Source: an uncultured Clostridia bacterium
GTDB taxonomy: Bacteria > Bacillota > Clostridia > Christensenellales > UBA1242
Assembly: GCA_944372585.1 (NCBI GenBank)
Contig: CALVZQ010000002.1
Span: forward strand, 112,602-176,601
Length of the DNA: 64,000 nt
Reading direction: 5' to 3'
Of the stretch, positions 1 to 64,000 are shown in pieces; within the stretch, counting starts at the first letter, position 1; every line of letters starts with the position of its first letter. The notes below the pieces were generated by a model. It was not told where the DNA came from. It did not search any database and was given only the letters and a program-made list of their open reading frames with translations. Both the position numbers and the translations under genes were made by a program.

Positions 1-527
1 CAATCAAATCACTGATCACTGTCGGACTTATTGCTCTTGCAGTTGGTCTTCCACAACTTGTGCATTTGGTTGCTGGAGCACAAGGTGGAATGACCTGGCT
101 TCCTATGTATTTGCCAGTTCTCATTGGTGGCTGCCTTCTTGGAACTTTGTGGGGACTTGGAATTGGTATTGCTTCCCCTGTTGTAAGTTTTTTGGTTACT
201 CTTTCATCAGGAAGTCCAATGCCTGCTCTTGAAAGATTGCCATTTATGATTATTGAACTTGCCATCTTTGCACTTGTTGCAGGACTGTTTTCAAAAAAGA
301 TCTCTGAAAATGGTTGGTTGGCTTTCCCTGCTGTTTTGCTCGCTCAAGTGGCTGGTAGAATGACTTTCATAACTTTGGTCGCAATCTTCCAAAACCTTCT
401 CAGTTTCAATGTTGCGACAGTTTGGACACAAATTCAAACAGGTCTGATTGGTTTGGTTTTGCAAGCAGTGCTTGTTCCTTTGGTGATAATGTTGCTCAAC
501 CACCTTCTCAATAGGAAAAAACAATGA
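1..527 (+). CDS. ECF transporter S component (5' end outside window)
   Basis: Substrate-binding membrane subunit of an energy-coupling factor vitamin/metal importer. The reading frame is open to the left edge (first whole codon at base 3), so the N-terminus is missing and the first in-window GTG at 60 is not a convincing start. What remains is almost entirely hydrophobic, with four or five helices, a glycine-rich segment ending GGCLLG and short basic loops, ending in RKKQ. The TWLPMYLPVLIGG segment resembles ECF S components of the PF12822 type. The substrate cannot be read from the sequence, and the EcfA/EcfT partners are not in the window. It overlaps the next gene by 4 nt (ATGA), so the two are probably cotranscribed. 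Family call is from recognition; substrate unknown. Confidence 0.75.
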   Translation, partial: IKSLITVGLIALAVGLPQLVHLVAGAQGGMTWLPMYLPVLIGGCLLGTLWGLGIGIASPVVSFLVTLSSGSPMPALERLPFMIIELAIFALVAGLFSKKISENGWLAFPAVLLAQVAGRMTFITLVAIFQNLLSFNVATVWTQIQTGLIGLVLQAVLVPLVIMLLNHLLNRKKQ

Positions 528-964
528 AAGATATTGTAAAGGCAAAAGAAATATTAAAGCAAGGACACACTTGCGTTTTGGTCAAAGGTGACAAACATTT
601 AATTTCAGATGACTCTGGCATCTCCCCTGTCATGAATTGGATTAAACAAAACAAAAATCTTGAAGGCTTTTCTGTTGCAGACAAAATTGTCGGAAAAGCA
701 GTTGCTTTGTTGTTTGTCAAAGTGGGAGTAAAGGAAGTTTTTGCGGAAGTTCTAAGCAAAAGTGCAAAAAGCGTTTTGGGCGGTCACAAAATTCCATACT
801 CTTGCGAATTAGAAACAGAAAAAATTATCAATCGAGCAGGTACAGGAATTTGTCCCATGGAACAATGCGTTGAAAAAATCGACGATTGTGAAGAGGCATA
901 TGTTGCACTTCAAAATAAATTGATTGAATTGAGAAATAAAAATCAAAAATCATCGGTTTCATAA
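524..964 (+). CDS. DUF1893 domain protein (TM1506-like)
   Basis: Soluble 146-residue protein that matches DUF1893 along its length: an N-terminal TCVLVKGDK strand, then a GFSVADKIVGKAVA segment, then a C-terminal NRAGTGICPMEQ motif with its conserved Cys. The family fold resembles cytidine deaminases (known from the Thermotoga member TM1506), but no biochemical role is established. The ATG overlaps the stop of the upstream transporter subunit as ATGA, which suggests translational coupling. The stop codon lies inside the loop of an intrinsic terminator, so the operon ends here. Identity of the domain is fairly secure, function unknown. Confidence 0.85.
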   Translation: MKDIVKAKEILKQGHTCVLVKGDKHLISDDSGISPVMNWIKQNKNLEGFSVADKIVGKAVALLFVKVGVKEVFAEVLSKSAKSVLGGHKIPYSCELETEKIINRAGTGICPMEQCVEKIDDCEEAYVALQNKLIELRNKNQKSSVS

Positions 965-980
965 ACTGATGATTTTTTTT
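949..980 (+). terminator. Intrinsic terminator after the DUF1893 gene
   Basis: An 11-bp stem (949-959 with 963-973, one G-T wobble) around a very short loop is followed by eight T. The stop codon of the upstream gene lies at its loop edge. Confidence 0.8.
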
Positions 981-999
981 GAAAAATATCAAAACTTGT

Positions 1000-1028
1000 T
1001 TGACAATTATCTTTGTATGTTGTAATAT
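1000..1028 (+). promoter_or_regulatory. Sigma-A-type promoter of metK
   Basis: TTGACA at 1000-1005, a 17-nt spacer and TAATAT at 1023-1028. Transcription would begin near 1035, at the 5' edge of the riboswitch. Confidence 0.65.
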
Positions 1029-1035
1029 CATAATA

Positions 1036-1160
1036 CCATAGAGAGTGTGCGAGGGACAAGCCCTGTGACCACACAGCAACCTGCAAAAGTGCAAGGTGCT
1101 AAAGCTTGAAACGATGGGATAAACCTAGAAACAATTGCCCATCGGTTGATGGGCTTTTTT
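1036..1160 (+). promoter_or_regulatory. SAM-I (S-box) riboswitch controlling metK
   Basis: The core carries the S-box landmarks in order: AGAG, GAGGGAC, GCCCTGTGACC, CAGCAACC, a small P3 hairpin (CTGC/GCAAGG) and AAGGTGCTAA. GTGTG at 1045-1049 can pair with CACAC near 1070-1074 to form P2. The expression platform is visible: CGATGGG (1112-1118) can pair with CCCATCG (1138-1144) as antiterminator, or 1137-1154 folds as a terminator. In known S-boxes SAM binding favours termination. Location directly before metK fits. The 3' part of the aptamer (P1/P4) is less clear and may be a variant. Confidence 0.87.
1137..1160 (+). terminator. Riboswitch-controlled attenuator before metK
   Basis: Perfect 7-bp stem GCCCATC/GATGGGC with a 4-nt loop followed by six T. 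Its left arm overlaps the proposed antiterminator arm. Confidence 0.85.
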
Positions 1161-1186
1161 GATGATTATGGTTGAAAGGAGAAAAT

Positions 1187-2275
1187 ATGAAAAAAATTTT
1201 AACAAGCGAAAGCGTAAACATTGGTCACCCAGACAAGACCTGTGATGTGATTGCCGATTCGTTTTTGGACGAAGCATTGAGGCAAGACAAAAACTCTCAA
1301 ATGGCAGTTGAGTGCGCCATCAAAAACGACAAATTGTTCGTCTATGGCGAAGCAACAACAAAAGCAAAAATCGATTATGTTGAAATTGCCAAGCAAACAC
1401 TCAAAGAAATTGGCTACACACAACCTTTCAAATTTGAGGTTGAAATTTCTGAGCAAAGCTCAGATATCAACGGTGCCGTAGTCAAAGAAAAATTGTGCGC
1501 AAATGACCAAGGAATCGTCTTTGGTTATGCCACAAACGAAACGCCGGAATTTATGCCTTTGACAATAATTCTAGCTCACAAACTCATGAAAAGATATGAT
1601 GAATATAGGCGAAATTCAAACGAGTTTTTTGCCGATGCAAAATCGCAGGTTTCCATTTGTTATGAAAATGACAAACCTTTATATATTACCAGCATATTGA
1701 TAAGTGTCAGTCACAGTCAAGATTGCAAAAATATACAAGAAAAAATCATGGAAAATGTTGTCACTCCTGTTTTGATGAACTATCGACAATATGTGAAAGA
1801 AGAAACCAAATATATCATCAATCCAAGCGGAAAATTCACAATTTGGGGAAGTTTTGGAGACAGCGGTTGTGTTGGCAGAAAAATTGTGGTTGACACATAT
1901 GGCGGAATGGCAAAAGTCGGTGGAGGTTGCTTTTCCAGCAAAAATGCAACAAAAGTTGATCGTTCGGGAGCATATTTTGCAAGATATGTCGCCAAAAACC
2001 TTGTATCAAACAATTTGTGTGACAAATGTGAAATTGAACTCTCATTTGGAATTGGCATAGAGAAACCTCTTTCAATCAACATTGAAACTTTTGGGACAGA
2101 AAAGGATTCTATTGAAAAAATATACGAAATCGTTGAGAAAAATTTTGACTTCAGCTTGAACAGCATAATTGAAGAATTAAATCTGTTGCAACCAATCTAC
2201 AAACAAACCGCTTGCTATGGTCACTTTGGACATGAAAATTATCCATGGGAAAAAACAAAACCATTAAAGTTGTGA
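1187..2275 (+). CDS. metK: S-adenosylmethionine synthetase
   Basis: Cytosolic enzyme making S-adenosylmethionine from methionine and ATP. The N-terminal GHPDK substrate motif is at residues 13-17, a GYATNETPE segment follows, and the central GGCFSS and KVDRSGAYFARYVAKN motifs lie around residues 244-270. The C-terminus has the family YGHFGHE and PWEKT segments. At 362 residues it is shorter than typical MetK (about 390-400) and divergent in the phosphate-binding region (WGSFGDSG), but all recognisable core motifs remain. The ATG at 1187 was chosen because AAAGGAG sits 6 nt upstream; an in-frame TTG at 1172 would include that ribosome binding site. Regulation is by the SAM riboswitch upstream. 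Confidence 0.95.
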   Translation: MKKILTSESVNIGHPDKTCDVIADSFLDEALRQDKNSQMAVECAIKNDKLFVYGEATTKAKIDYVEIAKQTLKEIGYTQPFKFEVEISEQSSDINGAVVKEKLCANDQGIVFGYATNETPEFMPLTIILAHKLMKRYDEYRRNSNEFFADAKSQVSICYENDKPLYITSILISVSHSQDCKNIQEKIMENVVTPVLMNYRQYVKEETKYIINPSGKFTIWGSFGDSGCVGRKIVVDTYGGMAKVGGGCFSSKNATKVDRSGAYFARYVAKNLVSNNLCDKCEIELSFGIGIEKPLSINIETFGTEKDSIEKIYEIVEKNFDFSLNSIIEELNLLQPIYKQTACYGHFGHENYPWEKTKPLKL

Positions 2276-2301
2276 TTTCAAGTCGGCAACCTTGGAAAAA
2301 C

Positions 2302-2338
2302 AAAAAAATCGCTAAAAACAAACTTTAGTGATTTTTTT
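2302..2338. terminator. Bidirectional terminator between convergent metK and MGMT gene
   Basis: An 11-bp stem with one wobble (2306-2316 with 2324-2334) flanked by A-rich and T-rich tracts, so it can work on both strands. Confidence 0.8.
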
Positions 2339-2348
2339 ATTTTCTATG

Positions 2349-2675
2349 TTATCCAATATCCAAAAGTTGTGGATTCCATTGATATTTTTTCATATTGATT
2401 GTTCCGTCCTTTTCAAAAACAATTCCTTCTGACTCCAGTTTTTCTCTCTGTGCATTTGCTCCACCAAAAGCAAAACCGCTGCACAATTGTCCAAACCTGT
2501 TGACCACTCTGTGACAAGGAATTTCTTTTGGATTTGGATTGGAGTGAAGAGCATAACCCACAATTTGAGAATATTTTGGAGCACCCAAAATTTTTGCAAT
2601 TTGTCCATAGGTTGCCACTTTGCCTTTTGGGATATCCTTCACAACGTTATACACATTTTCGAAAAACTTTTCCAT
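2349..2675 (-). CDS. MGMT-family DNA alkyltransferase
   Basis: Small (108-residue) protein covering only the C-terminal DNA-binding/active-site domain of O6-alkylguanine-DNA alkyltransferases. The acceptor motif PCHRV is present with Cys54, preceded by a helix-turn-helix-like TYGQIAKILG and followed by a glycine-rich SGFAFGG segment. With Cys rather than Trp at this site it should be catalytically competent for alkyl transfer, unlike ATL proteins. The N-terminal RNase-H-like domain of Ada/Ogt is missing, as in other short members. AGGAG lies 5 nt before the ATG, and only 8 nt separate it from the lipoprotein gene upstream, so it is the last gene of the surface-protein operon, an odd neighbourhood for DNA repair. 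Confidence 0.9.
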   Translation of the reverse strand: MEKFFENVYNVVKDIPKGKVATYGQIAKILGAPKYSQIVGYALHSNPNPKEIPCHRVVNRFGQLCSGFAFGGANAQREKLESEGIVFEKDGTINMKKYQWNPQLLDIG

Positions 2676-2683
2676 GTTTTCTC

Positions 2684-4588
2684 CTAAACCAATCCTGCTG
2701 GCACAAGTTTGAACTCCAAACTTCCTTCATATCTGAAAGTTGAGACTTTAAATTTCAAAATTGTGTACCTGATGTTGTTTGCATTGTAACTTTCGCTATC
2801 CAAAACGCCTTCACAAATGATGTCATTTTGAATCTTAAATTCATGGGCTCCAATTTCATCTCTTTGAGTGGAAAGTCTGAAAGCTACGACATTTGTGCCA
2901 TCGACAGACACCTTAATCGAAACATCTTTGTCAAGTTCTGTCCAAGTTGCATTGGAAGCGTCCTCACTGTCAAGAATGGAAAATTCAACATTTTCAATTC
3001 TGGCGTCCACAAAAGAGTAAGAGATATCTATTTCTTTGTTGTACAAAACAAAATTTCTGAAATTAAAAATTGAGTCTTGAGTGCAGTAAAATTCAAGTTG
3101 AAAGCTGTCAAACGTTTGAGTTGTTTCGTTGTAAAACGCTTTGAAAGTGTATCCATTGGACAATTCTTTTTCCACGTCCTGAGTTGCACTTCCAATTTCT
3201 TCCTTGACATTCAAAACTTTGGTATCATCATTAACATATATGTCATAATCATACAAATCATACAATGAAACATAGGATTGATCTATTTCGTCATAAGCAT
3301 ATTCCCAAGTGATTGCATTTTTTTGTCCTTGCAATGTCATATGTTGACCATTGGAACCAACTCCGATTATTCCGACATTTTCACCTTCGTCATTGATTGC
3401 CCAAATGAATGGCATAATGAATGGATTTTCGGTGGTGATAGGCTCGACAGAGTTTGCATACAGCGAATATGCTTCCACCAAATAAGTGATTCCTCTGACG
3501 ATAACAGAATAAAGTGAAGATCCCCCCGTTGAAATTGGAGTTATGTTTGACGGAATTTTGTATTGCACAGAATTTTCAACATCACTTCCCTCAATCATAC
3601 TCAATTCAGTTCCATTTAGGAAAACTGTCATATTTGAATAGTCAGCAGTTTCAGCATCAAGATTTTTGACAATCGTTACAACACCTTCCTGGCTGTAATC
3701 AATGACCTCTTTATCCAAACTTACTGTGTAGGTCATGTTGTCCTCTGGCTTGGCAATCAAAAATTGTTGATATTGAAGATTTTTGAAGTTTAACAGAATT
3801 GTGTATTCTTCAGACAGACCAATGTCCCCCAGATCAACAACATAGGAACCTTCTAGAAAGGTTATGTCTCCAATTTGTTTTGTTTCTCCTTCTTTCGTCA
3901 CAATCTCAAAAGGATTATTTTTCGATAAATCGAATGGATTTGTGCCTTCAAACTTCAATCTGAAAGTGCGATAAGGATTGTAATTTCCTTCTATTCCACT
4001 ATACTCTCTCACAAACTTTGGATTGCCATTTGTTGTCAAATATTCATAAAGATTGACAAATTCTGGTTCTGGAGTTTCTACTCCATCAGAAAATTCGCCA
4101 TATTCCAAGCAAATGCTTGTCATTTGTAGTTTTTCGATGACTTCAGAATCTTCAATGTCATCAACTTGAAATGTGAATGTTGAAGATATAAGTTTTCCAC
4201 CAGAAATCTCAATTGTGATGTCTTTTTTGACATTGGAAACCAAAAAATATCCATAATTCAATGTTTCTCCGCTTGTCAAAGGACTGTAGTTTTGATTTTG
4301 AATAACTTGTTTTTCCATGTTGTCAATTTTGACAACAAAATCACTCATATCAATGCCATATTCTGTGACATCAATCGAAACTCTGATGTTTGCACCAGCC
4401 GAGACATTGAAGACTCCATCTTCACTTTCAAGTTGCTGATCGTCCTGCGTCAATCTCAACTCAACACAAGAATTTGCTTCAGAATTGACACTGATGGAAT
4501 AGGAATCTTTTCCACCGCACGCACACAGAAGTCCTCCCGACAGCAGAGACAGACAACAAATTGACAAAAATGAAAGAATCTTTTTCAT
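2684..4588 (-). CDS. Large surface lipoprotein, unknown function
   Basis: 634 residues beginning with a lipoprotein signal peptide (MKKILSFL, hydrophobic core, lipobox LCAC with the lipidated Cys24), so it should be anchored outside the cytoplasmic membrane. After a GG linker the mature part is acidic, rich in S, T, N, Y and beta-type sequence, with no catalytic motif I recognise; it reads like stacked Ig-like modules. The ATG follows an AAAGGAGG site. It is fourth in the operon after the LRR gene. Its early mature sequence (SYSI, then an acidic VDI/VEL stretch) faintly resembles the other lipoprotein at 59255-60406, but I cannot show homology by eye. Confidence 0.8.
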   Translation of the reverse strand: MKKILSFLSICCLSLLSGGLLCACGGKDSYSISVNSEANSCVELRLTQDDQQLESEDGVFNVSAGANIRVSIDVTEYGIDMSDFVVKIDNMEKQVIQNQNYSPLTSGETLNYGYFLVSNVKKDITIEISGGKLISSTFTFQVDDIEDSEVIEKLQMTSICLEYGEFSDGVETPEPEFVNLYEYLTTNGNPKFVREYSGIEGNYNPYRTFRLKFEGTNPFDLSKNNPFEIVTKEGETKQIGDITFLEGSYVVDLGDIGLSEEYTILLNFKNLQYQQFLIAKPEDNMTYTVSLDKEVIDYSQEGVVTIVKNLDAETADYSNMTVFLNGTELSMIEGSDVENSVQYKIPSNITPISTGGSSLYSVIVRGITYLVEAYSLYANSVEPITTENPFIMPFIWAINDEGENVGIIGVGSNGQHMTLQGQKNAITWEYAYDEIDQSYVSLYDLYDYDIYVNDDTKVLNVKEEIGSATQDVEKELSNGYTFKAFYNETTQTFDSFQLEFYCTQDSIFNFRNFVLYNKEIDISYSFVDARIENVEFSILDSEDASNATWTELDKDVSIKVSVDGTNVVAFRLSTQRDEIGAHEFKIQNDIICEGVLDSESYNANNIRYTILKFKVSTFRYEGSLEFKLVPAGLV

Positions 4589-4619
4589 ATCTCCTCCTTT
4601 GAGCCAAATGACAAAATCA

Positions 4620-6530
4620 TTAGTTTTTCAACGACAAATATCCCTTTTGTCCTTCAATGACATTTCCAAATTCATCATAGACTGCGGTGTCAACCACTGC
4701 GAAAACTTCTGTGAAAGCATCAGCATCATAAGTCGTTCCATTTTGTCCGACAAGTTTTGTGCAATATCTGAACATCTGTGTTTCTTCTTCAATGTTTTCA
4801 ACCGACCAATTTTCTCCAACATAAATTGTTTCCAGTTTATCACAACTTGTGAACATGTTGGTCATGTCTGTGACATTCCTTGTGTCAAAACTTGATATAT
4901 CTAAAACAGTCAATGCTCTGCAATATGTGAAGATATATCGCATATCAGTGATTTTGCTGGTGTTGAAATTGCCCAATTTCAGTTCCGACAAGGAACTGCA
5001 GTTGTAGAACATATAAATCAAATCGCCTTCAAGACTGCTCGTGTCAAAATTTGAAAGATCCAAACTCTCAAGAGCCGAGCAATAATTGAACATCTGTGTC
5101 ATGTTTGTGACTTTTGCTGTGTTGAATTGAGTCAAATTTAGTGAGGTCAATCCTCGGCAATTGAGAAACATATATCCCATATTTGTCACACTTGAAGTGT
5201 TGAATTTTGAAACGTCCAAACTTGTGAGAGACGAACAACCTCTGAACATTCCACTCATGTCTGTCACTTTGTCAGTCACAAAGTTTGAAACATCAAGTTG
5301 TGTCACACGAGAGCATCCATTGAACATGTTTGACATTGTGGTCACACTGCTCGTATCAAAATGTGAAACGTCAAGTTCTGTCAAGTTTGAACAACCGCTG
5401 AACATATTTGCCATGTTTGTGACATTTGAAGTGTCAAAATTTGAAACATCAATTGCTGTTAATCTCGTACTGTTGTTAAACATATATATCATTGAAGTTG
5501 CACTGCTGGTGTCCAATTTTGACACATCAACGGATTCCAAGTTGGTGTAATGAAACATTGCTGACATATTGGTCACATTTTTTGTGTTCCATGATGTGAT
5601 GTCCACACTTGTCAATGCTCGACAACTCGCAAAAATCCAATCCATCGCTGTCACTTTGTCTGTCACAAAATGATTGACGTCCAATTTTTTGACTTTTTGA
5701 CAATTGTTGAACATTTGCGACAATGACGTTGCGCTGGTCGTGTCAAAGCCACTTACATCAATTGTTTCCAAATTTCGACAATTAATAAACATGTACCCAA
5801 AATCTTTCACATTTGATGTTTTGAAATTTGAAACATCAAGTTCGGTCAAACTTGAACAGCCACCGAACATGTTTGACATTGTGGTTGCTTTGCTTGTATC
5901 AAAATCAGAAACTTCCAGACTTGTCAAAGACCCACAACCAGAAAACATAAGGCTGAAATCGGTGACTTCTGAGGTGTCAAACTTGGACACGTCCACGCTT
6001 TCGAGCAATTCACAGTTTCTGAACATTCCAGCAAGATTGGTCGTCTGACTTGTTATTGAAAAATTGTTGAAAACAATTTCTTTCACAGCCGCAAAATTGT
6101 AGAAAGCATATGTCATGTTTGTGGAACCGACGATTTGATCGTTTGAAAGCAAATAGACCGAACTTGTGTCGTCCGAGTTTGTCACGCGATAAAGTTCAAT
6201 TGTGGCATCTCCCCATTCAAGAGAAACTCCAGTTTTCCCTTCGATGACATTTTCTCCATTTTCCATGTATGTCAAAGGCTCTGTTGAGTCATAGAAATCA
6301 AAAACAATTCTTGAAATGGAATCATTCACCACAGCATAATCATTTGTTCCTTTGATTGCACGATTGAGTGTTGCCCCGCTTGAGATATCCTTGTTGGCTA
6401 TGTAATAGATTCGTGTTGGATTGGAAAAAGTGGTGTTGATTGCAGAGAAACAGATGATCACTCCAGAAAAACCCAGTGTGACCAGAAACAACAAAACATA
6501 AACATATGTGATTGCCTTTCTCCTTGTCAT
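4620..6530 (-). CDS. BspA-family leucine-rich repeat surface protein
   Basis: 636-residue exported protein. A basic N-terminus and one membrane segment (about residues 8-30) are followed by a 135-residue non-repetitive domain and then about 16 repeats of roughly 24 residues (residues 169-575) with the consensus MFxxCxxLxxLDVSxFDTSxVTxM, the DUF285/BspA-type pattern. A C-terminal cap contains GENW and LVGQNGT segments. BspA-type repeats in oral and gut bacteria and in Trichomonas are linked to adhesion; that role is inference here. There is no LPXTG signal, so the N-terminal segment probably anchors it. The start overlaps the SipW-type gene stop as ATGA, implying coupled translation. A paralogue lies at 62135-64000. 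Confidence 0.92.
   Translation of the reverse strand: MTRRKAITYVYVLLFLVTLGFSGVIICFSAINTTFSNPTRIYYIANKDISSGATLNRAIKGTNDYAVVNDSISRIVFDFYDSTEPLTYMENGENVIEGKTGVSLEWGDATIELYRVTNSDDTSSVYLLSNDQIVGSTNMTYAFYNFAAVKEIVFNNFSITSQTTNLAGMFRNCELLESVDVSKFDTSEVTDFSLMFSGCGSLTSLEVSDFDTSKATTMSNMFGGCSSLTELDVSNFKTSNVKDFGYMFINCRNLETIDVSGFDTTSATSLSQMFNNCQKVKKLDVNHFVTDKVTAMDWIFASCRALTSVDITSWNTKNVTNMSAMFHYTNLESVDVSKLDTSSATSMIYMFNNSTRLTAIDVSNFDTSNVTNMANMFSGCSNLTELDVSHFDTSSVTTMSNMFNGCSRVTQLDVSNFVTDKVTDMSGMFRGCSSLTSLDVSKFNTSSVTNMGYMFLNCRGLTSLNLTQFNTAKVTNMTQMFNYCSALESLDLSNFDTSSLEGDLIYMFYNCSSLSELKLGNFNTSKITDMRYIFTYCRALTVLDISSFDTRNVTDMTNMFTSCDKLETIYVGENWSVENIEEETQMFRYCTKLVGQNGTTYDADAFTEVFAVVDTAVYDEFGNVIEGQKGYLSLKN
4804..6026 (-). 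repeat. Tandem 24-residue LRR coding repeats
   Basis: About 16 tandem units of roughly 72 bp encoding BspA-type repeats. Units are diverged at DNA level, so they look old rather than freshly duplicated. Confidence 0.85.
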
Positions 6531-7732
6531 GCTCTCTTCTTCCTTAGATGTCTTATTCTTTGTTCTTTCTTCTCTTGTTCTGACAAAATCTTCTTTTTCT
6601 CATCAATATAATGCTTTGCAATCTTGTTTGGATCTTCTTTGTCCTTGAACATTTGTTCACATTCTCTGTTGAGCTGCAAAAGTTTTTTCATGCCCGAAAG
6701 ATAGATTTGTTTTCTGAGAATATATTTTCTGACACTGTTTGGAGCAGAACCGTCCTTCCAGAGCAAAGAAAGATATTCCGCCTTTTCTTCGTCCTTGGCT
6801 TGTGCAAGAACTTTGTATTTGGTTTTTGTGTCCATTGAATACCCAATTTGGTTTTTGACACAAATTTCATCAGTAAGTTTTCTTTTTTCTTCAACAACAT
6901 CAAGTTCGAGTTTTGCTTTTTGAAGATCTTTCGCAAAACCAAAAACCAACAAAATTGTGAAGATGGCAAAAGGGATCAAGATGAGCAACAAAAAGATTCC
7001 GTTGTTTGTCAGTGCGTTGAGCAATCCAGCCAAGCCCTGTGCCAAGACAGAGCCATCATAGACTCCAACAACATAGTCCTCATTTGTCCTCCAAGCATCA
7101 ATACCATTGTTGGAAGTCCCTTGAGTTTCAAACCAACGGTCTCCATTTTGATCTTCATAGATGCCAACAATTTGATGAAAAACAATCATGCTGCCAGCCT
7201 TTGAGGCTTGCTGAATTGAAGAACTTTGAAAACCAAAAAAATTGGCAAAAGTGACATTTGATTTTGTTGCCGTGTCCTCAAGATCAAGTTTTGTCACTGA
7301 AGACAAGTCAAAATTTGTGTAACTCTTTGAATAAACATAAAATGCAATGTTGTCGCCAACTCTGAGGGTGTCGGTGTCCACCGCTTTGACAACAATGTTG
7401 TCACCAACGTTAAACCCACTTTCTTCCATGCTTCCGCTGGCAATTCTCATCAAACTGTATCCTGCAAAGGTGGGAGCCGTTCCACTCACCCTGCTGACAA
7501 TTGAGGAGAGGCACAACATGGACGCAAAAATTATGATTGCAATGAAAAAGACATTGAGCAAAATCGAGCCAACCTTGCGAAAACCAGACAATTCTTTCAA
7601 AAACCAATCATTGATCTTTCTCTTTTTGCTGTATTTGGCATCAAGTTTGTTTGCAACTTTTTCTATTGCTCTTTCAACACTGTCGTCTTCAATGATCTTT
7701 ACGCCTTTTGTTTGCACTTCTCTCCTTTTCAT
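6527..7732 (-). CDS. SipW-type (ER-type) signal peptidase I with long cytosolic tails
   Basis: Membrane serine protease that should remove signal peptides from exported proteins, most likely the TasA-like product encoded just upstream. Membrane helices lie at about residues 56-78 and 247-266. The catalytic Ser101 is in IASGSMEES; a His186 in VFHQIVG and the D/N-rich GTSNNGIDAW motif fit the Ser-His chemistry of archaeal/ER-type and SipW peptidases rather than Ser-Lys. Unusual are a 55-residue N-terminal extension and a highly charged tail of about 135 residues after the last helix; classical SipW is near 190 residues, this is 401. The start is uncertain: ATG at 7732 has no ribosome site, a GTG 15 nt further in follows AAGGAG closely, and an upstream GTG at 7771 has no support. 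Confidence 0.9.
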   Translation of the reverse strand: MKRREVQTKGVKIIEDDSVERAIEKVANKLDAKYSKKRKINDWFLKELSGFRKVGSILLNVFFIAIIIFASMLCLSSIVSRVSGTAPTFAGYSLMRIASGSMEESGFNVGDNIVVKAVDTDTLRVGDNIAFYVYSKSYTNFDLSSVTKLDLEDTATKSNVTFANFFGFQSSSIQQASKAGSMIVFHQIVGIYEDQNGDRWFETQGTSNNGIDAWRTNEDYVVGVYDGSVLAQGLAGLLNALTNNGIFLLLILIPFAIFTILLVFGFAKDLQKAKLELDVVEEKRKLTDEICVKNQIGYSMDTKTKYKVLAQAKDEEKAEYLSLLWKDGSAPNSVRKYILRKQIYLSGMKKLLQLNRECEQMFKDKEDPNKIAKHYIDEKKKILSEQEKKEQRIRHLRKKRA

Positions 7733-7766
7733 ATATAAAAACAAACTAGGTTTGTGAATTTCATTT

Positions 7767-7803
7767 AGCACTCTAAAACTGTCATCTCAAAATTTTAGAG
7801 CAC
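7767..7803 (-). other. Intergenic hairpin between the TasA-like and SipW-type genes
   Basis: CTCTAAAA at 7771-7778 pairs with TTTTAGAG at 7793-7800. No T tract follows on the minus strand, so it is more likely an mRNA-processing or stabilising hairpin that sets different levels of the two products than a terminator. Inference. Confidence 0.45.
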
Positions 7804-7826
7804 TTGAATGTTTTGATTTAAACTAA

Positions 7827-8456
7827 TTATGCTTGTTCCTCAACGGCAGTAAGTGTCCAGTTTACTGCACCGTCAAATGATGCATTTTGATCTGCATCTG
7901 CAATTGACAAAGTCACATAAACAGTCACAGAAGAACCTGCTTCAACTGTGAAAGCGTCTGTTGTGTTGTCTGAAGCATTCAAAGTTTGAGCATCTTCACC
8001 TGTGCCTGTTGCACTTGTTTGATATGTAACATTCAAATTTGTGAATGTTCCGCTTTGTGTTCCAACAACTGTGAAATCTGTGCTGGTTTCACTTGTGTTT
8101 GTGATCACATACTTGAAAATCACATTGTCTGTTGACTTGAGAACAATGTCACTGATTGAATTGAATGATGCAGTTGCTGAACCTGTTGATTGTGCTGATG
8201 TAAAGACAATTGTGTTTGCAGGTTCTGTGTCTGTTGTTGTCATATCAATCCAACCTTCAGCATCTGTCACTGTTGCACCAACTTTGTATTCACCAGTAAT
8301 TTGTGCGTCAACATGATATGCTGTGTAGCCTCCATCGAAATCTCCGCCAAAGCTTGCATTTCTTGCAGCCCAAACAGAGACACCAACGATAACTGCAGCA
8401 AGAATGATAACACAAATAGCACTGATTGAAATCGCAATTTTTCTCTTAGATGTCAT
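7827..8456 (-). CDS. TasA/camelysin-like protein with SipW-dependent signal peptide
   Basis: 209-residue secreted protein. Basic MTSKRK is followed by a hydrophobic segment (residues 7-29) and then ARNASFGG, the layout of SipW-dependent substrates (CalY/TasA family). The mature part is Thr/Ser/Asp rich, all-beta in character, contains no Cys and ends in EEQA; TasA and camelysin form extracellular fibres or act as surface proteases, but neither is proved here. The ATG at 8456 was chosen because AAAAAGGAGAG lies just upstream; longer readings start at weak TTG codons. It is the first gene of the operon, directly before its presumed peptidase, with a 94-nt gap holding a hairpin. Confidence 0.8.
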   Translation of the reverse strand: MTSKRKIAISISAICVIILAAVIVGVSVWAARNASFGGDFDGGYTAYHVDAQITGEYKVGATVTDAEGWIDMTTTDTEPANTIVFTSAQSTGSATASFNSISDIVLKSTDNVIFKYVITNTSETSTDFTVVGTQSGTFTNLNVTYQTSATGTGEDAQTLNASDNTTDAFTVEAGSSVTVYVTLSIADADQNASFDGAVNWTLTAVEEQA

Positions 8457-8599
8457 TTTTCTCTCCTTTTTAAAATTTCCCTCCATTTGCGAGATGACGC
8501 GCAAATTTCTCAAACCTCCCGATGTTTTTCAAAAAACATCAAAAACTCTTATCACCAAAAAGACCATAGAAAGACCTTTTTAAAGTGATAGTTACTTTT
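8457..8599 (-). promoter_or_regulatory. Long 5' leader of the surface-protein operon
   Basis: Non-coding. It contains a near-perfect hairpin (GATGTTTTT/AAAAACATC, 8521-8540) followed on the minus strand by GGGAGG, and then the real ribosome site before 8456. No known riboswitch class is recognisable. The rest of the gene-free stretch up to the tRNA (8629-8928) is AT-rich; apart from a possible weak stem-loop after the tRNA (8889-8913) I see nothing coding in it. Confidence 0.4.
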
Positions 8600-8628
8600 A
8601 TTGTATCTAATTTTCACAAAATTTGCAA
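8600..8628 (-). promoter_or_regulatory. Promoter of the surface-protein operon
   Basis: On the minus strand TTGCAA (8623-8628), 17-nt spacer, TACAAT (8600-8605). Transcription would begin near 8593, giving a 5' leader of about 137 nt. Confidence 0.7.
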
Positions 8629-8928
8629 ACATTTTTGATATTAATATCAAACAGACGGATTTTTGTTTGTTAACTCGACAAAATTATTCTGACTTATGAC
8701 GTGGAATACAACCCACAAATGCCGCAAAAAAATTCACTTTGATCATGAAAATGTGATATACTCAATTTAGATATGAGAAGTTTCGCTTATAAAAAATCTA
8801 TTGATCAAACTTCAAAAGCAACAATTTGCGCTGTACAAACAAATACAGACCAAATCGGCAGTTGAAAAAACATCAAAATATCAAAAAAGGAAGGTTTTGA
8901 GATATCGCCCTTCATTTTGAATGGTTTT

Positions 8929-9005
8929 TGGTGCTTCTGTACGGATTCGAACCGTAAACACCCAGTTCCGAAGACTGGTGCTCTATCCAATTGAGCTACA
9001 GAAGC
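8929..9005 (-). tRNA. tRNA-Arg (anticodon TCG)
   Basis: Full cloverleaf on the minus strand: acceptor GCTTCTG/CAGAAGC, a D-arm with AGCTCAATTGGATAGAGC, anticodon stem CCAGT/ACTGG with loop CTTCGGA (anticodon TCG at 8969-8971), T-arm with GGTTCGAATCC, discriminator A and an encoded CCA (8929-8931). It would read CGA and, with wobble, other CGN arginine codons. Confidence 0.95.
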
Positions 9006-9061
9006 ATGTTTTCGCAAATTTGAAAATCTTTAAAACAACTCCCTTTCATTTTTGCTTTTTC

Positions 9062-9090
9062 ATTTTAGCACCCAAACTGTCAAATGTCAA
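9062..9090 (-). promoter_or_regulatory. Promoter of tRNA-Arg
   Basis: Minus strand TTGACA (9085-9090), 17-nt spacer, TAAAAT (9062-9067), about 50 nt before the mature tRNA 5' end. Confidence 0.75.
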
Positions 9091-9162
9091 CTTTGTTCTT
9101 TTCCCTTCCCCGTCAATTTTGATGTTTTTCAGTGCGTCTTCTTTGATTAATAACAATTTTGT

Positions 9163-9191
9163 TTGCTTTTTTTGTTGTTTATGTTTAAAAT
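9163..9191 (+). promoter_or_regulatory. Probable promoter of the VirD4-type gene
   Basis: TTGCTT (9163-9168), 17-nt spacer, TAAAAT (9186-9191), divergent from the tRNA promoter. Confidence 0.5.
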
Positions 9192-9232
9192 AATTCATAT
9201 AGCTCGAAATTTATTCAAAATAAGGAGTTAAC

Positions 9233-11230
9233 ATGTCCAAAAAATTTAAGTCTTTCATCATTTATTTCATCATCTTGGCAGTGATTGGTTATGCAGCTGG
9301 AGTGGCTCTGCACTATTTCACTCAAGAACCTTCAAGTTTTGTCGAATCGCTGACAACTGATTATGCCTTTGTCGGCGCAGGAATTGGTGCTGTTGCAGGA
9401 ATTATCTTTTCTTTCATGTCAAAACCAAAATTTCAAGATGAGAAAAACACCACTGGAAAAACTGCTGGTGGACAAGAAATGCAACTTTCTTACGATGCTC
9501 AATGGTTGAGTGTCGACAAAATCGCTTCCACTCCTGGACTTATCAGCACAACATGGTCAGCTTTACCTTCTTTGAAAAACACAGGCATCGTTTTCAGAAA
9601 CCAAATCGTCAATGGAAAATATCAGATTGGAATGAAAGATGAATATCACTGTCTGATTATCGGAACAACCGCATCTGGTAAAACTTCTGTTTGTCTTGTC
9701 CCTTCAATTAGAATTTATGCTCACTCTGGAGAAAAGCCATGTATGGTCATTTCCGACCCTAAAGGAGAACTCTACACAAAGACAAGCAAAATCTTGGAAG
9801 ACGAAGGATATCGTGTCATAACCCTAGATTTGAGAGACCCATTTTCTTCAACTCGTTGGAATCCAATGGAACACGCTTTTGAAGTTTATCATAAGGGCAA
9901 GAACTGCAAAAACAATATCAAAAAATGCACCAATGGAATCAGACCAAAAGATGCTGGCTATCAAGAAATTCCAGGAGAAAAATATGGTCAAGAATGGTTT
10001 GGATTTGAAGGTGTGGCTTATCCAGATGAAAACCAACTTAGAGTAGCCGTAACAAGTGCAGAACAAGTTTACTGTGACTTGGCTCAAAATGAACTTAGAG
10101 AAATTTGCAACACAATCGCTCCAAAATCAAAAGCCCAAGACCCAACATGGGAAGAAGGTGCTCAAGATTATTTATATGGTTGTGCACTTGCTATGCTTGA
10201 AGACAGTTTAAATCCAGAACTTGGAATGACCAAAGAAAAATTCAACTTCTTCAATCTTTATAAAATTGCAACATTCAGAGATCCAGATGCTGAAGCACCA
10301 TTTGAAACAGTGAGAAAATATCTGTTGCAAGGCAGAGATGAGGCAACATCAACAGTTCCAAACTTGACATCTGCCGTCATCAACAACTCTCCAAACACAA
10401 CGAAATCATATATTGGTGTTTTGAATGGTAAAATTTCATTTATGAATGATATCGGCATTTCATATTTAACATCTCAAAGCGACATCAATTTTGACGATTT
10501 CACAAGCAAACCAACAGCATTCTATTTGATTATTCCTGATGACAGAGAAGAAAGACACAATCTTGCAATTCTTTGCTTGTCACAACTTTACAAACGTCTT
10601 GTTGACAAAGCAAACACCTATCACGAAAAGAAACTTCCTAAACATGTTTACTTCATTTTGGAAGAATTTGGAAACTTGCCACCAATTCCTAAATTTGACA
10701 GCATGATCACCGTTTCTCGTGGTAGAAACATCTTGTATGAAATGGCAGTTCAGTCATACACTCAGCTTGAAACAAAATATGGCGCTGATGCTTCAAAAAC
10801 AATCATTGGAAACTGCAACGCACAAATCTATCTTGGAACTGATGACCAACCAACCCGCGACAGTTTTTCAAAAATGTGTGGAGAGGTTCAACTTATTCAC
10901 GAAGAAACAAGCACAAGCACATCAAAGTCAGAAAAGGACAAAGATGGAAAAAGCACAAGCACCAGTGTTCAAACACAGAGAACAAACAGAGCGCTCATTA
11001 CTCCATATGAACTTGGACAGATTGAAAGAAACACCGTCATTGTCAAACTTTTCCGTTTTAACCCTATGAAAATCAAGCAAACACCAAACTATGAAACTCC
11101 ATTCTTCTATAAGAAAGATGCTGAGAAACCTGTTGGCATCATGAAGAGTTTGGACACCGCAAAAGTTTATTATGACATCAAGATGAGAAATAAGAAAATT
11201 TTGAAATCAACAAATCCTTTTGATTTCTAA
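9233..11230 (+). CDS. VirD4/TraG-type conjugative coupling ATPase
   Basis: 665-residue membrane-anchored hexameric ATPase of the type IV coupling protein family, which in conjugation feeds relaxase-bound DNA to the secretion channel. Two N-terminal helices (about residues 9-28 and 45-63) precede the motor. The Walker A motif GTTASGKT is at residues 144-151, followed by SDPKGELY, and the Walker B-like ILEEFGN with Glu477-Glu478. A Ser/Thr/Lys-rich linker occurs near residue 565. AAGGAG precedes the ATG. No relaxase, VirB4, VirB6 or integrase lies in the window, so this is either an isolated remnant, part of a system encoded elsewhere, or a gene with a new job. Confidence 0.9.
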   Translation: MSKKFKSFIIYFIILAVIGYAAGVALHYFTQEPSSFVESLTTDYAFVGAGIGAVAGIIFSFMSKPKFQDEKNTTGKTAGGQEMQLSYDAQWLSVDKIASTPGLISTTWSALPSLKNTGIVFRNQIVNGKYQIGMKDEYHCLIIGTTASGKTSVCLVPSIRIYAHSGEKPCMVISDPKGELYTKTSKILEDEGYRVITLDLRDPFSSTRWNPMEHAFEVYHKGKNCKNNIKKCTNGIRPKDAGYQEIPGEKYGQEWFGFEGVAYPDENQLRVAVTSAEQVYCDLAQNELREICNTIAPKSKAQDPTWEEGAQDYLYGCALAMLEDSLNPELGMTKEKFNFFNLYKIATFRDPDAEAPFETVRKYLLQGRDEATSTVPNLTSAVINNSPNTTKSYIGVLNGKISFMNDIGISYLTSQSDINFDDFTSKPTAFYLIIPDDREERHNLAILCLSQLYKRLVDKANTYHEKKLPKHVYFILEEFGNLPPIPKFDSMITVSRGRNILYEMAVQSYTQLETKYGADASKTIIGNCNAQIYLGTDDQPTRDSFSKMCGEVQLIHEETSTSTSKSEKDKDGKSTSTSVQTQRTNRALITPYELGQIERNTVIVKLFRFNPMKIKQTPNYETPFFYKKDAEKPVGIMKSLDTAKVYYDIKMRNKKILKSTNPFDF

Positions 11231-11258
11231 GCGTATGCCAAAAAGCACACGCTTTTTT
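11229..11258 (+). terminator. Terminator after the VirD4-type gene
   Basis: Stem AAGCGT/ACGCTT with inner pairing, followed by a run of T. Starts at the stop codon. Confidence 0.7.
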
Positions 11259-11322
11259 ATTGTCCGACATGGAAATTCATTTTTCTCATAACCAAAGCAA
11301 AATTTTGTGCATAAATTAGACC

Positions 11323-11799
11323 ATGGAAAATGTTTATGACGACGAACTTATGCCGAAAGATTTTGAACAAATTGCAAAAGCATATTCAAAATCTCTCAAA
11401 AACAAAGGCTTTGTTTTTATAAGATTGGAAGAAGAAGAATTCCATCTCTTGCTTGGTGAAATTTTTGTGTTGTTGGAAAAAATGCTAGCATGCTTGAAAA
11501 AACTTAAAAACAAAATTGATTCCAAGATTTTGAAATGCAAAATTATTGAAGCGGAAGATGCTCTTTCTGACAAGTTTCATAAGAAAAAAACACACAAATT
11601 TCTTTGTGTGGAAGATGAAAATTTCTCGTTTTTAAGTCTGGTCTCGATTGAAAACACTCTCATAATCAAACTTATGTTGCTGTCAGTCAAAAGCGGAGAA
11701 TTGGAGTTGTGCAACAACATAATCACAAATATTGCCGGAATCTTTGCTGAGAGTTTTTCTTGCGAAGGTTTTGTTTTGGATAGTGATTTTTCCAAATGA
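11323..11799 (+). CDS. Hypothetical protein, 158 residues
   Basis: Not recognised. Soluble and probably mostly helical: a charged N-terminal region (EEEEFHLLLGEIFVLLEKM), a lysine-rich middle (KKLKNKIDSKILKCK) and a more hydrophobic C-terminal half. No signal peptide, membrane segment or catalytic motif is visible. The ATG has no Shine-Dalgarno; a weak -10-like CATAAA (11310-11315) ends 7 nt before it, so it may be another leaderless gene, although no -35 box is clear. Monocistronic, convergent with the next gene. Real gene status is supported mainly by length and codon usage like its neighbours. Confidence 0.55.
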   Translation: MENVYDDELMPKDFEQIAKAYSKSLKNKGFVFIRLEEEEFHLLLGEIFVLLEKMLACLKKLKNKIDSKILKCKIIEAEDALSDKFHKKKTHKFLCVEDENFSFLSLVSIENTLIIKLMLLSVKSGELELCNNIITNIAGIFAESFSCEGFVLDSDFSK

Positions 11800-11822
11800 T
11801 TCAGCCAACAGATAAAGGTCTC

Positions 11823-12371
11823 TCAACTGACCAAAAATTCAACAACCTTTGGCAAACACTTTTCCATTGCTGTCAAAAAAGGTCTGTTTTTTTCTGGAGC
11901 ATATCTTGATGCGACTTGCTTGAAATTGACAAGTTGTTTTGCATCAATTTTCAATTCGTCAACAATACCTTCACAAATCAAATTGCTTATGACATAAAGA
12001 GCATTATCTTTTGTGACATTTTTCCTCTTTAAAGCAGTTGCAATAATTTCTGTGTCATCAACTATATCATCTATCGCTGGATTAAGAAAGAACTCCATTT
12101 TTTCCAAAGAAAACTCATTTCCATTTGCACCTGCCAAAATCTGCCAAGACATATAATTTTCAAAATTGGGCAGCAATAAATCAGGGACACCTTTGTTAAA
12201 AAAATAGGCAACAACGTCTTGTGCCACACAGTCATTTGCCATGGCACGAGTGCAAAGATCCGTGAAAACATCAGGGAAGTTTCCTCTTTCCGCGCTTTCG
12301 AGGATTTCTTTTCTTAATTTTATAAAACCATTATAGGCAGCATCTCTGTCCGTGAAATCTTTGTAGTCCAA
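11823..12371 (-). CDS. Hypothetical protein, 182 residues
   Basis: Family not recognised. Acidic, helical, soluble protein with several short helix-turn-helix-like segments (ESAERGNFPDVFTDLC, AMANDCVAQDVVAYFF) that recall small helical-repeat proteins, though no repeat unit can be defined. The start is taken as TTG at 12371 because AAGGAG lies about 7 nt upstream; no in-frame ATG is near. A promoter at 12393-12421 fits this start. The gene is single, convergent with the preceding hypothetical gene. Confidence 0.65.
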   Translation of the reverse strand: MDYKDFTDRDAAYNGFIKLRKEILESAERGNFPDVFTDLCTRAMANDCVAQDVVAYFFNKGVPDLLLPNFENYMSWQILAGANGNEFSLEKMEFFLNPAIDDIVDDTEIIATALKRKNVTKDNALYVISNLICEGIVDELKIDAKQLVNFKQVASRYAPEKNRPFLTAMEKCLPKVVEFLVS

Positions 12372-12392
12372 AACGATTCTCCTTATATGGAA

Positions 12393-12421
12393 ATTATAGC
12401 GGAAATTTGCAAAAAACACAA
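12393..12421 (-). promoter_or_regulatory. Promoter of the 182-residue hypothetical gene
   Basis: Minus strand TTGTGT (12416-12421), 17-nt spacer, TATAAT (12393-12398). Confidence 0.6.
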
Positions 12422-12438
12422 ACAAAACCGCTCTTTTT

Positions 12439-13212
12439 TTATGAAATCAATTGTGTCTTTTTGGTTTTTGCCATGATGTAGCAGTCTGCAATCATCAATT
12501 GCATCATCGGCATTGCAAGAATTATCAAGGCAAAAAATCCAGCTCCCAAAACCAAGACAATATACACTGCACTTGGAACTGACAAGAAGATGTCAAAAAT
12601 GAGAATGATTAAAAACACCAATGTCATAACAACACATACTGCCGCAAGAGACAACAATCCCCAAAAGCAAATTTGCCATTTGTAACCTTTTGTCAATTCT
12701 TTGCTGAGTATCAAAACCCCCTTAACGTCCAGGTCATCACTTTCTGCCAAAATCAGTCCAGTAAAAGAATAAGAAATCAGCCAAATGACTCCTGGGACTA
12801 TCAACAAAACCATACCCACAGTGACCAACACCATTTTCACGACAGCTGTGCAAAATATTTTTATATATTTTTTTATTGAAACAAACAAGTCTTCATACTT
12901 GCAGAGTTCTCCTCTTTCTTTCTTCAAAACAAATAGGCTGAGTCCAACTTCGAAATATATTGCAAACAAAATCGGCAAAGCCAAACTTATCACCGGCACA
13001 AACGCAGAGAGACAAACTGCCGACAGAACAATAAGGTTTGCCAATACCACATCAGAAACTGTCCTTGTTTTGCCGAAGGACATGTTTTCATAAGGTTTGT
13101 TGAAACTTAAAGTTTTTGCTTCTGAAAGTGGCTCAGATTTTGAACTTTTGGAAGATTTTTTTCTTCTCATATCATTTTTTATGACATTTTTTTGCTGTGT
13201 TTCTTTGTTCAT
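12439..13212 (-). CDS. DUF975-like integral membrane protein
   Basis: 257 residues: a basic, Ser-rich cytosolic N-terminus (about 60 residues) followed by about five or six hydrophobic helices. The segment IVPGVIWLISYSFTGLILAE followed by SKELTKGYKW matches the conserved region of DUF975/YesL-like membrane proteins. No enzymatic residues are evident; function unknown. The start is taken as ATG 13212: an upstream in-frame TTG lies inside the terminator of the cardiolipin synthase gene and cannot be right. There is no Shine-Dalgarno at 13212, but a -10 box ends exactly 6 nt before it, so this mRNA may be leaderless. Confidence 0.7.
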   Translation of the reverse strand: MNKETQQKNVIKNDMRRKKSSKSSKSEPLSEAKTLSFNKPYENMSFGKTRTVSDVVLANLIVLSAVCLSAFVPVISLALPILFAIYFEVGLSLFVLKKERGELCKYEDLFVSIKKYIKIFCTAVVKMVLVTVGMVLLIVPGVIWLISYSFTGLILAESDDLDVKGVLILSKELTKGYKWQICFWGLLSLAAVCVVMTLVFLIILIFDIFLSVPSAVYIVLVLGAGFFALIILAMPMMQLMIADCYIMAKTKKTQLIS

Positions 13213-13218
13213 AACAAA

Positions 13219-13248
13219 ATTATTGCATAAAAAAAGCGTTTTATTCAA
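13219..13248 (-). promoter_or_regulatory. Promoter overlapping the upstream terminator; leaderless start predicted
   Basis: Minus strand TTGAAT (13243-13248), 18-nt spacer, AATAAT (13219-13224), then 6 nt to the ATG at 13212. It lies within and just after the cls terminator hairpin. Confidence 0.5.
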
Positions 13249-13258
13249 AAAACGCTTT
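13229..13258 (-). terminator. Terminator of the giant-protein/cls operon
   Basis: Ten-base-pair stem AAAGCGTTTT/AAAACGCTTT with a 6-nt loop, followed on the minus strand by a T tract; begins 6 nt after the cls stop codon. Confidence 0.85.
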
Positions 13259-13264
13259 CTTTAG

Positions 13265-14710
13265 TTATAAAATTGGTGAGAAAAGTCTGAATATTGCCTG
13301 GGCAAATTTTGTCAAAAACAACTTTTTCTTGAAATATAAGATGTCTGCCTGTTTGCAATGCTGTAGGTCTTGTTTGAAATATTCCTTGTATTCTTGATTA
13401 AGTTTTTCTGAATATAGAATCACGGTATCTTCAAAATTCAAATTAAAGGATCTGTTGTCCATATTGCATGTTCCAATCGACAAAATTTCGTCATCAACCA
13501 CCAATGTCTTGCTGTGAAGAAATCCTTCATAGAAATAAATATCTGCTCCCAACTCCACAAATTCTTTCAAGTATGATTGCGTCACCCAAAAAACCGTCCT
13601 ATGGTCAGGTTTTGAAGGAACCATAATCTTGACATTCACGCCACTTGCAATTGCTATGCGCAAAGCGGACATAATTGTTTCGTCAGGAATGAAATAAGGA
13701 GTTTGAATCAAAATTTCCTTCTTTGCATTTGTCATCAACTTAATGTATGTTTCTTTAATGTTCTGCACAGGACTGTCCGGTCCTGAAACAACAACTTGCA
13801 AAAAGGCATCTCCAGTTGTTTCGGGTTCTGGGAACAAACCCTTTTCCATGTAATACGAAGATGGAAAAGTCTCCTTTTTGACATATCTCCAGTCGTTAAG
13901 GAAAATGTTTTGAAGTGGATAAACACCCGTTCCTGTGATTCTGATGTGCGTATCTCTCCAAGGTGACAATTTCTTTTTCATTCCCATGTGATCGTCTCTG
14001 ATGTTGATTCCGCCCGTGTAGGCAATCTTTCCATCGATAACGACAATCTTTTTGTGATTACGATAGTTCATCTTCAAATTGACCATACGGATATAAGCAA
14101 ATGGTGGGAAAAATTCCGCGATTTCTCCCCCTGCTTTTTTGAGTTTTCTGAAGAATCTTCTTGGAGCTCCAAGACATCCGATGGAGTCATAGATAAGTTT
14201 GACCTTGACACCCTCTTTTGCTTTTTTGATTAATGCATTCATGACTTGTTTTCCAGTTTTGTCATCAGCAAAAATGTAATACTCAATGTTGATGCTGTGT
14301 TTTGCATTTTCAATGTCATACAAAAGTGCTTTGAGTTTGTCTGGGCCATTTGTGAAAATCTTGACATCGTTTTGTGAACACAGAATGCTTCCATAGTTGT
14401 AACAACATTTCACAATTCCAAGATTTTCTTTGTCACTCTGAGAAAGTTCTGCTCCATCAAAATATTTGATTATCTGTTGATCATATTCCATTCCATAGAG
14501 TTTGTGATTGGAAATCATTCGCCTAACTCTGATGGATAATCCGCTTCCAAAAACAATGTAGAACAAGAAGCCTATGATCGGCAAGAACGTCAAAACAGTA
14601 AGCCAACTTATCACGCTGCTAAGTTTTCTTCGCTCGATAAATATCATGGAAATCATAATCAAAAAGTTGAAAATGATATATCCAACAAAAACCCAAAACC
14701 ATGTGTTCAT
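13265..14710 (-). CDS. cls: Cardiolipin synthase (phospholipase D family)
   Basis: 481-residue membrane enzyme that condenses two phosphatidylglycerol molecules into cardiolipin and glycerol. Two N-terminal hydrophobic helices (about 3-22 and 34-55) anchor it; two HKD motifs follow, NHKKIVVIDGKIAYTGG in the middle and HSKTLVVDDEILSIGT near the C-terminus, each with an N/S-rich tail (GGINIRD, CNMDNRS). Length and layout are typical of bacterial Cls. The ATG has a GAGGT site upstream. Only 26 nt separate it from the giant surface protein gene, so the two are probably cotranscribed, an unexplained pairing. Confidence 0.95.
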   Translation of the reverse strand: MNTWFWVFVGYIIFNFLIMISMIFIERRKLSSVISWLTVLTFLPIIGFLFYIVFGSGLSIRVRRMISNHKLYGMEYDQQIIKYFDGAELSQSDKENLGIVKCCYNYGSILCSQNDVKIFTNGPDKLKALLYDIENAKHSINIEYYIFADDKTGKQVMNALIKKAKEGVKVKLIYDSIGCLGAPRRFFRKLKKAGGEIAEFFPPFAYIRMVNLKMNYRNHKKIVVIDGKIAYTGGINIRDDHMGMKKKLSPWRDTHIRITGTGVYPLQNIFLNDWRYVKKETFPSSYYMEKGLFPEPETTGDAFLQVVVSGPDSPVQNIKETYIKLMTNAKKEILIQTPYFIPDETIMSALRIAIASGVNVKIMVPSKPDHRTVFWVTQSYLKEFVELGADIYFYEGFLHSKTLVVDDEILSIGTCNMDNRSFNLNFEDTVILYSEKLNQEYKEYFKQDLQHCKQADILYFKKKLFLTKFAQAIFRLFSPIL

Positions 14711-14736
14711 GCCTGCATTACCTCGTTAGATTATTG

Positions 14737-17700
14737 TTAAATATTGAATGTTACATTCACCAAATAGTATCCATTATTGGTTCTTACATAAAATGCTCTT
14801 GTTGTTGTTTCTTCCAAAACAATTGTTTCAATCACAGATATGCCAGTTTCATTATGTTGATAATAGCCCAAAACTGTGACTGTTTCGCCCGTTTCACTTT
14901 GTATTGCGGTTTGAATGTCAGAGTTTAGTTCTGACAATCTGAAAGCATTGTTGATTGTTGTGTCCTTCTCCACTGAAACTTCAGCCTGATATAAGTATAT
15001 GTTGAATGAAAATCTTGCGTATCTGGTTGCTCCTTGGTTGTTTGTGTAGGTCACAACATATTCTTGCAAAATCCAATCGCTGCCTATATCAGATCCATTT
15101 CTATTTTCTTCAGTTATGATTCCCTGTGATGACATGATTTCGATGTTGCCAATGCTTGTTTGATCCACACCCAGACTTTGTGAAGCATATTCTTTTATTT
15201 TGTCACTTATTGCTTCATCAGACTTAGCAATAAGTATTGATCCATTTGTCACGTTTGAAGAAATGAATTTGTAGGTCACTTCATATTGTTCAATTGAAGA
15301 ATATGAACCATCGGCATTTTTGATTACAACAAAATATTGTGCCACCGCTGAACTGTTTTCTCCATATGTGAATGAATCTGAACTCTTTTTGACAATTTGA
15401 TTAAGTTCCTGCTTATAGAACTCTACTGTTTGATCGCTTCCCAAAGATGTGACCAGATTTGAAAGTTGGAAGGTTGCCAAAGGTCTGATTGCCACCGACA
15501 TATTCTTGGTTCCAGCATAGACGTAGAATGTTTTTGTCACAAGTTTGGTCTCTCCGCCACTTGTTGGTTGAGCAATATATGTGTTTGTGTAGATTCCAAT
15601 TTTCCCTCCTGAATCAAATGAGGAAACCTGTTCAATGCTTCCGTTTTCTTTCAAAAGATACCAAGTGTATTCAGGATCAAAAGCACCTCCAAAATTCTCT
15701 CCTGTGCTTCCTGCATATTGTTGTTCTTCCTTGGTCGAAGTTTCGTAAACAATCACTTTCAAAGTGATGATTTTACTATTTACTGAACCAGTATTTGAAT
15801 CACGTCCTAATGCAACCAATGTCAACGTGTATGACCCAGCGCTTGTGAAAGTCCACGAGTTGATGTTGTTGAAGTTGACATAAGTTGACGAGTCTCCAAC
15901 TTCATATTTAACCAAATGATATGCTGTGCCAAAATTATATGGATCTGTACAAACCTCTGTGAAGTCGATCGTTTGCCCCGTTTCAATTGCAAAGGTTCCT
16001 GCATCTTCAGTTGAGCCTGATAAATCAAGTTCTGTGAAGTTGCAAAGATTTGCTGTGTTTCCAATTGTTGAGACTGTGTAACCAGTCGGAACGACCATAA
16101 TGTTGTTGACAGTATCTGTTCCACTTGGTGAGTCCAACCAAACTCCTTCGCCTATTGATGTGTCTCTCTCTGTTCCAGAGGCAGACAAGTAGATTCTGAA
16201 AGATCCAAGTTGCACTCTTTCGCTTACTTCTTCAAATGCGCCATTGGCACCGGACACCTTCATATACACATTCACCGTTATTGTGTGGGCAACGATATCA
16301 AAATCTTCTGTTGTTGTGATCAATCCGTTTTCGTCAATAAACGCAGAGCCCGATCCTCCACTTGCTGTGTTGATCTTGAAATAGAATTTATAAGCTTCCT
16401 GTCCGTTCAAAGGCGTTCCAGTATCACTATCGTTGTAACCTCTCAACGAAATCGATCTTCCCCAACTCTTGAGAGGAATCACATAGTATGTGTTTGTCTC
16501 GTCTGTGTCTGTAACTTTGTAATAGTCTGCCACCGAGAAATAGTTTCCTCCTGAAGCAGTTGCTGACTCATAAAGAGGTTTGATTGTGAATTCTTGGAAA
16601 TATTGATAAACCTGTCCGTTTTCTTTGAATAAGAAGAACAATCTCTCTGATTTTGTGTTGTTTGACAGCAGTTCTCCAACACTTTCTATGTTCATCACAA
16701 GAGCACTTGACCCGGTATTATATGCCCCGATACTTCCTGTCGCCTTTTGGTCTGTCACTGTAAGTTTTGATCCATTGTAGGAAATCTGTGGTTCCCCGCT
16801 TGTTGAAACAACATAGAGATAGAATCTGTCACCTCTTTCAAAGTTTTTTTCTAAGCCTTCTATGTTTCCAGAAATGCCAACATATTCTGTGATTGTGTAA
16901 GTTGAAGAGTTTGATCTTGTGATCAAGTTTGCCGTTTTGGTTGTGCCACCATCTTCTGTTAAGATGTTGTTTTCAATGCTTGTGATTTCTGCGTCATTGA
17001 TTGCAAATGTTATGCTCTCGCCTGGATCCAAAACGATTTCCAACGTATCATTATAAATTTCTCTAGATCCAGATATTGAAGCCAATTTTGGAGTTTGCGT
17101 GTCATAAATCTCTTCTTCAAACAAGGTGTCAGACCCTGCCGATCTCTTAAGTGTGATATACTCACTAATGACACACTCTTCTTCGCCGCTTGAAAGTGTG
17201 ATATTCATCTTGACATTTGAAATCGACGAACTCGTTCCAAAATATATTCCGCTTATAACTGGCACTTTAAACGCTTTGTCGTCAGAAAATGAGATTCCTT
17301 GGCTTACGGCTGCAGCCGATGGCGTTACTCCAGTCACAAAGGAATAGTCTGGATTTGTGACGAGAGCTCTTTCTGTGGCGTTTTCCATATCGTCTCTTTC
17401 CAGTGTTGTTTGCGTTTCGTCAGATGAATCAACATAAGTTCCACCAAGCCAAGTCTCTCCAAGATAGAACTCAATCTTTTTGACATGAATGTTCTGCATG
17501 CTGGAAATTGGTTGTTGAGTGATATACGTACTAGTCAAACTGTCAACATTGACAGCACCCCAAGAATTGCTGAAACCATATGCGCCGATTCCTGTCAAAT
17601 TGATGTTTATGTTTGGTGCAGTCACGCCTGTGCCTGTATACACTGGTTCTTGATATGTGCTTGAAATTCCATAAACTTGAGTCAAATAGTCGTCCTCATC

Positions 17701-20700
17701 TTCTCCATATCGAACTCTATAATATCCAATTCTTCCTGTTGCCGTGTCCGATCTCACAACACTCAAAGAAAGCACACATGTTGCACCGCTTAATGCTGCT
17801 CCCGTGAGGTTTGCCTGTACACCATCATCTTTAAACCAATTGATGTCTTGCCAATCTCCAATGTTGTCGACATCTGCACTTGGTGTGATAATGTCAAGAA
17901 TTATGCTTGATCCAGCAGAAGCAAGCACTCCATCGGTACCACTAAATCTCTTTGTGATAATGGAGCCACGAGGCAATGTATCTCCACCACTGTTGTTGTT
18001 TATTGTGGCCTGAATTTGTGCTTCAGTAATGCTATAGCCAGAACCATAAAGATTGATATGAATTTGGTTTTTCGTGTGGTCAGTAGGGTCATCTGGAATT
18101 TCATAATTGAATGAATTGAACATGACTTTTCCGTCCGCTGTTGTTGAAGTGGAAACTGTTTGGAATCTGAGTCCAACACCGATTGTGTCTCCTTCTGTCA
18201 AGGTATATTCACTCATGGAATAAATTGTTGGGTTGACATTGGCAGTTATTCTGAAATAGAAATATGCTTTGTATCCAAAGACGTTTTCAAGTTCGATTAT
18301 GAAACTTCTTGAGCCCAAACTTATCGTGTCTATGCCGATATGCAGTTGATTTGCTGTTGGAGTTCCAAAATCTGAATTGTATGTGTAAGTCGTTCCAACA
18401 TGGTCCCAACTTCTCAAACTGCCAGTGATCAATTCACTTCTGTCGTTGTATCCTTCTCTGAGTCCATCTTCGTAGGTGTATTTGAATGTGTTTGCAGAAT
18501 TTGTTGACGAGCCATACATATTTGCCAAAATTGTGGAGGCATTTGCATCTGTCAATCCAGTTGTTTCCCACAAATTGAAGTTGACTTCTGAATCACCTAT
18601 GTTTGTGAGATAAATTTCGTAAGGTGAAATAGAATTGCTCATGACTGTCTGTCCGTCAACAATTTCGGTTGCTCCTGAAATGTAGTTTTGAGCATTTTCT
18701 TGTTGACTTTTGAATCTCATAGTCGAATTTGCAACAACTTTAAACAAAATGTTGTGGGATTCTGTGATGTAATCATCTCCAATTTGCACCTGATAGGTCA
18801 CCATCATCATGACATAGTTTCCATCATTGTTTGCCCCCTGTGCAAATATGTCATAGTCCACAGTCTTGCCATTGTTCAACACACCAGAGATAGTTATGTA
18901 GTTGTTTTTCAAATCGCCCGAACTGCTTGCCTCATTGACATCAAAACCCGCTCTTGGAGAAAGTCCAGTTTTGTAAACAATCTCCGTTGACAAATCTTTG
19001 CCTGTTGTGCTTGTGAGGTTTTTGTGAATTTCTCCTGCCACTCTTGCAAGTTTTTGCTCTTCAGTCGCATCATCTCCCAAATCACTGGTTTCAGTGTCAA
19101 CATGAATCGTGTCAACAAAGCCATAAATTTGCAAAGTGAATGTTCCTGTTGTGTTGTACATGCTTGTTGCATCATACAAAAGTCCCGTTCTTGGATTTCT
19201 GATCCCGAATGATGTGTAAGAGAGCAAACTTCTCTCCACGCCTGCATTAACTTCGACAGTTGTGTAGTTTTGAGAACTGTCAGCATTTCCTGCGACATCA
19301 AATTCAATATCCAAATACAAATTGTATGTTCCTGAGGTTTCGATCGTTTCATCTCCGACCTTCAGTTCAACTCTCAAATTCACTATTTCATTATAGTCAT
19401 TGTTTGTCAGTTCAAATTCATTTGCGTCAACACCTGTTGTCACTCCATCAACAGTTCTGTTCAATATAAGGGAATTGGTGTCATCAAAGAGAATTGGTGT
19501 GTCATCATAATAATATGCCACAATTCTGTTGGTGAGTCTTGGATAGTTTGCTGCAAGATAGATTGTGCTGTCGTCAATTTTTCCTGCGTCACTTTCTGCA
19601 CCACCTCTGCTGTTGTATGTCCCAACATATCCGTAGCCCAAATATCCTCTGCCCAAATCTTGGTTTATGATTTGATTTATTGTGTCCGCTGTGATTGTGA
19701 AAATTTGCACTTCACTGTTGGAGTTTACGAATCTGAGATAATATGTCGTTCCCGAAATCACATTTGTGTTGAATGCATAACTCAAAATTCTGTTTTGTTC
19801 AAACAAATGCGAACTTGACTGACCTGCAAGGTCTTCTGCATAAACACTTTCTCTGTTGTTTACATAATTTGGTGTGTTTGTTGAGATTTTTATGTTGCTT
19901 CCAGGGACAATCTCAACACTGTAGGTTGTTGTCACACTGTTGACAGTGACATCAAAGGTCACAAGTCCATTGCTTGAAGAATTGACTATTGCAAATTGCA
20001 AATTCAGACTTTCAATCACTGACTCCTCAACATTTGTGACAATTGTCATGTCTTCTGACGAAGCGCTGATTGTCTTTGTTGGAATACTTCCTGTTGCCTC
20101 GACTGTTGCATTGCTGATTGAAGCAACACTCACACTCCATGTTTTTTCCAATGTCTCTGACTTCAAGTCTTCGACGTTTTCAACAACAATTCTATTTTCT
20201 CTCGCCAAAGGAGCAACAGATACAAAGAATTTTTCGAGAAGTTCTGACTTGAACACTTCATCAGCACCCTGTGTCGTTGCAATGTATTCTTTTTCTGAAT
20301 ATGTCTCTCCGTCTGGAATTGGATAATTTGGACTGACTGTCACATTTGGTCTGACAGTGAATCTGTATCTCACTGTGAAGTTGAAAATTTCTTTGTTATC
20401 AAACATATATGCAACATCAAAAGTTTGTTCTTGCAAAGTGGAAGATGCAACATTGACAGGCTCTATGGTTTCCAAGTCAGAATGTTGAATTGTTCCATCT
20501 GCCCCTGTAACTACAAACATATAAGCAGATTTTGTGCCTGTCACATCATCATATAATGGCATAAGGTCTGGCATTGCATCTTGTATTGTGTCAATTGAAA
20601 CATCAAAATCAACACTTCCGTATCTGTTGGTAATGTCATCATATCTTCTAGTTTGTTCAATCACAAAAGAGGATTCAACATTCAGGTCAAAAGTGAAAGA

Positions 20701-23700
20701 ATATTGATGTCCTTCCGAATCAGATATTGTTCCGTTGAAGGTGAAAGTGATGTCTTCCAAAAGATGTGCAAATTCCACTGAGTTTTCTTGATAATTTGCC
20801 GCATCGTTGTCTATGAACACCAAATCACCATAAGTCAATTCGACTTCATAATATTCTCCAATGTCTTCAACAACAGGACTTTCAACAATCAAATATGTTT
20901 GCATATCAGCGTCATAAACATAATATGTTTTTTCAGGTTGCAATTCCGTGTCTTTGGTTTGGATATATCTATAAGGTTCGCTCTCGTCAAGAAGTTCCAA
21001 ATCAAAATCATATATTGTCAAAGAGGCCAAAATTTCGTTGACTTCAAGTTGTGAGAAAATGGCATTGTTTCCACTTTGTATCGTATACTTTTCTCCTCCC
21101 TCAAAAGTGATTTGAGGATTGATTTCCCATTCAAAATAACTTGTCACGGTCAAATCAACTTTAAACACAACTCTTTCTTCTGTATAGAATCCAATTTCAA
21201 ACTGACGGTCTTGATCGATTGTGGTTTGTGGTTTCAAGTGCAATTCTTTGTTCTCGTCAAGATATGCATAAGTCCAATTCACATCGTTCTTGTTGACAAA
21301 ATATTGTGTTCCGTCCAAATCAGTCAAAGTGACAATTTCTTCTGGATTTGCAGAATAATCAACTGCTGTTTCTTGCCATTCTCCAATCGCCAAATCTTCT
21401 TCCAGAGTCTCCTTCACTGTTCCGCCCGTTGCATCTGTGTATGTGACAGTTCCCGCTTTGATGAGAATCTTTGTCATCAATGCACTTTCCAAATTTTCTC
21501 CCGCAATATATGCCGAGAAATTGTTGACTCTGCTTTCTGTTCCATTGCTGGAGATTCTGATCTCTGGCTTGAACACAACTTCTTCACTTCCAGCATTTAT
21601 CATTGCAGAATATGTGTTCTTCTGTGCCGTCAAACTTGACTCTTCGCCATTTGCTGATTGTCTGAGAGAATGAACATATTGCTCACCCTGGTTGAAATAG
21701 AATATGTATTGCATTTCACTGCCAATCATCTTCACCCCATCAACTGAAAAACTCTTTTCAATTGTGATTGTCAACGGTGAAGAATTGTCAGAAAGTTTGA
21801 TGTTGAAATATCCATCATTGAAACTGTAAGTGAAGTTTGAAACAGAAACTTCTCCAACCCTTGCATCTTTGAGAGTATAGTTTGCTTCAACTGTTGGCTT
21901 TGTTTCATTTTCTTCATAACCAATCCATTCCGCAATGTCGCCAAAACGTTTTCCTGAAGAATATTTGCTGTTCTGCGCTGTGAATTCTTCTTCAAGATTG
22001 ATTGAATAACTCTCTGTTGCCTCGTCATAACACGCAGAATCAGTGTTGATATATTCTCCCGCATCACTATATGGATATTTAACTGTTCCTTTTGTGAAAT
22101 TTGGTGCAACTTTGATCCTGTAATACCAAACATATCTAACATTTCCTGTGTATTGATACAACTCAAGTCTTAAAACAATATACGCATCAGTCTCTGCACT
22201 TTCCAAATGATTTATCTCAAGTTGTGTTGCAAGCGAATTGTCTCCTTCTGTCTTCAATGTTGCAAGTCCATCAATGTATCCTTGTGCATTTGGCAAAATT
22301 GATATATCATATGATGCATAACTATCATTTATTTGTGTCAAAATGCCATCAAAATAGAAACCAAAGGCATCTTCAGTTGATGTCAGATCGTCGCTACTGT
22401 CATGAACAATCGTGTATGTTTTCCCAGCTTGTAATGTTTGATATACATCTTTTTGTTCTAGTGTTGCATAATCTCCGATCAAAACACTGAAATCTTGGTC
22501 AGACAAAGAATTAAACTTCATATCTTCCACAGTGTCAGGAAGATCATTGTTGTTGTAATACACAAATTTGTCACCAATCTTGCTTACGATCGCATTCAAA
22601 GAAATGTTGACATGCATAGAATTTTCTGAAGCATCAACCAACTCTTTTTGTGCTTCAAAACTGTTTCCTGCCAAACTTACAAATCCATCAATTCCGTGTG
22701 TTGACAAAGTTCTTCCCGAATTGCTGTACAAACTTCCTGTTGCAGAACTGATTGAGAAATTGTTTTGTGAAATGTATGTTGAACTTGGTATCAGCAACAA
22801 ATATATGTTTTGATTATATATCACAATATCAACATCTTCTGTGTCGTTGTTGCCTGTGTCTCTTTTCAAAATGTTTGAAGCCAATCTTTCGTTGTCATCT
22901 TCTCCATATCCTATATCAAAAGATATTGTCAAATCTCCCGATCTTTCGCACAAAACAATCTGCCTTTCTGTTCCGTTTTCAATAATTTTGACTGCGTCCA
23001 AAATTTGAGTTGTCGAAGAGCCCACTGAAGAAACAGAAATTTGATATCGTTGTTCCACCCTCTGTCCAAGATTGATAGACAACTCAGAACCGTCAACGAA
23101 GTAGAAATTATAACTATTTGTTCCTCCCGTCACTTGCTCAATATTCAAGTATTTCTCTGCAGAAATATTGTTGTACGCAAAAGCAGTTGCTCCTGTATTT
23201 AAATCTGAAACAATTTCTTCTGCTCCGTCAAATCCTCCAGCTTCAATGTATGATGTCAATTTGTAAAGTTTATAGCTGGTGGAAAGTTGTTGAGAACTTA
23301 TTGTTTCAAGGTTGATGTATGGATTGCCTGAAAGATCCGAAACTGTCTGTCTGACAACGATATTTGGGTTGACATACAAAGTCATTGTCACACTGCTGGC
23401 ATAGAATGAATTTGTTCCGAAATAAATCGTGAATCTGACTTCTCTAAATTGGTAGATGTCGTCAATTGTCAAAAGAATTCGAACAATTTCCCCGTTTTCT
23501 TGAACAGGGGTCAAGTAACAGAAATCTTGTGTCGAATAGAAAACTCCATTTATGTTTGAATTTAAATCCAACGCACCCAATGAGTTTACCCAAGAATAGT
23601 TTTCTCCAAGATGAGAAGAAATTGTGAAATACTCTGCAAGATCATATGTCTCACCTGCAAACACACTGATTGCATTTCCGTTTGTCACAAGATAATCTGA

Positions 23701-26700
23701 ATTTTCTTCATAATATGAGTTTAGACTTTGGTTTATTGTGATATCTGACTTCAAAATCAAAACCAATGTTATGTCAAAAAGTGATTCATTTTCGTCTCTG
23801 ACCGAAAAGACAATTTGTGTGTCTTCTTTGAATGGATTGACGATGTTTAGAACGGAAATGTTTGTGTCTCTATAATTTTCAATATTGTCTGTTTCTCCAT
23901 CTTCCAAAGTTTCGGTGTTGTTGAATTTGATCATCTTCATGATGTCAATTTTGTTTGAAGAACTCAAACTGGAGATAAATCCATCATCTAATTTGTACAC
24001 AAGATTGTTTGCCATTGTCAATTCTTCATCAGCACCCGAAGTGTAAACCCTAAGCAATGTGTTCATATCAATGGTCTGATTGCTTGTCACATATTTGCTG
24101 ACAGTTGCTTGACTCAAACTTGTGCTTGACTTATATACATCATCAGCAATTGGTCCAACTATGTCAGTAGGGTCATATTCAAGCAATTTGACACCTTCAC
24201 TTTGCACTCTAAATGTCAAAGTTTGTGTCTGCAACAAATCTTGAGTCACATTTCCAGTCTCGTCAAAGGCATAGACAAAGTTACCTTCATTGTCAACCAC
24301 ATATGCGGTCAAATTTGTAGTTCTTTCTACGCCTTGCGTCGAGATAAAGTTTTGGATTTTTGATAAAGAACTGTCAAAACTTAAAATATAATCCCCCTGC
24401 TCTGGTGTTTCCACAAGACGCATGTTGTATATTCCAGAATTTGGATCAATTGTGTTTCCAAATTGATCGGTATAAGTGATTGCCAAAAGTTCATTCAGTT
24501 CAGCAATGACTGTGTCAGTTGTTCCGTTGATTGGCCTATTTCCCCAAGTGATACTGATTCCGCTGGTTGCAGAAATGTTCACCACGACATCATCAAGAAC
24601 TCCATCACCATCGTTGTCCAAATCAAATTGATTTTCATATTCAGCCGTTATTGAGACTGGTTGTTGATAATAGATATAGAAATAATTTTTGTCCGAATCT
24701 TGAATTGTGATGTCTTTTGAATATGTCTCTCTTCCGTTGTCATATTGAAGTTGCAGCCTTATGTATGTTCCTCTGTCAACAGAACTTCTATTTGCAGAAA
24801 AATACGCTTCTTCAATTGCCAAAGTTCCTTCAAAAGTGATTTCGTTTCCTGCAACACCTTCTTCAACCAATCCTTGCAAAGTAACATAATCGTTTGCAGA
24901 TTGACCATTGAGATCAAGACAAACTATGTTGAGATTTCCAGAGTTGAATGCTGTTATAACTTTTTGTGAGTCTGTTTCAGGATCTTCACTGTTTGTCAAA
25001 ACAAGTTCAAATGTTATCATTGTCTTTTGAGATCCTGTTTCGTTTCTATTTATCGCTGGAATATAGTAGTCATTATTATATTCAACATTTGGAAGAATCT
25101 CGGTGGCAAAAGAGATTGTTGGTTCCAAATTTGTGATGGACAATGTGCTTTCAACCATAATATCTTTGACTCTGCTGGTTTTAACAATCATATATTTTCC
25201 ATCTTCTGCCAAATATGGATTGTTGTTCGCATCTGTTTTTATAGTTGCGGCAATAACCTTAACCTTTCCTGAAAAACTCTTTACTGCAGTCAACACAGAG
25301 CCATCTATTTCATAAAGAGTGTATCCATTGTTTGGCGTCTGTGTTCCCGCAATGGCCAGTGTTTGTCCCTTATAATCTTCCGTATAGACCATACCACTTC
25401 CACAAAGAAAAGCCTCTTGCATGTTCAAATTTTCTGCATAACCAACTTCATTTGTGTCAATCAAAAGAAAATATTTTACCGTCTTGTAGACATTCTCTTG
25501 ATTGACAGGATTCAGTTCTTTTGAAAGATCAATATTGCTTGAAATTGAATTTCCTTCTTCGTCAAAATTGATAGTCATGAAAATCGTGTCATTTGTTTGC
25601 CAACTTGGTTCTTCTTCATAATCATGGTCTTCCACGGTCAAGGTCATAGTTTTCTCAATATTTGTATCTCCAGAGAAAGCAAAAAAGCTTTCCCAATTTC
25701 CATCTTCGTTTTCAAAGAAAAAATTGACAGCAAAATTGTATTCCTCCTCCGTAGATGATGCAAATTGCCAATAATAATCTACATAATCTCTTGGCGAATT
25801 GTTTGGCAAAATGTAATATTCAGTTCCTGCAGGAGCAGATGCATAATCAAAACTCTGATCAAAATCCTTTTGTGTTATGATTGTTCCATTGTCTGTTGTG
25901 ACAACTTCCATCACTCTTCCGCCCAACAATGACAAACCAGTTGCATTTTTTGGAAACTTGATGCCAACATTCCCAAACAAAGAGTTTAATGACGCTCCAC
26001 TGCTGTCCTTAATCGACAAATTCAAACTCCCATCGCCATTTGCTGATGCTGCTGTCAATGTGAAATATTGGTCAAGATAAGTGGAAAAAGACAACGAAGT
26101 TTCACTGCTGCCAATTTCCACACTGTCAACATCAATGTCGAGAACTTTAATGTTTATAGTTTTCATTATTCTCGCTTCTGGGTGGCTGTCGAGATATCTC
26201 GTGACATTTGATGTCAACAACTCTCTGTCTGTTATTGACGAATACATGTCCATGACTTGTTTTTGATAATAAGAGTTAGAGAATGTGTAAACTGAGATTG
26301 TGTCCATATTGTTTCCACTTCTCAAATCTGCAACAAATCTCTCTTCTTCCCAATCGTATGAAATGTATGAAGATGTGAAAGCATAAAAAATTTCTTTTTC
26401 TCTTGTTTCGTCAGAAAAAAGATATTTGCTTTGAGAAGGATGAAAAATCGTATCCAAAGTAAATGTCGTTCCAACAACCACTTCTTGCGTTTCACCTGTT
26501 TGAGAACTCCCTGAAACTTGCACATCAATTCCATTTGTTGGGTGAACAGGAACATCAACACTGATCTTCACTGTTTCAGGAAGAATCAAAACATTGGAAG
26601 ATGTCGCCGTCAAAACCGAATTTCCTCCAATTATCCAATCTTCCAAAATTTGTGTTGATGAGTTATATTCTCTGTTTAATTCAACAGTAAACGCTCTATT

Positions 26701-27051
26701 GAGAGTGACCACTTGTGGCACAGTGATCACACCATCAGTTATGTATCCATTTGAAAGCAATTCTTGTCCAACCAAAGAAAGAGTCACACTTCTTTCTGTG
26801 ACATTTTCGGTTGAAGTCGTGATTGTCATGTTGAAATCAGAAGAAGCCTCAAATTGTTCGAGCGTTGAATTGTAATAAGCTGAACCATCGCTGATGTCTT
26901 CAACAAAACTGATATTTTCAGGTTCAATAAGCTCATCGTCAAAACTTCCCATCAGATAAAGAGAAAGCACGGTCACACCTGCAATCCCAATGAATCCGAC
27001 TATAACGAGTATGATAACTTTCCAAAGACTGAGAACTCCTCTCTTTTTCAT
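14737..27051 (-). CDS. Giant (4104-residue) membrane-anchored surface protein
   Basis: The largest gene in the window. A short basic N-terminus (MKKRGVLSLWK) and one hydrophobic segment (about residues 11-34) act as signal or signal-anchor; everything after is predicted outside the cell. The sequence is rich in T, S, N, D, Y, E and G, poor in Cys, and strongly beta-like throughout, as in stacked Ig-like or cadherin-like adhesin modules, but I could not define a repeating unit by eye. A calcium-loop-like DLDNDGDGVLDD occurs near residue 810. There is no LPXTG motif, choline- or peptidoglycan-binding domain, or C-terminal membrane helix. Start: ATG at 27051 with GAGGT just upstream, preferred over a GTG at 27066. 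The frame is uninterrupted for 12.3 kb, so the gene is maintained. Family unknown; adhesion or cell-envelope role is inference. Confidence 0.85.
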   Translation of the reverse strand: MKKRGVLSLWKVIILVIVGFIGIAGVTVLSLYLMGSFDDELIEPENISFVEDISDGSAYYNSTLEQFEASSDFNMTITTSTENVTERSVTLSLVGQELLSNGYITDGVITVPQVVTLNRAFTVELNREYNSSTQILEDWIIGGNSVLTATSSNVLILPETVKISVDVPVHPTNGIDVQVSGSSQTGETQEVVVGTTFTLDTIFHPSQSKYLFSDETREKEIFYAFTSSYISYDWEEERFVADLRSGNNMDTISVYTFSNSYYQKQVMDMYSSITDRELLTSNVTRYLDSHPEARIMKTINIKVLDIDVDSVEIGSSETSLSFSTYLDQYFTLTAASANGDGSLNLSIKDSSGASLNSLFGNVGIKFPKNATGLSLLGGRVMEVVTTDNGTIITQKDFDQSFDYASAPAGTEYYILPNNSPRDYVDYYWQFASSTEEEYNFAVNFFFENEDGNWESFFAFSGDTNIEKTMTLTVEDHDYEEEPSWQTNDTIFMTINFDEEGNSISSNIDLSKELNPVNQENVYKTVKYFLLIDTNEVGYAENLNMQEAFLCGSGMVYTEDYKGQTLAIAGTQTPNNGYTLYEIDGSVLTAVKSFSGKVKVIAATIKTDANNNPYLAEDGKYMIVKTSRVKDIMVESTLSITNLEPTISFATEILPNVEYNNDYYIPAINRNETGSQKTMITFELVLTNSEDPETDSQKVITAFNSGNLNIVCLDLNGQSANDYVTLQGLVEEGVAGNEITFEGTLAIEEAYFSANRSSVDRGTYIRLQLQYDNGRETYSKDITIQDSDKNYFYIYYQQPVSITAEYENQFDLDNDGDGVLDDVVVNISATSGISITWGNRPINGTTDTVIAELNELLAITYTDQFGNTIDPNSGIYNMRLVETPEQGDYILSFDSSLSKIQNFISTQGVERTTNLTAYVVDNEGNFVYAFDETGNVTQDLLQTQTLTFRVQSEGVKLLEYDPTDIVGPIADDVYKSSTSLSQATVSKYVTSNQTIDMNTLLRVYTSGADEELTMANNLVYKLDDGFISSLSSSNKIDIMKMIKFNNTETLEDGETDNIENYRDTNISVLNIVNPFKEDTQIVFSVRDENESLFDITLVLILKSDITINQSLNSYYEENSDYLVTNGNAISVFAGETYDLAEYFTISSHLGENYSWVNSLGALDLNSNINGVFYSTQDFCYLTPVQENGEIVRILLTIDDIYQFREVRFTIYFGTNSFYASSVTMTLYVNPNIVVRQTVSDLSGNPYINLETISSQQLSTSYKLYKLTSYIEAGGFDGAEEIVSDLNTGATAFAYNNISAEKYLNIEQVTGGTNSYNFYFVDGSELSINLGQRVEQRYQISVSSVGSSTTQILDAVKIIENGTERQIVLCERSGDLTISFDIGYGEDDNERLASNILKRDTGNNDTEDVDIVIYNQNIYLLLIPSSTYISQNNFSISSATGSLYSNSGRTLSTHGIDGFVSLAGNSFEAQKELVDASENSMHVNISLNAIVSKIGDKFVYYNNNDLPDTVEDMKFNSLSDQDFSVLIGDYATLEQKDVYQTLQAGKTYTIVHDSSDDLTSTEDAFGFYFDGILTQINDSYASYDISILPNAQGYIDGLATLKTEGDNSLATQLEINHLESAETDAYIVLRLELYQYTGNVRYVWYYRIKVAPNFTKGTVKYPYSDAGEYINTDSACYDEATESYSINLEEEFTAQNSKYSSGKRFGDIAEWIGYEENETKPTVEANYTLKDARVGEVSVSNFTYSFNDGYFNIKLSDNSSPLTITIEKSFSVDGVKMIGSEMQYIFYFNQGEQYVHSLRQSANGEESSLTAQKNTYSAMINAGSEEVVFKPEIRISSNGTESRVNNFSAYIAGENLESALMTKILIKAGTVTYTDATGGTVKETLEEDLAIGEWQETAVDYSANPEEIVTLTDLDGTQYFVNKNDVNWTYAYLDENKELHLKPQTTIDQDRQFEIGFYTEERVVFKVDLTVTSYFEWEINPQITFEGGEKYTIQSGNNAIFSQLEVNEILASLTIYDFDLELLDESEPYRYIQTKDTELQPEKTYYVYDADMQTYLIVESPVVEDIGEYYEVELTYGDLVFIDNDAANYQENSVEFAHLLEDITFTFNGTISDSEGHQYSFTFDLNVESSFVIEQTRRYDDITNRYGSVDFDVSIDTIQDAMPDLMPLYDDVTGTKSAYMFVVTGADGTIQHSDLETIEPVNVASSTLQEQTFDVAYMFDNKEIFNFTVRYRFTVRPNVTVSPNYPIPDGETYSEKEYIATTQGADEVFKSELLEKFFVSVAPLARENRIVVENVEDLKSETLEKTWSVSVASISNATVEATGSIPTKTISASSEDMTIVTNVEESVIESLNLQFAIVNSSSNGLVTFDVTVNSVTTTYSVEIVPGSNIKISTNTPNYVNNRESVYAEDLAGQSSSHLFEQNRILSYAFNTNVISGTTYYLRFVNSNSEVQIFTITADTINQIINQDLGRGYLGYGYVGTYNSRGGAESDAGKIDDSTIYLAANYPRLTNRIVAYYYDDTPILFDDTNSLILNRTVDGVTTGVDANEFELTNNDYNEIVNLRVELKVGDETIETSGTYNLYLDIEFDVAGNADSSQNYTTVEVNAGVERSLLSYTSFGIRNPRTGLLYDATSMYNTTGTFTLQIYGFVDTIHVDTETSDLGDDATEEQKLARVAGEIHKNLTSTTGKDLSTEIVYKTGLSPRAGFDVNEASSSGDLKNNYITISGVLNNGKTVDYDIFAQGANNDGNYVMMMVTYQVQIGDDYITESHNILFKVVANSTMRFKSQQENAQNYISGATEIVDGQTVMSNSISPYEIYLTNIGDSEVNFNLWETTGLTDANASTILANMYGSSTNSANTFKYTYEDGLREGYNDRSELITGSLRSWDHVGTTYTYNSDFGTPTANQLHIGIDTISLGSRSFIIELENVFGYKAYFYFRITANVNPTIYSMSEYTLTEGDTIGVGLRFQTVSTSTTADGKVMFNSFNYEIPDDPTDHTKNQIHINLYGSGYSITEAQIQATINNNSGGDTLPRGSIITKRFSGTDGVLASAGSSIILDIITPSADVDNIGDWQDINWFKDDGVQANLTGAALSGATCVLSLSVVRSDTATGRIGYYRVRYGEDEDDYLTQVYGISSTYQEPVYTGTGVTAPNININLTGIGAYGFSNSWGAVNVDSLTSTYITQQPISSMQNIHVKKIEFYLGETWLGGTYVDSSDETQTTLERDDMENATERALVTNPDYSFVTGVTPSAAAVSQGISFSDDKAFKVPVISGIYFGTSSSISNVKMNITLSSGEEECVISEYITLKRSAGSDTLFEEEIYDTQTPKLASISGSREIYNDTLEIVLDPGESITFAINDAEITSIENNILTEDGGTTKTANLITRSNSSTYTITEYVGISGNIEGLEKNFERGDRFYLYVVSTSGEPQISYNGSKLTVTDQKATGSIGAYNTGSSALVMNIESVGELLSNNTKSERLFFLFKENGQVYQYFQEFTIKPLYESATASGGNYFSVADYYKVTDTDETNTYYVIPLKSWGRSISLRGYNDSDTGTPLNGQEAYKFYFKINTASGGSGSAFIDENGLITTTEDFDIVAHTITVNVYMKVSGANGAFEEVSERVQLGSFRIYLSASGTERDTSIGEGVWLDSPSGTDTVNNIMVVPTGYTVSTIGNTANLCNFTELDLSGSTEDAGTFAIETGQTIDFTEVCTDPYNFGTAYHLVKYEVGDSSTYVNFNNINSWTFTSAGSYTLTLVALGRDSNTGSVNSKIITLKVIVYETSTKEEQQYAGSTGENFGGAFDPEYTWYLLKENGSIEQVSSFDSGGKIGIYTNTYIAQPTSGGETKLVTKTFYVYAGTKNMSVAIRPLATFQLSNLVTSLGSDQTVEFYKQELNQIVKKSSDSFTYGENSSAVAQYFVVIKNADGSYSSIEQYEVTYKFISSNVTNGSILIAKSDEAISDKIKEYASQSLGVDQTSIGNIEIMSSQGIITEENRNGSDIGSDWILQEYVVTYTNNQGATRYARFSFNIYLYQAEVSVEKDTTINNAFRLSELNSDIQTAIQSETGETVTVLGYYQHNETGISVIETIVLEETTTRAFYVRTNNGYYLVNVTFNI

Positions 27052-27151
27052 ACAAACCTCATTCACAAAAAATTGATTTAAAGTCTAGACAAACGTTTTG
27101 TAAAAACAAAAACCTGCAAATAAAAAACTTACAAAAATATTGTTTGCCTTT

Positions 27152-27158
27152 TTCGACA
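27152..27158 (-). promoter_or_regulatory. 0A-box-like heptamer at the giant-gene start site
   Basis: The minus strand reads TGTCGAA, the Spo0A-box consensus, over the predicted transcription start. It is only seven bases, so chance is possible; it is notable because the window also encodes a Spo0A-type DNA-binding domain. Confidence 0.3.
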
Positions 27159-27163
27159 AATTA

Positions 27164-27192
27164 ATTATACAATTTTTATCTTTTTGACGCAA
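27164..27192 (-). promoter_or_regulatory. Promoter of the giant-protein operon
   Basis: Minus strand TTGCGT (27187-27192), 17-nt spacer, TATAAT (27164-27169). Transcription would begin near 27157, giving a leader of about 105 nt. Confidence 0.6.
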
Positions 27193-27303
27193 GTGAAAAG
27201 ACGAAATTTCGGTAATTTATATATTATTATATATAGGCAGGTTTGCAACTGGGAATAAATAGTCAATTTTACAGTTGTTTTCGGCAATTTGTTAGTTTTA
27301 AGG

Positions 27304-27332
27304 TTGACACAAAATTGCTAATGGTTTATAAT
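27304..27332 (+). promoter_or_regulatory. Consensus promoter with leaderless start
   Basis: TTGACA (27304-27309), 17-nt spacer, TATAAT (27327-27332), then 6 nt to ATG 27339. Both boxes are perfect. Confidence 0.8.
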
Positions 27333-27338
27333 GTTTTT

Positions 27339-28052
27339 ATGATAGCAAATTATGAGGTTTACAATTTTTTGAATATGATAAATGTTCGTCTTGGAAAGGT
27401 TTATAAGTTGACAGGATACAGTCCCTTGCCAAAGAATTTTGTCATGACCAAAGATTTGTTGAAAGAAAGATTATATCTCAATCAAATGTCACTAAATATA
27501 AATTTCCCAAATTTTGTTTATGAAAATAAAAATGAAATAAAAAAACATTTTAAAAATTCCATAAAAAATATCAAAAAATTGAAAAAAAACATAAAAAACT
27601 ACGATTTTTCACCACAATTTTTGGAAAAACTTGAAGTTTATTTTGATATCAGAATTGACGTCACAGAATCTCTCTTAAACGAATTTAAAAATCAACGTTT
27701 TGACGAAAAAGAAGCTTTTCAAGAAATTTATCGTCTCAATCCGATTCTTTCAAAATTGTTTATGGAATTGTTTGAAGAGCATGTTGACACAGAAGCATTA
27801 CTTGTGAATCTTGAGGATATATATGAAATTTCATATCTTCAGAAATTGCAAATGATTGAGAAAAAACAAAAAAACACTCAAAGGAAAACATCTCAGACTC
27901 TTGAACAGACAACAAAACAACACAGCGAAATTGAAAAAAAGAAAAAATTGAATGCAAAACCAAAAGAAAATGTTTCAAAAATTGAAAGAGAATTGAAACA
28001 AAGGACAAAAACAAATGAGACAAACAAAAAAAATATCAAGGAGAAGCAATGA
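27339..28052 (+). CDS. Hypothetical helical protein upstream of the ABC-F gene
   Basis: 237 residues, family not recognised. The N-terminal two thirds are mixed helical with many Lys, Asn and aromatic residues; the last 70 residues are a low-complexity Lys/Glu/Gln/Thr tail (KKKKLNAKPKEN and similar) that is probably disordered or coiled coil. No membrane segment. A longer reading from 27243 was rejected because a perfect promoter places the transcription start at about 27339, exactly on this ATG, and no ribosome binding site exists; leaderless translation is predicted. The stop overlaps the start of the ABC-F gene (ATGA), so the two form an operon. The basic tail might bind RNA or ribosomes, in line with the neighbour, but that is inference. 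Confidence 0.7.
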   Translation: MIANYEVYNFLNMINVRLGKVYKLTGYSPLPKNFVMTKDLLKERLYLNQMSLNINFPNFVYENKNEIKKHFKNSIKNIKKLKKNIKNYDFSPQFLEKLEVYFDIRIDVTESLLNEFKNQRFDEKEAFQEIYRLNPILSKLFMELFEEHVDTEALLVNLEDIYEISYLQKLQMIEKKQKNTQRKTSQTLEQTTKQHSEIEKKKKLNAKPKENVSKIERELKQRTKTNETNKKNIKEKQ

Positions 28053-29629
28053 TTCAAACCACTAATGTTTCGCTTGCTTTTGGCGGAAGAACACTATATA
28101 AAGATGTGAATCTGAAGTTCACAAAAGGAAATTGTTATGGAATTATCGGTGCAAACGGTGCCGGTAAATCTACTTTTTTGAAAATTTTGACTGGAGAAAT
28201 TGAACCAAACACAGGTGAAGTTTCAATAACGCCAGGAGAAAGAATGTCTGTTTTGGAACAAAACCAAAACAAATATGACAATGAAACAGTTTTGGACACC
28301 GTTCTTTTGGGACATAAAAGATTGATGGAAATTCAAAAAGAAAAAGACGCACTCTATGCAAAAGAAAATTTTTCAGACGAAGACGGAATAAGAGCAGGAG
28401 AACTAGAAACAGAATTTGCAGAACTTGGTGGCTGGGAAGCAGACAGCGAAGCAAAGACCTTGCTTCAAAATCTTGGTGTTGAAGAAAGTTGTTTCTATGA
28501 TTTGATGTCCACACTTGACTCAAAAATCAAAGTTAAAGTTTTGTTGGCACAGGCATTGTTTGGAAACCCAGACATTTTGATTTTGGACGAACCTACAAAC
28601 AATTTGGACTTCAAAACAATCAGATGGCTTGAGAACTTTTTGCTTGACTTTGAAAACATTGTCATTATTGTTTCTCACAACAGACACTTTTTAAACAAAG
28701 TCTGCACCCACATTTGTGACGTTGACTTTGGCGAAATCAATATGTATTTGGGAAACTATGATTTTTGGTATGAAACAAGTCAACTTCTTGCAAGGCAAGC
28801 AAAAGACCAAAACAAAAAAGCAGAACAACGTGCAAAAGAATTGAAAGAGTTTATTGCAAGATTCTCTGCAAATGCTTCAAAATCAAAACAAGCAACAAGC
28901 AGAAAGAAAGAATTGGAAAAACTGACAATCGACGACTTCAAGCCATCATCAAGAAAATATCCATATGTTGATTTCAAATATGAACAAGAAATTGGCAAAG
29001 AAATTCTCAAAGTGGAAAAATTGTCAAAGAAAGGCATGTTCAAAAATCTGTCTTTCACAGTTGAACATTGTCAAAAAATTGTGTTTTTGTCATCAAATAG
29101 TTTGGTTTTGACAACATTGTTCAACATTTTGACAGGAAAGGAACAGGCAGACAGCGGAGAAATTCGTTGGGGAAAAACAATAAAATATTCTTATCTTCCA
29201 CAAGATAACAGAGAATATTTTGAAAATTGTCACTTGAGCATTGTTGACTGGCTCAGACAATATTCAAAAGACAAAACTGAAAGTTATGTTCGCGGTTGGC
29301 TTGGAAGAATGTTGTTCTCTGGAGAAGAAAGTTTGAAAGAAGTCAATGTCCTTTCCGGAGGAGAAAAAGTCAGATGTATGCTCGCAAAAATCATGCTTGA
29401 ATCTGGAAACTTTCTGATTCTGGACGAACCTACAAATCACCTTGATCTTGAAAGCATCACATCTTTAAACAAGGGAATGATAAATTTCAAGGGTGGCATG
29501 CTTTTTGCAACAGGTGACCAAGAAATCATTGAAACAGTTGCAAACAGAATCATTGATATTGTTGATGAAAACACAATCATAGACAAGCAAATGTCTTATG
29601 AAGAATATATGGATAAATTTAAAAATTGA
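28049..29629 (+). CDS. ABC-F family ATPase (YkpA/YbiT-like)
   Basis: Soluble protein with two ABC domains joined by a charged linker (AKDQNKKAEQRAKELKEF, then a conserved SANASKSKQATSRKK). ABC-F proteins work on the ribosome, as translation factors or antibiotic-protection factors. NBD1 has an intact Walker A (GANGAGKST) and Walker B (LILDEPTN), but the signature LSGGQ is replaced by LDSKI. NBD2 has an intact signature (LSGGEKVR) and Walker B, but its Walker A region reads LSSNSLVLTT and the switch His is replaced (ATGDQEI). One composite ATP site is therefore consensus and the other degenerate on both faces. Length, 526 residues, is usual. AAGGAG precedes the ATG, which overlaps the preceding stop. 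Confidence 0.93.
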   Translation: MIQTTNVSLAFGGRTLYKDVNLKFTKGNCYGIIGANGAGKSTFLKILTGEIEPNTGEVSITPGERMSVLEQNQNKYDNETVLDTVLLGHKRLMEIQKEKDALYAKENFSDEDGIRAGELETEFAELGGWEADSEAKTLLQNLGVEESCFYDLMSTLDSKIKVKVLLAQALFGNPDILILDEPTNNLDFKTIRWLENFLLDFENIVIIVSHNRHFLNKVCTHICDVDFGEINMYLGNYDFWYETSQLLARQAKDQNKKAEQRAKELKEFIARFSANASKSKQATSRKKELEKLTIDDFKPSSRKYPYVDFKYEQEIGKEILKVEKLSKKGMFKNLSFTVEHCQKIVFLSSNSLVLTTLFNILTGKEQADSGEIRWGKTIKYSYLPQDNREYFENCHLSIVDWLRQYSKDKTESYVRGWLGRMLFSGEESLKEVNVLSGGEKVRCMLAKIMLESGNFLILDEPTNHLDLESITSLNKGMINFKGGMLFATGDQEIIETVANRIIDIVDENTIIDKQMSYEEYMDKFKN

Positions 29630-29751
29630 AAGAAAAAATGTAATTTATTAAAAATTGAATAAAAAATTAAAAATATTAATTAAAAACATTAAAAAATAAG
29701 AAAAAATTTGATTTTTAATTAATTTTTAACAATTTTTTAGTTCGATAATCA

Positions 29752-29793
29752 AACAAAAAAAATAAACAAGCAATTATTTTTGCTTGTTGTTTT
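29752..29793. terminator. Bidirectional terminator between convergent genes
   Basis: Nine-base-pair stem AACAAGCAA/TTGCTTGTT (29765-29773 with 29780-29788), with T tracts on both strands. The stretch 29630-29751 is nearly pure A/T and holds nothing else I can identify. Confidence 0.75.
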
Positions 29794-30258
29794 TTATGAT
29801 TTATTTCTTTCGGCAATTTCAGGATTTTTTGTAGGATTTTTAATTTCTTTAAAATGTGAAATATTATTGTCTTTAATTCGGAAAGCAAAAGCTTTGTTCT
29901 TTCCATCTTTGCCCTTGAGCATATACAAACCGTTACCGTTTTCAATGGACAATCTTTGAGTTGTTTCCATGTCCGTTTCACTTCCATATGTGTAATATAC
30001 ACTCAAAGTCTTTTTTGACAATTGATTTGTTAATCTCACATTTTCAACGCAATCTCTAATTTTCCCTTTTTCATCAATTCTCTTCACTTTCTTGTTTCCA
30101 ACAAAAACTTGAGTAGAACGTGCTTTAAAGACTCTGCCTGATTCACTTTTGACAAAATTTTCAATATATCTGCTCAATTCTTGCAAAGGTTTTGCTTTTG
30201 AGGACAACATTATATCCAAAACATCTCTCCAGTCACCCAATAATCTAACTTCTTTCAT
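29794..30258 (-). CDS. Hypothetical protein, 154 residues
   Basis: Not recognised. A soluble, basic protein, beginning MKEVRLLGDWRDVLDIML and containing several short beta-strand-like stretches (TQVFVGNKKVKRI, TLSVYYTYGS, GLYMLKGKDG) and a hydrophilic C-terminal tail. It has no membrane segment or signal peptide. GGAGGT lies 5 nt before the ATG, giving good support for the start. It is monocistronic, transcribed away from the glyS leader and ending at a terminator shared with the ABC-F operon. Confidence 0.65.
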   Translation of the reverse strand: MKEVRLLGDWRDVLDIMLSSKAKPLQELSRYIENFVKSESGRVFKARSTQVFVGNKKVKRIDEKGKIRDCVENVRLTNQLSKKTLSVYYTYGSETDMETTQRLSIENGNGLYMLKGKDGKNKAFAFRIKDNNISHFKEIKNPTKNPEIAERNKS

Positions 30259-30345
30259 TTCAACCTCCAGATAAAGTACAATATGTATTGTAACACTTTT
30301 AAATTATCAAAATCAATATCTTATTTTAAATTTTTATAAAAATAT

Positions 30346-30374
30346 TTGACATTCAATCTCTTTTATTGTAAACT
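30346..30374 (+). promoter_or_regulatory. Promoter of glyS
   Basis: TTGACA (30346-30351), 17-nt spacer, TAAACT (30369-30374). Confidence 0.65.
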
Positions 30375-30379
30375 TTTGA

Positions 30380-30521
30380 TAGCTATGACGGAACTGGCAA
30401 CTCCTGAGCAAACGCTTGTCGGCGTAAAGACAGTAATGAGGTAAGAATTTTCTTACGAAATAGGGTGGAACAGCGGTTTTGAAAAATCGCCCCTGTGCTT
30501 TGTTTTGGCACAGTTTTTTTT
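30380..30521 (+). promoter_or_regulatory. T-box leader controlling glyS
   Basis: The T-box signature AGGGTGGAACAGCG is at 30462-30475. AGGG and GCG pair with CGC and CCCT (30488-30494) to form the antiterminator with the TGGAACA bulge that binds the uncharged tRNA 3' end. The competing terminator is CTGTGC/GCACAG (30493-30498 with 30508-30513) plus eight T. A GGC triplet at 30396-30398 in ACTGGCAAC is the best specifier candidate, matching tRNA-Gly. Stem I looks short (about 60 nt) and I could not identify a standard distal loop. In known T-boxes uncharged tRNA increases read-through. Confidence 0.8.
30493..30521 (+). terminator. T-box attenuator before glyS
   Basis: Six-base-pair stem CTGTGC/GCACAG, 9-nt loop, T tract 30514-30521; mutually exclusive with the antiterminator. 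Confidence 0.8.
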
Positions 30522-30558
30522 ATTAATTTTGTGCTGAAAAATTAAAAGGAGAATTATA

Positions 30559-31944
30559 ATGGAAGAAAAAACAAATTTAACAATGGACAAAATTGTCAAC
30601 CTTTGCAAAGCAAGAGGTTTTGTGTTTCCAGGAAGCGAAATCTATGGAGGTCTTGCCAACAGTTGGGACTATGGTCCGATTGGAAGCGAACTCAAGAAAA
30701 ACATCAAAGAGCTTTGGTGGAAGAGGTTTGTTCATGAAAATGAATATAATGTCGGCATTGATGCTGCAATCATCATGAATCCAAGAGTTTGGCAAGCAAG
30801 CGGACACCTTACCAACTTTTCTGATCCATTGATTGATTGCAAAAGCTGCAAACAACGCTTTCGTGCAGACAATTTGATTGAAGAATTCTCCAAAGGAACA
30901 GTTTCTGCAGAAGGAATGTCCAGAGAAGATATGGAAAAATACATTCAAGAAAACAAGGTAAAATGTCCAAACTGCGGGCACAGCAATTTCACAGGTCTTA
31001 GAAATTTCAATTTGATGTTCAAAACCTTTATGGGTGTGACAGAAGATGCAAAGAATGAAGTTTATCTGCGTCCGGAGACCGCTCAAGCAATGTTTGTCGA
31101 CTATAAAAATGTTGTCAGAACTCAAAGGCCAAAGATGCCTTTTGGTATTGCTCAAATGGGAAGAAGTTTCAGAAACGAAATCACTCCAGGAAACTTCATT
31201 TTCAGAACAAGAGAATTCGAACAAATGGAACTTGAATTTTTCTGCAAACCAGGAACGGACCTTGAATGGTTTGAATATTACAAAAACCAAATGAGAACTT
31301 GGCTTTATGACCTTGGAATCAAAAAAGAAAACTTGAGAGAAAGAAATCACTCAAAAGAAGAACTGTGTTTCTATAGCAAAGCCACCTGTGACTTTGAATT
31401 TTTGTTCCCATTTGGCTGGGGAGAACTTTGGGGAATTGCTGACAGAACAGACTATGACCTTACACAACACCAAAAAGCAAGTGGGGAAAACATGGAATAT
31501 ATCGATCCGGTCACAAATGAAAAATACATTCCTTATGTTGTCGAACCTGCACTTGGAGTTGACAGAATGTTCTTGACAATTCTTTGCAATGCTTATGCAG
31601 AAGAAACAGTTGGAGAAAATGACACAAGAGTTGTTCTTCATCTTATACCTGCCCTTGCTCCTTACAAAGTCGCAGTTTTGCCACTTTCGAAAAAACTCTC
31701 AGAAAAGGCAAGAGAAGTCTATCGCAAACTTTCAAAATCTTTCAATTGTGACTATGACGAAGCAGGTTCAATTGGAAAAAGATATCGTCGAGAAGATGAA
31801 ATTGGAACTCCTTATTGCGTGACGATTGATTTTGACACTTTGGAAGATGAAACTGTCACAATTCGTGATCGCGACACAATGGAACAAATTCGCTTGCCAA
31901 TCTCCGAAATTGAAAATTTTGTAGGTCAAAAAATTAAATTTTAA
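30559..31944 (+). CDS. glyS: Glycyl-tRNA synthetase (alpha2 class II type)
   Basis: Cytosolic enzyme that charges tRNA-Gly, of the single-chain homodimeric (eukaryote/archaea/many Bacillota) type, not the GlyQ/GlyS alpha2beta2 form; the symbol glyQS is also used. Visible features: the N-terminal [14 protein letters not shown] and SWDYGPIG motifs, four Cys in CKSC (94, 97) and CPNCG (136, 139) that probably bind zinc, class II motif 2 (FRNEITPGN then [10 protein letters not shown]), motif 3 (ALGVDR) and the C-terminal anticodon-binding domain. Length, 461 residues, is normal. AAAGGAG lies before the ATG. Regulated by the T-box leader upstream. Confidence 0.97.
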
Positions 31945-31949
31945 AAACA

Positions 31950-31982
31950 AAAAAGACAAACAATCATTGTTTGTCTTTTCTT
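31950..31982. terminator. Bidirectional terminator after glyS
   Basis: Nine-base-pair perfect stem GACAAACAA/TTGTTTGTC (31955-31963 with 31967-31975), A tract on the left and T tract on the right. Confidence 0.85.
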
Positions 31983-31993
31983 TGTAATTTTTA

Positions 31994-32227
31994 TTAGTCA
32001 AGCCAAATAACTTTTCCCATAACAAGAAGAGTGATAATGTCAACAAGCCAGAAAATTGCTGGACAGAAGAACAACATCAAAACTGCAAGAACAATTCCAA
32101 GCGCGTTTTCATTGCTTATTGAACGGCAAAGACGATAAACAGCCCACAAAATGTCAAGGACAGGCAAAGCGAAAATAACTTTCACTATAAGTGGCAAATC
32201 GTCAAAAAATTTGATTACACTTTTCAT
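31994..32227 (-). CDS. Small membrane protein, 77 residues (paralogue A)
   Basis: Two hydrophobic helices after an amphipathic N-terminus (MKSVIKFFDDLPLIVKV), ending in a FWLVDIITLLVMGK segment. No named family recalled with certainty, but the layout equals that of the neighbour at 32292-32525 (same length, matching C-terminal IVWICDLV/IFWLVDII region), so the two look like tandem paralogues. The ATG at 32227 has AAAGGAG 6 nt upstream; the longer reading from 32299 would overlap the neighbour. A weak hairpin sits between the two genes; otherwise they appear cotranscribed. Function unknown; small TM pairs like this can be membrane-stress or envelope accessory proteins (inference). Confidence 0.75.
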   Translation of the reverse strand: MKSVIKFFDDLPLIVKVIFALPVLDILWAVYRLCRSISNENALGIVLAVLMLFFCPAIFWLVDIITLLVMGKVIWLD

Positions 32228-32291
32228 CTTTTCTTCTCCTTTTAAACAATCAAAAAGACAACATTCAATGGTTGCCTTTTCTTTTGTGATT

Positions 32292-32525
32292 TTAGACATT
32301 CAAAAGTCTCATGATGTGTTTGCTTACAATCATCAACACAAGGTCACAAATCCAAACAATGGTGAAACCAAAGATAAGTCTGATGAGTCCTGCAACAATT
32401 TTGCCTTCAGAAAATCTTGTGATTGCTCCGAGAATCCAAGCGGTAACAGGAATGATTGCAAGGATAAGACTTACAACATATCCCAAGCCAAAATAATCTG
32501 ATTTTCTAGATGATTTCTTTGCCAT
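32292..32525 (-). CDS. Small membrane protein, 77 residues (paralogue B)
   Basis: Basic start (MAKKSSRKSDYFG) then hydrophobic segments (YVVSLILAIIPVTAWILGAI and IFGFTIVWICDLVLMIVS). Same length and arrangement as the downstream 77-residue gene and probably its paralogue. An AAGGAGAG site precedes the ATG and a good promoter lies at 32574-32602, so it is the first gene of a two-gene operon. Function unknown. Confidence 0.75.
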   Translation of the reverse strand: MAKKSSRKSDYFGLGYVVSLILAIIPVTAWILGAITRFSEGKIVAGLIRLIFGFTIVWICDLVLMIVSKHIMRLLNV

Positions 32526-32573
32526 ACCCCTTCTCTCCTTTTAAAATTATTTGTAATTTTTTCTTACATAACA

Positions 32574-32602
32574 ATTTTAAACCTTAAAACTTAGAATGTC
32601 AA
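32574..32602 (-). promoter_or_regulatory. Promoter of the small membrane-protein pair
   Basis: Minus strand TTGACA (32597-32602), 17-nt spacer, TAAAAT (32574-32579). Confidence 0.7.
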
Positions 32603-32708
32603 GAATTTAAACTCAATTAAATATATGAATTTAAAAATTTTTAAATACCTTTTTCATAAATAATTTTTATTATTCTTTCAAATAATATGTTAAAGGAGGA
32701 ATCAAATA

Positions 32709-32909
32709 ATGAAAGAAGAGTTGAATTCTGGAGTTCGTTGCAATGTGTGTGACTGCGTTTACAACGATAAAGGTTCAAACTGCAACAAACTCGTGATTGA
32801 TGTGTCTATGGGAGAAAAAAGTTATCTTCCAGAAGGTGAAACCCCTCATTTTTGCAAAAGCTATATCTGCAAAGAATGTAATGGTTCAATAGACCAAGCA
32901 GAAGATTGA
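32709..32909 (+). CDS. DUF1540-like small cysteine-rich protein
   Basis: 66 residues with Cys pairs arranged as VRCNVCDCVYN, SNCNK, HFCKSYICKEC. The N-terminal CNVCDCVYND pattern matches DUF1540, small metal-binding-like proteins of Clostridia whose role is unknown. The Cys spacing suggests zinc or iron binding (inference). A very strong AAAGGAGG lies 9 nt before the ATG. Single gene, followed by a bidirectional terminator shared with the convergent zinc peptidase. Confidence 0.75.
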   Translation: MKEELNSGVRCNVCDCVYNDKGSNCNKLVIDVSMGEKSYLPEGETPHFCKSYICKECNGSIDQAED

Positions 32910-32913
32910 AAAA

Positions 32914-32952
32914 CAAAAAAAGACAGCCTCAAAACATTCTGTCTTTTTTTGT
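32914..32952. terminator. Bidirectional terminator, DUF1540 gene / zinc peptidase
   Basis: AAAAAAAGACAG (32915-32926) pairs with CTGTCTTTTTTT (32939-32950). The last codons of the peptidase gene lie in the loop. Confidence 0.8.
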
Positions 32953-33654
32953 TAAAAATGTCCAGCCAAGCATACTTCTGAACAAACTTGCCCAATAAGT
33001 CAATCTTGCACTGTCCAAAAATTCTCTACATTTTTTGACTTCCACCTCTGTTAAAAATTCTCTTAGAAAATCTAATGCAAAAACAGAGGCCTCTTTCTCT
33101 ATTTGAATTTCTTTATATTTAAGAAAAATGGCAAAAATGAATATCAACAATCCAAGACCTAAGCACACAAGACCAACAATCAAATAAATCATTTCTTCCA
33201 AAACCCCAAAGACCTGAAGTAGACTCAAAATTGCACCAACGAGCACGACAGGCAAGAAGAAAAACCCACAAATTTTTCCAGTTCTTCGCATTTTCCAATG
33301 TTTTTTCAGTTTGTCTCCTGATGCATCTTGCTTTGCGTGTCCAAGTTCGTGTGAAACAATGGCGAGAGAGGCCAAACTGTTTGAAGCCATTGTCTTTTGA
33401 CTCAATGCAACAATCCCCGCACTGTAGTGATCTTGATATTCTGGACAAGCCATGATTTTCAGTCTGCTACGAAAGTATTTTTTGTTTATTTCTCCAACAT
33501 AGTCAAGAGTTCTTATTCCATAACTGTTTCTAAATTGGTCTGTCTTTTTGAGATTTTCTGTGTAGTTGTCAAAAGAGAAACTTGCAACGGCAAGAGCAAA
33601 ACAGAGAAAAAGAGCAAAAACTATGACAATTCCAACCACTATATAAGTTAACAT
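32929..33654 (-). CDS. YugP-type membrane zinc metallopeptidase
   Basis: 241-residue membrane protease of PF04298 type. Order: an N-terminal helix (residues 2-25), a soluble region, the zinc motif HELGH (His102, Glu103, His106), then two further hydrophobic helices (about 130-180) and a helical tail. Substrates of the family are not established; a role in membrane-protein quality control is often assumed. No Shine-Dalgarno precedes the ATG; instead a TTGATT/TATAAT promoter with 17-nt spacing ends 7 nt before it, predicting a leaderless transcript. Its stop codon lies inside a bidirectional terminator. Confidence 0.88.
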   Translation of the reverse strand: MLTYIVVGIVIVFALFLCFALAVASFSFDNYTENLKKTDQFRNSYGIRTLDYVGEINKKYFRSRLKIMACPEYQDHYSAGIVALSQKTMASNSLASLAIVSHELGHAKQDASGDKLKKHWKMRRTGKICGFFFLPVVLVGAILSLLQVFGVLEEMIYLIVGLVCLGLGLLIFIFAIFLKYKEIQIEKEASVFALDFLREFLTEVEVKKCREFLDSARLTYWASLFRSMLGWTFLTKKDRMF

Positions 33655-33661
33655 AATATAT

Positions 33662-33690
33662 ATTATATATTAAATTTCATATTTAATCAA
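33662..33690 (-). promoter_or_regulatory. Promoter of the zinc peptidase, leaderless geometry
   Basis: Minus strand TTGATT (33685-33690), 17-nt spacer, TATAAT (33662-33667), then 7 nt to the ATG at 33654. Confidence 0.7.
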
Positions 33691-33715
33691 ATGCTTATGC
33701 TAGATTATCTAAATT

Positions 33716-35611
33716 TTAGGTCACCAAAAGAACAACACTTCCTCTATAAATTTTCGTGCCAGCTGGTGGAAGTTGCTTTGTTATTATCGCACCATCTCCG
33801 TCTATCTCATATTCAAGTCCAACTTTTTTTAGTTCCGCAACCGCATTCGCCAAACTTAAACCAACAACTTGAGGCATTATGACCTCATCCAAAACCACCG
33901 ATGGATCATCTTTTGGAATGTTGTAAAATTCAAACAGTTGGCCGAAGAAGCTTCTTCCATAAGGTGCTGCCACAATAGAACCATAATATGCGCCAGCACT
34001 TGGCTCATCAACCAAAATCATGAAAAGATATTTTGGATTGTCGGCGGGATATGTTCCAATGAAACTTGAGATGTATTTTCCATTTGCAATTTTCCCGCTT
34101 TCGTCATACTTTTGTGCCGTTCCTGTCTTTCCTCCAATATTATACCCCTCAACAAAGGTATAATCTCCTGTTTTGTTTTCCGCTTTCTGAAGAAGTCCGT
34201 TGACAATCTCGCTTGTTGCTTCGGAGATTATTCGTTTTTCTTTGACTTGTGGGGTGTAGGTCACATTTCCATCGACATCTGTGATTTCTTTGATCACAGA
34301 TGGGGTGTGATAGACTCCACCATTTGTTATGCCTGCGACAATGGAAAGAAGTTGGATCGGAGTGACGGCAATGGCATGTCCAAACCCCATTCTTGCCAAG
34401 TCCACGGTTTTGACTGTCGACTTTGGCATCAAAATTCCTGCACTTTCACCATTTATGGTTATCCCTGTTTTTTGTCCAAGTCCAAATTTTTCCATGTAAG
34501 AATAAAATCTGTCAACTCCGAGTCGTAATGCCAAATCCATAAAACAACAGTTGCAAGAATTGGCAAAGGCTTCGGTCAGTGTCTGGTTTCCATGCCCAAT
34601 CGTCTTCCAACATTTGATTCTTTGTCCGTCTATGATTCTATATCCTGGACAATAGAAATGATCATCAAGGCTGACAACTCCCGCTTCCAATGCCGCAGCA
34701 ACCGTCAAAATTTTGAAAGTCGAACCAGGTTCGTAAGTGTCCGTGATCGCTTTCATTTTTGACTGCTCAAAAAGTGCGGTCAAATCTTCACGTGGCGGCT
34801 CATTCAAATCAAAACTTGGCTTTGAAGAAATGGCCAATATTTCACTCGTTTCAGCATCCATGACTATCCCCGTGACACCTTTCGCTTTTTGCTCCAAATA
34901 TGCCTGTTCCAAAATTTGTTCCAAAAGGATTTGAATTTTGCTGTTCGCAGTCAAGGTCACATCGTCTCCTGCAATACCGCTGACATAATATCTTATGCTT
35001 CCACCAATTTCTTTTCCTTGCAGGTCGCTTTGCACATAACTATACCCATCTGTTCCTGTCAAGTAGTCATTCAAATAAGCTTCCAATCCCGCTTGACCAT
35101 TGTTGTCAATTGAAGAAAATCCCAAAAGTTGAGTGAGCAAATTTCCATAGACATAATATCTTCCAACATTTTCTGTCAAATAGACACCATCAAGTTTTTC
35201 TTTGTAAATTTGTTCTGCCAAATCCGCATCAACCTGCATTTTTAGCAAAACCTCTGAAATGTTTTTCTTCGAAACTTTTTCAAATGTTGACTGAAAATCC
35301 AGTCCAAGCAAATTTGAAAGAACTGTTGCAGTGTGTGTTGGGCTTTCCACTTCTCTGCCCCTGACATAGACATCATAGGTTGTGTAACTCACGGCCAATG
35401 TATCTCCTGTGCTGTCAAAAAAAGAACCTCTTGGAGCGGTCAGTGATAAATCTCTTGTCCACTGATCTGTTGCTTTTCTTTGAAGTTCTTTTCCATTGAT
35501 TATTTGCACGACAAAAAGCCTAACTGATAGGCTGCAAAACACAAACAACAAAACTAAGCATACTGCTTTAATTCTTTTTTGCAAGGAATGAAGAGTGTAA
35601 GGTCTTTGCAA
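33716..35611 (-). CDS. Class B penicillin-binding protein (FtsI/SpoVD type) with PASTA domain
   Basis: Septal or sporulation-type peptidoglycan transpeptidase. One membrane helix (about residues 16-35), a dimerisation domain with the RGSFFDSTG-like motif, and a transpeptidase domain with SxxK at Ser297 (STFK), SxN (SNC in ANSCNCC), and KTG at 495-497. One C-terminal PASTA domain (about 581-631) makes SpoVD/PBP2x-like assignment more apt than E. coli FtsI. Start: TTG at 35611, with GGAGGT 5 nt upstream, right after the stop of the FtsL-like gene; a longer reading from 35647 lacks a ribosome site. The next division genes (mraY, murD) do not follow. Confidence 0.94.
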   Translation of the reverse strand: MQRPYTLHSLQKRIKAVCLVLLFVFCSLSVRLFVVQIINGKELQRKATDQWTRDLSLTAPRGSFFDSTGDTLAVSYTTYDVYVRGREVESPTHTATVLSNLLGLDFQSTFEKVSKKNISEVLLKMQVDADLAEQIYKEKLDGVYLTENVGRYYVYGNLLTQLLGFSSIDNNGQAGLEAYLNDYLTGTDGYSYVQSDLQGKEIGGSIRYYVSGIAGDDVTLTANSKIQILLEQILEQAYLEQKAKGVTGIVMDAETSEILAISSKPSFDLNEPPREDLTALFEQSKMKAITDTYEPGSTFKILTVAAALEAGVVSLDDHFYCPGYRIIDGQRIKCWKTIGHGNQTLTEAFANSCNCCFMDLALRLGVDRFYSYMEKFGLGQKTGITINGESAGILMPKSTVKTVDLARMGFGHAIAVTPIQLLSIVAGITNGGVYHTPSVIKEITDVDGNVTYTPQVKEKRIISEATSEIVNGLLQKAENKTGDYTFVEGYNIGGKTGTAQKYDESGKIANGKYISSFIGTYPADNPKYLFMILVDEPSAGAYYGSIVAAPYGRSFFGQLFEFYNIPKDDPSVVLDEVIMPQVVGLSLANAVAELKKVGLEYEIDGDGAIITKQLPPAGTKIYRGSVVLLVT

Positions 35612-35613
35612 GA

Positions 35614-36318
35614 TTAACCTCCAAACAACCCTCCTAAGAAAGAACAAATTTTGTCAAACCAATTGCTGTATTCTCCCAAATCTCCAGCATCTAACAACTC
35701 ATCAGGATATGTTTCGATGATTTCCATACTCTGTTTGGTGGTGTCAAGTTTGTAGATGTTTTGCAGATATTTTGCCAAATTAAGTTTGTATGTCTCATCA
35801 ATTTGAATAAACTGAGTATTCATGTTGTCAATCAAAATGGTGTTTGTTACACAAACAACCGCACTCGCACCAAGCGCACAGGCAAGGGCAATTCCTGCCA
35901 CTTTTTTCTTGTTGACACTCTTTGTTTTTGTCTTCTTTTTCAGTTTGACAATCTTTTTGTTCTCTTCAATCAAATCATAGTTGGGTTTTTCAATGATGTT
36001 TTGAGAGACTTTTGCTTGTGGTTTTTGTTCTTTGGCAGATTGTTTCTCATTTCCTGAGTTTTCAAATTGCTGTTGAATCAAAATTTCTTTGTCTATCTTG
36101 AATTGTTCTGCCTCTTTTTTCTCTTCCTGCCTTTTGATGTCTCCAATTGTCATATCTTCCAAGGAGTTTAAATATTCAGTTTTCAAAGTCGTCTGCTGTG
36201 CTTGTGGTTTTTGTTCTTCTTTGACTTTAAGTTTGATCGAAACACTTGGTGTTTCCTGTGTTTTGTTGGCAGTCACTTCTTTTTTTTCTGTTTCTTTTTC
36301 CACAATAAGTCTGTCCAT
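35614..36318 (-). CDS. FtsL-like divisome protein (positional assignment)
   Basis: 234-residue bitopic membrane protein: a long charged Gln/Lys/Glu-rich cytosolic region (about 139 residues), one helix (about 140-160) and about 70 extracellular residues. It sits between rsmH and the class B PBP, where ftsL is found in division clusters. The single helix with a short outside region fits FtsL; the cytosolic part is much longer than usual (FtsL is about 100-120 residues), and no leucine zipper is obvious. FtsL sequences are poorly conserved, so position is the main argument. AAGGAGG precedes the ATG. The stop is 2 nt from the PBP start. Confidence 0.6.
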   Translation of the reverse strand: MDRLIVEKETEKKEVTANKTQETPSVSIKLKVKEEQKPQAQQTTLKTEYLNSLEDMTIGDIKRQEEKKEAEQFKIDKEILIQQQFENSGNEKQSAKEQKPQAKVSQNIIEKPNYDLIEENKKIVKLKKKTKTKSVNKKKVAGIALACALGASAVVCVTNTILIDNMNTQFIQIDETYKLNLAKYLQNIYKLDTTKQSMEIIETYPDELLDAGDLGEYSNWFDKICSFLGGLFGG

Positions 36319-36358
36319 ATATTATATTTCCCTCCTTTTTTGCATATTCATCAAGGTG

Positions 36359-37297
36359 TTATATTCTCTCAATAATTCTAAGTTTTGCACTTGTGCTTCT
36401 TGAATTTTCTTTTTGTTCTTTTTCTCCAGCAACGATTGGTTTTTTGTTGACCAGTTTGATTTTTGCTTTGTGCCCGCAAATACATATCGGTGTCTTTGGT
36501 GGACAAATGCAATTTGTGCTCTCAAGTTTGAAAACGTTTTTGACTATTCTATCTTCAAGGCTGTGAAAGGTCAAAACACAACCTCTTCCATTTTCGCCAA
36601 GCAAATCAATCAACTTCTCCAGAAGTTCGTCAAGACCTTCCAACTCTCCATTGATGTATATTCTCAATGCTTGAAAAACTTTCTTTGATGCCCCACCACG
36701 AGAATAGACAACTTTCTTTGGCATGCTGTTTTCAATTATATCGCGCAGTTGAAACGTTGTCTCAATTTTTTCTTTTTCTCTTTGTTTTATTATGTTTTTG
36801 GCGATGATGCTAGCAAACTCTTCTTCGCCATATTCTTTCATGATTTTGACCAATTCTTCATAAGAAAATGTGTTGACAATTTCTTCTGCTGTGACAACTT
36901 TTTCTTCTTTGTCCATTCTCATGTCAAGTCTTCCGTCATGAACAAAACTGAAACCTCTCTCCCCCTCGTCAATTTGATATGAACTAACACCCAAATCAAT
37001 CAAAAATCCATCGATCTTGTCAATTCCATATTGTGTTTTCAAAATGTCAGGTGCTTCTTTGTAGTTTGATTTTATCAAAGTGACTTTGTCTTTGAATTTT
37101 TCCAGAACTTGTGAACTTTTTTTGATTGCATCACTATCTCTGTCAAAAGCATAGAGATGTCCACTTTTCAATCTTTTTGCAATTTCAAAAGAATGTCCAC
37201 CGCCACCAACAGTGCAATCGACATAAATTCCATTTGGTTTGATATTCAATCCTTCAATCACTTCTTCAAGCATGATTGGTGTGTGTTTAAATTCCAT
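36359..37297 (-). CDS. rsmH: 16S rRNA (cytosine1402-N4)-methyltransferase
   Basis: RsmH (MraW) methylates N4 of C1402 in 16S rRNA using SAM. The N-terminus HTPIMLEEV and the SAM-binding VDCTVGGGGHS (about residues 26-36) are typical, as are GFLIDLGVSS, the RMD segment, the NSMP/GGASKKVFQALRI region and the C-terminal TFHSLEDRIVK. Length, 312 residues, is normal. It is first in a short division cluster with the FtsL-like gene and the PBP; mraZ is missing in front of it. Confidence 0.96.
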   Translation of the reverse strand: MEFKHTPIMLEEVIEGLNIKPNGIYVDCTVGGGGHSFEIAKRLKSGHLYAFDRDSDAIKKSSQVLEKFKDKVTLIKSNYKEAPDILKTQYGIDKIDGFLIDLGVSSYQIDEGERGFSFVHDGRLDMRMDKEEKVVTAEEIVNTFSYEELVKIMKEYGEEEFASIIAKNIIKQREKEKIETTFQLRDIIENSMPKKVVYSRGGASKKVFQALRIYINGELEGLDELLEKLIDLLGENGRGCVLTFHSLEDRIVKNVFKLESTNCICPPKTPICICGHKAKIKLVNKKPIVAGEKEQKENSRSTSAKLRIIERI

Positions 37298-37315
37298 CTC
37301 TCTTCCTTGAACTTG

Positions 37316-37344
37316 ATTATATCACACAATCAAAAATATTCCAA
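37316..37344 (-). promoter_or_regulatory. Promoter of the division cluster
   Basis: Minus strand TTGGAA (37339-37344), 17-nt spacer, TATAAT (37316-37321); partly overlaps the terminator of the CvpA-type gene. Confidence 0.6.
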
Positions 37345-37375
37345 AAAAAGAGATTGGTTTTCAATCTCTTTTCTT
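37343..37375 (-). terminator. Terminator after the CvpA-type gene
   Basis: Ten-base-pair stem AAAGAGATTG/CAATCTCTTT (37348-37357 with 37362-37371), T tract on the minus strand. Confidence 0.8.
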
Positions 37376-40291
37376 TTAGGCAACATCAAACAACAATTTG
37401 AGTGCTGTTCCAATTTCGCTTTCTGCTCCATAAGCTCTTTCTATGGCAAGTTTTATGCTGTCACCATATTGTGTCTTGTCCTCTTGACTTAGCAAACCAT
37501 CTCTTGATTCACTTGTGTCAATTAAGTGTTTCAAATCATTGATAGTTTCAACAATTTCCTCTTCCGTCTTATCTGTCATGCCATCAATGACACCTTTGAT
37601 GTTTGTCACATAATCCACAATTGTTTCATTGCTTAATGTGATGTCCTTAACACTGTCAGCAAGTGCAGTTGCAAAGTCAATAACTCCGTCAAGTTCTGAT
37701 AAGGTCTGCTCATAACTTGCATAAGTGTAATATCCATCAGTTCCAGACACACCAAGATATCCTTTGACATCTTTAAAGAAATCATTTGTTGGATCAGTTT
37801 CATATGATGGGTTTTGTGTGATATTTTCGCCTGTCATATACCAAATGATATTTGCAAAAATTTCGTTGAACACGCCGTCTTTTGCACCATCGTTATATGC
37901 GTTAACTTTCAATTCATCCAAAATGCTTCCAAGTTGTTCAAGTGTCAAATCTGCATCACCTGTGACAGTTGAAAGCAAGTTTGAAATTATTTCAACCACT
38001 TCTGCCTTCTCTGATTTGAGATTTGTCAAACTTGTGTCTGGTTGAACTCCTGTGATTTCGCTGATTGATTTGTCAATCATGTCAAAAATTTGATTTGTCA
38101 ATCCTTCAAATGCTCTTGCACTGAAAACTGGATCAAGTGTCTCGGAAAGAACGTTATCTTCGATCATTGCATTCAAAACATCTTCCATTTCTGTTGTTCC
38201 AGAGAGCAAAGCTTTGAGATATGTTTGATTGTCAGCACCAACTGAACCTTTGTTGAGAGAAATCAAAACTTCTCCAAGATATTTGAGTTCTTCATCCCAA
38301 ACCATAACACCATTCTTCTCGGCAACTGCAGCATCTTCTTTGATTTTGTCAATGCTGATGAGTCCATTTGTGTTTTCTTCACTTCCAAGCTGATCAACAA
38401 GTTGATTGAAAAGTTCGTTCAAATTCAAAGCCTTGAGTTGATAGATTGGAAGAAGCATATCAGAAAGTAAGTTTGGATTTTCTTCAAGTCCTGTCAAAAC
38501 GCTGTCAAGCAAAGCATCAAAATCTCCGCCTTCACCGAGATTGCTCAGGTCAATCTTTTGAAGTTCCAATATTGGGGTTTTTACAAAGTTAATAAATTTT
38601 GTGTAAGTGTCAAGTTTTGTTGTTGTTTCAGCTTTAGGAGTCAAATAAACTTCATCTCCAAGCAAGTTGAAATTATACAATGTCAAAATGTTGTCAAGCA
38701 CATAAACATCATTTGGTCTTGTTTCTCCATTTGCTGGAAGAACAATGATTTCAAGAGTTCTGAGATTGTCAAGAGTTGTTCCAAGTTGAGTGAGAACATT
38801 TTCAAGATCGTCAAGATTTGAAAGATATTCAATTGGATTTTCTGCTTGCATCATTGCAGAAATGTCAACTTTTTCATTGATTGAAATGAACTCATCAACT
38901 GCTTGCAAGATGTCATCAATCATTTGTTCTTTGTTTTCAATGTTTGTGTTGAGAGCAATTTCAAGACCTTGGTCATTCTGCAAATTTTCTGAAATTGCTT
39001 CAGAAGCAAATTCTCCCAAAGTTTCAAATGTGTCATCAACAAGATTGAGTTGCAAAACATCTTGTGCAATTTTCTTTATTGACAAACTGTTTTCACTGAT
39101 CAAACTCAAAACACTTGTGAGCATGTCTTCTGTGTTTATGTTTTCAAATTTTGAAATCAATCCACTCTTGAACAATTCGTCTGCAACATCAACGATACTC
39201 AAAATGTCATGTTTCAAATATTCATAAGTATCAAAGTCAACACTGGTGAAGCGTGTGTATAAATCATTGATAATGTCCTGAACAATTTGTGGAAGTTCCT
39301 GCAAATTCAACTGTTCTTTTAAAGTCTCAAAATTGACCACCAAATCATTGATTGTGTCAGAAACCACTGTTTTGAAAAACCCATTATTCAAAAATGTTTC
39401 AAGATTTGTTTTTAAACTTGTCAAATCAATAGAAACATAGTTTTGTTCAATTGCACTGTTGTAAACTACAACAAAATCATCATAAACATCTGCTGCGGTC
39501 AAGATTTCCTTTCTAAGTTCAATTTTTTCTCCGTCAATTTCAAAATTTGAAAGTCCATCAAACAATGCATTGTCAAGGCCACCCGCTCCAGCAATTTTTC
39601 CAACAACACTGTCATTATAAGCCAAAATTGCTTCTGAAACTTCAGATGGAATGATTTCATTCAAAGTTTCAGCAATACTTTTCATTTTGTTGCTTTCTGT
39701 TGTTTCTTCACCACTTTCATTTGTGTCAACCTCCAGTGTCTGTGCAGGTGGGAGTTGCACAAGATCTTCATATGTCTTTGTAAGTGATGTCAGTGGTGCA
39801 AAAAGAACAAACAAAAACAAAAATCCCTCAACCATGCCGATGATTCCGCCATAGGCACGATATGGTTTTGCCTTTTCAAAATCGTTCTTTTTCTTTCCAA
39901 AAGCAAGTCTGGAAACAATAAGATAGATAATATCGAAAATCAAGAACACAACCAATGTCAAAAGAATGAACATAATTGGAGAAACTATGGCATTTGGAAG
40001 TCTTTCCAAAAATTCTGTTGCAGTTTCAAACTGAGAGATGTCAAAATTCGTTTGAATCATCGAAATGATGTATTCACTTATTGTGTAATTTTGCCCATCA
40101 ATAGGAATGGTGACCCCCAAAATTGCATTTGTGATAGGTTTTGTGATAAAGAAAGCCACCACAACACTGACAACCAAAAACAGTAAGTGTAATGATGATC
40201 TTTTGAGACCTCTAACAAGTCCAGCAATCAAACCTATGAGCAGGAATAAAACCAAAATTCCTATGGACACCCACATTATTATATCAGCCAT
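37376..40291 (-). CDS. CvpA-domain membrane protein with very long helical tail
   Basis: 971 residues. The first about 190 form a CvpA-type domain: four hydrophobic helices (about 5-27, 30-52, 98-123, 150-172) with the family GLVRGLKRSS and an AYGGIIGMVEGF segment. CvpA proteins were named for colicin V production and are now linked to envelope homeostasis. What follows is unusual: nearly 780 residues of acidic, mostly alpha-helical sequence rich in Leu, Asn, Asp and Glu, without further membrane segments, ending at KLLFDVA. Bacterial CvpA is normally about 160-230 residues. The tail should be extracytoplasmic if four helices are inserted. AAAAGGAG precedes the ATG. Single gene between recF and rsmH. 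Confidence 0.8.
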   Translation of the reverse strand: MADIIMWVSIGILVLFLLIGLIAGLVRGLKRSSLHLLFLVVSVVVAFFITKPITNAILGVTIPIDGQNYTISEYIISMIQTNFDISQFETATEFLERLPNAIVSPIMFILLTLVVFLIFDIIYLIVSRLAFGKKKNDFEKAKPYRAYGGIIGMVEGFLFLFVLFAPLTSLTKTYEDLVQLPPAQTLEVDTNESGEETTESNKMKSIAETLNEIIPSEVSEAILAYNDSVVGKIAGAGGLDNALFDGLSNFEIDGEKIELRKEILTAADVYDDFVVVYNSAIEQNYVSIDLTSLKTNLETFLNNGFFKTVVSDTINDLVVNFETLKEQLNLQELPQIVQDIINDLYTRFTSVDFDTYEYLKHDILSIVDVADELFKSGLISKFENINTEDMLTSVLSLISENSLSIKKIAQDVLQLNLVDDTFETLGEFASEAISENLQNDQGLEIALNTNIENKEQMIDDILQAVDEFISINEKVDISAMMQAENPIEYLSNLDDLENVLTQLGTTLDNLRTLEIIVLPANGETRPNDVYVLDNILTLYNFNLLGDEVYLTPKAETTTKLDTYTKFINFVKTPILELQKIDLSNLGEGGDFDALLDSVLTGLEENPNLLSDMLLPIYQLKALNLNELFNQLVDQLGSEENTNGLISIDKIKEDAAVAEKNGVMVWDEELKYLGEVLISLNKGSVGADNQTYLKALLSGTTEMEDVLNAMIEDNVLSETLDPVFSARAFEGLTNQIFDMIDKSISEITGVQPDTSLTNLKSEKAEVVEIISNLLSTVTGDADLTLEQLGSILDELKVNAYNDGAKDGVFNEIFANIIWYMTGENITQNPSYETDPTNDFFKDVKGYLGVSGTDGYYTYASYEQTLSELDGVIDFATALADSVKDITLSNETIVDYVTNIKGVIDGMTDKTEEEIVETINDLKHLIDTSESRDGLLSQEDKTQYGDSIKLAIERAYGAESEIGTALKLLFDVA

Positions 40292-40332
40292 TTTGAATTC
40301 TCCTTTTCAAAACAAATGTTTGAGTTGTTTTG

Positions 40333-40361
40333 ATTATATAATATTTTTTTCTTTTTATCAA
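40333..40361 (-). promoter_or_regulatory. Promoter of the CvpA-type gene
   Basis: Minus strand TTGATA (40356-40361), 17-nt spacer, TATAAT (40333-40338). Confidence 0.65.
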
Positions 40362-40398
40362 CATTTATTATTGCATTCAAGTTCTGATTTAAAGATTT

Positions 40399-41487
40399 TT
40401 AAGTCGTTTTAGAAATTTTTCCGTCTATTATTGTGTATAATTTGCCTTGAATCTCTCTTTCATCTGTGCAAGTGATGAATGTTTGAGTCCTATCCACAAA
40501 TTTCAATAATCTTTTTTGCCTGTCAATATCAAGTTCGCTGAAAACATCATCAAGCAAAAGAATTGGATATTCTCCATTTATGTTGAACATATTTTCAAGT
40601 TCGGCAAGTTTAAGCGACAATGCAACCGTCCTTTGTTGCCCTTGAGAACCGAAATTTTTGACTTCAACATCATTCAAAAAGATGTCTATGTCATCTCTGT
40701 GCGTTCCGATGCTGGTGTAACCAAGTCTGAAATCTTTTTCGAGATTTTTTTTCAACAACTTATCCATTGAAACTTCAAACTTTTCATCCAAATTCACTCC
40801 ACAACCACACTTATATTTCAATGTCAAGTTTTCTTTTCCACCACTTATATATGAATGTGCTTTTTGAGAATAAGGCATGATCTGCTCAATAAATTTGTTT
40901 CTTTCAAAGGCAATGAATTTTGCTGAAGTAACAAGCGCCCTGTCCCAAATGTCAATTGTTTCTTTGACCGCTTCCAATGTTTGACTGTTTTTGAGAAGTT
41001 TGTTTCTGTTTGCCAAAATTTTTTCATATCTCGAAAGTTGATAGAAATATCTTTTGTTGTTTTGAGATATGTCAATATCCATAAACTTTCTTCTCTCATC
41101 AGGACTTTCCCTGACAAGTTTCAATTCCTGTGGCGAGAAAAAGACAACATTGATTTCTCCAATCAATTCTCCAATTTTTCTTATTGGGAGTCTGTTGATT
41201 TTGATGCTCTTTTTTTGAGTTTTGTTCAAATTTATATCAATTTCAACATCTCGATATTTTTTGTTGGCTTTAAGTTTGATTGAAGCGTTTTCTTCTCCCC
41301 ATTTGATCAAATCTTTATCTTTGCAAGATTTGAAACTCTTTCCAATGCAACAATAAAAAATGCTCTCAAGCAAATTTGTCTTTCCTTGAGCATTCTTTCC
41401 AATGAAAACATTGACCTTGTCATCAAACTTGACATGAAGGTCAGAGTAGTTTCTGAAATTGTGAACTGAAAGGGTTTCTATCTTCAT
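40399..41487 (-). CDS. recF: DNA replication and repair protein RecF
   Basis: SMC-like ATPase that helps load RecA at gaps. Walker A GKNAQGKT at residues 30-37, QGQQRT signature region (FGSQGQQRTVALSLKLAE) and the Walker B LLLDDVFSELD are clear; length, 362 residues, is normal. The ATG at 41487 is preferred over a TTG one codon upstream. No ribosome binding site is visible; a TTGAAA/TAAAAT promoter ends 7 nt before the ATG. In most Bacillota recF follows dnaN on the same strand; here it is divergent from dnaA, on the other replichore. Confidence 0.95.
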   Translation of the reverse strand: MKIETLSVHNFRNYSDLHVKFDDKVNVFIGKNAQGKTNLLESIFYCCIGKSFKSCKDKDLIKWGEENASIKLKANKKYRDVEIDINLNKTQKKSIKINRLPIRKIGELIGEINVVFFSPQELKLVRESPDERRKFMDIDISQNNKRYFYQLSRYEKILANRNKLLKNSQTLEAVKETIDIWDRALVTSAKFIAFERNKFIEQIMPYSQKAHSYISGGKENLTLKYKCGCGVNLDEKFEVSMDKLLKKNLEKDFRLGYTSIGTHRDDIDIFLNDVEVKNFGSQGQQRTVALSLKLAELENMFNINGEYPILLLDDVFSELDIDRQKRLLKFVDRTQTFITCTDEREIQGKLYTIIDGKISKTT

Positions 41488-41494
41488 CAAAGGT

Positions 41495-41522
41495 ATTTTA
41501 CCACAAAATTTTTATATTTCAA
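41495..41522 (-). promoter_or_regulatory. Promoter of recF, leaderless geometry
   Basis: Minus strand TTGAAA (41517-41522), 16-nt spacer, TAAAAT (41495-41500), then 7 nt to the recF ATG. Confidence 0.6.
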
Positions 41523-41528
41523 ACTTGC

Positions 41529-41557
41529 TTGACAATTTATTTTTTCCAACTTATAAT
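41529..41557 (+). promoter_or_regulatory. Consensus promoter of dnaA
   Basis: TTGACA (41529-41534), 17-nt spacer, TATAAT (41552-41557): both boxes perfect. Leader of about 67 nt. No clear TTATCCACA box is seen in it, so autoregulation through DnaA is not evident here. Confidence 0.85.
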
Positions 41558-41630
41558 TTTCGTATAAAAATCGCATCTTTGCCGACCATGATACTGTATG
41601 ATTTTTAAGTTAAATTAATCGGAGAAAACT

Positions 41631-42977
41631 ATGCAAGAGATAAGTGTAATTTGGCAACAAGTGTTGGAAAAATTGGAACTTCGAATTTCGTCGGTTTCTT
41701 TTATGCTTTGGATCAAGACAATCAAACCAATTGAAATTGATGACAAAGACAATTTCATCATTGCTGCTCAGTCAGTTTCTGCAAAAAATCAAATTTTGAG
41801 AAATTTTATCGACAAAATCAATGATTGTTGTTTTGAAGTTGTTGGAAAACCTTTAAAAATTGTTGTTCTTGACCCAAACGAAGAGATTGAATATCTCAAA
41901 AACAACAGAGTTGAAGAAAAGAATGTTTCTTCCAAAGAAGAAAAAAATCCGTTTGTTGAAAAGTTCACTTTTGACAACTTTGTCGTTGGAAAAAGCAACC
42001 AATTTGTCTACGCTGCAGCAAGAACAGTTGCCGAACACCCTGGAAAAAGATATAACCCTCTTTTCATTTATGGAAGTTCAGGACTTGGAAAAACTCACCT
42101 TTTGCATGCAATTGGAAACTATTTAAGAGAATATCAACCAAATCTAAAAATCAAATATGTCACTTGTGAGCAATTCACAAATGACTATATTTCTTCGCTC
42201 TATTCTTCCACAAAAAACAAAGCAATCATGGAGTTCAGGGAAAAATATAGAAATCTTGATGTGTTGATGGTGGACGACATTCAATTTATTTCAAACAAAA
42301 AAGAAACCCAAGAAGAATTTTTCCACACTTTCAACGAAATGACTTTGAGCAACAAACAGGTCATCATCTGCTCTGACAGACCTCCAAAAGAAATTGCCAC
42401 TTTGGAAGACAGATTGAGAACAAGATTTGCAAGTGGACTTATTCACGACATTCAACAACCTGACATTGAAACAAGAATTGCCATTTTGCATAAGAAAAGT
42501 CAACTTGAAAAATATTATGCTGAAGACGACGTAATCAACTATATTGCAGAACACATTGACACAAACATAAGAGAACTTGAAGGAAAACTCTCAGAGGTAT
42601 ATTTCCTTGCCACTCTTTCTGGAAAGAAAGTTGCAACAATGGAAGAAGTCAAAGACATCTTTTCAAATCAAAAAGAAGAACTCAAAAATGACCTTACTCC
42701 TGACAAAATCATCTCTGTTGTGTGCGATTACTTCAACATCTCATATCAGGACATCACTGGCAAGAAAAAAAACAAAGACATTGTTGAACCGAGAATGATT
42801 GCAATCTATTTGATAAGCGAACTTCTCAACCTTCCTCTTGTCAACATAGGAAAGATTTTTGGTGGCCGTGACCACACCACAATTATGCATTCAAGGGACA
42901 AAATCACTCAAGATTTGAAGGTCAACAAAAAAACTCAGACACTTGTGAATGACATCAAAAATTCTTTAACAATGTAG
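41631..42977 (+). CDS. dnaA: Chromosomal replication initiator DnaA
   Basis: Origin-binding AAA+ ATPase. Domain I (residues 1-80, starting with IWQQVLEKLE), a charged linker, AAA+ domain with Walker A GSSGLGKT at 148-155 and Walker B VLMVDDIQFI, and the DNA-binding domain IV with the signature GGRDHTTIMH. Length, 448 residues, is normal. GGAG lies before the ATG. It is followed by a 370-nt non-coding region with DnaA boxes and then dnaN. Confidence 0.98.
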   Translation: MQEISVIWQQVLEKLELRISSVSFMLWIKTIKPIEIDDKDNFIIAAQSVSAKNQILRNFIDKINDCCFEVVGKPLKIVVLDPNEEIEYLKNNRVEEKNVSSKEEKNPFVEKFTFDNFVVGKSNQFVYAAARTVAEHPGKRYNPLFIYGSSGLGKTHLLHAIGNYLREYQPNLKIKYVTCEQFTNDYISSLYSSTKNKAIMEFREKYRNLDVLMVDDIQFISNKKETQEEFFHTFNEMTLSNKQVIICSDRPPKEIATLEDRLRTRFASGLIHDIQQPDIETRIAILHKKSQLEKYYAEDDVINYIAEHIDTNIRELEGKLSEVYFLATLSGKKVATMEEVKDIFSNQKEELKNDLTPDKIISVVCDYFNISYQDITGKKKNKDIVEPRMIAIYLISELLNLPLVNIGKIFGGRDHTTIMHSRDKITQDLKVNKKTQTLVNDIKNSLTM

Positions 42978-43347
42978 GTCAGACAAAGTTGTCAACAATC
43001 AAATTTTGTTTTGTGCATAACTTTTCTCACTTATCCTCAAACTTATCCACATTCAAAACAATTCCAAAAATGCAACATATAGTGGCAGACAAATAAAATT
43101 GAAAACTATATATTGAAAAACAAAAATCAAAGGTCAAAGTTATACACATTTCCACACCGGCTTATTAAGAGTGATATTACTCAAATAAAAAATTTAATAA
43201 AATATTTTTAAGTGCGTGCGCATGGGCGGGAAAAATAAAAATAAATTAATTATTTTTTAATTGTATTTTGACTTTTTTGAAAGTTGTGGTATAATGTTTG
43301 TGTAAGGTGAAAAAGTCACAAAATCAAAAGACTTAAGGAGAGAAAAA
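42978..43347 (+). other. Probable replication origin (oriC) between dnaA and dnaN
   Basis: Cluster of DnaA-box-like 9-mers: TGTGCATAA (43012-43020, reverse), TTATCCTCA (43031-43039), a perfect TTATCCACA (43043-43051) and TTATACACA (43140-43148). They are followed by a nearly pure A/T stretch (about 43166-43213) that could be the unwinding element, then a GC-rich island (43213-43232) and the dnaN promoter. Location next to dnaA and gene polarity (recF side minus, dnaA side plus) support it. Confidence 0.8.
43268..43295 (+). promoter_or_regulatory. Promoter of dnaN
   Basis: TTGACT (43268-43273), 16-nt spacer, TATAAT (43290-43295). Confidence 0.7.
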
Positions 43348-44448
43348 ATGTTAGTATCATGTCATGGAATAGAACTTTCAGATGCTTTCTTGAGTGTTAG
43401 CAAAGCAATTTCAAACAAAATCACAAATCCAATTTTGGAAGGAATCAAAATCGTTGCAGAGGATGACACTTTGACATTGAGTGCAACAGACACAGAACTT
43501 TCAATTGAAAAGAAAATCAAAGCAAACATCAAAACAGAAGGTGAAGCTGTTGTTCCTGGAAAGTTCATCACAGAGTTCATTAAAAAACTTACAAACGAAA
43601 TGATTGAACTTGAACTCAACGACAGAAACCAAATGATAATCAAATATGACGACAGTCAAAGCATCATTCAATGTTACAATGTTTTGGAATATCCAAGCTT
43701 CAAGAAACTTGAAAGTATGCAATATTTTGGAATTTCCAAAAAAGACTTGAAAACAATCATCAACAAAACAATCTTTTCAGTTGCTGTTGACGATTCAAGA
43801 CCAATTTTGAAAGGTGTTTTGTTTGACATTGACAAAAACACAATCAATGCAATTGCTCTTGATGGATACAGACTTGCAAAAGTCAAAAAGAACATTGTTT
43901 CAGATCTCACAATGAGCATTGTCATCCCAGCAAAGAGTTTGGCAGAAATTTCAAGAATCCTTGATGACAGCGATGAAATCATCAATGTTTATGTTGACAA
44001 GAGCACTTTGATGGTTGACTTTGGAGATACAAAACTCACAACAAGACTTTTGGAAGGAGATTTTGTAAACTACAAACAAATCATTGCAGCAAACTATGAA
44101 ACTGTTTGTGTCATCAACAAAGAACAATTTGAAGATGCACTTGAAAGAGCTTCTCTTCTTTCAAAAGTTGGACAAGGAAATTGTGTCAAATTTGAAGTTA
44201 AAGAGAAAAATCTTTGCATAACATCAAATTCGGAACTTGGAAATGTCAAAGAAAATGTTCCAATCAACATGACAGGAAAAGAACTTTTGATTGCTTTCAA
44301 CGCAAGATATTTCATTGAAAATTTGAAAGCAAACACAGATGAATTTGTCAAGATTTGTTTCAACTCCCCTGCAAATCCATGTGTTATTGTTCCTGTTGAG
44401 GGAGATGAATTCCTGTATTTGATTTTGCCAGTGAGAATGATTGGCTAA
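43348..44448 (+). CDS. dnaN: DNA polymerase III sliding clamp (beta subunit)
   Basis: 366-residue clamp that tethers the replicative polymerase to DNA as a dimeric ring. Recognisable family segments include the N-terminal VSKAISNKITNPILEGI, the VPGKFITEFIKKL region, the DGYRLAK motif in the middle and the C-terminal LILPVRM(I)G end with the hydrophobic pocket. Length is normal. AAGGAGAG precedes the ATG. It lies downstream of oriC with its own promoter and is followed by a terminator rather than recF. Confidence 0.97.
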   Translation: MLVSCHGIELSDAFLSVSKAISNKITNPILEGIKIVAEDDTLTLSATDTELSIEKKIKANIKTEGEAVVPGKFITEFIKKLTNEMIELELNDRNQMIIKYDDSQSIIQCYNVLEYPSFKKLESMQYFGISKKDLKTIINKTIFSVAVDDSRPILKGVLFDIDKNTINAIALDGYRLAKVKKNIVSDLTMSIVIPAKSLAEISRILDDSDEIINVYVDKSTLMVDFGDTKLTTRLLEGDFVNYKQIIAANYETVCVINKEQFEDALERASLLSKVGQGNCVKFEVKEKNLCITSNSELGNVKENVPINMTGKELLIAFNARYFIENLKANTDEFVKICFNSPANPCVIVPVEGDEFLYLILPVRMIG

Positions 44449-44471
44449 AAAAAATAAATTTCAAAAATATT

Positions 44472-44502
44472 AAATACTTGACTTTTTGTCAGGTATTTTT
44501 TT
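44472..44502 (+). terminator. Terminator after dnaN
   Basis: Eleven-base stem (44472-44482 with 44488-44498, one wobble), 5-nt loop, T tract. The rest of the dnaN-rpmH gap holds the rpmH promoter and otherwise only A/T-rich sequence. Confidence 0.75.
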
Positions 44503-44619
44503 GTTAATATTTTACTTAAGAAAAATAAAATTTGAAAAAATTTTTCAAACTGCATATTTTCTCATGACAAATTTGTCAAAATAAAAACAAAGTTTGTTTG
44601 AAAATGATTTCATTTGCGG

Positions 44620-44648
44620 TTGACAAATCAAAATTTATTTTATATAAT
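44620..44648 (+). promoter_or_regulatory. Consensus promoter of the rpmH operon
   Basis: TTGACA (44620-44625), 17-nt spacer, TATAAT (44643-44648), both perfect. Confidence 0.85.
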
Positions 44649-44703
44649 AAGGCAGTAAACCTTTTTGCAATAGGATTAAAAACAAATTTAAGGAGAAAAA
44701 ATT

Positions 44704-44838
44704 ATGAAAAGAACATACCAACCTAAGAAAAGACAAAAACAAAAAGTTCATGGATTCCGTGAAAGAATGAGAACTAAGGGTGGAAGAAACGTTTTGAAAA
44801 GACGTAGAAACAGAGGAAGAAAAGTTATTTCTGCTTAG
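44704..44838 (+). CDS. rpmH: 50S ribosomal protein L34
   Basis: 44-residue, highly basic protein beginning [18 protein letters not shown] and containing the [20 protein letters not shown] core that defines L34. AAGGAG lies 8 nt before the ATG. It opens an operon with rnpA, yidD and yidC, the usual rpmH-rnpA order, but located downstream of dnaN on the same strand instead of divergent from dnaA. Confidence 0.97.
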
Positions 44839-44839
44839 T

Positions 44840-45181
44840 ATGAAGAAAACGGATCACAGACTCAGGAAGAATAGTCAATTCAGTTATATATACAAAAAAG
44901 GTGAGAGAGTTCACACAGAACACTTCACTTTGTTTGCAGTCAAAAGCAAATATGAAAGTTATAAAATTGGATTTTCTATCAATAAAAAACTTGGGAAAGC
45001 AAACAAAAGAAATTTACTAAAAAGAAGGATGAGAGAAATCACTAGGATTCATATTCAAATTCCTTCTTTTTGCAACTATGTTGTCATGGCAAAAGAAAAT
45101 GCCGTCACACTTTCTTTTGAAGAATTGAAAAACGAACTAAAAAAGTTGTTTGAAAAATATGAAAACAAAAAACATTCTTAA
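44840..45181 (+). CDS. rnpA: Ribonuclease P protein component
   Basis: 113-residue basic protein that assists RNase P RNA in tRNA 5' maturation. The family RNR motif is present as KANKRNLLKRRMRE, preceded by the KIGFSINKKLG strand and an N-terminal LRKNSQFSYIYKKG. Starts 1 nt after the rpmH stop, with a purine-rich site inside rpmH, and its 3' end overlaps yidD. Confidence 0.95.
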   Translation: MKKTDHRLRKNSQFSYIYKKGERVHTEHFTLFAVKSKYESYKIGFSINKKLGKANKRNLLKRRMREITRIHIQIPSFCNYVVMAKENAVTLSFEELKNELKKLFEKYENKKHS

Positions 45182-45422
45182 AAAAATCTTTTTATTCCCG
45201 GTCTATATCTACAAATATTTGATTTCGCCCCTGCTTCCTCACAGTTGCATTTTCACACCAACTTGTTCAAACTATATGATCAAAGCGGTGGAAGAATTTG
45301 GTGTTTTCAAAGGATTTTGGCTTGGGACTAAGAGAATTTGCAGATGTGTTCCTTGGCAAAAGAAGAGAGGGTATGACCCTGTTCCTATAAATATAAAAGG
45401 AGACAACCTATGGATTTTATAA
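45159..45422 (+). CDS. yidD: Membrane protein insertion efficiency factor YidD
   Basis: 87-residue membrane-associated protein with the conserved core YKYLISPLLPHSC, FTPTCSNYMIKAVEEFG and CVPW. It assists YidC-dependent membrane insertion. The ATG at 45159 lies within rnpA; a TTG three codons upstream is less likely. Its C-terminus overlaps the yidC start by 13 nt. Typical length and context. Confidence 0.93.
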   Translation: MKTKNILKKIFLFPVYIYKYLISPLLPHSCIFTPTCSNYMIKAVEEFGVFKGFWLGTKRICRCVPWQKKRGYDPVPINIKGDNLWIL

Positions 45423-46804
45423 GCACTGCACTTGTGACAATCTCTCAACCAACAGGTTTTTGGGAAACAATATTAAATGCCTTCAAAAGTGCCACAGGCA
45501 CATATATAATGGCTGTTATTTTGCTTGCTCTTATTGTCAGAATTTTGTTTTCTCTTGTTGACATAATCAACAAAAAAGTCAACATGAAAAACATGGACAT
45601 AAATGCAAAAATGAGACCGGAACTTGAAGCAATTCAAAAGAAGTATGGTCATGACCAAAGGATTCTTCAACAGAAGACAAATGAAATTTACAAAAAATAT
45701 CAATTCTCAATGATGAGCAGTTGTCTTCCAATGTTGATAACAATGATTTTGCAATTCACCGTTTTCTTGACATTATGGAATTCTCTTCAAGCTGTTTCAA
45801 ATTACAACATTGTAAACCAATATGAAAACATGAAAAATCTCTATGCAAATGTCATAGTTCTGAACGAAGAAGAAGGTTTGAAAAGGGAACTCACTGATTT
45901 GGCTGGACAAGAATATCAACTTGAGGCAGAGATAGATTTTGAAAACAACAAACTTAAAATCACAATAAATCAAACTGAAGTTGCTCCACAAGTTTTTGAA
46001 TTTAATTATGTCAACACTTGGACAAACCAAGACATCTTTGAATTGCTTCAAAGATATGTGAATGTTCCTCAAGAAGAGACACCAACAGACACGGAAAACC
46101 CAACTGAAGACACCACTCAAACTGAGGAAGGAGAAGAACAGACACCAACAACCCCAGAAATTGAGTTTGTTGACACTGGATTTAATGAACTCTTCAAAAC
46201 ACTGGCAGAACAGACTGTTGAAAATTATTATGTTGACACACAAGAAGGATTTTTGTGGATCAAAAACATTTACAAAGCCGAATCTCCAACAAGTCCACTT
46301 TTCACAAAAAGTGAGATAACAAACTATTTGTCAAGATATTACACTGACGAAGAAAAAACAACAGAAGAGGCCAATGACTATGAAGGACAAATTTTTGATT
46401 ATGTCGTTGCTGGAATTGATACACAGTCACTTGGAGTTAATGGTTACTACATCTTGACAATCATTGCTGTTGTCACATCATTCCTTTCACTTTGGCTTTC
46501 AAACAAACTTATGAAAAACAAAAAGAATCCAGTTTCTCCTCAAAATCCAGGTGGAATTGGAGCCGCAGCAAATTCAGGTGCTGGTAGTTCGAAACTTATG
46601 TATTTCATCATGCCAGTGATCATTGGTATCTTCACGTTTATGTACACAAGTTTGTTTGCAATATATTTGATTGTTGGACAACTTGTCACAATGCTTCTCA
46701 CTCCACTCACAACATTGATTGTCAGAAAATGGTTGGAAGCGGAAAGTAAAAAACAAAAAGAAAAAGATGTGATTGAAGTTGATTACAGAAGAAAAGATAA
46801 ATAA
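45410..46804 (+). CDS. yidC: YidC/Oxa1 membrane insertase with large extracellular insertion
   Basis: 464-residue insertase for membrane proteins. TM1 (about 31-55) carries the groove arginine in LIVRILFS; it is followed by the cytosolic hairpin (ELEAIQKKYGHD) and TM2 with CLPMLITMILQF. Between this and the last helices lies an insertion of roughly 180-200 residues containing a Thr/Glu/Pro stretch (TPTDTENPTEDTTQTEE), not found in Gram-positive SpoIIIJ/YidC2 (about 260 residues). The C-terminal three helices follow (NGYYILTIIAVV, LMYFIMPVIIGI, IYLIVGQLV) and a charged tail. No lipobox is evident at the N-terminus. AAGGAG lies 9 nt before the ATG. The A/T-rich terminator after it is strong. 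Confidence 0.94.
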   Translation: MDFISTALVTISQPTGFWETILNAFKSATGTYIMAVILLALIVRILFSLVDIINKKVNMKNMDINAKMRPELEAIQKKYGHDQRILQQKTNEIYKKYQFSMMSSCLPMLITMILQFTVFLTLWNSLQAVSNYNIVNQYENMKNLYANVIVLNEEEGLKRELTDLAGQEYQLEAEIDFENNKLKITINQTEVAPQVFEFNYVNTWTNQDIFELLQRYVNVPQEETPTDTENPTEDTTQTEEGEEQTPTTPEIEFVDTGFNELFKTLAEQTVENYYVDTQEGFLWIKNIYKAESPTSPLFTKSEITNYLSRYYTDEEKTTEEANDYEGQIFDYVVAGIDTQSLGVNGYYILTIIAVVTSFLSLWLSNKLMKNKKNPVSPQNPGGIGAAANSGAGSSKLMYFIMPVIIGIFTFMYTSLFAIYLIVGQLVTMLLTPLTTLIVRKWLEAESKKQKEKDVIEVDYRRKDK

Positions 46805-46832
46805 AAAAAAGACGGAATTTCCGTCTTTTTTG
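46804..46832. terminator. Bidirectional terminator, yidC / amidase-like gene
   Basis: GACGGAA/TTCCGTC stem with a 1-nt nominal centre, extended by A/T pairs on both sides. Confidence 0.85.
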
Positions 46833-46840
46833 TTATGTTT

Positions 46841-47872
46841 TTATAAGTTGTTGACCAGTGCATTCCATGTGTTGTTTCCCACCAAACCATCAACTGCAAG
46901 ATTGTTGTCTTGTTGAAATTGTCTGACAGCATTTTCTGTTCTGCTTCCGAAAATCCCATCAATTGTGCCAACAGGGATCAAATAACTTTCAAGAAGTTGT
47001 TGCAAAAATGTGACATAGGCCCCAGAGTTGCCACGTCTGAGCAATGGATAAGGTGGAAGATTGAGAAGTGTTCTCCAAGTGTTTTGACCAACAATTCCAT
47101 CAACAGAAAGTCCGTTGTTTTGTTGGAATGTTCGAACCGCTCTTTCCGTGTTTGCACCAAAGATGCCATCAATTGTCAAATTGTTTCCGTATTGATTTAG
47201 AATGAATTGCAACAAGAAAACAAAGTTGTTGTCACTGCCACGTCTAAGCAAAGGATAGTTTGAAAGATTGTTCCTTGGAAGATAACTTACGCCAAGAAAG
47301 TTGCAAACACCATGACAAGCCTCTTCTCCAACTTCTGTTTGAAAAAGTGGATTTATCATCAGTTGTGCTTCGCGCAGATTTGTCATGAATCCTGCTTCAA
47401 TGAGAGCGGAAACACAGTTGACACTTGAGAGAACTCCAACATCAAGAGTTTTGACGCCTCTTCCATTTTGAGAAGTTCCTTGAATGAGTTCTTCATACAT
47501 ATCTTCGGCCAGTCTTCGGCTTTCTGACGCTTGTGGGTTTGATGGAGAATAAAACACCTCAAGACCAGAGGCAGAATTGAAACTGTCCCCATAAGCATTG
47601 TAGGCAAAAGTCACTAAAGCGGTTAGATTTTGTCTGTTGATACGCCTGACTCTTTCGTCTATTGAAACATCGTAAAGTTCTGGTTTGACATCATAGACAG
47701 AAAAACCTTGTCTTAAGCACGCTTCGATAAAACTGTTTTTTGCAGCTCTGTTAAATTCATTTTCATATATTTGTCTGTCAAGACCTGGGACAACAGGGGT
47801 TCTTTTTCCCGGAGTTGGAGGTTGGACCCCGTGTTCATCGTTTGCCCCTATGTAATACATATCATTAGCCAT
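46841..47872 (-). CDS. Amidase_3-like protein with two peptidoglycan-binding domains
   Basis: 343 residues. Residues about 5-195 resemble N-acetylmuramoyl-L-alanine amidases of the Amidase_3 type: a first zinc His (NDEHG, His14), PGKRTP, the YENEFNR Glu segment, GRGVKTLDVGVL and the catalytic-Glu motif EAGFMTN. The second zinc His, normally in SIHxNA, is missing; the aligned stretch reads TFAYNAYG. Two C-terminal PG_binding_1 repeats follow, each starting YPLLRRG and containing DGIFG and FQQ(N/D)N. No signal peptide is visible, so export is unclear. AAAGGAG precedes the ATG at 47872. Either an inactive wall-binding protein or a variant active site. Confidence 0.85.
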   Translation of the reverse strand: MANDMYYIGANDEHGVQPPTPGKRTPVVPGLDRQIYENEFNRAAKNSFIEACLRQGFSVYDVKPELYDVSIDERVRRINRQNLTALVTFAYNAYGDSFNSASGLEVFYSPSNPQASESRRLAEDMYEELIQGTSQNGRGVKTLDVGVLSSVNCVSALIEAGFMTNLREAQLMINPLFQTEVGEEACHGVCNFLGVSYLPRNNLSNYPLLRRGSDNNFVFLLQFILNQYGNNLTIDGIFGANTERAVRTFQQNNGLSVDGIVGQNTWRTLLNLPPYPLLRRGNSGAYVTFLQQLLESYLIPVGTIDGIFGSRTENAVRQFQQDNNLAVDGLVGNNTWNALVNNL

Positions 47873-47971
47873 AATTTCTCCTTTCAATTACTGATATATG
47901 AAATAAAAGAAAAAAAGTTTCTTTGTTGGAAATTTTTTATATTTATGATAAAATAGAAATAAGGTGAGAAT

Positions 47972-48859
47972 ATGAAGATCATAGATGGAAAACAACTAGC
48001 AAAAAATATAAAAGAAAACGTCAAAGAAAAAGTGGTTTCAAATTATGTTAATTGTGGAAAAGAAGTACCTTGTCTTGTTTGCATCATTGTTGGAGATGAT
48101 AAGGCAAGTCAAGTTTATGTAAATTCAAAGAAAAAGGCTTGTGAGGCATGTGGACTCAAATCACGGGTTTACAATTTTCCAGCAGAAACGACAAAAGAAT
48201 TTTTGATTGATTTTTTGAAGAAACTTAATAAAGACGAATCTGTGTCAGGGATTCTCGTTCAGTTGCCATTGCCTCTCAAACTTGACAAAAGCCGTGACGA
48301 AATCATAAACACAATTTCACCAGAAAAAGATGTTGATTGTTTGACATATGAAAATCTTGGAAAAATGTATTCTGATGATGGAATCATTGCTCCTTGCACT
48401 TCAACGGGAATCATAAAAATTTTTGAAAGTGAAAATTATGATCTTGACGGGAAAGATGTCGTGGTTGTTGGAAGAAGTTTGCTCGTTGGGAAAAGTGTTT
48501 CGACATTGCTTCAAAGCAAAAATGCGACTGTCACAAATTGTCACAGTCACACAAAAAACTTGAAAGAAAAATGTCGTCAAGCAGATGTCTTGATTGTTGC
48601 TGTTGGAAGAAAAAAAATGATAAAAAATGACTATGTCAAAGACGGAGCCTTTGTCATTGATGTTGGAATAAACAGAACAGAAAGCGGGCTTGTTGGAGAT
48701 GTTGACTTCGAAGATGTCAAAGACAAGTGTTGTTGCATTACACCAGTTCCTGGAGGTGTTGGACCTTTGACAGTGGCATGCTTGATGGAAAATACTCTGA
48801 TTTTGCATGAAAAAGCACATAACAAAAACATTGATGACAAAAAAAATACAATCAGCTGA
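47972..48859 (+). CDS. folD: Bifunctional methylene-THF dehydrogenase / methenyl-THF cyclohydrolase
   Basis: Cytosolic folate enzyme interconverting 5,10-methylene- and 10-formyl-THF. YxxxK with Tyr49 and Lys53 (SQVYVNSKKK), VQLPLPL, PCTSTGII, the dinucleotide-binding VVVVGRSLLVGKS and the C-terminal TPVPGGVGPLT are all present. The usual DVDGF motif reads DVDCLT. Length, 295 residues, is usual. AAGGTGAG precedes the ATG. Single gene, divergent from the amidase-like gene. Confidence 0.96.
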   Translation: MKIIDGKQLAKNIKENVKEKVVSNYVNCGKEVPCLVCIIVGDDKASQVYVNSKKKACEACGLKSRVYNFPAETTKEFLIDFLKKLNKDESVSGILVQLPLPLKLDKSRDEIINTISPEKDVDCLTYENLGKMYSDDGIIAPCTSTGIIKIFESENYDLDGKDVVVVGRSLLVGKSVSTLLQSKNATVTNCHSHTKNLKEKCRQADVLIVAVGRKKMIKNDYVKDGAFVIDVGINRTESGLVGDVDFEDVKDKCCCITPVPGGVGPLTVACLMENTLILHEKAHNKNIDDKKNTIS

Positions 48860-48874
48860 GATTGTATTTTTTTT
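48841..48874. terminator. Bidirectional terminator after folD
   Basis: AATACAATC/GATTGTATT stem (48845-48853 with 48860-48868) flanked by A and T tracts; folD stop codon in the loop. Confidence 0.85.
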
Positions 48875-48875
48875 G

Positions 48876-49988
48876 TTATGAAAGCGAGAAGGTCATTTTG
48901 ACCGGATTGTGATCTGAATACATGAAATCTGTGTCTATGTTGTTTACAACAGAAACAGTGACATTATCAGAAACGATGAAACCATCAATAACAACAGAAT
49001 AGTTAACTCCTTTTTCATATGGCATATCCGTTGAACGACAGGTTGGAGCATTTGTGCTTGTTGCAAAGGAGAATCCATCTGGCAAGTCCTCTTCATTGAT
49101 TTGAGCAACCCATTCTGGGACTTTTTGCTGTGTTTCAAAAGTGTTTAGGCTGTTTGCAATGTCATGATTCCAATCGCCGCCCGCGATGACATAATTGCCT
49201 TTTGCATATTCTTCACTTAAAACATTTTTCAACATTTCGAGTTGAAGTGCACGAATTTTTCCACCTTCGTCATAAGCACTCATGTGCAAATTGATCAAAA
49301 CCAACTGTTTGTCAGAACCTTGAATGTTCAAACGATTGACTTGAAAACATCTGTCCAAATCAAAGAATTTTGTGAAGAAACCATTGTCAATAGGGAAAGA
49401 TCTTCTCACACTTTCAGAAATTTCATATTTTGAAAATGTTGCAATTCCTGCGTTTACAGCACCATGAGGATTTGTCAATGGATAGAACAAAAAGCCACTG
49501 TGAAAATTGCTGGCGAAAACAGAAGAGTAATCAGTGAAGGCATCTTGAAGCATTTCATATTGATTTACAAAAAAACTTCTGTCTGCCTTTGTGTCAACTT
49601 CTTGAAAAAAAGCGAAATCTGTTTCTTGCTGAAGAATTGTTTGAAGAGCGCCATTTGTGTTGTCAAGAACCGTTTGTTTGTCTTTTGCTCTGCTTCCGCT
49701 TCCACTTGTTTTTGTTCCATCAAGCATTTCTCCTGTATCCATGAAGAAATCAAAATCATGAGAATACGCCCCAAAGCCTATGTTGTATGTTGTGATTGTG
49801 TATTCTTCATTCAAAGAAATTTGAGAAGTCTGATTGTTTGCGATTTCCAAAACTTGATTGTCTTCAATACGGTAGTAAGTTGCACTTAGATAGATGACAT
49901 ATCCGATCAAAATCAACAAAATAAGTCCAACCAATGAAAGTAAAGTAAAACAAATGATTTTTAATGTTTTCTTTAATGTTGGATTCAT
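48876..49988 (-). CDS. Membrane-anchored endonuclease/exonuclease/phosphatase family protein
   Basis: 370 residues: an N-terminal helix (about 9-33) then an extracytoplasmic EEP domain. Catalytic motifs are all visible: TYNIGFGAY (Asn), FFQEVD (Glu), INLHMSAYD, AGGDWNHD (Asp, Asn) and the final SDHNPV (Asp-His). The family includes DNases, sphingomyelinases and phosphatases; substrate cannot be told. The start is ATG 49988 with AAGGGGG upstream; a reading extending to 50276 is rejected because it runs across the divergent promoters and into the next gene. Confidence 0.88.
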   Translation of the reverse strand: MNPTLKKTLKIICFTLLSLVGLILLILIGYVIYLSATYYRIEDNQVLEIANNQTSQISLNEEYTITTYNIGFGAYSHDFDFFMDTGEMLDGTKTSGSGSRAKDKQTVLDNTNGALQTILQQETDFAFFQEVDTKADRSFFVNQYEMLQDAFTDYSSVFASNFHSGFLFYPLTNPHGAVNAGIATFSKYEISESVRRSFPIDNGFFTKFFDLDRCFQVNRLNIQGSDKQLVLINLHMSAYDEGGKIRALQLEMLKNVLSEEYAKGNYVIAGGDWNHDIANSLNTFETQQKVPEWVAQINEEDLPDGFSFATSTNAPTCRSTDMPYEKGVNYSVVIDGFIVSDNVTVSVVNNIDTDFMYSDHNPVKMTFSLS

Positions 49989-50016
49989 AAAAATATCCCC
50001 CTTTATTGATATAAGA

Positions 50017-50044
50017 AGTATAACATAACAAAAAATCATTTCAA
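50017..50044 (-). promoter_or_regulatory. Promoter of the EEP-family gene
   Basis: Minus strand TTGAAA (50039-50044), 16-nt spacer, TATACT (50017-50022). Confidence 0.6.
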
Positions 50045-50073
50045 AACACATTTGAAAAATTTGTCGATTTGTT

Positions 50074-50101
50074 TTGTAATAAAATTGATAAGTATTATAA
50101 T
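50074..50101 (+). promoter_or_regulatory. Promoter of the aconitase-X operon
   Basis: TTGTAA (50074-50079), 16-nt spacer, TATAAT (50096-50101). A 0A-like TGTCGAT (one mismatch) lies just upstream. Confidence 0.6.
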
Positions 50102-50130
50102 TGTTATAACAAAATAAGGAGGAAAAGGGA

Positions 50131-51402
50131 ATGAAGCTAACAGCCGAAGAAAAGGCAATCCTGGAAGGAAAAGAGGGACAAACCAAAGCCAAAATCATGC
50201 AAACATTAGTGGAATTTGGAGATTTGTTTGGTGCTGAAGAATTTGTCCCAGTGACCACTGATGGACATCTTGTCACTTCGTTTGGTATTGGTCTTTTGAA
50301 ACCAGTTTATCGAATTATGGATGAGATTATTGATGCGGGACTTAAAACTGAATATCCTTTCACTGTTGACCCAAGACCAATTGACTACAAAAATGTGAAG
50401 TGTGGACTTTTGGACAAGTTGATTTTCAGCAAGATTATGTATTCTCAACAAAAACATTATGAAGAACAACTTTCCAAAATTGGATTAAGAAACAAAGATT
50501 CATTTACATGCACATGCTATTTGAAAGAAGTTGGAAACACACCAAAATATGGAGATGTTTTGTCTTGGGCAGAAAGCAGTGCAGTTGTTTTTGCAAACTC
50601 TGTGCTTGGTGCAAGATGCAATCGTAACAGTGGAATGCTTGACATTTTTGGAGCGATTTTGGGAAAGGTTCCAAAGTTTGGACTTCTCACTGATGAAGGA
50701 AGAAAAGCAAATTGGATTATTGAAGTTAAGACAACAAAATTGCCAGAAGCACAAATTTTGGGAAGTACAATTGGAATGAAAGTCATGGAAGATGTTCCAT
50801 ATGTTGTTGGTCTTGACAAGTTTTTGGGAACAGAACTTACCGATGATGTCATTTCATATTTGAAGGATTTTGGTGCTGCAACCGCATCGAATGGTGCCGT
50901 TGGGCTTTATCACATTGAAAACTTGACACCTGAAGCAAAGAAATTTGGAAAGAAAATTGTCAATGAAAAACCTAAAAAATATGTAATCGATGATGCAGAA
51001 CTTGAAAGAGTTTATAAGAGTTATCCTGTCATGTGGAAAAATCCAGAATCAAAACCTACACTGTGCTTCATTGGGTGTCCACATTTGACCAATGAGCAAC
51101 TGATCAGTTGGACAAACAAAATTGAAGAAAACTTGAAACTCAGTGGAAAGAAAAGAGTTCAACTTAGAACCATCATGACAACAGCTCCTGCGGTTTTGAA
51201 GAAATTTTCAGAAACAGAGGAATACAAAAAACTCAAGTCTTATGGAATTAAATTCTCTTCAATTTGTCCATTGATGTACACCAACAACCCTATTGCCGGA
51301 GGAAAACCAATCATAACAAACAGCAACAAACTTAGGACATATTCAAAGTCGAGATATTATAAAGATGAAGACATTGTGAAAATTATTTGTGGGGTGAAAT
51401 AA
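50131..51402 (+). CDS. Aconitase X (AcnX), catalytic large subunit
   Basis: 423-residue protein of the AcnX (DUF521) branch of the aconitase superfamily, dehydratases with an iron-sulfur cluster. Diagnostic stretches: LTAEEKAILEG at the N-terminus, a TCTCYL Cys pair, the AESSAVVFANSVLGARCNRNSG core, FIGCPHLT and a C-terminal CPLMYTNNP followed by TNSNKLRTY. Characterised relatives act as cis-3-hydroxy-L-proline dehydratase in bacteria or mevalonate 5-phosphate dehydratase in archaea; which applies here is unknown. GGAGG precedes the ATG. One nt separates it from its small subunit. Confidence 0.88.
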   Translation: MKLTAEEKAILEGKEGQTKAKIMQTLVEFGDLFGAEEFVPVTTDGHLVTSFGIGLLKPVYRIMDEIIDAGLKTEYPFTVDPRPIDYKNVKCGLLDKLIFSKIMYSQQKHYEEQLSKIGLRNKDSFTCTCYLKEVGNTPKYGDVLSWAESSAVVFANSVLGARCNRNSGMLDIFGAILGKVPKFGLLTDEGRKANWIIEVKTTKLPEAQILGSTIGMKVMEDVPYVVGLDKFLGTELTDDVISYLKDFGAATASNGAVGLYHIENLTPEAKKFGKKIVNEKPKKYVIDDAELERVYKSYPVMWKNPESKPTLCFIGCPHLTNEQLISWTNKIEENLKLSGKKRVQLRTIMTTAPAVLKKFSETEEYKKLKSYGIKFSSICPLMYTNNPIAGGKPIITNSNKLRTYSKSRYYKDEDIVKIICGVK

Positions 51403-51403
51403 T

Positions 51404-51853
51404 ATGGCAAAGAAAGTTTTTAAAGGAAGAGTTATTTGCAAAGGAACATATGAAGGGGAAGCGGTTGTTTCTCATCAAGGTGTCAACACATTGGCAACTT
51501 TTCAAAAATCAGCATTAAAGAACGCAAAAAAGGTTATTGGCTCAGACCAAAACAATCCTGATGTTTATGGAAAAAATTTGACAGGAATTGCATTGATTTT
51601 GCCACAAACCATTGGTTCGACAACAGGCGGACTTGTCATTCAAACAATTTGTCAAATGGGAATCAACCCTGCCGCTCTTTTGTTCAGTGAGGAAATTGAC
51701 TCATTGGCAGCAAGTGGTGTGATTTTGGCAAAGAATTGGGAAAACTCAAAAATTATTGCCATTGACAAACTTGGAAAAGAAATTTTGAACTCAATAAAAA
51801 CTGGAGACAAGATTTCAATATCCGAAGATGGAACTGTCACATTATTAGATTAA
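51404..51853 (+). CDS. Aconitase X small (swivel, DUF126) subunit
   Basis: 149-residue partner of the preceding subunit; in some lineages the two are fused. The KGRVICKGTYEGEAVVS strand, the GSDQNNPDVYGKNLTGIALILPQTIGSTTGG core and the PAALLF segment are typical of AcnX type II small subunits (DUF126), where the small domain swivels over the active site. Starts 1 nt after the large subunit stop, so expression is coupled. A terminator lies at its stop codon. Confidence 0.88.
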   Translation: MAKKVFKGRVICKGTYEGEAVVSHQGVNTLATFQKSALKNAKKVIGSDQNNPDVYGKNLTGIALILPQTIGSTTGGLVIQTICQMGINPAALLFSEEIDSLAASGVILAKNWENSKIIAIDKLGKEILNSIKTGDKISISEDGTVTLLD

Positions 51854-51880
51854 AAGTGGAACAAAATCCACTTTTTTTAT
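51853..51880 (+). terminator. Terminator after the aconitase-X operon
   Basis: AAAGTGGA/TCCACTTT stem, 6-nt loop, T tract; includes the stop codon region. Confidence 0.75.
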
Positions 51881-51889
51881 TTTTGCATA

Positions 51890-51918
51890 TTGAAAAGAGA
51901 AAAAATGTATGCTATCAT
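51890..51918 (+). promoter_or_regulatory. Promoter of a putative short transcript
   Basis: TTGAAA (51890-51895), 17-nt spacer, TATCAT (51913-51918), in an intergenic region without a long ORF. Confidence 0.5.
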
Positions 51919-51924
51919 ACTGGC

Positions 51925-52195
51925 ATGAAGAAATTGGTAGAAGAACAATAGAAGAAACATTGATATTTTCAAAAATCTCAAGAAAAGCAATAAGAACAAA
52001 AACGCGGATTGCTTTGATGACTTGAATTTGTGAACAGTTTGTGTTTGTGTGAAGAAGTGGAGAGGATTTCAAGAGAAAAATTTGCTTAAGAATTTCAAAA
52101 TTTAAATGGATTGGAAACACAAAAATATATTGCTGAAAATTATGAAAAAAATCAAATATAGAAAAAATAAAAAATATCTATATTTGATTTTTTTC
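51925..52195 (+). ncRNA. Candidate short independent transcript (unknown RNA or broken gene)
   Basis: About 270 nt between a recognisable promoter and a strong terminator. No known RNA class (SRP RNA, 6S, tmRNA, RNase P RNA) matches. The predicted 5' end coincides with an ATG opening an 8-codon ORF (51925-51951, encoding MKKLVEEQ). A second frame starting at ATG 51909 runs 37 codons to a TGA at 52020-52022, and a third is open for 12 codons after it. This could be an RNA gene, a leader-peptide RNA, or a frameshifted small gene. Low confidence in nature, moderate in existence. Confidence 0.35.
52145..52194 (+). terminator. Very strong terminator of the candidate transcript
   Basis: Seventeen perfect base pairs (52145-52161 with 52178-52194), 16-nt A/T loop, ending in seven T. 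It is A/T-symmetric and may act on both strands. Confidence 0.75.
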
Positions 52196-52216
52196 TCCGT
52201 ATTTTATGGCAATTTA

Positions 52217-52248
52217 AATCTTTGGTAATCTTTGGTAATTATTCGACA
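52217..52248. promoter_or_regulatory. Tandem 10-bp repeat beside a 0A-box-like site
   Basis: AATCTTTGGT occurs twice in tandem (52217-52226, 52227-52236), followed by TTCGACA (52242-52248), the reverse complement of the Spo0A-box TGTCGAA. It lies about 277 nt upstream of the Spo0A-C-type gene. A TATAAT follows at about 52321-52330. The remaining bases up to 52508 are A/T-rich without other structure I can name. Confidence 0.35.
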
Positions 52249-52524
52249 GAATTAGAAAATAATAGTTAAAAATTAAATTGTAAAATTTTGAATTTTGTTT
52301 TCAATTTTTCTATTTATATGATATAATAACATAGTGTTCTTTCAAATAACCTTTATAGATTCCTTTGATTAAAGAGCATGAAATTTGACTTGCCTTATGT
52401 TACAAAACGTTAAAACTTTTTGTTTGAAATAAATTTGTTTATATTGTTTATTTTGAAAATTACAACAAGGTTGTAAAGAGTTTTTCATTGCTTTTAAGAC
52501 AAGTTTTAAAAGGAGGAAAAGCCT

Positions 52525-52911
52525 GTGGACGAAAAAGAATTGTTGAATATGAGAAGAATAATCAAACTGACACTTATCCGCATTGGTATTAGATGTGACT
52601 TGATTGGTTTCAGTTATCTATGTTTGGCAATAGAAATGGTAGTTCAAAATCCAAAATTGATTCACAACTTGTGCAAAGGACTCTATATTGAAGTTGGCAA
52701 AAGGTTTGATACAAGCAAAGAAAATTGTGTTGAAAGAAGTATCAGACATGCCATTGAAAACACCTACATAAACAAAAGTTTTGCTGAACTTAATAAGATG
52801 TTTAAAACTCAACTTTACACAATTGACGACAAACCAACAGCAGGAGAACTTATTCGTTTGGTAGCTGAATATTACAATCTGGGTTTATACAAAGATGATG
52901 CGATGGCTTAA
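52525..52911 (+). CDS. Stand-alone Spo0A C-terminal (DNA-binding) domain protein
   Basis: 128 residues that align with the effector domain of Spo0A along nearly their whole length: a first helix with LTLIRIGIRCDLIGFSYL (Spo0A: IGVPAHIKGYQYL), then KGLYIEVGKRFDT, the recognition-helix region CVERSIRHAIEN, and the C-terminal DDKPTAGELIRLVAEYY (Spo0A: KGKPTNSEFI). The phosphoacceptor receiver domain is absent. In Spo0A the free effector domain binds DNA without phosphorylation, so this protein might be constitutively active; regulation would then be at expression level. Start is GTG at 52525 with AAAGGAGG upstream. The family is clear; the targets are unknown, though 0A-like boxes occur at 27152 and 52242. 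Confidence 0.85.
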   Translation: MDEKELLNMRRIIKLTLIRIGIRCDLIGFSYLCLAIEMVVQNPKLIHNLCKGLYIEVGKRFDTSKENCVERSIRHAIENTYINKSFAELNKMFKTQLYTIDDKPTAGELIRLVAEYYNLGLYKDDAMA

Positions 52912-52914
52912 CAT

Positions 52915-52944
52915 AAAGAACATTTGGTAAAAATGTTCTTTTTT
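52915..52944 (+). terminator. Terminator after the Spo0A-C-type gene
   Basis: AAGAACATTT/AAATGTTCTT stem with a GGTA loop and a T tract. Confidence 0.8.
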
Positions 52945-52962
52945 AAGGCACAAAATTTCAAG

Positions 52963-52991
52963 AAAAAACATCTCAAAAGAGATGTTTTTGT
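52963..52991 (-). terminator. Terminator of the flavin oxidoreductase gene
   Basis: AAAAACATCTC/GAGATGTTTTT stem with a 4-nt loop, T tract on the minus strand. Confidence 0.8.
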
Positions 52992-53013
52992 TTTAGTTTT
53001 TAGTTTGAGAATT

Positions 53014-55068
53014 TTAAAACTTTCCTGCAACGTCCCAAGCACGCCAAATTACCGTTCTCAAATTTCCAACTCTCAAAGCATCACCAACAATGTGAACATG
53101 CTTGCCCTCTTTGGCAATTGGAGCAGGATTGTAGCCTATTGCTGTGATGACTGTGTCAGCTTTTACTTCATGTTTTTCGCCATTTTTGTCTGTGATGACA
53201 ACGCTTGTTGGTGTAATTTCAGAAACTTGACTTTCAAGATAAACAGGAACTTTCTTTGTTTTGAAGTAATCTCTCAAATATGAAGAGTTTGCAAGACACA
53301 ATCCTGTGACAGCCATAAGGTCATTTTTTGCTTCAACAATGACTGGCTTTTTGCCTTGCAAGAACAAATCATAGGCGATTTCACAACCTGTCAAACCGCC
53401 ACCTATGATGACAACATTTTCTTTTGCTTTGGAATTGTCGTTTAAATAGTCAATTGCGTCAATGCATCTTTCACTTCCTGGCATTTTCAACTTCCTTGCT
53501 TTTGAACCTGTTGCAATGACAATTTCGTCTGCATCAAGTTTTGAAAGGTCTGTGATTTCTGTGTTGAATTTGATTTCAATGTTCATCTTTTCCATTTGAC
53601 GACGATACCAAGCAATCAGTTGTTTGTCTTTTTCTTTGAAAGATGGTGCAGCAGCAGGAATGAACACACCGCCAAGTTGATTTGTTTTTTCATAGATTGT
53701 TGCTTTGTGTCCTCTGATTGTGGCAACTCTTGCAACCTCCATTCCACCAATTCCACCACCGATGATGGCAATTTTCTTTGATTTCTTTGCTGGTTTGAGG
53801 TCATATTTTCCGCCGTCCATTGTCATAGGATTCAGAGCGCATCTTGCCATATGAGAAGAGTCTTCCATTGAAGCATCACAAGCAACACCTTTGTAATGTG
53901 CCATAGGGAAGCAACCATTATGACAACAAATACATGGCATGATGTCTTCCAATTTGTCTTCTTTGAGTTTTGTCACCCAATGGCTGTCTGTCAAGAATTG
54001 ACGAGCAACACCCATTGCATCAATGTCACCATTTTTGATGGCTTTTGCAGCAACATCTGGTTCCATTCTTCCTGCACAAACAACAGGAATATCAACAAAT
54101 TTTCTTATGTGAGCAACATCTTCAAGGTTGCAGTTTTGTGGCATATATTCTGGTGGGTGAGCCCAATACCAAGCATCGTATGTTCCGTTGTCTGCGTTGA
54201 GCATGTCATAGCCCGCATCTTGCAAATATTTTGCTGCCTTTTCGCTTTCTTCCATATCACGTCCAACTTCGGTGTATTTTTCTCCAGGCACAGCGCCTTC
54301 GCAGAAGCCCTTTGTTTTGCTTACAACAGAATATCTCAAAGAAACAGGATAGTCCTGTCCACATTCTGCCTTGATGGCTTTGACAACTTCAACAGCAAAA
54401 CGATATCTGTTTTCAAAACTTCCACCATATTCATCAGTTCTTTGATTTGTGTATGGAAGAGTGAACTGGTCAAGCAAATACCCTTCATGAACAGCATGGA
54501 TTTCAACACCATCAACACCTGCTTCTTTGCAAAGTTTTGCAGTTTTTGCAAAAGCTTCCACCATCTTCTTGATTTCTTTGACAGTGAATTGACGGCAAGT
54601 GTAACCTTCCACCCAACGAGAAGGAAGTTCGCTTGGAGATGCACACAAACGCTCCAAGTCGATGATTGGTCTGATCATTTTTCTAAGAGCTTTGTTTTTG
54701 ATGATTGGAGCAAGAGAGTTTGGAACAGAGAAAGAACGTCCAAATCCTGCAGTTAACTGAACAAAAAGTTTTGCACCAGTTTTGTGCAATTCTTCCATGT
54801 ATGGTTTCAATTTTTTGAAAGCACCCTTTGCTTTGTAAAGCCAGCGATTTCCGATCATGTTTCTGAGTGGGGCAATACCAGGAATGATGAGTCCGACATC
54901 GTGCTTTGCCAAATCCATGAAGAAGTCTGCTGCGTCTTTGTCGAAATGATGTGGTTCCATCCAACCAAACAAAGATGTTCCGCCCATAGGGCAAAGAACG
55001 ATTCTGTTTTTGATTTCACAATTTCCTATTTTCCAAGGTGTGAACAGTGGTTCATATTTTTTGTTCAT
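53014..55068 (-). CDS. Old-yellow-enzyme family NAD(P)H:flavin oxidoreductase (FadH/BaiH type)
   Basis: 684-residue three-part iron-sulfur flavoprotein. An N-terminal FMN TIM barrel carries VEIHAVHEGYLLDQF and RTDEYGGSFENR; a CxxCxxxC cluster (CICCHNGC, near residues 377-385) plus a later Cys (ARCALNP) would bind 4Fe-4S; then an FAD Rossmann motif IAIIGGGIGGMEVA (about 432) and an NAD(P) motif VVIIGGGLTGCEIA (about 551). Relatives reduce 2,4-dienoyl-CoA, bile-acid enones or other unsaturated compounds in anaerobes; the substrate cannot be decided. Length is typical. AAGGAGG lies just before the ATG. Single gene, divergent from the helicase. Confidence 0.93.
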   Translation of the reverse strand: MNKKYEPLFTPWKIGNCEIKNRIVLCPMGGTSLFGWMEPHHFDKDAADFFMDLAKHDVGLIIPGIAPLRNMIGNRWLYKAKGAFKKLKPYMEELHKTGAKLFVQLTAGFGRSFSVPNSLAPIIKNKALRKMIRPIIDLERLCASPSELPSRWVEGYTCRQFTVKEIKKMVEAFAKTAKLCKEAGVDGVEIHAVHEGYLLDQFTLPYTNQRTDEYGGSFENRYRFAVEVVKAIKAECGQDYPVSLRYSVVSKTKGFCEGAVPGEKYTEVGRDMEESEKAAKYLQDAGYDMLNADNGTYDAWYWAHPPEYMPQNCNLEDVAHIRKFVDIPVVCAGRMEPDVAAKAIKNGDIDAMGVARQFLTDSHWVTKLKEDKLEDIMPCICCHNGCFPMAHYKGVACDASMEDSSHMARCALNPMTMDGGKYDLKPAKKSKKIAIIGGGIGGMEVARVATIRGHKATIYEKTNQLGGVFIPAAAPSFKEKDKQLIAWYRRQMEKMNIEIKFNTEITDLSKLDADEIVIATGSKARKLKMPGSERCIDAIDYLNDNSKAKENVVIIGGGLTGCEIAYDLFLQGKKPVIVEAKNDLMAVTGLCLANSSYLRDYFKTKKVPVYLESQVSEITPTSVVITDKNGEKHEVKADTVITAIGYNPAPIAKEGKHVHIVGDALRVGNLRTVIWRAWDVAGKF

Positions 55069-55209
55069 TCATATCCTCCTTATTTTTAAATTGTTTGTGA
55101 AAATTTTACAATTTAATACTAAAACAATTATAACATAAATAATTTTATTTCCTAATTATTTTAAAAGAAAAAAATTATTTTTTGTTTGTTTGTAAATTTT
55201 TTAATTAAC

Positions 55210-55238
55210 TTGAAAAACATTGATATTTTTGATACAAT
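55210..55238 (+). promoter_or_regulatory. Promoter of the helicase/nuclease gene
   Basis: TTGAAA (55210-55215), 17-nt spacer, TACAAT (55233-55238). Confidence 0.65.
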
Positions 55239-55261
55239 AATAAACATAAGAGGAAAAGAAA

Positions 55262-58200
55262 ATGGCATCGATATATAAGTATTACAAAGAAAGACTGATT
55301 GAAATAAGTGGAAAAAACAGAAGTTTATATTCGAGAAATATAAGCAAAAAATATTCTTATGACATTGGAGAAATCATTGGAAATGACAAAGATGAGTTCC
55401 AAGAATTTTTCACATTTCTTTGGAAAGGAAAAAGAAGCAGTTATGCCTTGATTAGAAAAGAAAACAAAGAAAAACTGTATGAGACATTTGGACTTGAAGG
55501 AAAAATCAAGTTGTCTTTCAAAGACATGTCCAAGATGACAGCCGAAGAGAAGAGAAATGAGAACCTGAGAAGAGAGAGGTTGAAAAGAGAAGAGGGGAAG
55601 AAAATTGTTTCCGCTCAAGTTTCTTCTTTGAAAAGTTTGAAAAGAGAAATAGAAGAATTTTCAAAAGAAACTGGAAGATACGAACTTTTTGTTGGATATC
55701 CATTTGTCACAGGACAGTTGAATAAGGACATAACCATCAAAGCTCCTTTGGTGTTGTTTCCTGTTGTCATCAATATTGAAAGCGACACGACAGTTTCAAT
55801 TGAAGCAAAATCAGATGAATTTGTTCAATTTAACAAAGTTTTGCTCCTTGCTTATGCAAAAGAACATAGATTGAGCTATGATGGAATGATGATGGAATTT
55901 GACAATCTCATGGATTACAAACTTCGCAATGTCAGAGATGTGTTGGACTATCTTGCTGCCTATGGCTTTAAGTTTGAGTTGGACAAAAAGTTTGGTGATG
56001 GACTTATCAAATTTGGAGACATCAGCGATGGTGATATCAGGTTTGGAGATTTGAAAGTTGTAAATTCTTGTGTTATTGGACGTTTTCCACTTGCAAACTC
56101 CATTTATAATGATTATTCAGTTTTGGAAAAAAGACATTTGTCTTCTCTTGCCATCGAACAACTTTTGCAAGGTAAAAATGTCAAAAAAAACAAAAAGTTT
56201 GATGAAAGAATCTACACCATCAACGACCTTGATTATGCCCAAGAGAGCGCAATTCAAAAGTTGAATGAATATGGAAACATGGTCATCTATGGACCTCCTG
56301 GAACAGGAAAGTCACAAACCATTGTAAACATCATTTCTGATGCTCTTTGCAAAGATAAAAAGGTTTTGGTTGTTTCTCAAAAGAAAGCTGCCCTTGATGT
56401 TGTTTTCAATCGTCTCAAAAATTTGAATTCAAAATGTATGTTCATAACAGACGCAGAGAAAAACAAAATTGCTTTTTATGAAAGATGCAACCAGATGCAT
56501 CAAGCAGTTTTGAGCAGAAGCAAGTCTGAAATTTCTAAAGATGCCTATGATGAAGTTGAGGAAAGTTTGAACAAAGAAGTTAAAGAACTTGAAATCATCT
56601 CAGACACACTTTTCTCAAAAACACCATTTGGTCTTTCCTTGCAAGAGATGTACACAAACTCTGCAAAGATCGGAAAGAAGAGTTCGGACTATGAACTTTA
56701 CAAATTGATGTTGAAAAACAAGGAGTTGATGTCAATGAACTATAAGAGATTGTCATCAACTTTGAGAGTTATCAAAGAAAAGAACAAGGCGAATTTGTAT
56801 TATAGATACATCGAACTCAAAAAGAACAATCCTTTGGTTGACCATATCAAACCAAATGTGGAAATCCATGTCATCAATCAAATGAAGACATTTTTGAAAG
56901 AGATTATTCAGAAAAACATTGTTCCTTTTGACACAGCAAAACATAAACATGCTCGCCAACTTTTGATCTATATGACAGAAAATGATGTTGAAGATGTCAG
57001 TGAAATGAAACCGCTCGTCAAAATGATTTCTTCTGTTGAAAACAAAAAACTTTACGAAGGATTGAAGTGGTCAAAAGTTTTCTTTCCAGCATATCCATTT
57101 GTCAAGAGCAAAGTAAACAAAAAGGAAGCGGAGATTTCTGAAAGTTTTGAAACAACAATGAAAGAAATCAACAACTACATAGACAACTATTCACTCCTGA
57201 ACAAAGTTCTTGACAGAAAAGGTTATTTGATGACTGTGGACAATGTCATCAACGGAAATTCAATTTTCTTGAAACTTTTGCTTAGTGCATTGGGTGATTA
57301 TATTGAAATCAGAGACATCAATGTCTCCTTGCAAGGTCTGACCGAGGACGAAAGAATCATTTTGAATTTTGCTTATGAAAATTCCAAGAGTGCAAAACAA
57401 TATAGAGAAGTTGTGGACAAAATTTTGCAAATCAGGGTTTATCATGAAGCAATCAAATATGAAGAACAAAACAAAGACAAACTTTCAAAAATTATCGACT
57501 TTGAAAATATCAGAAACAGAATATTGTCACTCAAACGTGACGAAAAAGAAATTTCAAAAAATATTTGTCTTGAGAAATTTAAAGATGAATACATTGAACA
57601 CTTCAACAACAGTTCTGAAAGCAAAAATTATCTCTATCAAATAACAAAACAACAGGGACTTCTTCCAATCAGAAAGATGATGGATCTGTACAGTGACTTC
57701 TTGCTCAAACTTTTCCCTTGTTGGCTTTTGTCACCTGAGAGTGTTTCAACAATTTTCCCTTTGAAAAAAGAGATGTTTGACATAATCTTGTTTGATGAAG
57801 CAAGTCAGGTGTTTATTGAAAACACTTTGCCGACAATCTACAGAGGGAAATATATTGTCGTTGCTGGGGACTCCAAACAACTTCGTCCAACAGCAACATT
57901 TGTCAAGAGATACATGGGAAATGACAGCGACGACGAACTTGATCTTGCCACACAAGCGGCACTTGAAGTTGAAAGTTTGCTTGACCTTTCCACTTCAAGA
58001 TTCAACAGCACAAATTTGACATATCACTACAGAAGCAAGAATGAAGAATTGATTGATTTTTCAAACTATGCTTTCTATGATGGGAAGTTGCAGATTGCTC
58101 CAAACATTTCAAAGAACATTGGAAACAAACCAATTGAAAGAATCAAGGTCAATGGAAAATGGCTTGGAAGAAGAAATCAAGAAGAAGCAAATGCAGTTGT

Positions 58201-59173
58201 GTCTTTGCTTAAGAAATTGATTAAGAACAAGAAAAACAAATCATCAATTGGGATCATCACATTCAACACAGAACAAGAAAATGCCATTGAAGATGCCATT
58301 GATGCAGAGTGTCAAAAAGATTCTGCTTTCCGTGATGCCTACATAAGAGAACAAAACAGAAAAGAAAACAACGAAGACACTTCAATCTTCATCAAGAACC
58401 TTGAAAATGTTCAGGGTGATGAAAGAGACATAATCATTTTCAGCATTGGCTATGCGAGAAATGAATATGGAAAAGTTGTTGCACACTTTGGACCTCTTTC
58501 CGTTGAAGGTGGAGAAAACCGTTTGAATGTTGCCATCACAAGAGCAAAAGAGAAGATCTATGTCATAACCAGCATTGAACCAGAAGAACTTATGGTTGAA
58601 GGTTCGAAAAATGCTGGACCAAAGATTTTCAAGAGTTATTTGAAATATGTCAGAGCGGTTTCAAACAAGAAAAACAAAGAAGCGCAGTTCATTCTTGAAA
58701 GTTTCAAACCTGCTCTTCCACAATCGACAGAAGAGATGGTTGTGAACCAACTTGAAGAGGACATCAAAGAAGAACTTGTCAAACTTGGCTATGATGTTGA
58801 AACAAATCTTGGCAACACAAACTACAAACTTTCACTTGCGGTTTATGACAAAAAGATGGACAGATATTTGCTTGGAATTGAATGTGATTATGCCGCCTAC
58901 AAGAGTAGTGATTCAATTTTGGAAAGAGATGTCTATCACAACAAATTTCTTGAATCTCGTGGTTGGAGCATTATGAGAGTTTGGAGTCGTGATTGGTGGC
59001 TTAACAAAGACAGAGTGATAAACAACATTGTCAAAGCAATCAATGCAAACAAAAAGAAATTTGAATCAGACAAAAGTGTTTTGAAAAAAGTAAACGAAAC
59101 GAAATCTGTTGCTGAAACAAAAACGGTTGCATCTCCAAAAACAAGCGCCGTTAAAAGCAACAAGAAAAAGTAA
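55262..59173 (+). CDS. DUF4011-type SF1 helicase with C-terminal Vsr/DUF559-like nuclease domain
   Basis: 1303-residue single gene. The N-terminal region (about 1-320) looks like DUF4011: YKERLIEISGKNRSLY, YPFVTGQL, PLVLFPVVI. A split UPF1-like helicase follows: Walker A GPPGTGKS (344-351), Walker B FDEAS (844-848), AGDSKQLRPT, and C-terminal motifs GIITFNTEQ, NVQGDERDIIIFS and RLNVAITRAK. The end (about 1165-1260) resembles the PD-(D/E)xK Vsr/MTES_1575 domain: GIECDYAAYKS and RGWSIMRVWSRDWW, but the usual Asp (IDLAV) is Ser1191 (KLSLAV). A Lys/Thr/Ser tail ends the protein. The architecture resembles single-gene DUF4011-helicase-Vsr antiphage proteins (reported as Hhe); a defence role is inference. 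AGAGGAAAAG precedes the ATG. Confidence 0.82.
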   Translation: MASIYKYYKERLIEISGKNRSLYSRNISKKYSYDIGEIIGNDKDEFQEFFTFLWKGKRSSYALIRKENKEKLYETFGLEGKIKLSFKDMSKMTAEEKRNENLRRERLKREEGKKIVSAQVSSLKSLKREIEEFSKETGRYELFVGYPFVTGQLNKDITIKAPLVLFPVVINIESDTTVSIEAKSDEFVQFNKVLLLAYAKEHRLSYDGMMMEFDNLMDYKLRNVRDVLDYLAAYGFKFELDKKFGDGLIKFGDISDGDIRFGDLKVVNSCVIGRFPLANSIYNDYSVLEKRHLSSLAIEQLLQGKNVKKNKKFDERIYTINDLDYAQESAIQKLNEYGNMVIYGPPGTGKSQTIVNIISDALCKDKKVLVVSQKKAALDVVFNRLKNLNSKCMFITDAEKNKIAFYERCNQMHQAVLSRSKSEISKDAYDEVEESLNKEVKELEIISDTLFSKTPFGLSLQEMYTNSAKIGKKSSDYELYKLMLKNKELMSMNYKRLSSTLRVIKEKNKANLYYRYIELKKNNPLVDHIKPNVEIHVINQMKTFLKEIIQKNIVPFDTAKHKHARQLLIYMTENDVEDVSEMKPLVKMISSVENKKLYEGLKWSKVFFPAYPFVKSKVNKKEAEISESFETTMKEINNYIDNYSLLNKVLDRKGYLMTVDNVINGNSIFLKLLLSALGDYIEIRDINVSLQGLTEDERIILNFAYENSKSAKQYREVVDKILQIRVYHEAIKYEEQNKDKLSKIIDFENIRNRILSLKRDEKEISKNICLEKFKDEYIEHFNNSSESKNYLYQITKQQGLLPIRKMMDLYSDFLLKLFPCWLLSPESVSTIFPLKKEMFDIILFDEASQVFIENTLPTIYRGKYIVVAGDSKQLRPTATFVKRYMGNDSDDELDLATQAALEVESLLDLSTSRFNSTNLTYHYRSKNEELIDFSNYAFYDGKLQIAPNISKNIGNKPIERIKVNGKWLGRRNQEEANAVVSLLKKLIKNKKNKSSIGIITFNTEQENAIEDAIDAECQKDSAFRDAYIREQNRKENNEDTSIFIKNLENVQGDERDIIIFSIGYARNEYGKVVAHFGPLSVEGGENRLNVAITRAKEKIYVITSIEPEELMVEGSKNAGPKIFKSYLKYVRAVSNKKNKEAQFILESFKPALPQSTEEMVVNQLEEDIKEELVKLGYDVETNLGNTNYKLSLAVYDKKMDRYLLGIECDYAAYKSSDSILERDVYHNKFLESRGWSIMRVWSRDWWLNKDRVINNIVKAINANKKKFESDKSVLKKVNETKSVAETKTVASPKTSAVKSNKKK

Positions 59174-59206
59174 TCGCATTGGACATGAAAAGTGAAAAAT
59201 CATTAA

Positions 59207-59246
59207 GAAAAAAAGATGGACTTTCTAAATCCATCTTTTATTTTTA
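59207..59246. terminator. Bidirectional terminator, helicase / lipoprotein
   Basis: AAAAGATGGA/TCCATCTTTT stem (59211-59220 with 59230-59239) flanked by A and T tracts. Confidence 0.8.
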
Positions 59247-59254
59247 TCTCGCTC

Positions 59255-60406
59255 TTATCTTGCGACAACTTTAAGGCTTATGCTACTGTTGTCCTTTTCA
59301 AAAGTTAAAGTTTCTTCACTATACATAGATCCGTTATTATTCTCAAGTCGTTCATTTATTGACAGATAGATTCTGCTGTTAAAATCGTTGATGTCGTCAC
59401 CCAATATACCAAAAACATCAAGACCATAGTGATGATTTGCAAGATAGCCCAAATAGATAGAGATTTCTTCTGGCATATCGTCTCTAGCGATAAAGTAAAT
59501 TACAGCGGCTGTGGTCCATTGGGTCTCATAAACGTTTACTCCTTCTTCAATTGATATTCCAAGTTTGTTGTAATCAATGCCATACACTCTTGCATTGTCA
59601 TCATCTGAAAGCATGATTCCTACATAGTCAAAATTGTTGATTGTGGTTTGAACACTGGAAAAATCAAGGTTTACGGTTTCTGAGAAAACGTTTGCAGTGT
59701 AGTCATAATCATCTTCGCTTACAATTTCAATTTTTTTGACGAGTCTGCAGGTTGGAGAAGATGAAATTTGGTCTTCTTTAAATTCAATAACAATGTATGT
59801 TTCTCCATAGTTTATCTCTTCTGTGTTGATATAGATGTTAAGACCATCAACATATCCGTTGTCTCTTTGTTGGCTGTTGAAGAACTCTGCCGTGAGAGAT
59901 TCGTCTTTGATTACATCTTGATTTGAGGATGTGAGAGTCTTAAGATTATTTCCACCCTTAAGGATAGGTTCGTCAAATTCATAAGTCAAATATGGTCTCC
60001 AACCTTGAAGATAACTTTCAGATGTTTTGATGATTTGTGTTGGGTTGAGAACACTTGCAGATGCATATTCGCTTTGTGAAATTTCTTGATATCTTGTTTC
60101 AGTTTCCGCACTGACAACAGTGTCAGTAACCAATGTGAAAGTGTAGGTGTTATCTCCGGTCTTTGTGCAAAGTTCTTCATTTGCATAAACATTGACAACA
60201 TAAACTTCTGGATCGTTTGGCTCGACAGTGACTGTGATAAGTGTGCCCTCTTGTGCAATTTGATAATCAGTCCTTATGTCAACAAGTTCATTTTCTTCTG
60301 TCGTGATGCTGTAACTTTTTGGTGTCGGATCATTGCCACAGGCAAACAAAGTTGCACCTATTGCCATGATAAAAAATGATAAAAGAAAAGTATATATCTT
60401 TTTCAT
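59255..60406 (-). CDS. Surface lipoprotein, unknown function
   Basis: 383 residues. Signal peptide MKKIYTFLLSFF with lipobox LFAC (lipidated Cys23) followed by GNDPTP. The mature part is acidic and beta-like with Tyr, Asn and Asp; after an opening domain with Ig-like strands (TLITVTVEPNDPEVYVVNVY), no known motif is seen. It ends KVVAR. AGGAGG precedes the ATG. Single gene. Its signal peptide and opening SYSI-T/V pattern look like the larger lipoprotein at 2684-4588, possibly a distant relative. Confidence 0.78.
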   Translation of the reverse strand: MKKIYTFLLSFFIMAIGATLFACGNDPTPKSYSITTEENELVDIRTDYQIAQEGTLITVTVEPNDPEVYVVNVYANEELCTKTGDNTYTFTLVTDTVVSAETETRYQEISQSEYASASVLNPTQIIKTSESYLQGWRPYLTYEFDEPILKGGNNLKTLTSSNQDVIKDESLTAEFFNSQQRDNGYVDGLNIYINTEEINYGETYIVIEFKEDQISSSPTCRLVKKIEIVSEDDYDYTANVFSETVNLDFSSVQTTINNFDYVGIMLSDDDNARVYGIDYNKLGISIEEGVNVYETQWTTAAVIYFIARDDMPEEISIYLGYLANHHYGLDVFGILGDDINDFNSRIYLSINERLENNNGSMYSEETLTFEKDNSSISLKVVAR

Positions 60407-60483
60407 GTTTTCCTCCTTACTATATCATTATATCACTTTTCAAGAACAAACGCAAAATATAGAAAAATTTTTACAAAAATTAT

Positions 60484-60514
60484 TTGACTTGGAGTTTGGT
60501 CTAAGTTTTATAAT
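60484..60514 (+). promoter_or_regulatory. Possible promoter of the decarboxylase-like/cupin gene
   Basis: TTGACT (60484-60489), 19-nt spacer, TATAAT (60509-60514). Spacing is longer than ideal. Confidence 0.4.
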
Positions 60515-60553
60515 AACATCAAAAGGATATAATAAAAAAAGGAGATTTTGATT

Positions 60554-61270
60554 ATGAAAAAACAAACTGCAGGCAGAAAAAATCTTGGAGACTTGGCTCC
60601 TAAATTTGCAGAACTTAATGATGATGTTCTTTTTGGCGAAGTTTGGGCAAGAGAGGACAAACTTTCTTTGAAAAACAGAAGCATGATAACGATCACAGCA
60701 TTGATGTCAAAAGGAATTTTTGACAATTCTTTGAAATCTCACATTATGAATGGAAAGGCAAATGGCATAACAAAAGAAGAAATGGTTGAAATCATCACTC
60801 ATGTTGCTTTTTATGCCGGTTGGCCAAATGCATGGGCAGTTTTTCCAATGGTGAGAGAAGTGTATGCAGAAGATGATGCAAATTTTGAACCATTGTTTGG
60901 AAAGGGTGATTTCAACAGTGCTTATGCACAATATTTCAAAGGGAAAAGTTTTTTGAAACCGCTCAACAAAGAAGGAGTTTCTGTGGCAAATGTAACTTTT
61001 GAGCCTGGTTGTCGAAACCATTGGCACATACATCACAAAGGCGGACAAATTTTGCTTTGCACCGATGGAGAAGGCTGGTATCAAGAATGGAACAAACCAG
61101 CGCAGGCTCTCAAACCTGGAGATGTCGTTTATATTGCTCCTGAAATCAAACACTGGCATGGAGCAAAAAAGGACAAATGGTTCAGTCATATTGCCATTGA
61201 AATCCCTGCAAAAGATCAAAGCAACGAGTGGCTTGAAGAAGTAAACGACCAACAATATGAAAAATTATAA
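60554..61270 (+). CDS. Carboxymuconolactone decarboxylase-like / cupin fusion protein
   Basis: 238 residues with two parts. Residues about 15-125 match the CMD/AhpD fold (EVWAREDKLSLKNRSMITITALM, then THVAFYAGWPNAWA), without the CxxC pair of peroxidase-type AhpD. Residues about 130-225 are a cupin with a metal-site-like HWHIHH (near 156-161), G and E/Q positions, and a second motif KHWHGA (about 199-204). Such fusions are common in Bacillota; substrates are unknown. The ATG at 60554 has AAAGGAG upstream; an in-frame TTG at 60548 is less likely. Ends at a terminator. Confidence 0.88.
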   Translation: MKKQTAGRKNLGDLAPKFAELNDDVLFGEVWAREDKLSLKNRSMITITALMSKGIFDNSLKSHIMNGKANGITKEEMVEIITHVAFYAGWPNAWAVFPMVREVYAEDDANFEPLFGKGDFNSAYAQYFKGKSFLKPLNKEGVSVANVTFEPGCRNHWHIHHKGGQILLCTDGEGWYQEWNKPAQALKPGDVVYIAPEIKHWHGAKKDKWFSHIAIEIPAKDQSNEWLEEVNDQQYEKL

Positions 61271-61296
61271 ACACATAACGACTCAAAATATTTCTG

Positions 61297-61328
61297 AAAA
61301 ACATCTTGATTTTTTGAGATGTTTTTTT
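61297..61328 (+). terminator. Terminator after the cupin fusion gene
   Basis: AAAAACATCT/AGATGTTTTT stem (61297-61306 with 61317-61326), 10-nt loop, T tract. Confidence 0.8.
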
Positions 61329-61366
61329 CAAAAATCAAAAATGATAAAAAATTTGCAAGTTTTGTA

Positions 61367-61395
61367 TTTACTTGTCTTCAAAAATGATATATAAT
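61367..61395 (+). promoter_or_regulatory. Promoter of the HD-hydrolase gene
   Basis: TTTACT (61367-61372), 17-nt spacer, TATAAT (61390-61395). Confidence 0.6.
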
Positions 61396-61419
61396 CAAAA
61401 AAAACTTAGGAGAAGGGAT

Positions 61420-62124
61420 ATGATAAGAGAGGAATATGACAAAATGCAACAAGCAAACAGGGACATGTTTATCAAAGCAATCCGTTTTGCTTGTGAAAAA
61501 CATATGAATCAAAGAAGAAAGAAAACTCCATGGCCATACATTGTTCATATCTATGAAGTGGCACAAATTTTGCAAGAAAACGGAGCAGACATAGAAACTT
61601 TGGTTGCTGGAGTTTTGCATGATTCTGTTGAGGACACGGACACAACACTTGAAGAAATTGAAGAGAACTTTGGAAGTGTTGTGGCAAGTTATGTTGATCT
61701 TTTGAGCGAAAACAAAACTTTGCCATATGTTGAAAGGAAAGCAATTCAGGCAAGAAGAATATCATCAGGTCCCAGAGGTGCAAAGATGATAAAGTGTGCC
61801 GACTGTCTTTCAAATTTGAAGTCCATATTTTTTGATCTTAAACGAGATCCCAATGTTTTGAACACATTTCATTCTTCACGAGAAAACATTCAGGAACATT
61901 ATCGTTCGACAATTGAAGCAGTTTCTTCTTTGAAGGAGTTGAAAATGTTTCAGGAATTGACAAAATACTATCAAAAGGTGTTTGGAAATGACAAAGTGAA
62001 AGAAAGCACAACACAAGATCAAACTGACCCGAAAAGATATTTGCGACAAACAACACTTGATGAAGAACAAACATCTCAAAATGTCACAGCATATTATGAA
62101 TTCCAACCGCCATTTGAGAAATGA
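61420..62124 (+). CDS. HD-domain protein, SpoT/Mesh1-like alarmone hydrolase
   Basis: 234 residues: an N-terminal HD hydrolase domain (about 1-150) and a hydrophilic tail. The (p)ppGpp-hydrolase motifs are there in order: PYIVH with His43, LHDSVEDT with His67-Asp68 and the catalytic Glu71-Asp72, and KCADCLSN with Asp128. No synthetase (RSD), TGS or ACT domain follows, so this fits a small alarmone hydrolase (Mesh1 type) rather than full SpoT. A looser HD-family phosphohydrolase role is possible. Start is ATG 61420 with AGGAGAAGGG upstream; a longer reading from 61372 overlaps the promoter. Convergent with the LRR gene, 10 nt apart. Confidence 0.88.
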   Translation: MIREEYDKMQQANRDMFIKAIRFACEKHMNQRRKKTPWPYIVHIYEVAQILQENGADIETLVAGVLHDSVEDTDTTLEEIEENFGSVVASYVDLLSENKTLPYVERKAIQARRISSGPRGAKMIKCADCLSNLKSIFFDLKRDPNVLNTFHSSRENIQEHYRSTIEAVSSLKELKMFQELTKYYQKVFGNDKVKESTTQDQTDPKRYLRQTTLDEEQTSQNVTAYYEFQPPFEK

Positions 62125-62134
62125 ATTCAAGAGA

Positions 62135-64000
62135 CTAACTGTCTTTCAGAGTGAGATACCCCATGTCTCCACTGACATATTCACCATTGTCATAGATTGC
62201 TTTGTCCACGCAGGCAAAAGTTGCATCAACATTGCTGGAAACATAACCTGTTCCGTTTTGACCAACAAGGCTGTTGCACAAAGCAAACATGTTTGAAGAT
62301 TCGGTCACACTTTCTGTTGACCAGTTTTGTCCGACATAGATTGTTGTCAAACTGCGACAACCGTAAAACATATTGGTCATGGTTGTGACATTTGAGGTGT
62401 CAAAACTTGAAAGATCAAGACTTGTGAGTGTCAAACCACTGAAAAGATAGTTCATTGAAGTGACGTTTTTTGTATTGAAATTTGAGAGATTGATTGATGA
62501 GAGAGAATTGCAATCCGAGAACATTCCGCTCATAACTGTGGCGCTGTCAGTTCTGAAACTGTTGATGTTTAGATTGGTCAAGTTTTCACAATTTTGAAAC
62601 ATCCAGCTAAAACTATTCACTTTTGAGGTGTCGAAGACGGAAAGATCAAGAGATTTTAGGGCTGAACAATTCCTAAACATAGATCCCATGTTTGTGACAT
62701 TGCTTGTGTTGAAGTTTGATAAGTTGAGAGAAGTCAGACTGGACATATTGTCAAACATACTGCCCATATCAGTGACATTTGAAGTGTTAAAACTTGAAAC
62801 ATTGATTTCAGTCAAAGAAGAACATAAACCAAACATTGCAACCATATTGGTTGTTTTCTCTGTGTTGAAATGAGAAACGTCCAAACTCTGAAGTGAATTC
62901 AGTCCATAAAACATATAACCTAGATTTGTTGCATTGTCCGTCCTAAAATTTTTGGACAAAGTCAAGGTTTTGAGATTGTTGCTGCCAAAAAATAGGGACC
63001 CAAAATCTGTGACATTTGAAGTGTCAAAATTTGAAAGGTCAAGTTCTGTCAAACTTTCACAATTTCCAAACATGAAATTGATGTTTGTCACATTTGTTGT
63101 GACAAAGTTGGACAAATCTAGACTCTTGAGAGATTCACAATGAGAAAACATACCTGACATAGTTGTCACTTTTTCAGTTTTGAAATGAGAAACATTCAAT
63201 TCTGTCAAAGATGTGCAGTAAGAGAACATACCGCCCATATCTGTGACATTTGAGGTATCAAAACTTGAGATATTCAAACTGGTGAGTGATCTGCAATTGT
63301 TGAACATATTGTTCATAGTTGTCGTTTTGTTTGTTTTGAAATTGGTTGAGATATTAAGGTATGTCAAACTTGAGCAATTATAAAACATATATTGCATGTT
63401 TGTGACGTTGGAAGTGTCAAAGTTTGAAATATCCAGGCTGGTTAGGCTTGAGCAGTTATGAAACATGCTTCTCATTGTTGTGACTTTACTTGTTTTGAAA
63501 TTTGAAAGATTAATGCTCTCCAAAGGCACTGATTGGAACATACCATTCATATTTGACACATTTTCTGTATTCCAAGAAGACAAGTTAATACTTGTTAATG
63601 ATCTGCAACTTGCAAATATCCAGTCTATCCTATCAACTTTACCTGTCGCAAAATGGTATACATCAAGTTCTTTAACAGATTGACAACCATTAAACATTTG
63701 TGAAAGCGTAGCAGCATTACTTGTGTCAAAATTGCTCACATCAATCACTTCCAAACTTGAACAGTTCATAAACATATATCCAAAGTTTGTTGCATTGCTT
63801 GTGACAAATTTGCTTACATCAGCCACTTTCAAGTTTGCACAATTTATAAACATATATCCGAAATTTGTCACACTGCTTGTATCAAATTTGGTCACGTCAA
63901 CACTTTCAAGAGATTGACAATATGAAAACATATGAGCAAGATTTGTTGTTGAGGATGTGACTTGAAAATTGTTGAGAACAATTTCTTTGACTGCTCTCAA
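62135..64000 (-). CDS. BspA-family LRR surface protein (N-terminus outside window)
   Basis: C-terminal 621 residues of a second BspA/DUF285 protein; the frame is open to the right edge and the first residues align with residue 147 onward of the protein at 4620-6530 (AAVKEIVFNNF versus RAVKEIVLNNF), so about 150 residues are missing. About 21 repeats of 24 residues are followed by the same cap (GQNW, LVGQNGT, GYLTLKDS versus GYLSLKN). The first five or six repeats run collinear with the paralogue, including a shared MFNxCQxVKxLDV / IFASCR segment; the middle is expanded. Surface exposure is inferred from the paralogue. Confidence 0.92.
   Translation of the reverse strand: MRAVKEIVLNNFQVTSSTTNLAHMFSYCQSLESVDVTKFDTSSVTNFGYMFINCANLKVADVSKFVTSNATNFGYMFMNCSSLEVIDVSNFDTSNAATLSQMFNGCQSVKELDVYHFATGKVDRIDWIFASCRSLTSINLSSWNTENVSNMNGMFQSVPLESINLSNFKTSKVTTMRSMFHNCSSLTSLDISNFDTSNVTNMQYMFYNCSSLTYLNISTNFKTNKTTTMNNMFNNCRSLTSLNISSFDTSNVTDMGGMFSYCTSLTELNVSHFKTEKVTTMSGMFSHCESLKSLDLSNFVTTNVTNINFMFGNCESLTELDLSNFDTSNVTDFGSLFFGSNNLKTLTLSKNFRTDNATNLGYMFYGLNSLQSLDVSHFNTEKTTNMVAMFGLCSSLTEINVSSFNTSNVTDMGSMFDNMSSLTSLNLSNFNTSNVTNMGSMFRNCSALKSLDLSVFDTSKVNSFSWMFQNCENLTNLNINSFRTDSATVMSGMFSDCNSLSSINLSNFNTKNVTSMNYLFSGLTLTSLDLSSFDTSNVTTMTNMFYGCRSLTTIYVGQNWSTESVTESSNMFALCNSLVGQNGTGYVSSNVDATFACVDKAIYDNGEYVSGDMGYLTLKDS
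62319..63931 (-). repeat. Tandem 24-residue LRR coding repeats (paralogue)
   Basis: About 21 tandem units of roughly 72 bp with the MFxxC...LDLSxFDTSNVT consensus; two central units carry an extra residue (STNFKT, SKNFRT). Confidence 0.85.

Follow-up and report, generated by a model that had tools for sequence, protein, structure and literature searches.

Promoters ending 6 to 7 nt before start codons and predicted leaderless genes in a clostridium related to Candidatus Caccovivens

The window, by which we mean the whole stretch of 64,000 nucleotides that was analysed, lies within a 1.12-Mb genome that is 97.8% complete. Its DnaA shares 70-93% identity with the DnaA proteins of numerous uncultured Clostridia MAGs, the value for Candidatus Caccovivens faecavium being 82%. 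A Patescibacteria origin, which the small size of the genome might suggest, is ruled out by these identities. Caccovivens is placed in Clostridia, Bacillota, by the NCBI taxonomy, and the excerpt consulted of the paper by its authors gives the order Christensenellales and family UBA1242 under GTDB R95 (PMC8035907). Judged by sequence, the window organism is a clostridium and kin of Candidatus Caccovivens, and the order and family assignment presumably extends to the window genome; its 16S was recovered only for positions 9-902, at a contig end. In the window, the gene at 1172 is preceded by a SAM riboswitch (1033-1120, plus strand; Rfam RF00162, 59.9 bits). The window also holds one open reading frame of 4109 aa (14737-27066, minus strand) and, at 8932-11230, a gene for a conjugative coupling protein (T4SS-DNA_transf, TraG-D_C) adjoining a tRNA gene (8932-9005), a pair that may mark a mobile element.

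A preliminary description of this DNA had pointed to five places at which a promoter ends 6 or 7 nt before an ATG. All five promoter sequences are present, and the features belonging to them are as follows.

33685..33690, minus strand: -35 box TTGATT of the zinc peptidase gene, read from the sequence
33662..33667, minus strand: -10 box TATAAT of the same gene, 7 nt before its ATG, read from the sequence
32929..33654, minus strand: putative neutral zinc metallopeptidase (Zn_peptidase_2; Pfam PF04298, E 4.7e-20), predicted leaderless; orthologue starts compared
41517..41522, minus strand: -35 box TTGAAA of recF, read from the sequence
41495..41500, minus strand: -10 box TAAAAT of recF, 7 nt before its ATG and with TGTGG in front, read from the sequence
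40399..41487, minus strand: recF-like gene (Pfam SMC_N and AAA families; orthologues), ATG at 41485-41487, predicted leaderless
27304..27332, plus strand: perfect promoter TTGACA-N17-TATAAT, 6 nt before the ATG at 27339-27341, read from the sequence
27339..28052, plus strand: no Pfam hit; the gene precedes an ABC ATPase gene and is probably leaderless, with a possible TTG start further in
13219..13248, minus strand: weak promoter-like site TTGAAT-N18-AATAAT, 6 nt before the ATG at 13210-13212, read from the sequence
13229..13262, minus strand: terminator-like hairpin, from folding, whose loop is the "-35" of the preceding site
51890..51951, plus strand: promoter-like site and 8-codon ORF, not found in the closest relative compared

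As examples of the arrangement, recF and the zinc peptidase gene are strong, the site at 27304 is probable, and those at 13210 and 51890 are weak. The zinc peptidase gene reads TTGATT-N17-TATAAT-N7-ATG, with its ATG at 33652-33654, and recF reads TTGAAA-N16-TAAAAT-N7-ATG, with TGTGG preceding the -10. The name recF rests on the preliminary description and on the position beside dnaA; the two genes are divergent (40399-42977), with start codons 143 bp apart, as they are in most close relatives.

The pattern to which the promoter at 27304 conforms, TTGACA-N17-TATAAT-N5to8-ATG, occurs four times genome-wide and not at all in the reversed control. The ATG of the 27339 gene has no Shine-Dalgarno (SD) site, and a TTG further into the gene is preceded by GAGGT at a spacing of 10, which makes a leadered start possible there, with a leader of about 30 nt. 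No orthologue of this gene was found in the dnaA loci at E 1e-5, and its ATG is unsupported by homology. We regard the gene as probably leaderless and the downstream TTG as a possible leadered start.

At the 13210 site the -10 (AATAAT) lacks its first T, and the hairpin at 13229-13262, which lies between a PLD-domain gene and the 13210 gene, has a T-rich 3' arm; the whole stretch folds at -15.6 kcal/mol. The hairpin is apparently the terminator of the upstream gene. The start at 13210 is itself unsupported, because alignments with homologues begin at residue 26 at the earliest and mostly from residue 43 onward.

The 51890 site reads TTGAAA-N17-TATCAT-N6-ATG, followed by the 8-codon ORF. In the closest relative compared (L003) both flanking genes are present at 90% identity, 374 bp apart as against 671 bp in the window, and blastn of 51851-52330 gave no match to that locus. 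The search was run against the loci of relatives, with stretches of the own genome excluded, and returned only matches of 25-64 bp, in L034, L004, L031, L010, L156 and L026; the ORF is touched at its last base or two by the match in L010. A strong terminator-like hairpin follows the ORF at about 52144-52195 (plus strand). Promoter-like site, ORF and hairpin (51890-52195) could form a small transcription unit.

The proposal that these starts are leaderless therefore fares unevenly: it is the best reading for recF and the zinc peptidase gene, is not borne out at 51890, is weak at 13210, and at 27304 stands beside the possible leadered start. As for SD sites, 38 genes were called in the window; 28 of them have a match of at least 4 nt at some candidate start, and the remaining 10 at none. 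The accompanying claim that the starts have no SD site is correct for recF, for the 13210 gene and for the zinc peptidase gene, all of which belong to these 10, and needs qualification for the 27339 gene.

In order to compare the geometry with its chance frequency we used a sample of 464 kb of the own genome, which consisted of the window and 20 stretches of 20 kb and in which 282 genes were called. We denote by d the number of nucleotides between the end of the -10 box and the start codon. The sample contains 426 candidate in-frame ATGs; 15 of them have a pair of -35 and -10 boxes at d=6, and 13 of these 15 lie outside the window. At d=7 there are four such ATGs, two of them outside the window, while d=8-16 holds three pairs in all and leadered promoters appear from d=17. 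The excess at d=6-7 was also seen with scored promoters, where it came to 17.7, 21.2, 22.1 and 21.0 at thresholds of 3, 5, 7 and 9; set against the 282 genes called, this amounts to about 6-8%. One of the 15 ATGs at d=6 (L085:1463), with an SD-like sequence at a start 8 codons upstream, was judged by eye to be a false positive; it is still within the counts. At GTG codons the own genome showed no excess (2 at d=6, 4 at d=12). A smaller bump at d=0-1 is unexplained; it consists of 3 and 4 pairs with a -35 and, for scored promoters at threshold 5, of 10 and 10 against a background of 5.4.

In an AT-rich genome some of these sites would be expected by chance, and promoter-like pairs at d=6 do stand before 15 of 17,647 other, non-candidate ATGs; the sites at 51890 and 13210 may be matches of that kind. 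As an account of the pattern as a whole, however, chance is refuted and we give it practically no weight, in view of the 15 in 426 against 15 in 17,647, the conservation in orthologues described below, and the counts in the window's family (170 at d=6 against 29 at d=12, p 9e-26). The recurrence noticed in the window is thus confirmed as exceeding chance in the larger sample.

Outside the window, the genes with the geometry include a pcrA/uvrD-like helicase, a DNA polymerase III delta'-type subunit, truA, an rsmD-like methyltransferase, rsfS, a YgjP-like metallopeptidase, an integrase, a VanW protein, a VTT-domain protein, an ABC transporter and a MarR regulator, together with three genes without a Pfam hit. 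The names follow from the Pfam hits. Two more matches, at GTG and TTG codons, were excluded from the count.

An SD match of at least 4 nt at some candidate start was found for 211 of the 282 called genes. With a narrower range of starts, the geometry is present at an ATG in 18 genes, and 16 of these have no such match at any nearby candidate start, compared with 55 of the remaining 264 genes. The lack of an SD site is partly forced, because a -10 box at d=6 and an SD site would share the same bases. The 16 genes also bear on the reading that the promoters are real and that translation in fact begins at later codons, preceded by SD sites and ordinary leaders. The 27339 gene, with its GAGGT-preceded TTG, and the 13210 gene, with its late-starting alignments, would suit that reading, but with the nearby starts of the 16 genes lacking an SD site and with the orthologue alignments given next we consider it improbable for the set.

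Orthologues of recF and of the zinc peptidase gene were sought in 34 of 65 loci, the nearest by DnaA, and those of truA, rsmD and pcrA in 30 loci each, taken from 57, 59 and 59 matching genomes of 59, with the own genome included. An orthologue was used if its alignment began no later than residue 12 and if a start codon lay at most 5 codons from the expected place. This left 32, 15, 30, 30 and 28 orthologues, respectively; 23 of 158 gene-locus pairs failed the rule or lacked the gene, 19 of them for the zinc peptidase. By this inclusion rule the usable orthologues of all five genes align within their first 12 residues, which speaks against starts further downstream, and homology appears to support the start codon of each of the five genes.

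A -10 box (score at least 5) was found at d=5-8 in 24 of 32 recF orthologues, 14 of 15 zinc peptidase orthologues, 9 of 30 for truA, 13 of 30 for rsmD and 15 of 28 for pcrA; in the 14 zinc peptidase cases the box is at d=6, and in the 24 recF cases at d=6-8. The controls dnaA and dnaN had none in 34 loci each, and each had an SD site in 32 of 34. Sixty of the 135 orthologues of the five genes fall below this strict threshold, and 24 of the 60 have an SD site; eight recF orthologues have neither feature by these criteria. With the looser pattern TANNNT at d=6-7, a match was found in 94 of 109 SD-less orthologues against 3 of 26 with an SD site, so that 15 SD-less orthologues are without even this pattern; at d=12-13 the corresponding numbers are 7 of 109 and 1 of 26. 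Switching of single genes is also seen; the zinc peptidase gene of L010, for example, has AAGGA. In some recF orthologues the distance from the -10 is 9 nt, which would leave a short leader, about 2-3 nt long. Of the 24 recF orthologues with the -10, nine have GTG at the leaderless position (L004, L007, L012, L018, L019, L022, L023, L029 and L030).

The sites have the -35 at a spacer of 16-18 and the TATAAT-like -10 of sigma-A promoters. Among 73 orthologue promoters, TTG was found at spacers 16-18 in 50, and at ten other spacers in 8 in all. A TG extension precedes the -10 in 46 of 61 orthologues at d=6. A pyrimidine stands before the start codon at 14 of 15 d=6 sites of the own genome, compared with 68 of 118 SD-led starts (Fisher p 0.009), and in 57 of 61 d=6 orthologues compared with 50 of 88 SD-led ones, the latter mostly dnaA and dnaN. 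With the usual -10 spacing, the start codon's purine would be +1, and a pyrimidine just before it is what would then be expected. The spacing and the pyrimidine together suggest that transcription starts at or within a few nucleotides of the start codon.

These features also bear on a further account, in which transcription comes from further upstream, the leaders lack SD sites, and the AT-rich box is an unstructured or standby region and no promoter. Weak structure around non-SD starts is described for several phyla in the part consulted of one study, which gives the opposite trend for some Firmicutes species other than Mollicutes (PMC5397173). An AT-rich region would explain neither the exact spacing of 6 nor the TTG at spacers 16-18, the TG extension and the pyrimidine before the start, and dnaA and dnaN are without such a box; we hold this account to be more improbable still than that of downstream starts.

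Leaderless initiation is the best reading of the geometry, its excess, its conservation and the absence of SD sites in recF, the zinc peptidase gene and the gene set outside the window. We put at roughly 0.86 the probability that these two genes, and about 6-8% of the called genes in the 464-kb sample, are leaderless from sigma-A promoters and that the arrangement is inherited within the family. The promoters, with TTG at -35, a spacer of 16-18 and often an extended TGn -10, would make the A of the start ATG, or a base no more than 1-3 nt away, the first to be transcribed. The resulting mRNAs would have no leader and no SD site, and translation would therefore have to begin at a 5'-terminal AUG. 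The initiating particle is presumably the 70S ribosome together with initiator tRNA and IF2, in the way described for other bacteria; it is from the sequence patterns that we infer both the start base and this mode of binding. Most genes would keep SD-led initiation. Inheritance would account for the same genes having the arrangement in many family members, with some switches to SD-led leaders.

In order to have a broader view of the class and order, we scanned genomes for TTG-N20-TAWAAT-N6-ATG and for the same pattern with N12, counting any ATG, gene start or otherwise. Among 245 genomes of the class, the five highest densities are those of the five members of the window's genus (16-26 matches vs 1-6). 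The 233 genomes outside the order show a weak excess (1840 at d=6 vs 1487 at d=12), with three significant at 0.01. The 141 genomes of the order have 1758 matches at d=6 vs 538 at d=12; 14 of its 30 families are enriched at p<0.01, and the window's family is the densest. No enrichment was found in three families of 8-9 genomes each (f2 38:37, f73 33:43, f90 22:27). The excess per Mb falls as genome size rises, with a Spearman coefficient of -0.57 over genomes and -0.53 over the 30 families (p 0.003), these correlations being uncorrected for phylogeny and based on rounded genome sizes. A GTG scan of 61 order genomes gave a modest excess (190 at d=6 vs 129 at d=12, p 4e-4).

The statements on published systems that follow are drawn from excerpts of the reports. 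The view that leaderless mRNAs are not a textbook feature of Bacillota does not agree with the streptococci, where the leaderless share is 8.6% in S. pyogenes, 8-9% in S. agalactiae and 9% in S. pneumoniae, where 90% of S. agalactiae leaderless mRNAs begin at the A of AUG and all use AUG, and where 81% of the S. pyogenes leaderless genes are also leaderless in S. agalactiae (PMC6431027, PMC4448216). Nor does it agree with Mycoplasma pneumoniae, in which 16% of mRNAs are leaderless-like and are translated as well as leadered ones, and in which an SD motif precedes only 8.1% of genes (PMC10568206), or with the in silico survey of Zheng et al. 2011, whose TA-led genes carry TANNNT roughly 12 bp ahead of the start codon and were predicted in 56 of 209 Firmicutes genomes (mean 4.2%, range 2.4-16.6%; PMC3160421); the excerpt of that survey names no member of the window's order. 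The same view is consistent with enterococci (less than 1% leaderless) and with Bacillus methanolicus (no leaderless mRNA, defined by its authors as zero length); a few leaderless mRNAs are reported for Mesoplasma florum. Leaderless transcripts are on record in cultured clostridia, members of the same class as the window organism. The share is low there too, about 2-3% in three solventogenic clostridia (PMC9045289) and 4% in C. phytofermentans, where the potentially leaderless genes generally have another upstream start and an RBS (PMC5171806); RNA-seq gave 212 leaderless transcripts in C. acetobutylicum (PMC4533764).

The lineage of the window resembles the streptococci in belonging to Bacillota and in a similar gene share. 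It differs in that theirs were mapped by RNA-seq, whereas ours, in another class, are predicted from sequence, and, unlike in S. agalactiae, GTG stands at the predicted leaderless position in the recF orthologues mentioned above. It resembles the TA-led genes of Zheng et al. in having TANNNT upstream of the start codon, and M. pneumoniae in its small genome, but it has SD matches in most called genes. In the open-access literature we found no paper on leaderless mRNA in Christensenellales, and the open-access matches for Christensenella, judged by title and the start of the abstract, were on other subjects.

Since leaderless mRNAs are published for streptococci and M. pneumoniae, what we describe would extend a known phenomenon to a new lineage, one more Clostridia lineage in Bacillota with substantial predicted leaderless initiation. 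On balance we favour a wider proposition, namely that several families of this order of gut Clostridia maintain a stable second initiation system beside SD-led genes, in which housekeeping genes (recF, pcrA, truA, rsmD and others) would be leaderless across genera, more so in smaller genomes and including 5'-terminal GUG, with repeated switches of single genes. In such genomes, gene prediction guided by SD sites may put starts in the wrong place. Within this one order the predicted use of leaderless starts differs sharply from family to family and correlates with genome size, which would make the order a natural comparison for the gain and loss of leaders.
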